From Loxodes magnus (taxonomy: Eukaryota > Ciliophora > Karyorelictea > Loxodida > Loxodidae): a stretch of 64,000 nucleotides of DNA. The notes under the pieces are model-generated. The model was given only the letters and a program-made list of their open reading frames with translations. It made no database searches and was not told where the DNA came from. A program made the translations under genes and the position numbers. The stretch covers positions 1-64,000 of the forward strand of contig CAMPDV010002095.1 of assembly GCA_946699065.1 (NCBI GenBank). Reading direction: 5' to 3'. Every line of letters starts with the position of its first letter. The first letter of the stretch is position 1. Below are positions 1 through 64,000 of this stretch, in pieces.

Positions 1-732
1 TTTATATGTGGTAGGCTGCCACTAATAGATATCTTCATTCATCGGCAAAATTCTATATTTAAGAATTCCATTTTCCTATATTCAAAGCTAATTATGTGTT
101 CTCTATGTTCTTAGTTCTTCTCTTGTCTTTACTTTTTCTAAAGCTCAGTATTTTCATTGAACATGATAATTTACTTAAATACCAACATTTTGTATTCTAG
201 TTTTTCTTTATCCTTTTTTGATTATTTTTTTTAGTTATTCTATTCTCTTTTACAAATTTAATTCAATCTAATTATCTTGTTTCAAATCTTGATCAATTGA
301 TTTTACTTTTTGTTTTCTATAATCATGTTTTATTATTGAATAAATATCGAATGTGATTATTTTAATAGTTACTTTTATTTTACTAAATCATTTTAAATTA
401 ACTATCGACGAGGTATTTATATTTGTTTCATTGATGCTCAATGTTATTCATTATTTTCCTGATTTTCTCCCTTCATTTTAAATTATTTCTTCATTCTTTT
501 AGATTATATTTTTCATTTGGTTAAGTTTATTATAGAATTTCCAATCAGCTAAATTTTTAGGTTCTTTTATTTCAATAGATCCGATAATAACTTTACTTTC
601 AGATGAAGAGTTTGATTCCTCATGAAGCTTCTGATTTTTCAACATTTCTTTCGCTTCTTTATCTTTAAATTTCTAAATTAGATTTTAGAAGAATTTATAT
701 TACTCCATTTAGCTTATAATTTCAAATCTCAT
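1..732 (-). CDS. ORF1-like coiled-coil protein, 3' end cut by window
   Basis: Read on the minus strand with TAA/TAG=Gln and TGA=Trp, the frame starts MRFEIISQMEQYKFF and runs through a Ser-rich block (NSSSESKVIIG) into Lys/Gln-rich coiled coil. The block matches SSSSSKDNVMVG at 8036-8833 and SSSSSEGKVMVG at 61411, so this is one protein family. Where relatives have a CCHC zinc knuckle, this copy has only the remnant KCWYLSKLSC, and that lies in another frame. The knuckle Cys and His look lost and the frame broken. The C-terminal module starts as QWQPTTYK at the window edge. A ~97% similar copy lies at 62820-63603. Probable role by homology: RNA-binding ORF1 (Gag-like) protein of a non-LTR retroelement. 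This copy is probably decaying. Confidence 0.5.
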
Positions 733-2380
733 TTACGTAGTTTTTTCTTCAAAAATAGGGAATGTTTTTTATGAATGCTTTTATGGAATATCTATTTATT
801 ATCTTGAACTTTGGGTTAAAAAAGCCATTTTAATATATATTATGACATTTTTTTACAAGACTAAATAAAAATTCCTTAATATTCGCAAAAAGAAACGAAA
901 TAGTAAAAATATCAGTAACAAATAGTCCCTAACCACATAAAAAATGGATATAAAATGAAACTAAAATAAAATAGTATAATTAAGAAGATTAAAAAGTATA
1001 TTTTATATTATTTACAATTCTATTTAATAATATTAAATATTTAAAAGTATGTTCAATTTTAAAATAGCATGTTATAAAATAAATATTATTAAATTTTAAT
1101 TACTCAAAATATCTTAAATTTGACTTATATTGTATTTTAAAATAAAATATATTTCTTATTTTTATATTTCATTTATTTAATAACATTTTGTGAGCAACAT
1201 TTATTTAAAAAAATTAAGATTTAAGTATAATATTTAAGTTTATTTAATTTTATATAAATATGCTTCAAAATAATTATTTCATATAAAGGCATAAGTAAAA
1301 TAATAATAACTATAAACATTTTAATTAAGTAGCTAAAAATTATGAAAAAGAGAAAAATACTTTAAATATAATATTAGAAAAAAAATTATTTTCTAAATTT
1401 AACAATCTTATTAAAACATTTTAGAGAAGGAAAGATAGTTTTACTTATAATTTTAACTTAAGCAATCAAATTTTTTAGAAAATGAAGATAGAATTTATTT
1501 TAACATATTTTTGAAACTAACATATATATTCTAAAAATAAATTTATTTTATTATAAAAGGAATAATTTTGGTATAATTAGTAATAAATAAAAAAGAGCAA
1601 AAGACTATTTTAATTGTTACTTTTATTTTTATAAATAAGTTTAATTAAAAATTATTATTTTTATATATTTTTAATTATATTTTTATCTAGAAAGTTAAAA
1701 ATTAAAAAATGCTACTTTAATAATATTATGCTAATCTTTTCTATTATTTTTTACCAGCATTTCTTCATTTCTTCATACAATAAGAAAAAGGCAACTTTTA
1801 TTTGTAAGTCATTTAAAAACAATATAAGGAGAAATCAGTAAAATACCTTTATGAGTATATATTCCTTAAAATATCTTTGATTATAAAGATAATATACTTA
1901 TTAGCATATTAAACCTCTCTTGCTTTTAAAGTGAAAGAAATGAAATATAAAAATTTTAAAGGAGATTTATTTTTAACTATATGTAAAAGCTGAAAACGAA
2001 GAATTATTAAGTTTTAAATAATTTAAATATATTATAATTATTTAATTTACATTTTTATTTTAATATTAGACTTCATTTTAAAATCCCAGTTAAAATTAAC
2101 CAAAATATTTTAAATTAAGCTAAAGCTCTTTTTCATTCTTGTTTTTTACTTTAACTTAGATAAATTTATTATTAAAATTATATATAAATTTAAAAAGTTT
2201 GTTTATACTAAAGAAATATTTATTTAACTTTTTATAAAATTTAATTTTAAGTTAATTAATTTTGTTTTAATTTGTTTTTAGATATAACAATTTATTTTAA
2301 TTTTTAAATTTATTTTTTTAAATCTAGACAATTTTGTATAACCTTATTTTATTTTATTTTAAATAAATAAATTTGATTAT
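733..2380. other. AT-rich spacer
   Basis: Low-complexity A/T sequence with homopolymer runs. I see no conserved coding frame, hairpin or RNA gene. The first ~400 bases belong to the direct repeat shared with 63604-64000. Confidence 0.6.
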
Positions 2381-2416
2381 AAAGCGCGTAGCACTCTCGT
2401 TGGTGCGCAGCTCTTT
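2381..2416 (-). other. conserved LINE 3'-terminal hairpin
   Basis: On the minus strand AAAG and GCGC pair with GCGC and CTTT, with a bulge AGCT on the 5' side. The same motif closes elements near 7765, 15975, 23080, 36340 (-), 45795, 53970 and 60290. It is probably the site recognised by the reverse transcriptase at the RNA 3' end. Confidence 0.55.
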
Positions 2417-2429
2417 AAAAAAAATGATT

Positions 2430-2560
2430 CATACTGACAAGAATGTTTGTTACTGATAAAATTATCAGATACTGATAAACCTTGTTCAATACTGGTATAA
2501 TTATTCAGTACTGATAAAAATGCTCAATACTGATATAATTTTAGAATACTCGTAATCTTT
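2430..2560. repeat. ACTGATA short tandem repeats
   Basis: Seven or more imperfect copies of a roughly 20-base unit containing ATACTGATAWAA (for example gatactgataaa, cagtactgataaaa, caatactgatataatt). The spacing is irregular, so this looks like a decayed minisatellite inside the element. Confidence 0.7.
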
Positions 2561-2611
2561 AATACTTGCTGGAGGTCCAAGGACATGGCAGGATTGTGTC
2601 TCATTGCATCA

Positions 2612-2829
2612 CCAAAGCAGAGGACGACATGTGTCAATTATGGGTACTTAAATTCCCCACCTCTGATGAAGCTCGCAATATTATTTCTTTTTCGTTCCAG
2701 TATTAAAAATAAACGAAACCAAGTAAACCATTGTCGAAGGTCTAAGAATCTTATGTATCGAGGCCAAACCAAAGCAGAGGAAGACATAAAGTCGATTATG
2801 GGTACTTAACTTCCCCAACCTCTGATGAA
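2612..2829. repeat. two ~60-bp direct repeats, 157-bp period
   Basis: ccaaagcagaggacgacat through cctctgatgaa at 2612-2670 returns at 2769-2829 with about 85-90% identity (gtcgattatgggtactta versus gtcaattatgggtactta). The GC content is well above the surroundings. Confidence 0.75.
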
Positions 2830-2860
2830 GATGACCTTGTTGTTCACCTTCGAACAACTA

Positions 2861-4288
2861 TGGCGGTTTTAAAGAAATATATTTTAATAAAAATACTTAT
2901 TATATTTAGAATATTATAAAATTTTAATTTAAAAGTTATAAATTTTCTTATTTTTAAGTTGGAAAAAGAATATAAATTTAATTTCAGAATTTTTTTTCTT
3001 GCTAACCTTGTTTTAATTAATATTATTGTTTTTGAAGCTAGTTAAATATAATTTTAGATTCTTAAATTATTTTATGGATAATTTGATTTTTGTAATAATA
3101 AGAATATTTTAATAGTTTAATGTAATCTTTAAATCAATTTAAAAAATATTTTAATTAAAAACTATAGTTAGTTTGTCTCTTTTTTACTTTTGAATCTTAA
3201 TTTAAATATTTCAGTAACCTTTATATTTAAAGTAATAAGATTATAAAAGTTAAAATTTTCATAAAACTAAATTTATAATAAGATAAAATAAGAAAGCAGT
3301 CTAAATTTAATTTTAATATAAATGATTAGTGTGAAATAACACTATTTTATTATTAAATTTAAAAAATAAATAAATTTTATTTATAATAAATGCTTCTTTT
3401 TAAATTTCCATATTCTTTTAATAAGAATTAATATTTAGTAAGTTAAAGAATTTCTCTAGATTTGTAACCAGTTTATTTTTAATTGTAAATAGATTCATTA
3501 AAATTTATTTAAAAGCATTTAGATTAAATATAAAATAGCTTAAAGATTGAAAATTAAAAAATTTATTTATAATATTAAAAAATAATTCTTAAGAAGAAAA
3601 ATATCCTACTCATTGTATCTTTAATATTTTTATCAAACTTCCCATATATTAATTTATGAATAAATTAGTTTTTTCCATATATAAAATTTAAATTTCATAG
3701 CTTAAAATAATAATAATTATTTAAAATAAAGATCTTTTATCTATTATGTTTTCTAGTTAGTTTATAATTATATTTAATAAAAGATTAAAAAAATATAGAT
3801 TAAATAAAAATAGTAAAATAATTTATATCTCAGTTAAATATATATTAAATGAATCTAGCATTAAGCACTTAATTTAGTTTAAATATATTTTATATTTCTT
3901 TACTTATTTAAAATTAAATTACTATGTTTATTGTATTTTTATAATTCTATAATAAAAGTGAATTTACAAAACAAAAATTTGGAAATATTAATAATTTTAA
4001 ATATATTATTTTAACTAAAATTATATTTAAAAAAAGGTATCTAATTTATATAAAATTATAAGTATCTGCATAAGATTTTTAATATTTAAAATAACTTAAA
4101 TTAGTAACTATTATAAAAGCATTTAATATATTATATTTTATATAAAAGTATTTATAAATTTATTATATGAATTAGTCTATCTGCTTAAAGATAATATTTA
4201 ATAAGTGCAAGCCAAGAATACAAGATTTAAATAAATATTAATATTTTTATATTTTAGAAATATAAAAAATTATTTTATGATAATTTAT
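2861..4288. other. AT-rich spacer
   Basis: Nothing recognisable on either strand; runs of A and T only. Confidence 0.55.
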
Positions 4289-6507
4289 TCATTTTTTCTT
4301 CATTTTAGCATGCTAGAATAGCTTTTAATCTATCAAACTATACAACTTCATGTCTATTATATTAGCTGTCTTTTTGTTGAGAATTTTATTACAAAATTCA
4401 AGTACTTTGTCCAATTCTTTTTGCACGAAACTATTCTCAATTAAGGAAGATTTTTTTTGTTCAAAAGAAGGAGCTAAATTAAGAAAATATTACTTGATAA
4501 GACTGATACATTCTTTTTAATTTTTGGTTTAGATAGATAATTAAAAATGGTAATTTATTCTTCATTAAAAATTATCTCTTTTAATTTATCAATTTCTATC
4601 ATTTTCTTCACTAAAAATTCCGCTTCAAAATAATCATAAAAGGTATCTTAGGCTTTATCAAAAATTTCAATTTATTTCTTGCCTTTTTTGATTTATCTAT
4701 TTTATGAATTTGAACTTTTGCAGATATCTATTAATTTTTAGAAATAATACTAGAAAAAATTTATCTTCAAATGATCATCAGGTTTCATTTTTGTTTTCAA
4801 ATATTAAATTTTTTTGTTGTCGGATATTTTAAGATTTATTGCTTATTGCTGTTACAAAATATCATCTTAAGAATGAGGAAATTCTCAGCATTCTTTTATT
4901 TTTTGATTTTTATCAATTTCATTCTAAGTTATTTTAAGATTTTCTCTTTAAGTATTCAAAAGATCATAATTTTCTTCTTAATTTAAATCATTTGAACATT
5001 TAAGAAACAAATTCTAAGTTATGTTAGATTTTTGATAAGTTTCTTAAACTTCATATTCAACAAAAGTTTTTTCGAATTAATTTTCTTCTTTAAAGGCATT
5101 TTAGTTCTTTTCAGGTAACTATTACTCTGAATTAAGTTCGATATTTTATATCTCTTAGCTGTTAAGCTACTCTTTTGCAAAATTGTAAGAATCTTTATTT
5201 TGGTTACTTGAATCATTTTCATTTTCTTTTTTTATTTAAGTTTGATTTTATTCAGTAAAAGAATCTAAAGCAGTTACCTTGTTTTTTTAAATATGTTTTC
5301 TTGTATTCCCTTACCCAAAATATTTTTATTTAAATTTTGCTAAATTTTAAAAATCTGACTTACTCTTAATAGCTTTATTGTCTTATAAATTCTATTTAAT
5401 TTCATTTTTATCATCAAATTTGCTTTATTTTTAATCATTTTAAATTTTTTAAATATCTTAGTCTTCTAAATCGAATATGTCATTGATTAAGCGATAAGCA
5501 AAGGCGTATTTTGAATATAGTTTAACAATAACTTTGCATAAGATAATGATTATACTAAGAACTCCTCCAATTTAAGAAATAACATCTTAGATTTTTTTGT
5601 ATCTTCTTTTATATTAAATTTTACTGTCTGAAGAATAAATTTCAAGGTTAAAAATTGTTGAACTTTGAAGCTTTTAATTTGAAACAGTGTCTACTTAATC
5701 ATTTTCAAGGATTACATCATTCTATAACTATAAATTATTCATCAAAAACCCATCATCAGTTTCTATTTCTACTGGTTTGAAAAATAGTTTTGCGTATTTG
5801 TAAGTATAAATGTCAAGTAGTCAGAATTATCCATTAATCTTATTCTTAATAGGATTTTCGTAATTAGAAATATCTATAATTTTATCAGCAAAATATACAT
5901 AAAAATATAGCTCTTCTTAGATTATTTTTTCTATTTCATTTAGTGGAGCACATGTTATATTTGAATTTGTGCTGTTTTAGCACATATTTATTCTAATAAA
6001 AATACTACTCATGTAATCTTCATTAAATCAGCCTCCTAATTCAAAAGATTCTAAATCTAGACATGTGTTAAGGTACATTATTTAGGAATAGTTATTAAGA
6101 TAATTCTCTAATCCATTAAAGAAATTTTTATTGCATTATTTTGTTGCTATTGGATCTTTATAATAATATTGATCTTTTTATTTCAAATATCCTGCTTCGA
6201 TTGTAAAGTAAGAAGGATTAAATTAAATATTTTCACTGGAGTTTGAAAGCACAAAAGAAATACTAAAGTTATTTATTCCAATGTATTATCTAGGTCTATT
6301 TTCCTATTTAATTGTCTATGAAATAGTGTTTGGATTCTTTTTCAGAAACATATCTTATCCCATATCTAAAAAAGCAAGGAGGAAAAGTATAAAAGTGCAT
6401 ATAGATAAGAAAACTCCAATATGAGTATAAAATCCTCTCGCTCTTTTATACAGCAAGCAGATTTATGTTGGATAAATATCTAAATAGCTTAAAATACTAG
6501 AAGACAT
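4289..6507 (-). CDS. ciliate-type transmembrane protein, divergent paralogue
   Basis: The minus-strand frame starts MSSSILSYLDIYP, followed by a Lys/Arg patch (YKRARGF), a hydrophobic helix (GVFLSICTFILFLLAF) and DMGQDMFLKKNPN. Each part matches the paralogue at 12374 (FFDIYP, YKRQKGF, DMILKANPN). Further on come FELGGW (TGA=Trp) and ITCAPLNEIE, and the end reads QKELDKVLEFCNKILN ... KMKKK then TGA, matching the same end in the other copies. Such proteins (N-terminal helix, extracellular Cys-containing loop, second helix, long charged tail) form a large, functionally uncharacterised family in ciliates. The total length is not a multiple of three, so at least one frame change or tiny intron is present. 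It is much more diverged than the other four copies. Confidence 0.75.
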
Positions 6508-7321
6508 TTTAATTATTTAATTGTTGAGAAATTTTTTAATATTTTGAATTTAGAAAATTTATGAATAAAACTTTCTTAAACTAGAAAAGCATAAGAATCT
6601 AAGATTTAATATTCTCTAATTATTATCTATTTTGTTCTTTGATATTCTAATTTAATTTTTGTTATTGAGGTATTTTTACTTATTCTTTATTTAATACTTT
6701 TATTAATAAATGTGGAACTTATGTGATCTAAGAACGATTTTATAATTAAACAGTTTATTGAAGCTTTTGAAATTTTATTGACCATTATTACTAAAACAAT
6801 ATTTAAAACAATAGTCTAAAAATAATCCATTTTTAAAGAAACTACCTAATTTAATTTAAATTTATAATAATTTAAGCATTTCAAAATATAATATTAATAA
6901 CTAGTTAAATTTTATATAAAATGGACTTAATTTACAAGATTATTAATTTAATTAAAATAAAATCATTTTTTTAATATTTAATTCATAAAACATAGAAAAT
7001 AATCTAATCACAGTAAAAGAGCTATTTAGAGTAAAACAAACAAATCTTCCATATATTTGCAAAGCAGTCTTCATAAATTAAAATTTACAAAATAACTAAA
7101 AGCACTTTAAAATTTATCTAATTTCGGGAATAATAAAATTATAATATTAAATAGTATCAAAAGCAAATTAAGTATAAATAAAAAACATCTTAACTTTAAA
7201 CTTTAATTTTTGTCTAAATTTAGTTTAATAAATAATAAGTAGTTAAATCTTTAATTTTTAAATTTTAATTTTTTTAATTTTTTAATCTCTAATTTATAAA
7301 GCTACTCAGGGTTTTTCAACC
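6508..7321. other. AT-rich spacer
   Basis: No feature seen. The end is the border of repeat block A. Confidence 0.5.
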
Positions 7322-7469
7322 TTCCTTTAATAACTAATAAATGTATTTTTCATAAAATAAAAGTAAATATGCTTATTTTTTTATTTTCTGCTAAAGTTAA
7401 TATTTTATTAAAGATTAATATTTTAACTACTCTTGATAATGTTAAAAAACTAATATAAAACATTTTAGG

Positions 7470-7835
7470 ATACCTAAGCTTTCACCATGAAGTTTACACT
7501 AAATTGCCCTTTAATTTGTGCATAGGTGATTTCCTAGTTATCAGCTTTTCTTAAATCAAGGACTATCATGAGTATTGAATGAATCTCCATGTGCTCAAAC
7601 TCCAATTTCTTAACAAGGCCGAATAATCGGACCGAAGAAAGATGTTAGATACTAAGAGAGCATTCTGATCTCGGCCCTATTGAAGACAAGACTCTTAAAG
7701 GAATGCTAGAACTGTAGAAGACTTCAGAAAAAAGAATTTACTTTAAAAATCTTTATTAAAGAGCTGCGCGCCATTAAGGAGTAACGCACTCTCTTTTCTT
7801 ATTTATTTATTTATTATTAACTACTCTTTTATTTA
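7470..7835 (+). mobile_element. 5'-truncated LINE 3' end (ORF2 C-terminus + hairpin)
   Basis: One frame reads GYLSFHHEVYTKLPFNLCIG and continues to FWSRP. After a one-base slip it reads PIEDKTLKGMLELQK ... LYQRAARHQGVTHSL. The same peptides occur in the tail at 15700-16040 (RSRPIEDKN, LYQRAAYHWDVT). The nucleotides close with gagctgcg ... cgcactc, a 7-bp stem with one bulge, followed by TTATTTATTTATTT. It is a dead-on-arrival insertion of a LINE subfamily distinct from the full element at 18275. The copy in block D is 45505-45865. Confidence 0.65.
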
Positions 7836-8035
7836 TATATATTTATATCAAATTATTGAAATCTAAAAAATAGAATATTTTATAAATAGTGAACATTTTA
7901 AGATGAGAGAAAACCTAAAATTTATATTTTAGTAATTCTAAAATTAAATAAAATAAATAGATTTCTACATTTAAAAAGAGATTAAGATTCATATTAATTA
8001 TTTATAAACTAAATGTAAAAAAGAGTTTACCATTC

Positions 8036-8833
8036 TCTAGGATTTCAACCAGGTACTTGCTGCCATTTTCTTAACGAGGATAGATACAATGACCTTCTTG
8101 ATTAAGTGGTAGGTACCCACTGTTGATTCTCCGTCTATCTAGCAAATTTTTTTTTTCTTATAAATTCCTTTTGATGTAATTCAAATATTTTTTTTAAGTT
8201 TGTGTTCTGTTTTGTTCTTTTTCGTTCAGTTTTTTTCAGGTTATGCATTTCCTTAATAAATAAAACTTGATTTGCAGTATTCTCATTGTTTAAATTCTTA
8301 TCTCGATTAATTTTTTATAAATATCTTGTTTTCTATCTTTTCTAATCTTTTTATTATATTCTGATCTTAAATTTCCAATTATGAGATTTCTTCTTTTTTT
8401 ATTTAAGTTGGAATTTTTTCTAATTCCATTATTTGATTATTGGGTAAATTTGATTAAGATTATCTTCATAATTATTCTTCTGTTATTAATTGATTTTATA
8501 TTAGTTATTTTCTTAAGATTGTTAATTCATTATCCTGAAAATCAATACTATCATAAGTTCTCTTATTTATATGCTTTGGTTATATATGGTTTCTTTGTAT
8601 CAGGAAATTTATTTTTTCATTTGCTCGACTTAATTTTAGAGTTTTTAATATTGGTCATTTTTTTATTCTTCTACTTATTATATTCCAACCATCACATTAT
8701 CTTTGGAAGAAGAACTGGATTCTGATTTAGTAATCTACTTTTATTTTTATTTGCCCGCCTTTCTTTTGGCTTTTCTATTTTAGTTTCTAGAAAGGCAAAT
8801 CAACTATTCCGCTTTTACCGCGCAATTTTCCAT
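8036..8833 (-). CDS. ORF1-like coiled-coil protein
   Basis: The minus-strand frame opens MENCAVKAEQLICL, then a basic run, then SESSSSSKDNVMVG and a coiled coil (YNQSIQIRELMIV) matching YNLGEKIRELM at 61411. It ends in the family C-terminal module (SGYLPLNQEG, YLVEILENGK). No CCHC knuckle is visible, so the middle may be deleted or replaced by Lys/Asn-rich sequence. In block D the first codons carry two one-base deletions, and translation would have to begin at a later ATG. Likely an RNA-binding retroelement protein on its own, since no ORF2 follows on this strand. The start is chosen as the first ATG in the conserved frame; the stop is uncertain. Confidence 0.6.
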
Positions 8834-10300
8834 TTTTTTAATTAAGATTTATATTAGAAATTATAAATATGGTCTTAATATATTTCTACTGAACTAAGTT
8901 ATTAAACAGAATAATAATTATAGATATTATAAAGTAATTATATTTGATAAAAACAGTTATTTTGCTTTTAAGCAAAAATAGAGATAAAATAAAAAATATT
9001 CCTTAATTAATATAAGTTTTAAGTATTATGCTTTTAATAAGATATAACTAATAGTAAAATAAAATTTTTAATTTATTTACTTTTATAATAAAAACTATAA
9101 TAAAACTAATAAGTTTAAATAAAATTATAAATTATATATTATTAGAAAGTAAGAAAGTAAACTATTTATTTCTAAGAAAGTAAAGTTTCTTTTTATATAA
9201 AAATTATTTAATTTTCTTAATAATATCTATTTAATGATATTTCTATATATTTAGAAAATAATACTTATTTTTTTATGGAAAAATACTGCTAAAATAAGAA
9301 TGAGATAATTTTAAATCTTTAGAAAATATTTAATTATATAGACTCTTAAATTATTTAAATTAATATAATAAGCATAAATTAATTATAATTAAACCTAAAA
9401 ATAAGAATAGTTAGCATTTATAAATAGATATTTAACAAGATAAAATATAACTATTATTACTAATTTTTAATTTAATCAATTTTTTATATTTTTGGTTAAA
9501 CTAAGCAATGTAAGCAAAGCAATTTATGATACTTTAAATAACTAATTAGTTAGAGTGTTTAAGTTATTTATTTTTAATAGTCTAAAATGTAAATTTAAAA
9601 ATATAGTGATATAAATAAAAAGTTAAATTAATTAGATCTAAATTGTTAAAAGATAAATAGTATATTTAATTAAAATAATTTAGACTTTTATAGAAATAAG
9701 AAATTAGCCAAATTAAAACTTAACAAATATATAAGTTCTAAGAAATAATTTAATTAATTTAATACTTTTTTTTAAATTAAAATACTTATGCCTTATAAAT
9801 TAATGAAACTTAAATATTGCATTCTATAATTTTAAGTATGTATTCTTTAAAAATATCGAAATTATAAAAGTCTCTAATTTAAATATATTAATATATATTA
9901 AAAAAAATTACTTAACTTAAAGTAAATATAACTACAATAAAAACAAAAATGGAAAGATAAAAAGCTATTAAATACGAAGTTATTTTAAAAGAATGATATT
10001 TACAATTTTAATTCCTATGAAAAAAGTGAGAAATTTTTAAATTATTATTAAACAAATCAAGAACATTAATTATAAATTATATGAAACTAAAATCATTTGT
10101 AATGTAAGTATTTTCTATAATTTTATAAAAAATAAATAAATTAAAATATTAAAATAAATTTAAATTAAATTAAAAAAATGTAAAGAAAAGAAAAAATATT
10201 AAAAAATAAATGAATTAATAAATTAATAAATAAAAAAAAAATCATAAATTTAAAATAAATAAAAATAAATAAATAAATATTTAATAAAAATGGTAAAAAT
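8834..10300. other. AT-rich spacer
   Basis: Long A/T spacer with no coding signal, repeated at 46866-48330 with few differences. Confidence 0.6.
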
Positions 10301-10307
10301 ATTAAAA

Positions 10308-11170
10308 AAAATTTCTATGCATCTCCTGAAGAAATCAAGAAATAAGGAGCGAGTAGACAATACGAACAGCAACAGATCTAAGAAACGCTTCTAATAATAC
10401 AAAAGATGGGTATAGAAAGCTAAAAAGCAACTCAAATCACACCGATCAACGAAGAACAAAGAAAAGTGCTGGAGTTGTAAGAAGCAATTGCTGTAAGAGA
10501 ATTCACTATGTCGCAGTATCAAGAGGAACAGGCTTAAATTCTGATAGATTTTCAGAGTTTAAAGAGGAAATAAAAAGGCTCAGGATCGAAAACAGAAACC
10601 TACAAGACTTAGATTGCAGATATCTTGAAATGGTAAGAGAGTTTCATGGAGACTTATGTCAGGAACAAAATGGTGTCTTCAACAAAATAGTCTCAGTAGT
10701 AAAATATGTTCGCTCATTAAGTTTAGCTTCAGGATTCCAGATGAAGCAGATTCTGAAGCTTACTCCCAATAGTTAGCTGTGCTTTATAATAAAAACTTCT
10801 CCAATGGATATGATTCGAGAAACCAACCAACACAATTTCAGATTTAGAATAAAAAGACCAAGATTCCTAAAATAAAATGATAAGTTTGTGGAAACAGAAT
10901 CATAAATACTGATATGATTTAAAACTATAGAAAATTAATTAATATAGGTGGATAAAGCAGAAATTAAGAAAAAAAATTTACGTTTAATTAAAAAAAAAAC
11001 TATTTTTTAGCCAGTTCTATAAATGTACAAAGGATAAACGATAAAACATGCAAGAAAGACGGTAGAGGAGTAGCAAGGGGATTGATTCTGATTAATTCAA
11101 ATAATTGGTCCTGAGGTCACGAGTTTGAAATTCCTCAAAGATCTCTGAATATTTAAAACTTAAATTAGAA
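10308..11170 (+). CDS. Gln-rich coiled-coil ORF1-like protein, frame-shifted
   Basis: Two good reading frames follow each other. The first, starting near FYASPEEIKKQGASRQ and running to QEEQAQILIDFQ, is Gln-rich and helical. The second begins FSEFKEEIKRLRIENRN and runs through REFHGDLCQEQNGVFN and SPMDMIRET. The change at about 10545 is also present in block D, so it predates the duplication; a tiny intron or an old frameshift would explain it. In a third frame the region ends WSWGHEFEIPQRSLNI, which resembles the C-terminal module of the CCHC family (ENLVQIPGN, ELVAIPEN). No knuckle or convincing start codon was found. Function unknown; probably a further ORF1-type gene. Confidence 0.45.
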
Positions 11171-11191
11171 GTATTATTATATATATATAAA

Positions 11192-12148
11192 ATGGCTTCT
11201 AAGAAATAGCAGAACTTTGAACAAAACATTTAAACAGGAAAATTCTCTAAAAAATAAAAAAACGAAATAATTACAATGAGTGAAAGTGAGAAATATGATT
11301 GATGACGAACATAAACCACTTGGAAATCCAGAACTAAAAAACTTCTGACACAAACTCAAATAGAAATATTATCTAAGTCATTAAAAGAGTTTATGTTTAA
11401 AAATAGATACCTCACTGATAAAGTAGAAAAATTAGAAAAACTAATAACGTCTTCACTTGAGAAACAATATTAATAATCATAAGAAATAGAAAACAAACTG
11501 GAACAAAGAATTCTTTAATTTTAATAATAAATTCAGGTAACGCCATTTTCGTTTTAACAGAATTAATCAGATCCTATGGAAATAGAAAATGAAGCCTCAA
11601 ATTAAAATAAACAGTAAACGTTTATTTAAAATAAGTAGTAAATTTAAATTAAATAAGTCTTACAGGAATAATATTTTAAAAGAAGAATAAAATGCTACGT
11701 GTGCAATAAATAACATCAATGAAAATACTGCTACTAACTAAGCGAAATTTAAAGAAAGAATAAATAAGATATTTTTAGAAAACTATTTAGGATATATCCA
11801 ACATAAAGCGGAAAAATTTATAGACAAAATTCTTTAATTCAAATCTTAATCCTTGGAGAAATAATTAGGAACGCTACATGCAAGATGAAGACTATTCAGA
11901 ATATTAAAGGATGGTGCGCTAATGAAGTGCTACACCGCCTAACTAAGCCTAGTAGAAATTCAAGACAAATTAATGGAGACAAGCTGATAGAATAGGTCAG
12001 ATGGCTGACTAATAAGGCTTTAACAAAGCTTTTTTCTTTTTAACTTTAACTTTTATATAAAAAAATTAAAAATATTAAAAGCTTCTATTTTTACAAATAA
12101 CTAATTCTTATCGAAATCATAAGTCAAATTGATTACTTAGTAATGTGA
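11192..12148 (+). CDS. ORF1-like protein with CCHC zinc knuckle
   Basis: Starts MASKKQQNFEQNIQTG; about 318 codons to a TGA. A coiled coil (KEFMFKNRYLTDKVEKLEK) and a Gln-rich stretch lead to DPMEIENE and the zinc knuckle CYVCNKQHQWKYC (CX2CX3HX4C, with a TGA-coded Trp). The block after it (FRKLFRIYPTQSGKIYRQ) matches TWRQLTRLYVTPQGVFK at 16766-17566. CCHC knuckles bind single-stranded nucleic acid, so an ORF1/Gag-type role is inferred. Compared with block D, this copy lost two bases after KYDW and one base ~40 bases later, scrambling about 14 residues but restoring the frame; D reads YDWYDEHQPLGNPELKK. The last ~35 codons lie in AT-rich sequence and may not be real. Confidence 0.7.
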
Positions 12149-12373
12149 AAATTGGCGGAAATATTAATTCCGAATGTCATTTATAATGTTGGATTCAAAT
12201 AAAATAAGACTTGTCAATCAGCAAATTTATCTTCTGTCTATAAAAGGAATAAAATATTTTTAAAGAAAATTAAATGCCTTTGTAAAATAATTTTATAGTT
12301 ATTTTTATTTTAAATTAAGTATTTTAAATTAAGTTTAAATAAAAATATTTAATTAATAAATTAATAAAATAAA

Positions 12374-14530
12374 ATGAATGGACTTATTAATTTCTTTGAT
12401 ATTTATCCAATGCTTATTAATTTCTCATACAAAAGATAAAAAGGATTTCATTCACTCTTAGGAATTATTTTGTCCATCTTTACTTATATTCTCTTTATAC
12501 TATCTTTCATAAATATGGGATAAGACATGATACTCAAAGCTAATCCAAATATCATTACTTAAACGATTAAATAAGACAAACGTCCTTGATAATGAATTGG
12601 AATAAATAATTACACCTTCGCTTTTGCATTTACTAATGAAAATGATACTATTAAAATTCCTCCTTCCTTTCTTACAATAGAAGCTGGATATACTATAGTT
12701 AATATTTCGGGCTCTTTTAGTAATATGATTCCAACAACTTAATGTAACGAAAGTTTCTTCAAAGGTTTCGAAGATTAATTCAACTAGCCTTATCCAAATT
12801 ATTAACTATCCACATGCTTCGATTTAAATTCTTTTGAAATAGGAGGATGGTGAACTGAAGTCAACATGAATACCATATGAATATAAGTTAAAGTGTGTAA
12901 AAACGAAACAGATTCAGAAATAATATGTGCTCCAATAGAATAAATTGAGGAAATGATTGCTAATTAACTATATTTAAGTATTTACTTCTCTGATAAAATA
13001 GTTGATGTCACTAATTACAAAAATCCAATAAAAGCCATACTTAACACGTATTATTGAACTCTAGATTTATATCAGCCTAAATATTCTTCTATTTTATTCA
13101 AATCTTTAGAAATAATAACAGATAATGGATTTTTACTGGAGAATTAATAAACAATTAAAGATGTCTTAATTGAAAAAACCTAAACAGAGGCAGTTTCAAA
13201 CTAAAAATAAAAGAGTTCTTACATTTTTTTTCTTGATTTGTTTTCTTCTGATAGTATACTTTAATATAAGAGAAGATATAAAAAGGTTCAAGATGTAGCT
13301 TCTTAAATAGGAGGTGTGCTTAACATAATAATACTTTTAAGTCAAGCTCTTGTAATAATATACTCTAAATATGCTTTCACATATAACTTTATAAATGACA
13401 TCTTTGAATTCGAAGATCTCTAAGAAAATTTAGATTAAACCTTAAAAGCAAAAAATCCTCTAAATAAAAAAACTAAAAAGCATCAAATTTAAATCAATAA
13501 TATTGAGAAAGAATCTAAGAGTTATTCTAAAGTAGTTTAAATCTCTTAAAAAGAGTAAGATTGGAAAAAGGAACGCAAAAAGAAAACTACAAGCAAATTA
13601 TCTTAAATTTCTTCTGAAAATAATTAAAATTAATTTATAAAAGAAGAATAAAACGACATTTAAGAATTAGAAATTGGAGATCGGGAGTTCATTAATAATT
13701 ATTTGAAAAATAAGTAAATTAAAGCCATTGAGTCTAAGAGTGATTTAATTGACAAGACATAAATTGTTAGTAATATGAAATGTTAAAATTAAAGTTTTAT
13801 AAATGAAGATAATACGAAAGACTAAAATAAATCGAATTAAAAATCTATTTCATGTTAAAAAGTTATTTCTTAACAAGAAATGGAAAATCTTTCAACTACT
13901 TTAAGGGAAAATAATCTTTAAGATAAAGAAAATATTGATTCTTCTAAGAATATAGAACCTTTATAAACATCTAAGAGCTAAATAAAACTTCGCATGTCTA
14001 GTGAATAAAAGAGTTAATACTTTTAATAAAAAGTAAAAAAGGAAGATCATTTCAAAATTAACTTTTTCTAATTCTACTTTTACAAATTTCTTAGTCTCTT
14101 CAAAAAGAACTAACATCTATTTTTAAATAAAAACCAGAAAAAACTATTACTCTTAGAAAAAGCTAACGATACAATTCAAGATTATTTGTAAGCTGATTTT
14201 TTAGTAAAAAAGTTGATAGAACTTGAGAAACTGAAAACTATAATCTTTAATGAAGATTAGTTAACAGTTTTTAATTATATTTCTAAACCTAAAATAAAAT
14301 TAGATGAGATAAAATCGTAAGATAACTTCGCATTTACGCTGACTCCTTCTTTAAAGCCGAATAAAAACTTTAAGTTCGAGAATAGTTAAGTTAATAAAGA
14401 ACTAGATAAAGTAATAGAGTTTTGTAGTTAAGTACTTAATAACGAAAGAGAAGATCCAAGAGACTTGAAGTTATTTAATTTAATAGACGAATAGATTCTG
14501 AAGTATGTGAAATTGGAGAAAAGAGAATGA
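12374..14530 (+). CDS. ciliate-type transmembrane protein, copy 1 (718 aa)
   Basis: Open from ATG to TGA with TAA/TAG=Gln and TGA=Trp. N-terminus MNGLINFFDIYP, a basic patch YKRQKGF, a first helix at about residues 31-50 (IILSIFTYILFILSF), then DMILKANPN. A lumenal or extracellular region follows, with Cys residues (QCNESFF, STCFDL, KVCKNET, IICAPIE). The second helix near residue 320 (NIIILLSQALVIIYSKYAF) is followed by a ~390-residue Lys/Gln/Ser-rich cytoplasmic tail. The end ELDKVIEFCSQVLNNERED ... KLEKRE-TGA is conserved in all copies. The TGG in GGWW is TGA in copies 2-4. The family is common in ciliates but has no known function. It lies ~180 bp upstream of the next gene on the same strand. 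Confidence 0.85.
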
Positions 14531-14716
14531 TTTAATAACAATTTAAATTTACAACTTAAAAATATATTTCTAAAAATAAATTTTTTTAAAGTTCTTATAA
14601 CCACTCCAATTGATTTTTTATTGATTAAATGAAAAAGAAGTGCGAAATTTTCTTAAATTAGATGCTAAAATACGGAATAATTATTTTCTAAATTTAATGT
14701 TTTGATTATATAAAAA

Positions 14717-15500
14717 ATGGATTAAACCACTTCTAAAGGAAAACATAAAACAGCCTTAAAAATGAATTATTAAAAGGAGATATAACTGCTCTCGAAGAAT
14801 CAAATCCTAAAATCTTAAGGCTTGGAATTGAATAAAAAATTAGGACTTTATTATAAACAGCAGTGAAGACAAAAATTAACTAATAAAAAATGAATTGGCG
14901 ATAAATTAGAAACCTAAGAGGTAAAGGTAAAATAAATAGAAGAGAGACTTAGCTAGTTTACCTTATATGCACAATCAATAATCTAAAAATATTGTAGTGA
15001 TGGTAACCCTAAGGATAATGAGAAAGAGTAAAAACCAGCTTACACATTTAAGCTAAGAAATATTTTAGAATGCTGAATTCTAAAAGAGGAAAGGACATCG
15101 AGTATGAGAACGCGAAAAGTTTAAATAAATTAAGAAATGGAGGAAAAAGATAATGGAAAAGCCATATCTAATAATACTGCTAAAAGTGATAAAATTTATA
15201 GAAGAAAACTGCATTATGAAATGAAATTACATGAATCAATAACAGAAGCAAATAAAATAATAATAAAGAAAATGATAAAATGACTTATCATGATATAAAA
15301 GTTATGCATGCTTAAACAATAAAAAGTTAATAAAAAAAACTCAAAACTTGTTATTATAAAAAACTTGCAAGATTTAAAATTAAAAAGGCTATTATAAACA
15401 ACTTATCACAATCAAGAAAAGATTAAAGAATTAAAAAAATTTTTAACTGAAGAAAAGTTATTTTAAATAATTTAAATATAAACTTAAAACACTTAAAGAA
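14717..15500 (+). CDS. Lys/Gln-rich hypothetical protein following the TM gene
   Basis: Starts MDQTTSKGKHKTALKMNYQK and continues through ETQEVKVKQIEERLSQF, a predicted coiled coil. The same gene follows the transmembrane gene in blocks A, D and C (minus 38760-39552), so the pair moves together. Within it the conserved peptides LHIQAEKYF(R/N)MLDSKRGKD and YRRKLHYEM(K/E)LH(E/D)SIT lie in different frames from the start in some copies. The true structure therefore contains frame changes or very short introns. No transmembrane helix or known domain seen. The end was set where the sequence turns to A/T spacer. Confidence 0.5.
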
Positions 15501-15699
15501 GAAAATAACTACTAAAGCTTATGTTTTAATTATATTCTGATGCTACTATAAATTGGAATGATAGAGATTGAATAATATTAATATCAATTAAAATAATTTA
15601 ACATAATTTGTTATTTAAAATGAAATAGCATTAAAAAATTTCAATCAGCAATCAGAAAATTTTAGTAAAACATATTAGCTATAAGTTAAATACTGTTAT

Positions 15700-16040
15700 T
15701 ATATATATAAATAAATAGGGAGGAGCAATTCTCCAACTGAAATTGATTTAAACTCTGGTATCAGGAAATATCCCATAGATGAAAAACCAGCTGATAGAAG
15801 AGAAGATAAGATCGAAGAGGCATCAAGTAGCATTAATGATGAAAGATACTGGATACTAAGGTCTTTTAGGGTAGCATTTAGATCGCGGCCTATAGAAGAC
15901 AAAAATCACACGGGAAGACTATCACTGTGGAAGACTTCAACAAAGGAATTTTTTAACTTTAAAGATCTTTATTAAAGAGCTGCGTACCATTGAGATGTTA
16001 CGCCCTCTATATTCTCATTTATTTATTATTTATTTATCTC
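15700..16040 (+). mobile_element. 5'-truncated LINE tail inserted in spacer
   Basis: One frame without any TGA reads SPTEIDLNSGIRKYPIDEKP ... SINDERYWILRSFRVAFRSRP ... FFNFKDLYQRAAYHWDVTP. This is a LINE C-terminus related to the tail at 7470. It ends with the 3' hairpin (gagctgcgtacc ... ttacgccctc) and a TTTATTTATT tail. The inverted block C (38540-38600) has the uninterrupted site, tgttattat joined directly to ctcaaat, which proves a discrete insertion. Block D (53694-54035) has the same insertion. Confidence 0.75.
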
Positions 16041-16719
16041 AAATAACGAAAATTATATTAAAACCATGCTAAATTTCAATCTTTTTAACTTGCTTAAAAA
16101 TTTCATAAAATCACAAAAAAGGCATAATATTTGTAAATAATATCAGATAGAAATCATAGAATTAAAAGTATTTAAATTAAAAAATTAATTATTTCTCTAA
16201 CTATATTCTTGTTTATATTTTTATTTAAAAGTTGTTTACTTTTGTTTCTACTGTCTAAATCTTAAAAAAATATGAAGTTTAATTAAATCCTTAGAATTAA
16301 AAATATAAATAATTTAATAGGATAAAAGACGTTAATTTTTATAACGATATAAGTTAGTTGATCAAATTCATTATTTATTTAACCTAGTGATATTTTTTTA
16401 TAATTTGCCTATTTATTTTAATTTATATTTTCTTTACACTTTACAGGAAATTTTTGTTATTTAATTGAATATCTGTAGGATGTTATTTTGTATTCTCCCT
16501 CTCTTCAAAGAAAAATGCAATTTCAGTATAATTTGTTTTACTCTTTCAAGTATAAATGAAATATTCAACTAAATAATATTATTTTATTTTATCTTTCTTG
16601 CATTTTTTATACTTAAATCTATCTTATGAATGGGCTATTCTAAAATAAACCAATGTTCATTCTCAAAGATTTAATTTAAAAATATTAGAATTTTTAGTAA
16701 AATCTGAATTTTCTTTCAG
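16041..16719. other. AT-rich spacer
   Basis: No gene seen. The sequence recurs at 54036-54713 and, inverted, at 37690-38570. Confidence 0.55.
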
Positions 16720-16730
16720 TTTAAAATCTT

Positions 16731-16754
16731 ATATATATATATATATATATATAG
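16731..16754. repeat. (TA)n tail of the retroposon
   Basis: About eleven to twelve AT units at the 3' end of the minus-strand element, directly against the target-site duplication. Confidence 0.9.
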
Positions 16755-16765
16755 TAAACTAAAAG

Positions 16766-17566
16766 TCAAAAAAAGTTTGCGTTCCCTGGAATCTAAACCA
16801 GGTTCTCGCTGCCAGTTTTTTAACGTGGTGGAAACCACGACCAAGTTTTTTAAGTGGGAGGTAACCACTATGATAATCTTCTTGTTCCGTTGGAAATCTT
16901 CTTCTTAAATACTCCTTATGGAGTTACGTATAGTCTTGTAAGTTATCTTCACGTCTTTTGATCTTCCTTTCTCTTTAGTTACTTAAAGCTTTGGCAAGTC
17001 TTCGGTAAATGGTTATTTGAATGGCAGAACCAGCATCTTCTATATTTGGTGATTTAAGGCTTGAATTCTGGATATAAGTGGCTCTCTATCTTTTTTATTC
17101 TAGTTATTAGATTCTATTCTTATTTTTATTTTTATTCTTATTAATTCTATTAGTTCTATGTTTTTTATTCTTATTCAATGTCCATTCTGTCAACTTTGTT
17201 AGATCTAGATTAGGATTATAGTCAGAGTTGTTCTTTAGTCACTACTTGACTTTGTATCAGTTGATTCCTTAAACAGTTTGTTTCCTAATTAAGTTCTTCA
17301 ATTGTATTTAGGAGTTCCCTTATCTTTTCCGCGAGATTAAATGTTACCTCATCCTGGTTTTAGAAATTTTTCTTCATAAGTCAAATTTGATTGCTTAATG
17401 ATTCGATTGTATCAGATTCCTGCTCCTTAGTATTCCCTTCAAGGCGCTTTCCTTTTACCGATGGAGGAGAGTCAGGGTCGGTAAGTTCTTTTATTTGATG
17501 TTCTATTTGCTTTTGTGCAAGCTTTCTGGCTTTTTTTGCTTCAATTTTCTACTGCTTGCTTAACAT
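16766..17566 (-). CDS. intact ORF1 protein with CCHC zinc knuckle (266 aa)
   Basis: ATG to TGA in one frame, 267 codons. Order: basic N-terminus MLSKQQKIEAKKARKLAQK; Pro/Ser linker LTDPDSPPSVKGK; coiled coil (FNLAEKIRELLNTIEEL, then VVTKEQLW); the motif RMDIE; Gln-rich stretch; zinc knuckle CWFCHSNNHLPKTC (CX2CX4HX4C) at about residues 180-193; conserved TWRQLTRLYVTPQG; and the C-terminal module QWLPPTQ ... ENLVQIPGNANFF. Closest relative in the window: 61411-62473, which shares every block. By family knowledge a single-stranded nucleic-acid-binding chaperone of a non-LTR element. The absence of frame damage, in a window where most copies are broken, suggests recent insertion. Confidence 0.85.
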
Positions 17567-17591
17567 CTTTTTTTTTATCTTTAAAATCTTA

Positions 17592-18274
17592 AATAAATGG
17601 AATTTCTTATAATGTCAACTTATACAAATAGATTCAGTAGTATAATAAGTATTTGCTTTATTAGTTAAAACAAAAGCTAAAATTTAATCTTCCTGTTTCT
17701 TTACTTTCTTATTTCTATATATCAAATTATTTAATTTATGTAATAAACTATTTTACACCAATAAAAGTTAAAGTTACTTATAAACCAATTATCCTTATTT
17801 TTATACTAATTTAGCAAATTTATTCCTAAAGCTTTATTATTGCTAGATCATATTTTAATTGATCTAATATAAAATAAAATGTAGAAATAATGTAACATTT
17901 TAATATTAAGCAACACTTAACTGAACAACTAAAGAAAATAATTAGGATTTTATTAATCGAAATCAAAGGTTTAATATAGTAAATTTATAAAATAAAGATT
18001 TGCTCATAAAACTATCTTAATTGAATACTTTTGAAATAAATACAAAATATAAGAAATTACACTAAAATTTAGTATTAAAGTTTTTTCTTCAGATATAAGT
18101 AAAATGCTAAATAATTAGCAATTCTTATTATAAAATAAATATAAAAAAATTAGTAAATTAGCGAATAAGCTAATTAGTTCTAAAACTAATTAAAAAGTGT
18201 AAGTTAAAAAATTGTAATATTGTAATATTATAATATTATGATAATTAAATTTATCAAACCTTTATAATATCTTT
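17592..18274. other. AT-rich spacer
   Basis: No gene seen. Repeated at 54726-55407 and partly, inverted, around 37480-37690. Confidence 0.55.
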
Positions 18275-19134
18275 ATGTGTAAGAAAAAGGAAAAAACCCG
18301 AGAATCTAAATCTTAAATTCTAACCTTAAAGATTAATCTTAAGACCCAGTTAATTAACAAGAACCAAGAATTAAAAAAAGATAAATCTACTCCTGTTAAG
18401 GATTGGGAAATACGGAATTTCCTAGCAAACTGAAAAAGCTTGAGAAACCCCACGAGCAAGATATTTAGCTTTTTACATTAATTGAGAAAATGAATACCGA
18501 AATATAGATCCTGAAGGCGGAAAACTTGAATCTTCGGCTTCTATTGTAAGATAGAAAAAAGGTAGATAAAGATTTGGTAAATAAAGTTTAGTTTTAAATT
18601 GAAGCCTTAACTTCTTAATTTGAACTATTAGAAAAAAACCTAAATGCAAATCAATAGAAAATTAAAGAAGAAATTCGATTACCAATTAAAAAAAACTAAC
18701 CTTAAACAGAAAAGATGGAAATTGAAAAAATGTAAACAGAATAAAAATTTTTATTCAAGCCCTTAATAAAGCGTTGCTATTGTTGTCAAAAGTCTGGAAA
18801 TTTTTTGGAGGTAATGTCCGAAGTGAAGAAGAGTGCTTGAGCAGCACCGTAAAGAATTTGGAACATCGAGGAGGCTATATTGTAACTACTTTGGAGGTAT
18901 TTACAGAAAGAAGCTGATATTAGATAATTCAATGTGACACTAATCAAACAGGATCTTGGTAATTAATAGTAACAGAATAAATAGCTTTAAAAGGACAACA
19001 ATGATCTTAGAATTTGTTTAGAGAAGCTGGAGAAAAATTACAAGAAGATGGAAGAACAATTCTATGAGCTTATTGAAGAGAAAAAAGAATTATCTCAGTT
19101 TGAAATTGATTCAGATGAAGACATGTACAGTTGA
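18275..19134 (+). CDS. LINE ORF1 protein with degenerate zinc knuckle
   Basis: Starts MCKKKEKTRESKSQILTLK. After a frame change near 18465 (blocks A and D differ there) comes a coiled coil (IEKMNTEIQILKAENLNLR, QFQIEALTSQFELLEKN), then KMEIEKMQTEQ and RCYCCQKSGNFLE. That last block is a knuckle in which the expected His is Asn and the last Cys is missing. In a shifted frame a match to the family block follows (RRLYCNYFGGIYRKKL). A second coil and an acidic end, FEIDSDEDMYS-TGA, are shared with block D, after which the two copies diverge, marking TGA as the real stop. It precedes ORF2 by ~450 bases in the same orientation. Confidence 0.65.
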
Positions 19135-19583
19135 ATATTGAATATAAAAACTTTTATTGCCTTTAATTTGAGGAAATATTTCCTCTAATTAAAGATGACC
19201 CTAACCCTTATATTAATTAAAATTTATCAAACCTTTAAAAATATTTAACGTTATTAAATTGACTAAAATTAGATAATAATAGACTTAATTAAAAGCTAAA
19301 ATGATTAGAGGATTTTTATAATTGAAATCTTTATCAAAATGAAATTTAAATAATATAAAAAGAATATTAATTATTATTTCCAAAATTCTATTAATTATTA
19401 AAAGATAAACTTATTTATCATTTTCAAAATACCAAAGACTTCATATATTAAGTTATAAAATTTAATCTTATATGAAACTTATTTATTTATATCTGTTAAA
19501 TTATTTTTATATCATTTTAGAGTATTTAGCTTTAATTATAAAATATATAGCCTATAAAATTAAATACTTTTTATATAATTATT

Positions 19584-22500
19584 ATATGTTAAATGGCTGG
19601 CTTCAAGGAGGGTTTTTACCATCTCCTCAGAGTAGAAGAGAAAACCTGAAGCTTTCTCTTTAGCTTAGCTTTAAATGACCTACTCTTTTTTAGCTAAGTT
19701 CGATCTTCAGAAATTGATTATCTAAAATCTCCTAAATATACGAAAAGAAAATAGACAACTATCTATATAGCTAATTTTTAAAGAATAAACTTAATACTTT
19801 ATATATAACATAAATATGCTAAGATAAGAAATAGTAATTCATTGAGATTACTGAGAGCCTGTTTCTAGAAATCTTTCTCACAATGATTCCATGGATATAG
19901 AGTTATCAATGCAATCAGCAAAAGGAAATAGAATAAAAAAAAGAAAAATAATAAAATGCAGATAAAAGTGAGAATTAAGAAGCAAGCTAAACAAACTTTA
20001 ATTAAAATTTATTATGCTAAGAAACTTAAAAAAATGAGCAGTTAATCAGCAAAATTAATAGGAAAAGGAAAAAGAAGAAAAATAGAATAGATAGGAAGAA
20101 GGAAAAGATAGATAAAGGAGAAAGAATTAATAATGAAAATAATATGGAAGCAGAGAATGATAGATAAGAAGAAAAGATGGAGAAGGAAGATGAATCAAAC
20201 AAAAGAAAGTGGTGAAGAGGAAGTAGAGGGGATGGGCGAAAAAGAAGAATAAGAATAAGTTATAAAAATAGGGACAGCAAATGTTAAGGGAGCCCTAAGT
20301 GCTAAAAAGGCACTATTCATTCATATCTCAACAAGTATCCACATAATGGCATTATAAATTATTTAGATTTAAGACTAAAAAGATATGTGTAATATAGCAG
20401 GATATAAAATCTTAATAATGTGGTCAAAAAAGGGAAAGAAATAGCATTTTATATTAGAAACGACATATGTAAGGAGATTAGAGAAATATGGAATGAAGTG
20501 AACCAATTACTCTTTTTGGAGGAGCGAGAGTGAAGGCCATTGAAATAATGAGAAAACTGGCAGTAATAAGAGTATATGCACCTGCTGCAAATGACAACAA
20601 ATAATATGAGACATTCTATAATTTAGTGAATTAATTTAAACTATAAACAATAGAAAGAGGACTTAATATAATGATCATAGGAGATTGAAATGCGCACATA
20701 GAGAAATTATTACTAAAGAAAGTAAACTCAGCTAAAGTTCATGGAACAGAATAATTTAATATGCCTATATCCAATTGAAATAGGTACTTTTGTTTACTAA
20801 AAAAATGAATATAAAATAGATTTCTTTTTAATTGAAGAGATAATGAGAGAAAAGGTGATAAACAACGATTTTTATTGCTCATACGTAATAGGAGACCATA
20901 GACCCGATATAAAATAGTTAAGATTGACAAAGAAATTAGAAAACCATAAAAGTTAGCAAAAATATATTATCTACTATTAAAGAAAGTAGAGTTCTAAGAA
21001 AGGTTTGAAAGATTTATACAAGAAAATGTCTAAGAAGAAGAACCTGATAGCCTAAACGGTACATAGACTTATAAATGATGAAAGAAAAGATATAAGTAGA
21101 AGCTTAAATGGTATGTGGAACAGTTAAAACATAAAAATTTAAGATATATTAATACTCAGAAGCAACAGAATAGTGTTATCAAATTTTCAGAAAATGCAGC
21201 AAGCAATTAAAATAAAGGGTAAAGAATAGCTTTGAAATAAATGAAAATCAATAAAACGAGAAATATAGAGAATATCAAAGAATAAGACAATAATACATTT
21301 AATCAAGAAAAAAAGATAAAAGAAACTAACTTAATATATTTATGGACAGAGTAAATAAAAGATTAAAACAGAGAAGCATAAAGTCGCTGAGACTATTTAA
21401 CTTGATAATAGCAAAACTTTTCCATAACTTGGAAAATTAAAGCTAGGAATTACGATAGACTATAAAAACGAAGAGGGATGAATATAAGAAATATATGCAG
21501 GATGTTTTGCATACGCAGATAACCTAGTTTTAATAAGAGAATGGGAATAATTAGAGGAAGAAATCGAAAATTTAACTTAATGGGCAGAAAAGTGCAAATT
21601 ACAAATAAAACAAAATGAATTATATGAAAAGCAGCAGAAAATAGTAACTGATAAAATATTGGAAACTCTATCGAGATGGGAAATTTAAGGATTGAAAGAG
21701 TAACGACCTTTTAATCTTAGATCATATAATAGAAGAGAACATCAGTTTTGAAAAAAACATGTAGAATAGACTAGAAGCAGCATAAAAGATGTAAATATGA
21801 ATGACAGGAAAAATAGCAATGAATAAGAGATTAACTCCATATAATGCAGGAATAATGATAAAAACTTTCGTAAGCTCTGTTTTCAGTTATGGGACAGAAG
21901 TGATCTCATATTGCGAATAATTTGTAGGAAAATAATGATAGATCAATTAGAAGTAATATAGAGAAGATCTTTACGAATAATCATAAATACCTCTTTTTAA
22001 TTGCAAAATGAGATGTTAGAACGCGGACTATTTTATGAAACTTAAGCGTTACCTATTTGAAAAAACGTTGAGATTAAGAGGCAAATTAATAGGTAACTAA
22101 GAAAAAACAAAAGATGGATTAATGTTTGACCTAAGTAAAGAAGAAAACTTTATATAATTGAATATTTCATGGCAATAAAATTATAATTAAAAATTGAGAA
22201 CAAAGATATATAGATGATGGTAATAATAATTAAAAAGGGAAGAAAAACATTAATCGTACAATTCGAAAAAATAGAGTATAAGTAGAAGATAGAGAAAGAA
22301 TGGAGTAAATGATAGGAACATTAAGTATAGAAAGATTTGATTTGATGAATATGTAGTAGGACCACCCAACTACCTGAGATGCAATAAAAATAGAAAAGAA
22401 GAAATACGCTAAATATTATCATTTAAATAAGAACGAGATGTAATGGGATCAGGTATGTAATAAGATTGCTTAAAAGAAAGACATCTAGTTGTGTAAGTCA

Positions 22501-23120
22501 ATGATTTTTCTGTAATGATTCAAGAGAAAATGAAAGTCATATCATAGAAAAATATTCAGAATGAAAAGAAGGAAGATAAATATGTATTTGAAATCTAAGA
22601 GCAATAGGAGTTGAGAAATAAGGAATGGATTATTTATATAATATGAGGTAATTCCAAATTCGAAAAATTAATTAGAACCTAAGAAGGGTAAAAAAGAGCT
22701 AAAGATGACTTAATAATAAAAGAATATATCAAAGATATACTAGAAAAAAGGAAAAAAAGTATACAAAGAAATTAAAATTTAATAAAAAAAAGAAATAGGA
22801 AAATACTATAGAGCAGAAAAATGATAACTTCTATGAGAGTGAAAAAGCTTGATTAAGAAGAAAATAAATAGAAACGAAAATTAGTAAGATATGTAAGGAA
22901 AAATAAATTAAGCTTGCAATAAAAATCTAATAAAGAAAAGATAGATAGAAAACAGAAGAAAAAGAGATAATGTAGAGGAAAATGATGAAGATACTCAACT
23001 AATAAGAGAAAAATTTCTATTACCTGATGGCTTACTTGAAGAAACGAACATATATTGAGATATGGAAAGAGATGCGCACCAACGAGATGCTATACGCTCT
23101 ATAATCAAGGTTATTATTTA
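19584..23120 (+). pseudogene. LINE ORF2: APE endonuclease - reverse transcriptase - Cys/His finger, damaged
   Basis: The N-terminus (RRVFTISSEQKRKPEA, then DSMDIELSM) matches the region after ORF1 at 62262. Endonuclease: KIGTANVKG, HIMALQ, RVYAPAANDNKQYETFYNL, IGDWNAHIEK (TGA=Trp in the catalytic GDxN block) and VIGDHRPD. RT pieces: FMDRVNKRLKQRSIKSLRLF joins motif A directly to the LFNL block, so the usual ~35 residues between them are missing. The catalytic box is CFAYADNLVLI (YADN for YADD). Thumb: FVSSVFSYGTEVIS, QRRSLRIIINTSFQ. C-terminal finger: CNDSRENESHIIEKY. The final peptide EMRTNEMLYAL overlaps the 3' hairpin. Several frame changes occur. The endonuclease may have been functional; the RT almost certainly is not. 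Confidence 0.8.
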
Positions 23121-23130
23121 TTTATTTAAA

Positions 23131-23785
23131 TTTTATAGATAAGGAGAATAATTTTTTAAATTAGTTTCAAAGAATATTTTAGGATTAAAAATAATTAAAG
23201 GTATCCATTAAAAAGCTAAAATTATAACTTTTTTATTTATTTTATAAAAATAAATTTAAGATTTAAATCCTTTTTGATAGATTAATTTTAAAATGTTTTA
23301 ATAAACATATTAATGAATTTTTATTTTATTTAAAATGATTGAAAATTATATATAATCTAAAAGTTAGAGATTTATAAAGTAAAATTAGTTATTAAAAAAT
23401 AAGATTTTTACTTTTTAAATATTCAAAAATAATAATTATTCCTTAATTTAGATAAGTTAAAATTTCTTTAATATTATGGCTGTAATTTATATTACTACTA
23501 GCAAAAAATAAATTTTTATTTTATTAACTTAAAATTATAATTATAACTAAAACATTTTATTAAATTAAATTATTAAATATCATTAATAATTGAGAGAAAT
23601 AAATAAAATATGTTTAATTTTTTAATAATGCCTTTTATAAAAACATTAAATTTTAATATCTCTTTTTTGTAATTTCTATTTTGATAATTAAATTATATCA
23701 ATTTATATATGAAAAATATTTATTTATAAACTTCAAATTTGCTTTTTTTATATTAAATCACATATATAAAATTAGATAGTTTTGC
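23131..23785. other. AT-rich spacer
   Basis: No gene seen. Matches 60346-60935 and, inverted, 43560-44200. Confidence 0.55.
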
Positions 23786-23789
23786 TTCA

Positions 23790-24740
23790 TTGGAATCCTT
23801 TCTTATATCTAAACTCATGTTGGATCATTTTTGTAACGATTTTTCCTCCTTTCCCGTTAGTCTGTATATTCCTGTATGTTGCAGAAACTTCATTCATCAG
23901 ATAGTATCTGTCCCATGCTTTGCACTAAAATTTTATTTTCTACTTTCTTATTCTAGTTCAAGTGTTTCCATAAAACCTCCTAGAAAGGTCGCAGAAGAGA
24001 TGTTAACCTCGGTAGAATTTTTAGTTTTGTTTCTTCTTTTTTCTTTTCTTCTTTTCGCGACGTGTCCTCTTAGCCTCTAATTACTACCAGTAATATCTTT
24101 ATTAAGAGAGGAATCCCTTACAATTTCGGTGGAGTTCCATCCACTAGCTTTTTCGAAGAATTATTTTTTTAGATTGATTTACTTGCCTACTGAAGGTAGG
24201 TTTAGCTACTAAGTAATACCTTCATTACAACTCCATAAGTTTTCATGTTAGATTTTGTTGAAGGATATAGTTAAAAGTTTTTATGATTCGCAAGTAAGTA
24301 AATTCCTTACTCCAGTCTATCTTTCTAAGATTATTTAGTTTTCTTGGCTAAGATGGTTTTCCCATCAATCTTTAGATATATTTCTTTAAATCAATCATAG
24401 CAATTAAAGTTCTTAATTTAAATCCTAAAATTCTTTTACCTTTGGAAGATTTCAAATTTGAGTTACTGAACCTCTAGTTACGTCTCAATTAACTCAAGAG
24501 CAAGCTATTACTCAAATCTGGAGTTAGATAAGGAGATTTCTTGAATATCAGAAGTAGTGATTTATAGTTTCTTAAGTGACTATTCTTATTCCTATTAAGC
24601 TTTAGAAGTAAGAGTATCATTCTTCTTGAACTGTATGATGAGAATTTACTCTATTTTATTTTCTTCTAGCTTTGCACCTTCTTACCCTTTCTTCGTCGAT
24701 TTGGTAATTAAAAATGATCTTTGTAGGCTGAATATTTTAT
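23790..24740 (-). CDS. conserved hypothetical protein, copy B (longest)
   Basis: On the minus strand an N-terminal coil (KLEENKIEQILIIQFKKN, LQITTSDIQEISLSNSRFEQ) leads into YDWFKEIYLKIDGKTILAKK, VRDSSLNKDI, HVAK, LELEQESRKQNFSAKHG and DRYYLMNEVSATYRNIQTNG. All but the KEIYLKIDGK part recur in the copies at 42905 (+) and 60935 (-). The blocks lie in more than one frame, so the gene is broken or has very short introns. I recognise no domain. It adjoins the LINE 3' end in both A and D, and may be part of an older element. Confidence 0.5.
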
Positions 24741-25740
24741 TATAATAAATTTAAAAAAAACTTAAAATTAAAGATTGGCATAATATTAATAAAAATTAAG
24801 GAAGCTTTATTTAAAATAGTATAAATTTTAAGATTTAGTTAATTTATATTTTTGACTAAACCAAGTACTATCAACAGAACAACTTTAGATTTTAATATTT
24901 ATAAGTTAACTTTTTTAAAGCTATTTTAGTTTATAATTAATAATTTTAAATAAATATCTTAGGTTAAATATAAGACCCTAATAAATTTAAATTAAATAAG
25001 AATAAAATTAAAATATAAACAAGTACTACTTATTTTAAAATTAAAAGAGATTTAAATAAAAGGATAATAAAATTAAATCTAGAAAAATAAAATTATTTTA
25101 TTAAATATTATTTTAAAATTAGTATTTGTATCCTAGAATAAAAGCATTCTATTTTCTATCTATCCCTCCTAAGTATTGTATAGCGTCTTTTCGGATTTCC
25201 TTTCAAGGAAAATGCTTCATTTTAATATATTTAACTCTGACAAAACAAAAAGGAAATAAATAAAGAATAGCAAATTTTAAACAAATATTAGTTAAAAAGC
25301 ATGAGAATTTTAAATTTTATATGCATGAAAAAAGAAAAAAATTATTTATTGTTTTAAAAAAATAAAAAAATTCATTTATACATTAAATTAAGTTAGCAAA
25401 GATGAAATAATATAAGAATTTCCTTCTTTAAAATAAGAACGGAAGTGTTTCAAACTTCTAATTTTAAAGTATGACTAATTACTATCGAATTAAAACCAAA
25501 TCCAGTCATTTACGTTTAAGTCATGAGATTTAATCAGAAAAATACACTCCTATCTATCATTATTATTAAAATTGAAAATTTATAAAAATAAATCACTTTT
25601 AAATTAAATCCAACATTTATCTGAAAAAATATTTAAAATTTTTAACTGAAAACACTTCGTAAATTTAAAAGATTTTTTATTATTTTTTATTTTAAGTTAA
25701 GTTTAAATAAAAATTTTGATTAATAAATTAATAAAATAAA
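24741..25740. other. AT-rich spacer before TM copy 2
   Basis: No gene seen. The last ~600 bases are similar, inverted, to 41930-42530. Confidence 0.5.
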
Positions 25741-27930
25741 ATGAATGGACTTATTAATTTCATTGATATTTATCCAACGCTTATTAATTTCTCATACAAA
25801 AGATAAAAAGGATTTCATTCACTTCTAGGAATTATTTTATCTTTTTGTACTTATATTCTCTTTATACTATCTTTCATAAATATGGGATAAGACATGATCC
25901 TCAAAACTAATCCAAGTATAATTACTTAAACGATTAAATAAGATAAACGTCCTTGATAATGAATTGGAATGAATAATTACACTTTTGCTTTCGTATTTAC
26001 AAATGAAACAAATAAAATTATAGTTCCTCCTTCTTTCTTTACAATAGAAGTTGGATATACAATATCTAATTCTTTGGGTACCATTAGGGACACGATTCCT
26101 ACGGTTTAATGCAACGAAAGTTTCTTCAAAGGTTTCGAAGATTAATTTCATAAATCTTTTGTAAATTATAAAATATCAACATGCTTCGATTTAAAATCTT
26201 TCGAAATAGGAGGATGATGATCTGAGATCAGCATGAAAAGCATGTGAATACAAATTTCAACGTGTAAAAACGAAACAAATTCAGAAATAATATGTGCTCC
26301 ACTAAAATAGATTGAAGAAATGATTGCCAATTAACTATTTTTAAGTATTTAGTTCTCTGATAAAATAGTTGATGTCACTAATTACGAAAATCCAATAAAG
26401 AACATACTTAACACGTATTATTGAACTCTAGATTTGTATCAGCGCAAATATACTTCTGTTCTATTAAAACCTTTAGAAATAATAACAGATGATGGTGTTT
26501 TACTGGAGAATTAATAAACAATTAAAGATGTCTTAATTGAAAAAACCTAAGTAGAGGCTATTTCAAATTAAAAATAAAAGAGTTCTTACATTTTTTTTCT
26601 TGAAATGCTTTCTTCTGATAGTATACTTTAATATAAGAGAAGATATAAAAAGGTTCAAGATGTGGCTTCTTAAATAGGAGGAGTTCTTAACATAATAATA
26701 CTTTTAAGCTAAATTCTTGTAATAATATACTCTAAATATGCTTTCTCATATAACTTTGCAAATGATATTTTTGAATTTGAAGATCTCTAAGAAAGTATAG
26801 ATTAAACCTTAAAAGCAAAAAATATTCAGAATAAAAATACCTAAAAATACCAAAATTAAAATAATAATAGCGAGAAAGAATCTAAAAGTTATTCTTAAGT
26901 AGTTTAAATATCTTACTAACAAGAGTAAGATTGGAAAAAGGAACGCAAAAAGAAAACTACAAGCAAATTATCTTAAATTGCTCCTGAAAATAATTAAAAT
27001 TAATTTATAAAAGAAGAATAAAAAGACAATTAAGAATAAGAAACTGGAATTCGGGAATTCATTAATAATTATTTGAAAAATAAGTAAATTAAAGCCATTG
27101 AATCTAAGAGTGATTTAATTGACAAGACATAAATGTTTTGTAATATGAAATGTTAAAATGAAAGTCCTACAAACGAAGAAAATCCCAAAAACTAAAATAA
27201 ATAAAACTAAAAATCTATTTAATGTTAAAAAGTTATTTCTTAGAAAGAATTGGAAGTTCTTTCTAATACTTTAAACGAAAGTAATACTTAAGATAAAGAA
27301 GAATATATTTAAGAATCTTAAGATAAAGAAAATATTGATTCTTCTAAGAATATAGAACCTTTATAAACATCTAAGAGCTAAATAAAACTTCGCATGTCTA
27401 GTGAATAAAAGAGTTAATACTTTTAATAAAAAGTAAAAAAGGAAGATCATTTCAAAGTTAACTTTTTCTAATTCTACTTTTATAAATTTCTTAGTCTCTT
27501 CAAAAAGAACTAACCTTTATTTTTAAATAAAAAACAGAAAAAGCTCTTACTCTTAGAAAAAGCCAACGATACAATTCAAGATTATTTGTAAGCTGATTTT
27601 TTAGTAAAAAAGTTGATAGAACTTGAGAAACTGAAAACTATAATCTTCAATGAAGATTAGTTAACAGTTTTTAATTATATTTCTAAACCTAAAATAAAAC
27701 TAGGTGAGATAAAATCGTAAGATAGCTTCGAGTTTACATTGAATCCTTCTTTAAAGCCGAATAAAAACTTTAAGTTAGAAAATAGTTAAGTTTATAAAGA
27801 ACTAGATAAAGTAATAGAGTTTTGTAGTCAAGTACTTAATAACGAAAGAGAAGATCCAAGAGACTTGAAGTTATTTAATTTAATAGACGAACAGATTCTG
27901 AAGTATGTGGAATTGAAGAAAAGAGAATGA
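25741..27930 (+). CDS. ciliate-type transmembrane protein, copy 2 (729 aa)
   Basis: 730 codons open from MNGLINFIDIYP to TGA. Same plan as copy 1: YKRQKGF patch, helix 1, Cys-containing loop (QCNESFF, STCFDL, SICKNET-like), helix 2 (NIIILLS), long Lys/Gln-rich tail, and end EFCSQVLNNERED ... KKRE-TGA. It carries CAA and CAG where copy 1 has TAA and TAG (at 27829 and 27891), and TGATGA where copy 1 has TGGTGA. It is ~11 residues longer in the tail through a small duplication around IQESQDKEN. Downstream sequence differs from copy 1 immediately after the TGA, which supports that stop. Intact, so plausibly functional. Confidence 0.85.
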
Positions 27931-28755
27931 TAAAATTATTATTTAATTTACTTATTTTAAATTTTAATACTAAAAATAATTTATTATTTTAAATTTGTTA
28001 TTTAATCTTAAATAAAATCTGATTGATTAATTTTAAATTTATTTTTTTAATTTAAAATCTTTTAATTTCCTTATTTTATCTTTATTGTTTCTATAATTAT
28101 TTTTATTTTAAAAATATCTAGTTGAAACTGATTTAAAATTAAAAATAAATTTTTTTATATTCTTAAGAAATTTTATATTTAATTTTTTTAATTAAAATTA
28201 ATTCTATTTATTTGTAAAAATACTAAAAAGAAAGCTTTATATTCCTAATTAATAATTTAAATTATAAAATAGTTTATCTTTATCAATAATTTTTTTAAAT
28301 TTATTTTTTTCATTATTATTAATAGATTTTTTAACACAAATTAAAGCTTATTATTTAAATTTGTAGGTAATCATAATTTAAATTTTTAATCTATTTATTA
28401 AGTTTTATATTAATATTGTAGAAAATTCTTATATATCTAATTTCAAATACTTTATATGTGATTTTTATATTTCAATTTGTTTATAAAAAATTTTAATGTA
28501 ACTAATTTATTTAATTTTTATTTATTTAGTTTAAATATATAGATTTAGCTATACTATATTATAATAATTTTTTTTAATTTCATTTTTTTCTTCTAAATTT
28601 ATTAAAATCAGTTAAAGTTAATTTGAATTTATAAGAATTCTTTTTTAATCTTTTTGGTTTAGACAATAATTTTATGAGTAACTTTCCTTTTTCAGAAAAG
28701 ATACATCAGTATAAATAAATAAAATAAAATTTTAGATTTTAAGTATTACAACCTC
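27931..28755. other. AT-rich spacer
   Basis: Nothing recognisable. Confidence 0.5.
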
Positions 28756-28759
28756 ATTC

Positions 28760-29347
28760 TCACATCCTAACAGATATTTTTTTTTTGTTAGTAATTAAAA
28801 AAGTTAAAATGTTGAATGATTACGAAATCTGTTCCTAACTGTTACATACTCCATTTTTGCTACTACAACTTCTTAATTACAAAAATTTAAGTCTAATCTT
28901 GTTTCATTTTATTAATTCTGTCTTTTTTATTGCAATATATTGTTTAAGCTTGACTTTAAGCTTTTATCAACATTTATTTTTTAATTCTTGAAACTGTATT
29001 TCTTACTTTGATCCAACTTTATCACTTCAAATCTTGAAATTTATTGTGCTACCATATAAATGCTTTCTATATTTACAGTGTAGCAAGATTTCTTGAATTT
29101 TGAATAAAGTGATATGATTTAAAGATTAGCTAATTTTCTACTTTTTAAATCTCTTATTAGATTTTAAAAGTAATTCACTTTAGGAATTTATCACTTTTTA
29201 TATTTATTATTCATTATTCCTTAACTTTTATAATTTTATTGTTAAGTTAATTTAACTGATTCTTTTAATGCTTCATAAGACTTAAAAATTCTTCTAACTA
29301 ATAAATCTTTACTCTATGTCTTCTTTTTCTTTTAAGATCATTTCCAT
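28760..29347 (-). CDS. hypothetical basic coiled-coil protein (195 aa)
   Basis: One frame from MEMILKEKEDIEQRFISQ to SVRM-TGA with no frame change. It is rich in Lys, Gln and Ile, with heptad-like helices (LRNNEQQIQKVINSQSELLL, FQELKNKCWQKLKVKLKQ) and a central HCKYRKHLYGSTINFKIW. Several Trp are TGA. No known domain. Single copy in the window and close to a plus-strand gene beginning near 29400, so the two are arranged head to head. Confidence 0.5.
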
Positions 29348-29402
29348 TAATTTATGGCTATCTTTTTTAATTTTAGCCCTTAAAGTGAATAATACCAGAA
29401 GG

Positions 29403-30119
29403 AAAAAAAATTATTGAATTATTGAATGAATAAACTATTTTTAAAAAGGAGACAATAAAAGTAGCAAATAGTATAATTGAGATAGTTTATATATCAGAGG
29501 AAACTTTTATTTAAGCAATTAATATTTTTATTAAGGAAAAACTTAATGAGATAACTAGATTTATTAGTATAGAATTTTAAAGAATAAATTTTAAATAAGG
29601 CAAAATAAAGGTATACATAAAAAATTATTTCCTCAAAAACTAAAAGGAAATTATCATAGAGTTGGCTTTAATTAGCATGTTTAATTATATAATTAGTTGT
29701 AATAAGTAAAACAGCAAAAATTTAGTCAAGAACTGCTAATATAATTCAAAAATAAGAAGCAAATTAAGAAATAGCAAAAATAGATTAATAGATAGAAAAA
29801 TTATAGAAACTACTAGTATTTCTTTGATATATAAAACCTAACCAAAATTTTTTGTAAATAAAGGTAATTTATATATAAAAAATATTGATGGAGACTAATT
29901 AACCTAGCAAATAGTAGATACTCAAAAAAAGAGCCAAATAAATGTTTAAAAAGTATTGAAATTGAGAAAATATCAACAGCAAAGTTAGAATAGATTAACA
30001 GCCAATTATATTTTATTCAAGAATACTTATCTAAAGAACAAATGTGTGATTTCAATAAGTTTTAAGATTATTTCCAAGACTTTTTATAAACTAATACGTG
30101 ATATACCTAGTAAAAGTGA
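29403..30119 (+). CDS. hypothetical protein, possible ORF1-like
   Basis: The first ~170 codons lack any TGA and look coding (KETIKVANSIIEIVYISEET, KEIIIELALISMF). From about 29930 another frame takes over (KCLKSIEIEKISTAKLEQ, YLSKEQMCDFNKFQDYFQDF), ending TQQK-TGA. The SIEIEK string resembles the M[ED]IE motif of the ORF1 family. The stop TGA lies inside the palindrome GTGACGTCAC, exactly as in the gene ending at 35710. No clear start codon or knuckle. Confidence 0.4.
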
Positions 30120-30125
30120 CGTCAC
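30116..30125. promoter_or_regulatory. GTGACGTCAC palindrome at gene end
   Basis: Ten-base perfect palindrome containing TGACGTCA (CRE-like), overlapping a TGA stop. I found only two in the window. Confidence 0.35.
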
Positions 30126-30394
30126 AGAAGATTATGCTATGTTGAGCTATGTAATAAGAATTTTAATTTATTTTAAATTTAACTTTTAAATTTAGAAACT
30201 TAATAAATCCAATTTCTTTTTTTAATTGATTTTGAGTATTTATGATGTAAATTTAACTAAATAAATATAAATATTTTAAATATTTTAATTTATTTAATGT
30301 AATATCTTTTATAAATTTGAAAATTAATTATACTATTCATTTAACTAAACTTTTAATAAGAAAAAGTCATTTTAATTAAAATGTTAATGAAATG

Positions 30395-31180
30395 AAGTTA
30401 CTGATATAAATCAGATAGTCCATTCTAATTATGTTTGTAAAGTTCAAGTATTTTCTTTTCATCTTCCAACTCTTCTCCGTTGCTTCTTGTACTTTCTTGT
30501 TGTTCTTCTTTAAGTTTGAATTATTAATTTGAGTTTTTTCCATCAAATTTAATTCTTTTGTGAAATAATTTTATTTAAAAGGTCTGCGTCTGTTTATTTT
30601 TGAAAATTGAACTGCTAGATTATGTAGAGTTTATCATAAGATTTTAATTTTTCCATTAAATTTATCAGAAATATTTCTAAATGAGTCCAAATAGTAGACA
30701 TATTCGAAGATCTGCTTAAATGAATTTTTACTTCTGCATGGACAGAGCACGTTTTCCACTGGATATTGATACGTATAAAAATAATATTAAAAGTTATAAG
30801 ATTAAGTGTACAACATAAAGATGGAAATTATTTTTTCCTGTATTCTTTGTTAAGTTTAGTATAATTTAATACCGGAAATTCCAAACCTTCAAATTTCTCA
30901 AAATTATAAGAACTAAAGCACAATTTTTACTTCTTTCTTCTGTTTATTTTGTATGGAGTAGAAGAATTATATTGTTATCATTCGTATATTAAATCAGTAG
31001 CTCCATAACTGTAAATTATATGTGTTTAAGATTTTGCAAAAATCGAAAGATATAAGAATTTTTAGTAAATATCTGTTCTTTAATCAAGAATCTTTATTGA
31101 TAAATATATATAAAATTATCTTTGGTTTTGAATCAAGCAATTACTACACAATTTAGCCTTTTTAAATTCTATTTTGGCAT
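30395..31180 (-). CDS. hypothetical Cys-rich protein
   Basis: The minus-strand frame begins near KIEFKKAKLCSNCLIQNQR and continues SYGATDLIYEWQQYNSSTPY, KLCFSSYNFEKFEGLEF and FPSLCCT. After a frame change it reads YQYPVENVLCPCRSKNSFK and IFEYVYYLDSFRNISDKFNG. After another it reads EEQQESTRSNGEELEDEKK. The pairs CSNC, LCC and CPC suggest metal binding, but I cannot name a family. Two frame changes in ~780 bases imply tiny introns or decay. Confidence 0.4.
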
Positions 31181-31935
31181 TTTAATTAGATAAATAATTT
31201 AATTATCATATTCTACCGTAAAAGTACTTTTTTATAGGTTGGGTTTCAAAATTAAGCTCTTAAATATGTAAAAAAATAATAATAAATTGAGCTTAATTCT
31301 AGCTCTTTAATATTAATATATATTTGAAATGATTAGTAAAATAATAATTTATTTATATTATAAACTTTTATATTAGTTTTAATTTTGACTAAAAAATGGT
31401 AGGCTAGAAAATTATAATTTTAAGTAAATAAATAAATTATAAACTTTAATAGACATAATAAGGCAAGAGAAAGAAATAGTATTTGGAGTAATTAGATTTT
31501 GCTTTTCATATAGTTTTTGCATATGCTTTTTTATTTACTTGTTTCTAATATTTTACAATAGAATTATTTAAATTTTTAGCTAAATATAAATTTAATCATA
31601 ATTTTATTATTTAAATTCTGTTTTAATTCTTAAAAGCAATCTCTTAACAAAATTAACAATATTTAAAAAATTAAATCTATAATTTAAATATTTTTAACTA
31701 CTTTATTGATAATATAAGCATGTGGGTTTTTTCATCATTTGATTAATAAAGCTTAACGTAATAGACGACTATAAAAATTTAGAATTAACTACTTTGTTTA
31801 ATTTTTTATTTGATTAAAATAATTTTAAATTAGCATTTTTTACTTTAATTAAAATAAAAAAATAAATATTAAAATAATTACTTTTATTTTGTAGATATAA
31901 TCAAAATATGTATTATATAATAGTCAGAATATTTA
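31181..31935. other. AT-rich spacer
   Basis: Nothing recognisable. Confidence 0.5.
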
Positions 31936-31939
31936 AATT

Positions 31940-32228
31940 AAATAGTTTTCATTGTAAAACTTTATTTTTCTTGAAATAATTAAATGCTAATAAATTTAAA
32001 TATTTTTCTCAATTTAATCAAAACATTTCTAACATTTTTTTCATAATTATTTTTATAGTAAAAATAATATTTATAACATAAAATAATATAATCAAGTGAT
32101 ATACCTTTATTTTATTTACTCCAAATCAAAGAATTTTAATACTTTACAGAAAAGCTTAAAAAGATACCATTTTGTTATGTTTTCCCTATTTCTTCTTCTG
32201 TATCAACTTATTCTTCGATCAGTTCCAT
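31940..32228 (-). CDS. possible small protein
   Basis: The frame starts MELIEEQVDTEEEIGKTQQ and continues YIILCYKYYFYYKNN and VRNVLIKLRK. The acidic start looks coding, but no homologue or nearby stop is seen. Low confidence. Confidence 0.25.
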
Positions 32229-32282
32229 TCACTTTTCATGTAATATATATGAATATATTTATTTTATTTTACATATAAAATA

Positions 32283-32481
32283 TGGATGTCGGCCGTGGTC
32301 GGAAGAACTAGTAGGTAATCTGGTGCGTTGTATACTGCATTGCAAGTAATCTTGCACTAGATGACACTACGGAGAAGAGAGGACAAGTTCGGAAGAGATA
32401 TACCTAACTTGCTCGTGTGTTATCACTAGCAGTACAAATGTTTAACTGAGGCCTACTAATTCCACTTAGAAAATTTTTTTT
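32283..32481 (+). ncRNA. putative structured RNA in a GC-rich island
   Basis: About 190 bases near 45% GC inside ~20% GC surroundings. Pairings visible: TAGTAGG (32309-32315) with CCTACTA (32452-32458); TCTGGTGC (32319-32326) with GCACTAGA (32354-32361, one G-U); CAAGTT (32384-32389) with AACTTG (32406-32411); GCTCGTG with CACTAGC (32411-32430, one mismatch, 6-base loop). Together these make a closed multi-branch fold. A run of nine T follows at 32474-32482, as at RNA polymerase III terminators. It does not match tRNA, 5S, U6 or SRP as I know them. Alternative: the minus strand is also open without TGA, so a coding explanation is not excluded. Confidence 0.45.
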
Positions 32482-32483
32482 TA

Positions 32484-32900
32484 TACAAAATATCCATTCT
32501 TCTCTCATCATTCAATTTACTTTTTTCATGTTTACGTTGATTATAAAAATTAATCTATTTGAAAAAATTCTCCCAGAGATAATTAAATCATTTACATTTA
32601 TTTAAGTTACTTTTTAATAATTTTCTCTAAATCTTTTTCAAATTAGTCTATTTTTTACTTATATCATACTCATACATTTTGCAAGATGAGTAATTGAAAG
32701 TTTTATAAACTCTTCTACAGTTAAAGCTTAAATTAGTACGTGCTTCGTATTTATATTTCATAGTCCATATTTCTAGAAGCTATATAATTATTTCTAATAT
32801 TTTTATCTTCAAATATTTCTGAGGAAAAGAATCTTAACTATGTTATGCTATTTTTATTTGTAATTCTACTAATTCAAATATTCAAAAAATTATGAAATGA
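32484..32900 (-). CDS. hypothetical protein
   Basis: The minus-strand frame contains LTVEEFIKLSITHLAKCMSM and KNRLIWKRFRENYQKVTQ, with Trp as TGA. It looks coding but is not recognised. Start uncertain (upstream in frame to KILFLRNIWRQ). Confidence 0.35.
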
Positions 32901-34485
32901 CAATATTATTTCATCTATATTTAATATATCTGCACTAAACAGATATTAAATACTTAATATTCACATTTAGTTATAAAAACTAGTGAAGAATTAATATTAA
33001 AATAGGATTTTATTTAAATAAAAAAGGAAATATCTTTATTATAGATTCATTTACTAATGAATCTATATAGATTACATTTTCAGAAATTAATATACATATC
33101 TTTTTTCCTTTTAATTTATGTTTCTTTAATTTTGGATATTTATAATTTTTTCGTGGAAATTAATTCTTCAGTATATTAAATTACTTTGCTGTTAAAGTTT
33201 AATTTTATTTTATCTGAAATAATTAATATGAAAAAATAAAAAAGGAAGAGCCGTAATATTCAAGTGATTTAAATGAATGCTATAATTTTTATAATTTTAT
33301 ACCAAAATGAATTTTTTAATCCTTACAATAAGACATTTTTTAATGAAATCTAAAATTTATTAAAGAATAGTTATTAAATTTGAATTATCGAAAATTGAAT
33401 TAAATAAGCAAATGAAAATTATGATATATATAGTTTATATATTATAACTATTTAGTTAATCTTAAAAGATTCTAGTTTTATGTAATTTTATTACTTAATA
33501 ATAAAAAATGTAATTTTTAAACCTATTTAACAAAGTAAATATTCCTATAAACTTCTTTAATTAATAATTTATATATTTATTCATATCTCATTAATCATTA
33601 AATAACTATTTATCTTTGGTTTAAATGAAGTTTTAAATGTATAAAATCTCAGTTTCTGTACAAAAATTTCCTTGTATTGCTTAGATGATTTATGAACATA
33701 ATATAAATAATTATACCATAATTAGTCTTACTTATCACATATAAATTTTATAGTTTTCTAAAACTAAAAATTTAAAATTAATAACTATTTAATAGATGTA
33801 AGTAAATAAGCTTTTATCATAATAAATTTATAACTAATTATATGATAATTTTTAGTATTTGGAAATATTTAATAAGTTTAAGCTTTATATTATTTATTTA
33901 TAGGATTTTGCAAATAAGAATTAATATTCTTTACCAATTATTTAATTTTAATTTCTATAAGGCTTTCATTTATAAATTCTCTAATTATTTTTTATTTTTT
34001 ATGAAGATTATTATTATCTATTTTTATTTCTTTTAATCTCATTAAAAAATGTTCAGACTTGATAAAAGTTAAAATACAATAGTTTTATAATACTATAATT
34101 TTCTTCGACTAACTAATTAGCTTATTTGTAATTTACTAAATTTATCTTTTATTTTTTATAATAAGAATTTTAAATGTTATTTAATATTTTACATTTGCTT
34201 GAAGTTAAGATTTTTAGACTTAATATTTTATTGCTATTTCTTATATTTTCTATTTATTTAGCAAAGTATTCTATTGAGGTATTTTCAATAAAAAATATTT
34301 TTGCGTTTATAAATTTACTATGTTAAACCTTTGATATCGATTAATAATATCTTGTTATTTTTTTTAGTTGTTAGTTATAAGTCGTTTAATATCAAAATGA
34401 TTCATAGTTTGTACATTTTCTTTTTTATACTAGGTTAATTAAAATATCTTCTAGCTAAATAAATAAAATTAAGTTTATAGTTTCT
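32901..34485. other. AT-rich spacer with a dispersed repeat
   Basis: No gene seen. About 33165-33520 resembles 44975-45330 (shared ttataattttata and ttaatccttaca strings), a diverged dispersed repeat. Confidence 0.45.
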
Positions 34486-34489
34486 GGAG

Positions 34490-35190
34490 TGAGCCTTGAA
34501 AACCACCAAATCTTGTATCTACATTTTCCTAAACTAAAGGATTGCGCAGGATTTCATTTGTCCACTATCTTTCTTTCGAATATTATTTTATTGAATGCCG
34601 TCCTATCGCTTGAAAAAACTATTTTTGATAAATCTAATCTTGAATTGTAGAACTTCTTCTTATAAATTAATCCGGTTTTTGTTGGTCATAATGCAAATAA
34701 ATCATTCAAAGTTACCTACTTTTTTTGTTATAAATTGCTTATTTCTTTAACACCTTTTGCAATGATGTTAATTTTAGCATAATTAGCAACAGATTTTTCT
34801 TCTTAAACCTTGTTATACTTCGTTTTTCTCTATTTCCATAGGTTTTACATCCTTGCTATCCGATGGTTTTTAAATAATTTCCTATTAGAAATTTTGGTTT
34901 TCCTACAGTCTTTTATTTAATAATAGAATTAAGAAAATTAAAAAATTTGAGGAATTTTATTGATAATTAATAAATTTCTTCTAGTTTTAATCCCATTTGA
35001 TATTAAATATAATGATTGGCTTTCTCTATAGATAAAGATTTAGATTTTATATTAATTAATCTAGTTTCTTTTATAATTGCTCAAATTTTAATCCTCATTA
35101 TTTTAATTCTTATTGTATATTTTATATTATTCAATGCAAAAGAAATTATCAGAATACTAATCAAGTTATTAACTAATAGACTATTTCCTA
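34490..35190 (-). CDS. ORF1-like protein with CCHC zinc knuckle
   Basis: The minus strand reads DVKPMEIEKNEVQQGLRRK and then CQLCQNQHHCKRC, a CX2CX3HX4C knuckle with the same spacing as CYVCNKQHQWKYC at 11192. The MEIE motif lies just before it, as in the rest of the family. Upstream, in other frames, Asn/Gln-rich sequence (STFPSPRKQSISQQLDQ) probably forms the N-terminal part. C-terminal Lys/Gln-rich stretch to about 34490. It is placed head to head with the plus-strand ORF1-like gene at 35195. N-terminus uncertain. Confidence 0.55.
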
Positions 35191-35194
35191 GGAG

Positions 35195-35710
35195 ATGGAA
35201 AGGTAGATTAATCTAATCAAATGGTATTTAAGATAAAATTTGGACCAGAGGATCAGTTTACTGGAGTATGTCAACCTTAACTAACGATTGGATACTATGT
35301 TAAAAGAGCAAAATCATTCCTTATACTTCTAATATTAGAAAATAAAAATATTATGTTGATTCTGCAAAAAATTTGGCCATTAGGTAAATATGTGTGATAG
35401 ACTTAAGGAAAAATAATAGTAAAAAACAGAAAGAGGAATTTAAAATTTATTTAAGAATTATTGCCCACCAAACAGAAATCTGAATTAGAAAAAAGATTCT
35501 GGTCTTATTAAGAAACTCCAAAAATTATGGATATATGAGAAAATTTGAGAAACCACAATATGGCATTTATTACCAGGCTTAAAAAAAGGAAAAAGCAAGC
35601 AATTTATAAGAATTTATGATCCAGAAAATCCAGAAGAAAACGAAATCGAAACCTATTGATTAATACTAACCTCTAAAAACTCTAATTCGTTGTAAACCAA
35701 ATAAAGGTGA
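35195..35710 (+). CDS. intact small ORF1-like protein with CCHC zinc knuckle (171 aa)
   Basis: 172 codons from MERQINLIKWYLRQNLDQR to TKQR-TGA in one frame. Coil at residues ~5-45 (ISLLEYVNLNQRLDTMLKEQ); zinc knuckle CWFCKKFGHQVNMC at about residues 59-72 (CX2CX4HX4C, Trp coded TGA); a basic linker; then GLKKGKSKQFIRIYDPENPE and an acidic end. It lacks the TPxG and LVxIP modules of the longer ORF1 proteins, so it is a compact variant or a host-domesticated relative. The stop TGA is part of GTGACGTCAC. It is separate from any recognisable ORF2. Confidence 0.7.
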
Positions 35711-35716
35711 CGTCAC
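35707..35716. promoter_or_regulatory. GTGACGTCAC palindrome at gene end
   Basis: Second copy of the ten-base palindrome, again overlapping the TGA stop of the preceding plus-strand gene. Confidence 0.35.
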
Positions 35717-36317
35717 ATTAATATATTATTATTATTATTCTCCTTTATCTTATTAGAATTTTTATTTAATTAAGTCAGACCATTGTTCTTATTTTTCAGG
35801 TATTAGATGATAGAGGTCTATTGCTTCTTTGGAGGAATTCTATTAACAATAAATAATAATTTTAATCTTATTATACTTCAGGTATAAATTTATAATATGA
35901 ATGAACTAATTTAAACTTCTATTTATCGAGCAATAATTTTAATTTATATTAAGTAATTTAGATAAAAAATAGTTATAAAAAGAATGAAACAAAACTTAAT
36001 TAAAAAATAGTAAAGACAATTGGTTTAAAAATTTATTTATGTAAATAGACTCTTAATTTTAATATCTAAGCAGAGTTTGAAAAATTAAGACAGTTATTTA
36101 AATAAAAAATATAATAACTCTCATTAAAAATAATTTATATAGACAAATAATTTAATAAATTAATAATGCTAGCATATGCTTGTTGAGAGATAAATAATAG
36201 TAGTATAATATATTTTAAATTAACTTTTATATTAGAAATTTAGTATTAAAGTTATTTTTTATCCATTGTGCTTTATATCTTAGTACAAATTTCACAAATT
36301 TTGCAATAAATAAATAA
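35717..36317. other. AT-rich spacer
   Basis: Nothing recognisable. Ends at the TTTA-rich tail of the minus-strand LINE. Confidence 0.5.
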
Positions 36318-37200
36318 ATTTTATTATAGAGCGTGTAACACCTTGTGGTACGTAGTTCTTTTCATACTTCGATATATGTCCAATTTTTTAAAGTATTTTT
36401 TCAGGTAATAGAATTATTTTCTTTGTAATTACATATCTTCGTCATTTTCCTCTATATTATCTTTTGCTCTTCCGTCTTCTAATAATCTACACTCTATTAG
36501 TTTTTTATTGTAAACTTCTTTATTTTCTCTATATATCTTGCTAATTTTCGTTTTTAATTATTTTCTTCTTAATAATCTTTTATAAACTCATAAAAAAAAA
36601 CCTTTTCTACTCTATATTATTTTTCTATTTCTTTTTTTCATTACATTTTAATTTTTTTGTGTCCCCTTTTCCTTTTTTCTAGTATATATTTATTATAATC
36701 TTTAACTATCAAGTCAGCTTTGGATTGTTTTTACTCTTCTTATTTTCCAATTAATTTCTCAAAATTGCCAGTACCTCATATTATATCAAATATTTCTTTT
36801 CTTTATTTCTCTACTATTATTGCTTTTAGATTCAGATACTTATATATCTTCCTTCTTTGTATTCTGAACATTTTTCTATTATATGTCTTTCATTTGTTCT
36901 AGCATCATTGCAGAAAAAAGATTGGCTTACCCCAACTAGGTGACTTATTTTAAGCAATCCTAGCTAAAATTACATCTCGTTCTTATTCTAAATATGAAGC
37001 AAATTTCTTCTTTTCTATTTTTATTGTTTCTCAGGTAGTTGGATAATCCTGCTAAATTTCATCAAATCATGTCTTTAAATACTGTAATGTTGCCATCATT
37101 TAATTCTTTCTCTGTCTTCTACGCATACTCTATATTCCCATATTGCACAATTAATGTTTATCTTCCTTTTTTAATTAATATTGCCATAATAATTAGCAAA
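36318..37200 (-). mobile_element. 5'-truncated LINE (ORF2 C-terminus and 3' hairpin)
   Basis: Minus-strand match to 22205-23110 of the full element. It keeps the C-terminal finger as FFCNDARTNERHIIEKCSEY, with the final Cys that both other copies have lost. The tail AACTACGTACC ... TTACACGCTCTATAATA carries the conserved 3' hairpin. The sequence to the right of ~37200 is unrelated, so the insertion is 5'-truncated. Confidence 0.75.
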
Positions 37201-38759
37201 AGATAGGTATAAAAAATAGAGATCATATAATAGCAGAGAGATTGTCATTCACTTCTAAATTCTATTTAGTTTAATTAATTATCTAAAAAACTAAATAAAA
37301 GTAGAATTGAAGTTTATTTTAAATATGCATCTAATAAACCTTTAAACATAAATTAGCTAAAATTATAAGTAACTTTTAGCTTTTATTGATGTAAAGTAGT
37401 TATAGTTTGTTATTACAAAATGGAATAATTTGCTATATAGAAATAAGAAAGGTAAAGAGACAAGAGGATAAAAATTTAGCTTTTTGTTTTAACTAATAAA
37501 GCAAAGATTTACTATACTATTGAATCTATTTGTATAAGTTGTCTTTATAAGAGATTCCATTCATTTAAGATTTGAAACTGAAAGAAGATTCAGATTTTAC
37601 TTAAAATAATAATAAAAATTCTAATATTTTACAATTAAATCTTTGAGAATGAACATTACTTTATTTTAGAATAACATATTATAAGATATATTTAAGTATA
37701 AAAAACACAAGAAAGTTTAAATAAAATAATATAATATTATTTAGTTGAATATTTCATTTATACTTGAAAGAGTAAAACAAATTATACTGAAATTGCATTT
37801 TTCTTTGAAGAGAGGGAGAATACAAAACACAACTTACAGATACTCAATTATATAACGATCAATTTCCTGTAAACTACAAAGAAAACATAAATTAAATTAA
37901 TTAATTTAAAGAAAAAAGATAATAAATGATAACTATAAATTTAAAAATTTAGCAGCAAATTATATTGAAATAAATTGTAATTTTAAATGATAACTGGAAG
38001 TATTAAAAAGAAATTAGAATAAATGATCAAAGTTAATTAAAAAATATTATTTTACATTAAAAGTAAAAAAATATCACTAAAAAGGAATAAAATATAATAT
38101 TAAAAATTAAGAAAAATTCAAATAAGCAAGTAAAATAATTTTAAATGATAATTGTTTGAATATAAAGATGTAGAAGTTAATATTAGTTATCCAGCAATTG
38201 AATAAATCAACTATGCAAATTATAAAAAAAAATCACTAGGTTAAATAAATAATGAAATTGATTAACTATCTTATATCGTTATTAAAAATAATGTCTTTTA
38301 TCGTATTAAATTATTTATATTTTTAATTCTAATGTTTTCATACAATTTAATAATTTTAATGATTTAGACAGTAGAAACAAAAGTAACCAACTTTTATAAA
38401 AATATAAACAAGAATATAGTTAGAGAAATAATTTCTTTTTTAATTTAAATATTTTTAATTCTATGATTTCTATCAGTCATTTTTTAAACAAATATTTTTA
38501 AAAAAAATTTATTTAAAGAAATTCACAAGAAAATCAAAAAGATCGAAGTTTAGCATGGTTTTAATATAATCTTCTTAATTTGAGATAATAACAATATTTA
38601 ACTTTTACTAATATTTCTTAATTGAAATTTTCTGATTGCTAAGTTGAAATTTTTTAAAACTATTACATTTTAAATAAAAAAATTATGGCAAATTATTTTA
38701 ATTGATATTAATATTATTCATGCTCTATTATTCTAATTTATTAGTAGTATCAGATAAAG

Positions 38760-39552
38760 AAAGCATAGACTTTGGTAATTATTTTCTTCTTTAAATGCTT
38801 TAGTTTATATTCAAATTATTTAAAATAACTTTCTTCAGCTCAAAAGTGTTTTTACTTCTTTAATCTCTTCTTGATTGTGATAAATTGCTTATAACAGCTT
38901 ATTTAATTTTAAATCTTGCAAGTTTTTTATAATAACTTGTTTTTCGTTTTTTTTTTTAATTCATTTTTGTTGTTTAAGCTTACATAACTTTATATCATGA
39001 TAACTCCTTTTATCATTTTCTTTATTATTATTTTATTTGCTTCTGTAATTGAATCATGTAATTCCATTTCATAATGCAGTTTTCTTCTATAATCATTATC
39101 ATTTTTAGAAGTATTTTTAGATAAGACTTTTCTATTATCTTTTTTTAAGCTATTAGCGTTCTCATACCAGATGTCCTTTCCTCTTTTAGAATCCAACATA
39201 TTAAAATATTTCTCTGCTTATATGTGTAAACTGGTTTTTACTATTACTAATTATCCTTAGGGTTTTCATTACTACAATTTTGTTAAATTATTGATTGTGT
39301 ATATAAGGTAAACTAGCTAAGTCTCTCTTCTATTTGTTTTACCTTTACCTCTTAGGTTTCTAATTTATCGCCAATTCCTTTTTTATTAGTTAAATTTTGT
39401 CTTCACTGCTGTTTATAATAAAGTCCTAATTTTTTATTCAATTCCAAGCCTTAAGATTTTAGGATTTGATTCTTCGAGAGCAGTTATATCTACTTTTAGT
39501 AATTCAGTTTTAAGGCTGTTTAATGTTTTCCTTTAGAAGTGGTTTAATCCAT
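38760..39552 (-). CDS. Lys/Gln-rich hypothetical protein, copy C
   Basis: Minus-strand homologue of 14717, starting MDQTTSKGKH. Here the blocks LHIQAEKYFNMLDSKRGKD and YRRKLHYEMELHDSIT lie in one continuous frame ending near KKMIKGVIMI, which supports that frame as the genuine one for the second half. Follows the TM gene of block C, as in the other units. Confidence 0.5.
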
Positions 39553-39736
39553 TTTTTATATAATCAAAACTATAAAGTTAGAAAATAAAAATTCCGTATT
39601 TTAGCATCTAATTTAAGAAAATTTCGCACTTCTTTTTCATTTAATCAATAAAAAATCAATTGGAGGTGTTTATAAGAACTTTAAAAAAATTATTTTTAGA
39701 AATATATTTTTAATGTTTAATTTAAATTGTATTAAA

Positions 39737-41922
39737 TCATTCTCTTCTCTCCGATTCCACATATTTCAGAATCTATTCGTCTATTAAATTAAATAACTTC
39801 AAGTCTCTTGGATCTTCTCTTTCGTTATTAAGTACTTCACTACAAAACTCTATTACTTTATCTAGTTCCTTGTAAACTTAACTATTCTCGAATTTAAAGT
39901 TTTTCTTTAAATCTATTGAAGGAGTCAGCGTAAATGCGAAGTTATCTTACTATTTTATCTCACCTAGTTTTATTTTAGGTTTAGAAATATAATTAAAAAC
40001 TGTTAACTAATCTTCATTGAAGATTATAGTTTTCAGTTTCTCAAGTTCTATCAACTTTTTTACTAAAAAATCAGCTTATAAATAATCTTGAATTGTATCA
40101 TTAGCTTTTTCTAAGAGTAAAAGCTTTTTCTGGTTTTTATTTAAAAATAATGGTTAGTTCTTTTTGAAAAGATTAAGAAATTTGTAAAAGTAGAATTAGA
40201 AAAAGTTAATTTTAAAATAATCTTCCTTTTTTACTTTTTATTAAAAGTATTAACTCTTTTATTCACTAGACATGCGAAGTTTTATTTAACTCTTAGATGT
40301 TTATAAAGGTTCTATATTCTTAGAAGAATCAATATTTTCTTTATCTTAAGATTCCTGAATATGTTCTTCTTTATCTTAAAGATTATTTTCCCTTAAAGTA
40401 GTTGAAAGATTTTCCATTTCTTGTAAGAAATAAATTTTTAACATTAAATAGATTTTTAGTTTGATTTATTTTAGTTTTTTGGTTTTACTTCGTTTATAGG
40501 ACTTTAATTTTAACTTTTCATATTACTAACAGTTTAAATCTTGTCAATTAAGTCACTCTTAGACTCAATAGCCTAAATTTACTTATTTCTCAAATAATTA
40601 TTAATTAATTCCCGAATTCCAATTTCTTATTCTTAAATGTCATTTTATTCTTCTTTTATAAATTAATTTTAATTATTTTCAGAAGAAATTTAAGATAATT
40701 TACTTTTAGTTTCCTTTTTGCGTTCCTTTTTCCAATCTTACTCTTTTTAAGAGATTTAAACTACTTTAGAATAACTCTTAGATTCTTTCTCACTATTATT
40801 GATTTAAGATTGATGCTTTTTTGTATTTTTATTTAGAGGATTTTTTGCTTTTAAGGTTTAATCTATGTTTTCTTAGAGATCTTCGAATTCAAAGATGTCA
40901 TTTATAAAGTTATATGTGAAAGCATATTTAGAGTATATTATTACAAGAATTTAACTTAAAAGTATTATTATGTTAAGTACACCTCCTATTTAAGAAGCTA
41001 CATCTTGAACCTTTTTATATCTTCTCTTATATTAAAGTATGTTATCAGAAGAAAACATTTCAAGAAAAAAGATAAAAGGAACTTGTAAATTTTAATTTGA
41101 AATAGTCTCTACTTAGGTTTTTTCAATTAAGACATCTTTAATTGTTTATTAGTTCTCCAGTAAAAATCCATCATCTGTTATTATTTCTAAAGGTTTGAAT
41201 AAAATAGAAGTATATTTAGGCTGATATAAATCTAGAGATCAATAATACGTGTTAAGTATGGCTTTTATTGGATTTTCGTAATTAGTGACATCAACTATTT
41301 TATCAGAGAAGTAAATACTTAAAAATAGTTTTTTTGCAATCAGTTACTCAATTTATTCTATTGGAGCACATATTATTTCTGAATCTGTTTCGTTTTTACA
41401 CGTTGAAATTTGTATTCATATGGTACTCATGTTGGTTTCAGTTCATCATCCTCCTATTTCAAAAGACTTTAGATCAAAACATGTTGATATTTTATAATTT
41501 ACAAAAGATTTATGAAATTAATCTTCGAAACCTTTGAAGAAACTTTCGTTGCATTAAACCGTAGGAATCGTGTCACTAAAGGTACCCAAATAATTAGATA
41601 TTGTATATCCAACTTCTATTGTAAAGAAAGAAGGAGGAACTATAATATTATTGGTAGTATTTGCGAATGCGAAAGCAAAAGTGTAATTATTTTTTCCGAT
41701 TCATTACCAAGTGCGTTTATCTTATTTAATTGTTTAAGTAATTATACTTGGATTAGTTTTGAGGATCATGTCTTATCCCATATTTATGAAAGATAGTATA
41801 AAGAGAATATAAGTAAAGATGGACAAAATAATTCCTAGGAGTGAATGAAATCCTTTTTATCTTTTGTATGAGAAACTAATAAGCGTTGGATAAATATCAA
41901 AGAAATTAATGAGTCCATTCAT
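39737..41922 (-). CDS. ciliate-type transmembrane protein, copy 3 (frame damaged)
   Basis: Minus strand, MNGLINFFDIYP start and REKRE-TGA-type end as in copy 1. The total length is not a multiple of three, so there is at least one small indel, probably near 41060-41090, where the Lys/Ser-rich segment before helix 2 differs from other copies (one reads KLKFTSSFYLF). The Cys-rich loop is preserved. Probably a recent pseudogene. Confidence 0.7.
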
Positions 41923-41929
41923 TTTATTT

Positions 41930-42895
41930 TATAGATTTATTATTAAATTTTTTTATTTAAATTAATTTAAAAATAAAAATTAGTTAAAAATCTCTTTAAA
42001 TATAAGAAGTATTTTCATTTAAAAAATTTTAAATCTTTTTTCAGATAATTATTGGATTTATTTTAAATTTATTTATTTTTATAATTTTTCAATTTTAATA
42101 ATGACGATAGAAAAGTGTGTATTTTTGCTGATTACATCTCATGGCTTAAACGTAAATGATTTGATTCAGTTTTAATTCTATAAAAATTAATCATATTTTA
42201 AAATTATAAGTTTGCAATGTTTCCATTCTTATTTTAAAGAAAAGTTTTTTAATATTATCTCATTCTGCTAACTTCATTTAATGTATAAATTAATTTTTTT
42301 ATTTTATTTAAAGCAATAAAATAATTTTTTCTCACTTTTTCATACATATGCAATTTAAAATTCTCATGTTTTTTTACTTATATTTCGTTTAAAATTTCCA
42401 ATTTTTTACCTCTTTCCATTTTTGCTTTGTCAGAGTTAAATATATTAAAATTAGGCATTTTCCTTGAAAGTAAATCCGAAAAGACGCTATTGCAATATTT
42501 AGGATATATACAAAGAAAATATAATAATTTAATTTTTCTTTCTTCTATATTTAATTATTATCCTTTTGATTTAAATCTCTTTTAATGTTAAAATAAATAG
42601 TATTTTGCTATACTTTAATTTTCTTATTTTTTAATTTAAATTTAATAGAGTTTTATATTTAACCTAAGATTTTTATTTAAGTTATTAATTATAAACTTTA
42701 AATAGCTTTAAGAAATTTACCTTTAAAATATTTTATTTTAAAATCTAAAGTTTTTTTGCTAGTAATAGTTGGTTTAGTTAAGAATATAAATAAACAAAAT
42801 CTTAAAATGTATACTATTTTAAATTAAGCTTTTTTAATTTTATTAATATTATGCAAATTTTAATTTTAAGTTATTTTTCTTTTCATTTATTATAA
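41930..42895. other. AT-rich spacer
   Basis: No gene seen; inverted match to 24741-25740. Confidence 0.5.
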
Positions 42896-42904
42896 AAAAA
42901 TGTC

Positions 42905-43545
42905 AGGCCTACAAAAATCATTTTTAACTACTAACTTGACGAAAAAGGGAGAAGAGGTATGAAGCTCAAAGAAAATAAAATAGAGTAAATTATCGACCTA
43001 TAGTTCAAGAAGAATGGAATTCTAACTTCTAAAACTCAATAGAATAAGAGCAGTCGTTTAAGGAACTATAAATCGTTGCTCCTGATATTCAAGAAATCTC
43101 CTTATCAAACTCAGATTTTAGTAATAGCTAGTAAATCAATCCAAAAAATAATTCTTCAAAAATGCTACTGGATGAAAACTCTACTAAAACTGTAAGAGAT
43201 TCTTCTCTTAATAAATAGATTACTGATGATAGATAGAGGCTGAGAAGACACGTCGCGAAAGGAATAAAATAAGGAAAAAATCTAAAATTCTACAGAGGTT
43301 AACATCTCTTTTGCAATCTGTCTATGAGGTTTTATGGGAAGCGCTTGGACTAGAATAAGAAAGTAGAAAATAAAATTTTAGGGCAAAACATGGACAGATA
43401 TTATCTGAGAAATGAAGTTTCAGCAATATACAGGAATATAAAGACTAACGGGAACGGAGGAAAAATAATTACAAAAAACTATCCAACATGAGTATAGATC
43501 TAAGAAGGGCTTCCAATGTGGCAAAACTACCAAACTTTTATAAGT
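42905..43545 (+). CDS. conserved hypothetical protein, copy C
   Basis: Plus-strand homologue of 23790-24740. Contains SFKELQIVAPDIQEISLSNS, KTVRDSSLNKQIT, RLRRHVAKG, LGLEQESRKQNFRAKHG and DRYYLRNEVSAIYRNIKTNG in more than one frame. It lacks the ~300-base middle part present in copy B. No known domain. Confidence 0.45.
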
Positions 43546-44560
43546 GATTAAATATAAGCAAAACAAATTTTAGAGCTTATAAATAAATATTTTTCATATA
43601 CAAATTGATATAATTTAATTACCAAATAGAAATTACAATAAATATATATTAAAATTTAATGTTTCATATAAAAAGGCATTATTATAGAAATAATCTAACT
43701 TTATATATATAATTTCAATTATTAATGATATTTAATATTTTTTAATAAATGTTTTAGTTATAACTTTTATTTTTAAGTTAGTAAATTAAAAATTTATTTT
43801 GTTAGTAGCAATAAAATTTACAATCATAATATTAGAGAAATTTTAACATATCTAAATTAAGGAATAATAATTATTTTAGAATATTTTTTTAAAGGAAAAA
43901 TCGTATTTGAATAGCCTATTTAATTTATAATTCTCAAATTTTAGATTATATATATCATATTTTTCTATCATTTTAAATAAAACAGAAATTCATTAATATG
44001 TTTACTAAAATATTTTAAGATGAATATAACTAAAAAGATGAAACATTTTAATTTATTTTAGATAAAATAAATAAAAGTTATAATTTTAGCTATTTAATGG
44101 ATATTTTTAATTATTTTTAATCCTAAAATATTTTTGAAACTAATTTAAAAGATTATTCTACTTATCAATAAAATTTAAATAATAAAGTATTTAAAATTAA
44201 AGAGCAGTTAATTAATTATCTTATTTAAATATTAACATTTAATAAAATTAAGTAATTATCTTATTATTTATTTTTATTATGCTAAAACCTAAAATTTAGT
44301 TTTTACTACAAGAAAGAGTAAGATTATTAATTTTGCTGCAAGTTAAGTTTAAAAAATATTATTATTTTTTTTGCAATTTTTAAGTAAGAGAAAGTTATGG
44401 AGAAACTTTAATTTTTTAAGTTTGAGTTTAGCAGTTAAATTATATAAATCTATAAAATATATAAATTTCAAGTTACTTGCTTATTTAAATTTTTGATTTT
44501 TTAAATCTTGAAGCTTCTAAATTAAACGAAAGAAAATTAGAGGATTTATGAATGACCTTT
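43546..44560. other. AT-rich spacer
   Basis: No gene seen. Similar, inverted, to 23131-23785 for the first ~650 bases. Confidence 0.5.
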
Positions 44561-44564
44561 AGTG

Positions 44565-44822
44565 ATGATGGAAGTTGAGCAACAAAAATAACTGAAAAAG
44601 GAATAGAAAGAAGAAATCAAGAATCTTAGAAATATATGCTATTACTACCACTCTTAGGAATATTTGTTTTCCCACGATTACAAAGTTTAACAGATTGAGA
44701 ATAAGTTAAGTAAAGAAGAACTGAAGCAATTAATAGATGAAGAATCGAAGATCTAAATGTATTTATAAAGTTATGAATTACATTCTAGGGAGTATTTAAG
44801 GAAAAAATACGTGATACGATGA
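44565..44822 (+). CDS. small acidic/basic coiled-coil protein (85 aa)
   Basis: 86 codons from MMEVEQQKQLKKEQKEEIKN to YVIR-TGA. Contains NICYYYHSQEYLFSHDYK and a long helix (QIENKLSKEELKQLIDEESK). The MMEVE start and the Cys/His cluster recall the M[ED]IE plus knuckle arrangement of the ORF1 family, but the knuckle residues are not all present. The frame stays open upstream, so a longer protein is possible. Confidence 0.45.
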
Positions 44823-45357
44823 GAAATTTCTATTTTATAATAAAATATTTAATATATTTAAAGCTAAGAGTCTAACATTTATTTAAATTAATGAATTATT
44901 ATTATATTTATATTAACTCTTTAATCTAATTATTTAATTATTTTTATATATTTAATTTTTTATATTTAAGTTTATTCTTCAGCATATTAAAACATTCAGT
45001 AATTAAATTTAAATTAAATTTTATTTGCAATGGATTAATATGAAATCTTTAAAAAGGAATAATCGCAGTAATTAAATTGACTTCAAATGAAAGCTATATT
45101 TTTTATAATTTTATAAATAAATGTGTTTTTTAATCCTTACATTAAGTTATTTATTTTAATAAAATAAAATAAAATTTTATTTTATTTAAAATTTTGAAAA
45201 TAATTTATAATCAAATTAAATATGATGCATATAATATACAGGCTACAAATATTTAATTTAATAAAGATTAGAGTTTTACATAGTTTCTAATACTTAATAT
45301 TTAAAAATTATAATAATTCTATTTAAATATTTTTAGTAATATAAAGTTTCGTATAAG
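44823..45357. other. AT-rich spacer
   Basis: No gene; contains the diverged repeat shared with 33165-33520. Confidence 0.45.
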
Positions 45358-45504
45358 CTTTCTTTAATAACTAATAAATGTATTTTTCATAAAATAAAAG
45401 TAAAATGCTTATTTTTTTATTTTCTGCTAAAGTTAATATTTTATTAAAGATTAATATTTTAACTACTCTTGATAATGTTAAAAAACTAATATGAAACATC
45501 TTAA

Positions 45505-45865
45505 GATATCTAAGCTTTCACCATGAAGTTTACACTAAATTGCCCTTTAATTTGTGCATAGGTGATTTCCTAGTGATCAGTTTTTCTTAAAGCAAGGACT
45601 ATCATGAGTATTGAATGAATCTCCATGTGCTCAAACTCCAATTTCTTAACAAGGCCGAATAATCGGACCGAAGAAAGATGTTAGATACTAAGAGAGCATT
45701 CTGATCTCGGCCCTATTGAAGACAAGACTCTTAAAGGAATGCTAGCACTGAGAAGACTTCAGAAAAAAGAATTTACTTTAAAAATCTTTATTAAAGAGCT
45801 GAGCGCCATTAAGGAGTAACGCACTCTCTTTTCTTATTTATTTATTATTAACTACTCTTTTATTT
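45505..45865 (+). mobile_element. 5'-truncated LINE 3' end (copy of 7470-7835)
   Basis: Same ORF2 C-terminal peptides and 3' hairpin as the block A copy, with a few substitutions (gagctgagcgcc for gagctgcgcgcc weakens the stem). Confidence 0.65.
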
Positions 45866-46089
45866 ATATATATTTATATCAAATTATTGAAATCTAAAAA
45901 ATAGAATATTTTATAAATAGTGAACATTTTAAGATGAGAGAAAACCTAAAATTTATATTTTAGTAATTCTAAAATTAAATTAAATAAATAGATTTCTACA
46001 TTTAAAAAGAGATTAAGATTCATATTAATTATTTATAAACTAAATGTAAAAAAGAGTTTACCATTCTCTAGGATTTCAACCAGGTACTT

Positions 46090-46865
46090 GCTGCCATTTT
46101 CTTAACGAGGATAGATACCACGACCTTCTTGATTAAGTGGTAGGTACCCACTGTTGATTCTCCGTCTATCTAGCAAATATTTTTTCTCTTATAAATTCCT
46201 TTTGATGTAATTCAAATATTTTTTTTAAGTTCGTGTTCTGTTTTGTTCTTTTTCGTTAAGTTTTTTCCAGGTTATGCATTTCCTTAATAAATAAAACTTG
46301 ATTTGCAGTATTCTCATTGTTTAAATTCTTATCTCGATTAATTTTTTAAAAATATCTTGTTTTCTATCTTTTCTAATCTTTTTATTATATTCTGATCTTA
46401 AATTTCCATTTATGAGATTTCTTCTTTTTTTATTTAAGTTGGAGTTTTTTCTAATTTCATTATTTGATTATTGGGTAAACTTGATTAAGATTATCTTCAT
46501 AATTATTCTTCTGTTATTAATTGATTTTATATTAGTTATTTTCTTAAGATTGTTAATTCATTATCCTGAAAATCAATACTATCATAAGTTCTCTTATTTA
46601 TATGCTTTGGTTATATATGGTTTCTTCGTATCAGGAAATTTATTTTTTCATTTGCTCAACTTAATTTTAGAGTTTTTAATATGGGTCATTTTTTTATTCT
46701 TCTACTTATTATATTCCAACCATCACATTATCTTTGGAAGAAGAACTGGATTCTGATTTAGTAATCTACTTTTATTTTTATTTGTCCGCCTTTCTTTTGG
46801 CTTTTCTATTTTAGTTTCTGAAAGGCATATCAACTATTCCGTTTTTACCGCGCAATTTTCATTTT
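46090..46865 (-). CDS. ORF1-like coiled-coil protein (copy of 8036-8833)
   Basis: Same protein as in block A (SESSSSSKDNVMVG, YNQSIQIRELMIV). Two single-base deletions at the 5' end remove the first ATG from the frame; MPFRNQNRKAKRK could be used instead. The C-terminal module has a cgtgg in place of cattg. Confidence 0.55.
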
Positions 46866-48335
46866 TTTAATTAAGATTTATATTAGAAAGTATAAATATG
46901 GCTTTAATATATTTCTACTGAATTAAGTTATTAAACAGAATAATAATTATAGATATTATAAAGTAATTATATTTGATAAAAACAGTTATTTTGCTTTTAA
47001 GCAAAAATAGAGATAAAATAAAAAATATTCCTTAATTAATATAAGTTTTAAGTATTATGCTTTTAATAAGATATAACTAATAGTAAAATAAAATTTTTAA
47101 TTTATTTACTTTTATAATAAAAACTATAATAAAACTAATAAGTTTAAATAAAATTATAAATTATATATGATTAGAAAGTAAGAAAGTAAACTATTTATTT
47201 CTAAGAAAGTAAAGTATCTTTTTATATAAAAATTATTTAATTTTCTTAATTTATATCTATTTAATGATATTTCTATATATTTTAGAAAATAATACTTAGT
47301 TATATTTATGGAAAAATATTGATAAAATAAGAATGAGATAATTTTAAGTCTTTAGAAAATATTTAATTATAGACTCTTAAATTATTTAAATTAATATAAT
47401 AAGCATAAATTAATTATAATTAAACCTAAAAAAAATAGTTAACATTTATAAATAGATATTTAGTAAAATAAAGTAAACTATTATTACTAATTTTTGATTA
47501 TATTAAATTTTTATATTTTTGGTTAAACTAAGCAATGTAAGCAAAGCAATTTATGATACTTTAAATAACTAATTAGTTAGAGTGTTTAAGTTATTTATTT
47601 TTAATAGTCTAAAATGTTGATTTAAAAATATAGTGATATAAATAAAAAGTTAAATTAATTAGATCTAAATTGTTAAAAGATAAATAGTATATTTAATTAA
47701 AATAATTTAGACTTTTATAGAAATAAGAAATTAGCCAAATTAAAACTTAACAAATATATAAGTTCTAAGAAATAATTTAATTAATTTAATACTTTTTTTT
47801 AAATTAAAATACTTATGCCTTATAAATTAATGAAACTTAAATATTGCATTCTATAATTTTAAGTATGTATTCTTTAAAAATATCGAAATTATAAAAGTCT
47901 CTAATTTAAATATATTAATATATATTAAAAAAAATTACTTTACTTAAAGTAAATATAACTACAATAAAAACAAAAATGGAAAGATAAAAAGCTATTAAAT
48001 ACGAAGTTATTTTAAAAGAATGATATTTACAATTTTAATTCCTATGAAAAAAGTGAGAAATTTTTAAATTATTATTAAACAAATCAAGAACATTAATTAT
48101 AAATTATATGAAACTAAAATCATTTGTAATGTAAGTATTTTCTATAATTTTATAAAAAATAAATAAATTAAAATATTAAAATAAATTTAAATTAAATTAA
48201 AAAAATGTAAAGAAAAGAAAAAATATTAAAAAATAAATGAATTAATAAATTAATAAATTAAAAAAAATCATAAATTTAAAATAAAAATAAATAAATAAAT
48301 AAATATTTAATAAAAATGGTAAAAATATTAAAAAA
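46866..48335. other. AT-rich spacer
   Basis: Copy of the spacer at 8834-10300; no gene seen. Confidence 0.55.
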
Positions 48336-48339
48336 AATT

Positions 48340-49190
48340 TCTATGCATCTCCTGAAGAAATCAAGAAATAAGGAGCGAGTAGACAATACGAACAGCAACA
48401 GATCTAAGAAACGCTTCTAATAATACAAAAGATGGGTATAAAAAGCTAAAAAGTAACTCAAATCACACTGATCAACGAAGAACAAAGAAAAGTGCTGGAG
48501 TTGTAAGAAGCAATTGCTGTAAGAGAATTCACTATGTCGCAGTATCAAGAGGAACAGACTTAAATTCTGATAGATTTTCAGAGTCTAAAGAGGAAATAAA
48601 AAGGCTCAGGATCGAAAACAGAAACCTACAAGACTTAGATTGCAGATATCTTGAAATGGTAAGAGAGTTTCATGGAGACTTATGTCAGGAACAAAATAGT
48701 GTCTTCAACAAAATAGTCTCAGTAGTAAAATATGTTCGCTCATTAAGTTTAGCTTCAGGATTCCAGATGAAGCAGGTTCTGAAGCTTACTCCCAATGGTT
48801 AGCTGTGTTTTATTAAAAAAATCTCTCCAATGGATATGATTCAAGAAACCAACCAACACAATTTCAGATTTAGAATAAAAAGACCAGGATTCCTAAAATA
48901 AAATGATAAGTTTGTGGAAACAGAATCATAAATACTGATTTGATTTAAAACTATAGAAAATTAATTAATATAGGTGGATAAAGCAGAAATTAAGAAAAAA
49001 AATTTACGTTTAATTAAAAAAAACTATTTTTTAGCCAGTTCTATAAATGTCCAAAGGATAAACGATAAAACATGCAAGAAAGACGGTAGAGGAGTAGCAA
49101 GGGGATTGATTCTGATTAATTCAAATAATTGGTCCTGAGGTCACGAGTTTGAAATTCCTCAAAGATCTCTGAATATTTAAAACTTAAATT
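48340..49190 (+). CDS. Gln-rich coiled-coil ORF1-like protein (copy of 10308)
   Basis: Same two-frame structure as in block A, including the frame change after LIDFQ. Differences are mostly substitutions (FSESKEEIK for FSEFKEEIK). The shared frame change shows that it is not a sequencing slip in one copy. Confidence 0.45.
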
Positions 49191-49215
49191 AGAAGTATTA
49201 TTATATATATATAAA

Positions 49216-50060
49216 ATGGCTTCTAAGAAATAGCAGAACTTTGAACAAAACATTTAAACAGGAAAATTCTCTAAAAAATAAAAAAACGAAATAATTACAA
49301 TGAGTGAAAGTGAGAAATATGATTGATATGACGAACATTAACCACTTGGAAATCCAGAACTAAAAAAACTTCCGACACAAACTCAAATAGAAATATTATC
49401 TAAGTCATTAAAAGAGTTTATGTTTAAAAATAGATACCTCACTGATAAAGTAGAAAAATTAGAAAAACTAATAGCGTCTTTACTTGAGAAACAATATTAA
49501 TAATCATAAGAAATAGAAAAAAAACTGGAACAAAGAATTCTTTAAATTTAATAATAAATTCAGGTAACGCCATTTTCGATTTAACAGAATTAATCAGATC
49601 CTATGGAAATAGAAAATGAAGCCTCAAATTAAAATAAACAGTAAACGTTTATTTAAAATAAGTAGTAAATTTAAATTAAATAAGTGTTACAGGAATAATA
49701 TTTTAAAAGAAGAATAAAATGCTACGTGTGCAATAAATAACAACAATGAAAATACTGCTACTAACTAAGCGAAATTTAAAGAAAGAATAAATAAGATATT
49801 TTTAGAAAACTATTTAGGATATATCCAACATAAAGCGGAAAAATTTATAGACAAAATTCTTTAATTCAAATCTTAATCCTTGGAGAAATAATTAGGAACG
49901 CTACATGCAAGATGAAGACTATTCAGAATATTAAAGGATGGTGCACTAATGAAGTGTTACACCGCCTAACTAAGCCTAGTAGGAATTCAAGACAAACTAA
50001 TGGAGACAAGCTGATAGAATAGGTCAGATGGCTGACTACTAAGGCTTTAACAAAGCTTTT
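49216..50060 (+). CDS. ORF1-like protein with CCHC knuckle, undamaged copy of 11192
   Basis: MASKKQQNFEQNIQTG, then SEKYDWYDEHQPLGNPELKK (the original frame, damaged in block A), coil, DPMEIENE and CYVCNKQQQWKYC-type knuckle: here the His codon cat reads caa, so the metal ligand itself is changed. Then FRKLFRIYPTQSGKIYRQ. The downstream A/T sequence differs from block A in length, so the true stop is unclear. Confidence 0.6.
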
Positions 50061-50371
50061 TTCTTTTTAACTTTAACTTTTAAATAAAAAAATAAAAAAA
50101 TTAAAAAAATTAAAAATTTCAATTTTAACAAATAACTAATTCTTATCGAAATCATAAGTCAATTTATTACTTAGTAATGTGAAAATTGGCGGAAATATTT
50201 AACCCCGAATGTCATTTATAATGTTGGATTCAAATAAAATAAGACTTGTCAATCAGCAAATTTATCTTCTGTCTATAAAAGGAATAAAACATTTTTAAAG
50301 AAAATTAAATGCCTTTGTAAAATAATTTTATAGTTATTTTTATTTTAAATTAAGTATTTTAAATTAATAAA

Positions 50372-52524
50372 ATGAATGGACTTATTAATTTCTTTGATAT
50401 TTATCCAATGCTTATTAATTTCTCATACAAAAGATAAAAAGGATTTCATTCACTCTTAGGAATTATTTTGTCCATCTTTACTTATATTCTCTTTATACTA
50501 TCTTTCATAAATATGGGATAAGATATGATACTCAAAACTAATCCAAATATAATTACTTAAACGATTAAATAAGACAAACGTCCTTGATAATGAATTGGAA
50601 TAACTAATTACACCTTCGCTTTTGCATTTACTAATGAAAATGATACTATTAAAATTCCTCCTTCCTTTCTTACAATAGAAGCTGGATATACTATAGTTAA
50701 TATTTCGGGCTCTTTTAGTAATATGATTCCAACAACTTAATGTAACGAAAGTTTCTTCAAAGATTTCGAAGATTAATTCAACTAACCTTATCCAAATTAT
50801 TAACTATCCACATGCTTCGATTTAAAATCCTTTGAAATAGGAGGATGATGAACTGAAATCAACATGGGTACCTTATCAATATAAGTTAAAGTGTGTAAAA
50901 ACGAAACAGATTCAGAAATAATATGTGCTCCAATAGAATAAATTGAGGAAATGATTGCTAATTAACTATATTTAAGTATTTACTTCTCTGATAAAATAGT
51001 TGATGTTACTAATTACGAAAATCCAATATAGAACATACTTAACACGTATTAAACTCTAGACTTATATCAGATCAAATATGCTTCTATTTTATTCAAACCT
51101 TTAGAAATAATAACAGATGATGGATTTTTACTGGAGAATTAATAAATGATTAAAGATGTCTTAATTGAAAAAACCTAAACAGAGGCTGTTTCAAACTAAA
51201 AATAAAAGAGTTCTTACATTTTTTTTCTTGATTTGTTTTCTTCTGATAGTATACTTTAATATAAGAGAAGATATAAAAAGATTCAAGATGTAGCTTCTTA
51301 AATAGGAGGAGTTCTTAACATAATAATACTTTTAAGCTAAATTCTTGTAATAATATACTCTAAATATGCTTTCACATATAACTTTATAAATGACATCTTT
51401 GAATTCGAAGATCTCTAAGAAAACATAGATTAAACCTTAAAAGCAAAAAATCCTCTAAATAAAAAAACTAAAAAGCATCAATCTTAAATCAATAATAGTG
51501 AGAAAGAATCTAAGAGTTATTCTAAAGTAGTTTAAATCTCTTAAAAAGAGTAAGATTGGAAAAAGGAACGCAAAAAGAAAACTACAAGCAAATTATCTTA
51601 AATTGCTCCTGAAAATAATTAAAATTAATTTATAAAAGAAGAATAAAACGACATTTAAGAATTAGAAATTGGAATTCGGGAGTTCATTAGTAATTATTTG
51701 AAAAATAAGTAAATTAAAGCCATCGAGTCTAAGAGTGATTTAATTGACAAGACATAAATTGTTAGTAATATGAAATGTTAAAATTAAAATCTTATAAATG
51801 AAGATAATACGAAAGACTAAAATAAATCGAATTAAAAATCTATTTATTGTTAAAAAGTTATTTCTTAACAAGAAATGGATGTTCTTTCAACTACTTTAAA
51901 CGAAAGTAATCTTTAAGATAAAGAAAATATTGATTCTTCTAAGAATATAGAACCTTTATAAACATCTAAGAGCTAAATAAAGCTTCGCATGTCTAGTGAA
52001 TAAAAGAGTTAATACTTTTAGTAAAAAGTAAAAAAGGAAGATCATTTCAAAATTAACTTTTTCTAATTCTACTTTTACAAATTTCTTAGTCTCTTCAAAA
52101 AGAACTAACTTTTATTTTTAAATAAAAACCAGAAAAAGCTTTTACTCTTAGAAAAAGCTAACGATACAATTCAAGATTATTTGTAAGCTGATTTTTTAGT
52201 AAAAAAGTTGATAGAACTTGAGAAACTGAAAACTATAATCTTCAATGAAGATTAGTTAACAGTTTTTAATTATATTTCTAAACCTAAAATAAAACTAGAT
52301 GAGATAAAATCGTAAGATAACTTCGATTTACGCTGACTCCTTCTTTAAAGCCGAATAAAAACTTTAAGTTCGAGAATAGTTAAGTTAATAAAGAACTAGA
52401 TAAAGTAATAGAGTTTTGTAGTTAAGTACTTAATAACGAAAGAGAAGATCCAAGAGACTTGAAGTTATTTAATTTAATAGACGAATAGATTCTGAAGTAT
52501 GTGAAATTGGAGAAAAGAGAATGA
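50372..52524 (+). pseudogene. ciliate-type transmembrane protein, copy 4 (late frameshift)
   Basis: Colinear with copy 1 from MNGLINFFDIYP through both helices. A 3-base deletion removes one residue of YYWTL. A one-base deletion at ~52325 (ttcgattta versus ttcgcattta) then shifts the last ~70 codons out of the conserved frame EFCSQVLNNERED. The conserved TGA is still present in the other frame. Either a young pseudogene or a protein with an altered tail. Confidence 0.75.
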
Positions 52525-52709
52525 TTTAATAACAATTTAAATTTACAACTTAAAAATATATTTCTAAAAATAAATTTTTTTAAAGTTCTTATAACCACTC
52601 CAATTGATTTTTTATTGATTAAATGAAAAAGAAGTGCGAAATTTTCTTAAATTAGATGCTAAAATACGGAATAATTATTTTCTAAATTTAATGTTTTGAT
52701 TATATAAAA

Positions 52710-53500
52710 ATGGATTAAACCACTTCTAAAGGAAAACATTAAACAGCCTTAAAAATGAATTATTAAAAGTAGATATAACTGTTCTCGAAGAATCAAATCC
52801 TAAAATCTTAAGGCTTGGAATTGAATAAAAAATTAGGACTTTATTATAAGCAACAATGAAGACAAAATTTAACTAATATAAAAGGAATTAGCAATAAATT
52901 AGAAACCTAAGAGGTAAAGGTAAAATAAATAGAAGAGAGACTTAGCTAGTTTACCTTATATGCACAATCAATAATCTAAAAATATTGTAGTGATGGTAAC
53001 CCTAAGGATAATGAGAAAGAGTAAAAACAAGTCTACACATTTAAGCAGAAAAATATTTTAGAATGTTGGATTCTAAAAGAGGAAAGGACATCGAGTATGA
53101 GAACGCGAAAAGTTTAAATAAATTAAGAAATGGAGGAAAAAGATAATGGAAAAGCCATATCTAATAATACTGCTAAAAGTGATAAAATTTATAGAAGAAA
53201 ACTGCATTATGAAATGAAATTACATGAATCAATAACAGAAGCAAATAAAATAATAATAAAGAAAATGATAAAAGGAGTTATCATGATATAAAAGTTATGC
53301 ATGCTTAAACAATAAAAAGTTAATTAAAAAAAACTCAAAACTTGTTATTATAAAAAACTTGCAAGATTTAAAATTAAAAAGGCTATTATAAACAACTTAT
53401 CACAATCAAGAAAATATTAAAGAATTAAAAAACTTTTTAACTGAAGAAAAGTTATTTTAAATAATTTAAATTTAAACTTAAAACACTTAAAGAAGAAAAT
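52710..53500 (+). CDS. Lys/Gln-rich hypothetical protein (copy of 14717)
   Basis: MDQTTSKGKH start. LHIQAEKYFRMLDSKRGKD and YRRKLHYEMKLHES are present in two frames. TGTTGG here versus TGCTGA in block A is a Cys-Trp pair in one frame, a further TGG/TGA exchange. Confidence 0.5.
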
Positions 53501-53693
53501 AACTACTAAAGCTTATGTTTTAATTATATTCTGATGCTACTATAAATTGGAATGATAGAGATTGAATAATATTAATATCAATTAAAATAATTTAACATAA
53601 TTTGTTATTTAAAATGAAATAGCATTAAAAAATTTCAATCAGCAATCATAAAATTTTAGTAAAACATATTAGCTATAAGTTAAATACTGTTAT

Positions 53694-54035
53694 TATATAT
53701 ATAAATAAATAGGGAGGAGCAATTCTCCAACTGAAACTGATTTAAACTCTGGTATCAGGAAATATCCCATAGATGAAAAACCAGCTGATAGAAGAGAAGA
53801 CAAGATCGAAGAGGCATCAAGTAGCATTAATGATGAAAGATACTGGATACTAAGGTCTTTTAGGGTAGCATTTAGATCGCGGCCTATAGAAGACAAAAAT
53901 CACACGGGAAGACTATCACTGTGGAAGACTTCAACAAAGGAATTTTTTAACTTTAAAGATCTTTATTAAAGAGCTGCGTACCATTGAGATGTTACGCCCT
54001 CTATATTCTCATTTATTTATTATTTATTTATCTCA
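53694..54035 (+). mobile_element. 5'-truncated LINE tail (copy of 15700-16040)
   Basis: Same insertion at the same site as in block A; the empty site is in block C. Confidence 0.75.
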
Positions 54036-55407
54036 AATAACGAAAATTATATTAAAACCATGCTAAACTTCAATCTTTTTAACTTGCTTAAAAATTTCTT
54101 AAAATCACAAAAAAGGCATAATATTTGTAAATAATATCAGATAGAAATCATAGAATTAAAAGTATTTAAATTAAAAAATTAATTATTTCTCTAACTATAT
54201 TCTTGTTTATATTTTTATTTAAAAGTTGGTTACTTTTGTTTCTACTGTCTAAATCTTAAAAAAATATGAAGTTTAATTAAATCCTTAGAATTAAAAATAT
54301 AAATAATTTAATAGGATAAAAGACGTTAATTTTTATAACGATATAAGTTAGTTGATCAAATTCATTATTTATTTAACCTAGTGATATTTTTTTATAATTT
54401 GCCTATTTATTTTAATTTATATTTTCTTTACACTTTACAGGAAATTTTTGTTATTTAATTGAATATCTGTAGGATGTTATTTTGTATTCTCCCTCTCTTC
54501 AAAGAAAAATGCAATTTCAGTATAATTTGTTTTACTCTTTCAAGTATAAATGAAATATTCAACTAAATAATATTATTTTATTTTATCTTTCTTGCATTTT
54601 TTATACTTAAATCTATCTTATGAATGGGCTATTCTAAAATAAAGCAATGTTCATTTTCAAAGATTTAATTTAAAAATATTAGAATTTTGAGTAAAATCTG
54701 AATCTTCTTTCAGTTTAAAATCTTAAATAAATGGAATTTCTTATAATGTCAACTTATACAAATAGATTCAGTAGATAATAAGTATTTGCTTTATTAGTTA
54801 AAACAAAAGCTAAAATTTAATCTTCCTGTTTCTTTACTTTCTTATTTCTATATAGCAAATTATTTAATTTATGTAATAAACTATTTTACACTAATAAAAG
54901 TTAAAGTTACTTATAAACCAATTATCCTTATTTTTATACTAATTTAGCAAATTTATTCCTAAAGCTTTATTATTGCTAGATCATATTTTAATTGATCTAA
55001 TATAAAATAAAATGTAGAAATAATGTAACATTTTAATATTAAGCAACACTTAACTGAACAACTAAAGAAAATAATTAGGATTTTATTAATCGAAATCAAA
55101 GGTTTAATATAGTAAATTTATAAAATAAAGATTTGCTCATAAAACTATCTTAATTGAATACTTTTGAAATAAATACAAAATATAAGAAATTACACTAAAA
55201 TTTAGTATTAAAGTTTTTTCTTCAGATATAAGTAAAATGCTAAATAATTAGCAATTCTTATTATAAAATAAATATAAAAAAATTAGTAAATTAGCGAATA
55301 AGCTAATTAGTTCTAAAACTAATTAAAAAGTGTAAGTTAAAAAATTGTAATATTGTAATATTATAATATTATGATAATTAAATTTATCAAACCTTTATAA
55401 TATCTTT
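54036..55407. other. AT-rich spacer with empty retroposon site
   Basis: No gene. TTTAAAATCTTA at 54714-54725 is the unoccupied target of the ORF1-only retroposon of block A. Confidence 0.7.
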
Positions 55408-56272
55408 ATGTGTAAGAAAAAGGAAAAAACCCGAGAATCTAAATCTTAAATTCTAACCTTAAAGATTAATCTTAAGACTCAGTTAACTAACAAGAACCAA
55501 GAATTCAAAAAAGATAAATCTACTCCTGTTAAGGATTGGGAAATACGGAATTTCCTAGCAAACTGAAAAAACTTGAGAAACCCCACGAGCAAGAGATTAT
55601 TTAGCTTTATTACATTAATTGAGAAAATGAATACCGAAATATAGATCCTGAAGGCGGAAAACTTGAATCTTCGACTTCTATTGTAAGATAGAAAAAAGGT
55701 AGATAAAGATTTGGTAAATAAAGTTTAGTTTTAAATTGAAGCCTTAACTTCTTAATTTGAACTATTAGAAAAAAACCTAATAGCAAATCAATAGAAAATT
55801 AAAGAAGAAATTCGATTACCAATTAAAAAAAACTAACCTTAAACAGAAAAGATGGAAATTGAAAAAATGTAAACAGAATAAAAATTTTTATTCAAGCCCT
55901 TAATAAAGCGTTGCTATTGTTGTCAAAAGGCTGGAAATTTTTTGGAGGTAATGTCCGAAGTGAAGAAGAGTGCTTGAGCAGCACCGTAAAGAATTTGGAA
56001 CATCGAGGAGGCTATATTGTAACTACTTTGGAGGTATTTACAGAAAGAAGCTGATATTAGATAATTCAAATGTGACACTAATCAAACAGGATCTTGGTAA
56101 TTAATAGTAACAGAATAAATAGCTTTAAAAGGACAACAATGATCTTAGAATTTGTTTAGAGAAGCTGGAGAAAAATTACAAGAAGATGGAAGAACAATTC
56201 TATGAGCTTATTGAAGAGAAAAAATAATTGTATCAGTTTGAAATTGATTCAGATGAAGACATGTACAGTTGA
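55408..56272 (+). CDS. LINE ORF1 protein (copy of 18275)
   Basis: MCKKKEKTRE start and FEIDSDEDMYS-TGA end as in block A. A 5-base difference near 55592 (agagattattta versus agatattta) gives another frame at the coil start. Knuckle remnant RCYCCQKAGNFLE. Confidence 0.6.
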
Positions 56273-56713
56273 TATTGAATATAATATTGTCTTTAATTTG
56301 AGGAAATATTTCCTCTAATTAAAGATGACCCTAACCCTTATATTAATTAAAATTTATCAAACCTTTAAAAATATTTAACGTTATTAAATTGACTAAAATT
56401 AGATAATAATAGACTTAATTAAAACCTAAAATGATTAGAGGATTTTTATAATTGAAATCTTTATCAAAATGAAATTTAAATAATATAAAAAGAATATTAA
56501 TTATTATTTCCAAAATTCTATTAATTATTAAAAGATAAACTTATTTATCATTTTCAAAATACCAAAGACTTCATATATTAAGTTATAAAATTTAATCTTA
56601 TATGAAACTTATTTATTTATATCTGTTAAATTATTTTTATATCATTTTAGAGTATTTAGCTTTAATTATAAAATATATAGCCTATAAAATTAAATACTTT
56701 TTATATAATTATT

Positions 56714-59700
56714 ATATGTTAAATGGCTGGCTTCAAGGAGGGTTTTTACCATCTCCTCAGAGTAGAAGAGAAAACCTGAAGCTTTCTCTTTAGCTTAGCT
56801 TTAAATGACCTACTCTTTTTTAGCTAAGTTCGATCTTCAGAAATTGATTATCTAAAATCTCCTAAATATACGAAAAGAAAATAGACAACTATCTATATAG
56901 CTAATTTTTAAAGAATAAACTTAATACTTTATATATAACATAAATATGCTAAGATAAGAAATAGTAATTCATTGAGATTACTGAGAGCCTGCTTCTAGAA
57001 ATCTTTCTCACAATGATTCCATGGATATAGAGTTATCAATGCAATCAGCAAAAGGAAATAGAATAAAAAAAAGAAAAATAATAAAATGCAGATAAAAGTG
57101 AGAATTAAGAAGCAAGCTAAACAAACTTTAATTAAAATTTATTATGCTAAGAAACTTAAAAAAATGAGCAGTTAATCAGCAAAATTAATAGGAAAAGGAA
57201 AAAGAAGAAAAATAGAATAGATAGGAAGAAGGAAAAGATAGATAAAGGAGAAAGAATTAATAATGAAAATAATATGGAAGCAGAGAATGATAGATAAGAA
57301 GAAAAGATGGAGAAGGAAGATGAATCAAACAAAAGAAAGTGGTGAAGATGAAGTAGAGGGGATGGGTGAAAAAGAAGAATAAGAATAAGTTATAAAAATA
57401 GGGACAGCAAATGTTAAGGGAGTCCTAAGTACTAAAAAGGCACTATTCATTCATATCTCAACAAGTATCCACATAATGGCAATATAAGACATTTAGATTT
57501 AAGACTAAAAAGATATGTATAATATAGCAGGATATAAAATCTTAATAATGTGGTCAAAAAAGGGAAAGAAATAGCATTTTATATTAGAAACGACATATGT
57601 AAGGAGATTAGAGAAATATGGAATGAAGTGAACCAATTACTCTTTTTGGAGGAGCGAGAGTGAAGGCCATTGAAATAATGAGAAAACTGGCAGTAATAAG
57701 AGTATATGCACCTGCTGCAAATGACAACAAATAATATGAGACATTCTATAATTTAGTGAATTAATTTAAACTATAAACAATAGAAAGAGGACTTAATATA
57801 ATGATCATAGGAGATTGAAATGCGCACATAGAGAAATTATTACTAAAGAAAGTAAACTCAGCTAAAGTTCATGGAACAGAATAATTTAATATGCCTATAT
57901 CCAATTGAAATAGGTACTTTTGTTTACTAAAAAAATGAATATAAAATAGATTTCTTTTTAATTGAAGAGATAATGAGAGAAAAGGTGATAAACAACGATT
58001 TTTATTGCTCATACGTAATAGGAGACCATAGACCCGATATAAAATAGTTAAGATTGACAAAGAAATTAGAAAACCATAAAAGTTAGCAAAAATATATTAT
58101 CTACTATTAAAGAAAGTAGAGTTCTAAGAAAGGTTTGAAAGATTTATACAAGAAAATGTCTAAGAAGAAGAACCTGATGGCCTAAACGGTACATAGACTT
58201 ATAAATGATGAAAGAAAAGGATATAAGTAGAAGTTTAAATGGAATGTGGAACAGTTAAAACATAAAAATTTAAGATATATTAATACTCAGAAGCAACAGA
58301 ATAGTGTAATAAAATTTTCAGAAAATGCAGCAAGCAATTAAAATAAAGGGTAAAGAATAGCTTTGAAATAAATGAAAATCAATAAAATGAGAAATATAGA
58401 GAATATCAAAGAATAAGACAAGAATACATTTAATCAAGAAAAAAAGATAAAAGAGACTAACTTAATATATTTATGGACAGAGTAAATAAAAGATTAAAAC
58501 AGAGAAGCATAAAGTCGCTGAGACTATTTAACTTGATAATAGCAAAACTTTTCCATAACTTGGAAAATTAAAGCTAGGAATTACAATGGACTATAAAAAA
58601 GAAGAGGGATGAATATAAGAAATATATGCAGGATGTTTTGCATACGTAGATAACCTATCTTTAATAAATAAATAGGAATAATTAGGGAGGGAAATAAAAA
58701 TTTAACCTAATGGGTAGAAAAGTGCAAATTGCGAATAAAACAAAATGAATTATATGAAAAGCAGTAGAAAATAGTAACTGATAAAATATTGGAAATACTA
58801 TCGAGGTGATAAATTTAAGGATTGAAAGAGTAACGATCTTATAATCTTAGATCATATAATAGAAGAGAACATCAGTTTTGAAAAAAACATGTAGAATAGA
58901 CTAGAAGCAGCATAAAAGATGTAAACATGAATGACAGGAAAAATAGCATTGAATAAGAGATTAACTCCATGAAATGCAGGAATAATGATAAAAACTTTTG
59001 TAAGCTTTGTTTTCAGTTATGGGACAGAAGTGATTCCATAATGCGAGTAATTTGAATGAAAATAAATGATGAGCAATTAGAAATAATATAGAGAAGATCT
59101 TTACGAATAATCATAAATACCTCTTTTTAAGTGCAAAATGAGATGTTAGAACACGAACTGTAGTTATTGGAATTTAAGCATTCCTATGAAAAAAAGTTTA
59201 AGAGGCAAATGAATAGGTAACTAAGGAAAAAAAGTAGACGGATTAATGTTCGACCTAAGTAAAGAAGAAAACCTTATATATAAATAATATTGCACTGCAA
59301 TAAAATTAGAATTAAGAATTGGGGACAAAGATATATTTATAGATGATGGTAATGATAATTAAAAAGAGAAGAAAAACAATAATCGTACAATTTGAAAATA
59401 TAGACTATACGAGAAGATAGAGAAAGAATAAAGTAAATGATAGGAATATTACAGCATAGAAAGATTTTATGAATATGTAGTAGGACCACCCAACTATCTG
59501 AGATGCAATAAAAATAGAAAAGAAGAAATTAGCTACATATTTAGAATAATAACGAGGTTTCATTGTCTTGCCGTATTATCATAGCTTCCCGATACGATGA
59601 ACTCTTAATCACTGGATCTAGCCACAGATGATACATAATATGTGTGATCACTCATGATCTTACAGGTATGTAATGGAAACTAGGATTGCTTAAAAGAAAG

Positions 59701-60325
59701 ATACTTAGTTGTGTAAGCCAATGCCCTTCCTGTAATGATTCAAGAGAAAATGAAAGTCATATCATAGAAAAATATTCAGAATGAAAAGAAGGAAGATAAA
59801 TATGTATTTGAAATCTAAGAGCAATAGGAGTTGAGAGATAAAGAATAGATTATTTATATAATATGAGATACGGCTAAATTCGAAAAATTAATTAGAAACT
59901 AAGGAGAATAAAAAAGAGCTGAAGCATACTTAATAATAAAAGATTATATGAAAATACTAGAGAAAAGAAAAATAGGAGGCAAAGAAATAAAAATTGAATA
60001 AAAAAAAGAAATATGAAAATACTATAGAGCATGAAAAGGATAATTTTATGAGTGTATAAAAGATTGATTAAAAAGAAAATAAATAGAAACGAAAATTAGT
60101 AAGATATGTAAGGAAAAATAAATTAACCTTGCAATAAAGATCTAATAAAGCGAAGATAGATAGAAGACAGAAAAAAAAGAGATAATGTAGAGGAAAATGA
60201 TGAAGATACTCAACTAATAAGAGAAAATTTTTATTACCTGATGGCTTACTTGAAGAAAAGGACATATATTGAAATATGGAAAGAGATGCGCACCAACGAG
60301 GTTCTACACGCTCTATAATCAAATT
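56714..60325 (+). pseudogene. LINE ORF2 (copy of 19584), damaged
   Basis: Same endonuclease blocks (IGDWNAHIEK, YAPAANDNK) and the same internal RT deletion. Catalytic box CFAYVDNLSLI, again with Asn in place of the second Asp. More frame damage than in block A after 58600, plus a ~105-base insertion at 59557-59664. The C-terminal finger keeps both first cysteines (CPSCNDSRENESHIIEKY), of which block A has lost one. Confidence 0.75.
59557..59664. other. block-D-specific GC-richer insertion
   Basis: Absent from block A at ~22432. About 45% GC. Possible hairpins: TTCAT with ATGAA plus CGTAT with ATACG (59560-59610), and ATACATA with TATGTGT (59631-59646). Origin unknown; too short for a gene. 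Confidence 0.5.
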
Positions 60326-60345
60326 TATTATTTATTTATTAATTT

Positions 60346-60934
60346 TATTGATAAACAGAATAATTTTTAAATTTGTTTCAAAGAATATTTAGGATTAAAA
60401 ATAAAAAATATTCATTAAAAAGCTAAAATTATAACTTTTTAATTTATTTTATAAAAATAAATTAAAGATTTAAATCCTTTGGCTAGATAAATTTTAAAAG
60501 ATTTTAATAAACATATTAATGAATTCCTATTTTATTTAAAATAATTGAAAAATTATGATATATATAATCTAAAAAATATTAAAAAATAATTATTCCTTAA
60601 TTTAGATAAATTAAAATTTCTTTAATATTATGACTGTAATTTATATTACTACTAACAAAAAATAAATTTTTATTTTACTAACTTAAAATTATAATTATAA
60701 CTAAAACATTTTATTAAATTAAATTATTAAATATCATTAATAATTGAAAGAAATAAATAAGTATGTTTAATTTTTTAATAATGCCTTTTATAAAAACATT
60801 AAATTTTAATATCTATTTTTTGTAATTTCTATTTTGATAATTAAATTATATCAATTTATATATGAAAAATATTTATTTATAAACTTCAAATTTGCTTTTT
60901 TATATTTAATCACTTATATAAAATTAGATAGTTT
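60346..60934. other. AT-rich spacer
   Basis: Copy of 23131-23785; no gene seen. Confidence 0.5.
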
Positions 60935-61410
60935 TGCTTCATCGAAAGCCCTTCTTATATCTAAACTCATGTTGAATCATTTTTGTAACGATTTTTCCTC
61001 CGTTCCCGTTAGTCTGTATATTCCTGCATGTGCAGAAACTTCATTCCTTAGATAGTATCTGTCCCATGCTTTGCACTAAAATTTTATTTTCTACTTTCTT
61101 ATTCTAGTTCAAGTGCTTCCATAAAACCTCCTAGAAAGGTCGCAGAAGAGATGTTAACCTCGGTAGAATTTTTAGTTTTGTTTCTTCTTTTCTTCCTTTC
61201 GCGACGTGTCCTCTTAGCCTCTAATTACTACCAGTAATATCTTTATTAAGAGAGGAATCCCTTACAGTTTCGGTGGAGTTCCATCCACTAGCTTTTTCGA
61301 AGAATTATTTTTTTAGATTGATTAACTAGCCTACTGAAGGTAGGTTTAACTACTAAGTAATGCCTTCTTTCCAACTCCATAAGTTTTCATGTTAGATTTT
61401 TGTTGAAGGA
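60935..61410 (-). CDS. conserved hypothetical protein, 5'-truncated copy D
   Basis: Minus-strand copy of 23790-24740, cut at 61410, where the block ends. Retains the C-terminal TNGNGGKIVTKMIQHEFRYK block. Lacks the N-terminal coil, so presumably not functional. Confidence 0.4.
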
Positions 61411-62473
61411 ATAAAAAGAAAAAAATGGATTAATCTCTTCGACTCTCAAAAAATTAACTAGAAACCTAAAGAGAAAAGCGGCAAAAGAAATTTAGAAAAA
61501 ATAATAACAATAGGAGGAGTCAAGCTCTTCTTCAGAAGGTAAAGTTATGGTAGGATAAATAGAGATAAGTTAACCTAAAAACGAAACTAATCAAAAACTT
61601 TAAATTTAAATAGACCAAATGTAAAAAGTAATCTCAAATTATGAAGAAACAACTTACAACTTAGGCGAAAAAATACGGGAACTAATGAGTAACATAGAAG
61701 ATTAGAACAACGAATTACTAATACTTAGAAGATAACTTATTTGTAGCAAATTAATAACGGAAGAATAACTCTGAACTTAATCATAATAAAATTTTAAATA
61801 CGACACAAAAATGGAAATAGAAAAAATACCAATAGAATTAAAAACAGAATTGAATCCAGAAAAAGAAATGATTGCTACAAGTTTCATTAAAAGATTAGAA
61901 AATATAGAAAATAAATTATCATAAAAAAGAACGAAATAAAGACAATAATACAAACTTTGTTGATGTTGCAAATCAAATCAACATATTTAAAAAAAATGCT
62001 GATAATGAAAGAAAATAAACGAATAAGAGCAGGAAAGAACATGGAGACAACTCAATAAACTATGAATAACTCCAATAGGGATCTACAAATAAAAGCTTTT
62101 TGCAAGACCACTTGAACGGTTACAGTGGTAACCTTCCACTTAATAAAAAGGTCGTGGATCACACCCACGTTAAAAAAACTGTCCGCAGGAACTGGTTGCA
62201 ATTCCAGAGAATGCAAAACTCTACTAACTTTAAGTATATTACTATTAGTAGAAATAATATAAAATGGCTGGCTTAAGAAGAGTTTTTACAACCTCCTCAG
62301 AATAGGAGAGAAAATCAGAAGCATATATTCTCATCACGTCTTCTTTAACTTAACGCTTTTCTTAATAAAAATAACCAGATTTATCTAATAGATTAGAAGA
62401 ACTTATAAATTTACTAACTCTTACAAATTAAAATAAAGCGGATCTCTTCCATCAAAGGACAAGTAAGAACTGA
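61411..62473 (+). CDS. ORF1-like protein with CCHC zinc knuckle
   Basis: One frame, ~350 codons, to a TGA. Order: ESSSSSSEGKVMVGQIEI; a coil (YNLGEKIRELMSNIEDQNNE); ITEEQLWTQS; TKMEIEKIP; a Glu/Lys-rich helix; knuckle CWCCKSNQHIQKKC (CX2CX4HX4C, Trp=TGA); TWRQLNKLWITPIGIYK; QWQPSTQQ; ELVAIPENAKL. Then, still open, MAGLRRVFTTSSEQERK, which matches the start of LINE ORF2 at 19600. All core blocks match the intact retroposon protein at 16766. The 5' end is fused to the truncated hypothetical gene at 61410 and no in-frame ATG precedes the Ser block. The native start is therefore missing and the gene is probably a 5'-truncated insertion. Confidence 0.7.
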
Positions 62474-62700
62474 GATAAAAATTCAGAACAAACAAGTTTT
62501 TTTTCCATTTTTCAAGCATTTCATTTTTTCTTTTTTCATAATAAACTTTCATGATGCATACATCCTCTAAAATTTCGAAAATAAAAAAAATAAACTCTCC
62601 TTTCTTCATTTTGTTCAATTTCTTCCTTTTTGTTAAAGTGCTCTATAACGTTAATGTTGTCCTTCTTTAAATGCTTTATCTCTTCTTGCAAGTTTCATTC
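62450..62700 (-). CDS. possible coiled-coil fragment
   Basis: The minus-strand frame NLQEEIKHLKKDNINVIEHF and KKEEIEQNEERR resembles the second coil of the LINE ORF1 at 18275 (NKQLQKDNNDLRICLEKLE). Likely an ORF1 remnant downstream of the minus-strand ORF1-like gene at 62820. Confidence 0.3.
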
Positions 62701-62819
62701 TACTTTAATTAACTATTAAAAAAATGTTCAGTTGTAAAAATTACAAATCTATAATAATTGATAATATAAAAATAATAATAATATATTTAAGAGTATAATT
62801 TTTTGCTTTCCCTAGAGTT

Positions 62820-63603
62820 TCAACCAGTTCGCTGCTATAATTTTTCCACACAGATGAATTTACCATGACTTTTTTATATGTGGTAGGCTGCCACTAATAG
62901 ATATCTTCATTCATCGGTAAAATTCTCTATTTAAGAATTCCATTTTCCTATATTCAAAGCTAATTATGTGTTCTCTATGTTCTTAGTTCTTCTCTTGTCT
63001 TTACTTTTTCTAAAGCTCAGTATTTTCATTGAACATGATAATTTACTTAAATACCAACATTTTGTATTCTAGTTTTTCTTTATCCTTTTTTGATTATTTT
63101 TTTTAGTTATTCTATTCTCTTTTACAAATTTAATTCAATCTAATTATCTTGTTTCAAATCTTGATCAATTGATTTTACTTTTTGTTTTCTATAATCATGT
63201 TTTATTATTGAATAAATATCGAATGTGATTATTATAATAGTTACTTTTATTTTACTAAATCATTTTAAATTAACTATCGACGAGGTATTTATATTTGTTT
63301 CATTGATGCTCAATGTTATTCATTATTTTCCTGATTTTCTCCCTTCATTTTAAATTATTTCTTCATTCTTTTAGATTATATTTTTCATTTGGTTAAGTTT
63401 ATTATAGAATTTCCAATCAGCAAATTTTTAGGTTCTTTTATTTCAATAGATCCGATAATAACTTTACTTTCAGATGAAGAGTTTTATTCCTCATGTAACT
63501 CCTGATTTTTCATCATTTCTTTCATTGCTTTCTCCTTAAATTTCTAAATTAGATTTTAGAAGCATTTATATTACTCCATTTAGCTTATAATTTCAAATCT
63601 CAT
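62820..63603 (-). CDS. ORF1-like coiled-coil protein (copy of 1-732, complete 3' end)
   Basis: Starts MRFEIISQMEQYKFF; contains NSSSESKVIIGSIEIKEP. A one-base deletion just after (aatttgctg versus aatttagctg) shifts the frame relative to the copy at 1-732. The knuckle remnant is KCWYLSKLSC. It ends in the C-terminal module (QWQPTTYKK, ELVETLGKAK), here fully inside the window. Pseudogene likely. Confidence 0.5.
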
Positions 63604-64000
63604 TTACGTAGTTTTTTCTTCAAAAATAGGGAATGTTTTTTATGAATGCTTTTATGGAATATCTATTTATTATCTTGAACTTTGGGTTAAAAAAATCATT
63701 TTATTATATATTATGACATTTTTTTACAAGACTAAATAAAAATTCCTTAATATTCGCAAAAAGAAACGAAATAGTAAAAATATCAGTAACAAATAGTCCC
63801 TAACCACATAAAAAATGGATATAAAATGAAACTAAAATAAAATAGTATAATTAAGAAGATTAAAAAGTATATTTTATATTATTTACAATTCTATTTAATA
63901 ATATTAAATATTTAAAAGTATGTTCAATTTTAAAATAGCATGTTATAAAATAAATATTATTAAATTTTAATTACTCAAAATATCTTAAATTTGACTTATA
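62873..64000. repeat. direct repeat of 1-1129
   Basis: About 97% identical to the first 1129 bases, same orientation, offset ~62,872; it runs off the window. Confidence 0.9.

Follow-up and report, generated by a model that had tools for sequence, protein, structure and literature searches.

The 64,000-nucleotide stretch of Loxodes magnus DNA analysed here (the window) carries, on its minus strand and between two 12-bp target-site duplications (TSDs), a compact retroposon of 848 bp that we term E1. Read in its own direction, E1 consists of an A-rich leader of about 13 nt, an ATG, 266 codons followed by a UGA, a short further piece and a (TA)n tail; the strand of the frame (17566-16769), absent from the original prediction, is minus. 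The assembly comprises 705.7 Mb in 7,843 contigs, the somatic assembly being given as 706 Mbp in the genome paper (PMC11441545), and the G+C content of the window is 22%. The window covers roughly a single period, ~62.9 kb, of a large repeat that contains both direct and inverted sub-blocks (1-1129/62873-64000 and 7318-16738/45355-54732).

Table 1. Positions in the window of E1, its parts, its empty sites and related units.
Feature	Positions	Strand	Comment
Target-site duplication, copy 1	16720-16731	.	TTTAAAATCTTA, exact match
Target-site duplication, copy 2	17580-17591	.	TTTAAAATCTTA, exact match
E1, complete unit	16732-17579	-	5' end 17579, 3' end 16732
(TA)n 3' tail of E1	16732-16753	-	
Conserved 3' region with short hairpins	16743-16873	-	common to related families
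ORF1-like frame, 266 codons	16769-17566	-	ATG at 17566; UAA/UAG=Q, UGA=W; final UGA 16766-16768; ~45 terminal codons possibly 3' UTR
Predicted coiled coil, best 42-residue stretch	17282-17407	-	a/d positions 92% hydrophobic (L011 copy)
CX2CX4HX4C zinc-knuckle motif	16994-17035	-	CWFCHSNNHLPKTC
Empty homologous site, block D	54714-54725	.	exact TTTAAAATCTTA
Empty homologous site, inverted block C	37566-37577	-	one mismatch, reads TTTCAAATCTTA
E2, second young ORF1-only family	61425-62250	+	~36% amino acid identity to E1; 1-nt deletion near 5' end of the window copy
E3, older related family, frameshifted copy	46024-46826	-	duplicated with its block at ~7993-8796 (-)
E4, decayed relative that retains the 3' region	62770-63412	-	partly duplicated at 1-684 (-)
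F, dispersed family of similar build	11174-12054	+	CX2CX3HX4C by eye; duplicated at ~49188-50106 (+); weak homology to E1
G, CCHC protein of a diverse genomic family	35105-35698	+	weak homology to E1; provisional unit boundaries

The 12-mer by itself is no evidence of an insertion, since 0.88 exact matches are expected in the window by chance and three occur, namely the two duplication copies and the site in block D. When the E1 flanks are joined without the insert, however, they align to block D (54214-55233) at 99.2% with one gap and to the inverted block C (37903-37363) at 85.7%, with clean junctions at both empty sites, and E1 must therefore have inserted after its block split from both. 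Together with the exact duplications, these alignments confirm the original prediction of a single-gene retroposon that ends in (TA)n, is flanked by a 12-bp duplication and has two unoccupied sites. Contig C1553 carries the same duplication and insert within a 97.4% copy (3,023 aligned bases); as the flanks are included in the match, this represents one event that was duplicated and not a second insertion. The window copy differs from the commonest E1 sequence by 12 substitutions and one in-frame insertion of 6 nt.

Further copies were sought across the genome, where the 40 best-scoring places out of 1,111 first-look candidates comprise the window copy and 39 others, the latter nearly full-length at 97-98% identity and all fetched, in 37 loci. 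The first-look candidates (1111 for E1, 1916 for E2, 1397 for E3 and 2618 for F) are not copy numbers. These 40 places represent 33 distinct insertions, and all 33 display a TSD of their own of at least 11 bp (range 11-18 bp, median 15), as had been anticipated for independently moved copies; with permuted flanks the rate falls to 2.0% (maximum 6.2%). All 40 listed copies end in a (TA)n tail and have their 5' end in common (...GATGTTAAGC, preceded by an A-run). Half of them (20/40) are identical across the ~807-nt ORF region while residing at 18 distinct TSDs, indicating recent movement. Being the best-scoring copies, the sample is biased to young, full-length elements, and 5'-truncated copies may exist.

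Relatives of E1 in the window were found by a translated search with UGA read as Trp, and two more, E5 (locus L078) and E6 (locus L020), lie outside it. With composition correction and masking E1 matches E2 at E 8e-41, and composition-corrected matches link E2 to E3 (E 3e-22), E5 (E 1e-16) and E4 (E 1e-10). Besides the window copy, E2 has 39 listed places at 98-99% identity, and the copies fetched carry an (ATT)n tail and their own TSD in 4/4 cases (one with a mismatch; read by eye). The E3 list holds 25 places at 93-94%; a further 14, at 98-99%, appear to be copies of the large block of the window itself. Judged by their homology, E1, E2 and E3 are at least three related ORF1-only families, two of them young. 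The family F has 33 listed places at 95-97%, besides six others that also look like block copies; the E3 and F places suggest that the ~62.9-kb unit has copies on other contigs. For G, 150 protein matches are listed, with identities from 91% down to 35%. Uncorrected blastp had put forward F and G as kin of E1, but the match is weak once corrected (E 3e-5 to 0.06 over nine sequences), and the composition-corrected matches of E1 to F (E 1e-4) and G (E 3e-4) are weak and centre on the knuckle. F and G are thus similarly built and only possibly kin of E1.

The protein that E1 appears to encode has a basic N terminus, a predicted coiled-coil stretch, the CX2CX4HX4C knuckle and a conserved TWRQL...TP.G..K stretch. 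Its AlphaFold model is weak overall (pLDDT 59, pTM 0.25), the exception being a long predicted helix at residues 46-105, mostly at pLDDT 70-88. A Pfam scan gave no family at cut-off for E1, E2, F or G, and no RT family; the G protein gave zf-CCHC_4 at E 2e-4, under the Pfam cut-off. In a profile search of the Protein Data Bank, the E1 linker and knuckle matched a Copia virus-like particle protein at E 0.052, which is not significant. The final ~45 codons, which extend into the 3' hairpin region and have a pN/pS of 0.76 and low model confidence, may be 3' UTR. Although Loxodes has no stop codon other than UGA, E2 (L081-L083) lacks one in frame beyond codon 214, and the C terminus of the protein is therefore uncertain; the UGA that ends translation may be codon 204 or 265 in E1, and codon 214 or none in E2.

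At the DNA level, the 3' region provides the longest similarity between E1 and E2 (75% over 117 nt), suggesting that the RNA itself may be recognised. Short hairpins and an end of the form GCAAA...TTTAGTTTA are found in E1 to E5. RNAalifold recovers two of the three stems (the first and third; 9 pairs) with no double-sided compensation, and the middle stem, assessed by eye, is kept in E1, E2 and E5 and broken in E3a and E4. The E1 fold is modestly better than chance (z -2.1; 9/200 shuffles equally good). Given this modest z and the lack of compensatory changes, the hairpins rest on conservation and not on covariation. A covariance model built from E1 to E5 was run on 321,713 bases from 70 sources, with L001-L009, L018, L023 and L081-L084 left out. 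Among units absent from its training set, the model recognised L042 at E 4e-8 and L020, weakly, at E 0.014; its matches away from E-type units were a weak one in L047 (E 0.06) and an edge match of 28 positions. We judged the L047 match to lie on the strand opposite the LINE, because that locus gave no plus-strand match to the LINE.

E1 shows features expected of a non-LTR retroposon mobilised by target-primed reverse transcription, namely TSD-bounded units whose duplications vary in length (33/33), a 3' tail of short repeats and empty sites, and it has been amplified recently. As predicted, the unit holds no ORF2 or RT, its 848 bp being taken up by an ORF1-like frame and tail; the frame combines a Gag-type coiled coil with a CCHC knuckle and is conserved against E2, and the RT/endonuclease ORF of an autonomous LINE is absent. 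We propose that E1 is a recently active, non-autonomous, protein-coding non-LTR retroposon mobilised in trans by LINE enzymes, a reading to which we assign a probability of roughly 0.78. In this model, the E1 RNA would encode one Gag-like protein and, behind this frame, contain a 3' end with hairpins and a microsatellite tail, and the protein may coat its own RNA as an oligomer. A LINE reverse transcriptase/endonuclease would then take up the RNA, probably via the hairpins and the TA tail, and insert it at TA-rich sites through target-primed reverse transcription.

Which LINE could serve as helper was addressed with loci of three types, T1 (L076, L079, L080), T2 (L077) and T3 (L078), in a genome for which about 2,700 RT copies are stated in its description (PMC11441545). 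T1 is approximately 5.5 kb long, has an ORF1 that is RRM-like by eye apart from its CCHC knuckle, and ends in a hairpin and (ATTT)n tail; T2 has a different 3' hairpin followed by an (AATT)n tail, again read by eye. Both carry an RT, and both ORF1s bear CX2CX4HX4C. Beyond this knuckle, hhalign found no homology of the T1 and T2 ORF1s to E1 (0.2% each). Uncorrected blastp matches in T1 and T2 LINE DNA (E 4e-4 and 7e-5) vanish with composition correction, and a clear blastp match in L076 belongs to an adjoining F unit. When tails were compared, those of T1 and T2 matched the E1 to E4 tails no better than shuffles, the E5 tail matched that of T1 weakly (14/300 shuffles as good), and T3 (L078) showed no E-type tail on the LINE strand. 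The test itself works, since as a positive control it found the T1 tail near 15968-16037 with a z of 16.8. The helper would accordingly be either a LINE outside the sampled types or one whose recognition of E1 is independent of tail homology.

Several further traces of T1 were noted in the window. Stretches with a T1 3' tail (hairpin and ATTT-type repeat) lie at 15968-16037, 53962-54056, 7752-7815 and 2360-2422 and are perhaps T1-dependent SINEs. A partly decayed T1-type LINE, ~82-84% identical to L076 over most of its length, occupies 19570-23128 and 56700-60353, having been duplicated with its block. Just upstream of it, 18238-19150 gives a frameshifted CCHC-like reading, by eye possibly another ORF1-only unit. 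Directly after the E2 tail, 62254-62348 corresponds to approximately the first 95 bp of a T1-like LINE, with no T1 match beyond. Within F, an internal stretch (11902-11933) resembles the T1 tail slightly above chance (2/300 shuffles; one of 14 comparisons).

Two histories of E1 have to be weighed under trans-mobilisation. In the first, Loxodes would harbour a long-lived, self-sustaining Gag-only lineage that since the E1/E2 split has had no RT on a shared RNA and has diversified into several families, of which two or more moved recently. Its own Gag and 3' RNA structure would be under selection; the enzymes would come from LINEs in trans, perhaps with a change of helper when the tails changed between (TTA)n and (TA)n. 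We put this forward tentatively, as a history that is quite conceivable while short of probable. In the second, which we consider plausible but less likely than not, E1 would work in the same manner but be a simple deletion product, a LINE minus ORF2 whose parent would have a matching ORF1 and 3' end and would be, or have been, present outside the sampled LINEs. Such ORF1-only derivatives are documented for HAL1 (PMC5753468) and TRE5-A.2 (PMC5391098), T1 and T2 share the knuckle pattern, and with the sampling covering three types a parent of this kind could have escaped. Against it, the T1 to T3 loci (L076-L080) contain no matching ORF1 outside the adjoining E5 and F units, and no matching tail on the LINE strand. 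Furthermore, at least three homologous ORF1-only families coexist (E1-E3), the two young ones at ~36% amino acid identity, which requires either several parents or one old ORF1-only lineage.

SINEs are non-coding, and E1 could in principle be such an element, its frame open merely because the Loxodes code has no unconditional stop; we regard this as very unlikely. A 5' part derived from a small RNA was not seen, with no tRNA in an ARAGORN scan of the window and no Rfam family exceeding its gathering score within 16600-17700, where a sub-threshold PreQ1 match was taken as chance. The idea does draw on the open state of every frame and on the fact that no DNA similarity between E1 and E2 extends further than that in the hairpin tail. 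As set out in the genome paper, the code (NCBI table 27) reads UAA and UAG as Gln and has UGA as its only stop, UGA also encoding Trp when far enough from the poly-A tail (PMC11441545); the LINE reverse transcriptases of this genome, with up to nine in-frame TGA codons, are consistent with it. With UAA, UAG and UGA all read as sense, all frames are open and the openness of the E1 frame carries no weight. The 266-codon frame described in the original prediction as intact does exist, but its intactness depends on UGA being read as Trp, given three in-frame TGA codons in addition to the final one.

Coding was therefore assessed by comparison between families. In the ORF frame, the E1 and E2 proteins are 36% identical over 275 positions and score 169 bits, against 99 bits for the best other frame pair. 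The pS is 0.71 and the pN 0.40, giving a pN/pS of 0.56 (95% CI 0.47-0.67) that lies under all 200 neutral simulations (mean 1.02, minimum 0.76). Since a protein-guided alignment depresses pN/pS even in wrong frames, the calculation was repeated in all 18 frame pairs, among which the ORF frame has both the lowest pN/pS and the highest identity (0.37; next 0.34), the remaining 17 ranging from 0.66 to 0.94 in pN/pS; with dS close to saturation (2.1), little weight should be put on the exact value. E1 and E2 share four Trp positions, two of which are encoded by TGG in one and by TGA in the other, a switch predicted by UGA=Trp under protein selection. The CCHC motif occurs three times in the window and in none of 20 mononucleotide shuffles, and together with the heptad pattern, the TGG/TGA switching and the frame-specific conservation it argues against a non-coding element. 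The possibility, raised with the original prediction, that ORF1 evolves neutrally is thus not borne out between families. Its proposed dN/dS comparison reveals purifying selection between E1 and E2, whereas within E1 the copies are too alike to be informative: variants present in at least two insertions are 3 synonymous to 2 nonsynonymous and private ones 10 to 27, a pattern suggestive of selection at most.

An amplified processed retrogene, in which the mRNA of a host CCHC protein was copied repeatedly by a LINE, is another highly improbable source of E1. The short 5' leader and single ORF would fit, as would the short 3' UTRs reported for Loxodes mRNAs (PMC11441545). The tails, however, are (TA)n or (ATT)n and not poly(A), the 3' region is conserved between families, and neither E1 nor E2 belongs to a Pfam family at cut-off. 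Most LINE copies in this genome are described as incomplete (PMC11441545), yet the view of E1 as a 5'-truncated copy or 3' fragment of some longer element that had an RT upstream is effectively refuted for the E1 copies examined by a single, TSD-closed 5' end just outside the ATG in 33/33 distinct insertions. The related suggestion that the copies derive from elements with ORF2 upstream fails likewise, as all 40 begin at this same 5' end and are TSD-bounded. None of 160 places of E1, E2, E3 and F lies within 6 kb of any of 150 listed RTs (the best of 3,403 first-look candidates), a weak test given that only 11/160 share a contig with a listed RT; the TSD-closed E1 and E2 units are the stronger argument against a linked RT.

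A set of several diverged ORF1-only families, two of which moved recently and whose protein is conserved, would show that a parasite can profit from keeping nothing but a Gag, and it makes it testable whether a LINE ORF1 serves mainly its own RNA. E-type families may also account for part of the unclassified repeats of L. magnus, given as 757 k copies in the somatic assembly (PMC11441545), such elements staying in the somatic nucleus. Literature searches on ORF1-only elements and on Loxodes and karyorelict SINEs and non-LTR elements showed no description of the E1 family, and the term 'ORF1' does not occur in the main text of the L. magnus genome paper (PMC11441545).

E1 had been considered unusual on the grounds that most LINE parasites are non-coding; this cannot be upheld as stated, since ORF1-only elements are already known in HAL1 and TRE5-A.2. 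To our knowledge, these coding parasites of LINEs are deletion products of one parent. The mammalian HAL1 is, like E1, a non-LTR retroposon with ORF1p only, described as one that 'encodes only ORF1p' (PMC5753468) and as likely mobilised by L1 (PMC4161310). It is nonetheless an L1 derivative with the L1 ORF1, while E1 has no matching LINE among the three types sampled, measures only ~0.83 kb and possesses a microsatellite tail and CCHC knuckle. TRE5-A.2 of Dictyostelium is likewise ORF1-bearing and active; it is reported to lack 'the entire ORF2 sequence', to have an activity similar to that of its parent and apparently to be mobilised by the ORF2 protein of another element (PMC5391098). It differs in deriving from TRE5-A.1 and in targeting tRNA genes, whereas a parent of E1 was not found among the sampled LINEs. 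With LINE-dependent SINEs that carry a LINE-derived tail, E1 shares its shortness, the lack of RT and a 3' hairpin with microsatellite tail, but it codes for a conserved protein and has a tail without a match among the sampled LINEs. The T1 and T2 ORF1s of this same genome have the CX2CX4HX4C knuckle in common with E1, in contrast to which they come with an RT and show no homology past the knuckle. E1 probably works like HAL1 and TRE5-A.2, and the new aspect is that two young families at ~36% protein identity coexist with an older, homologous family that is built alike.
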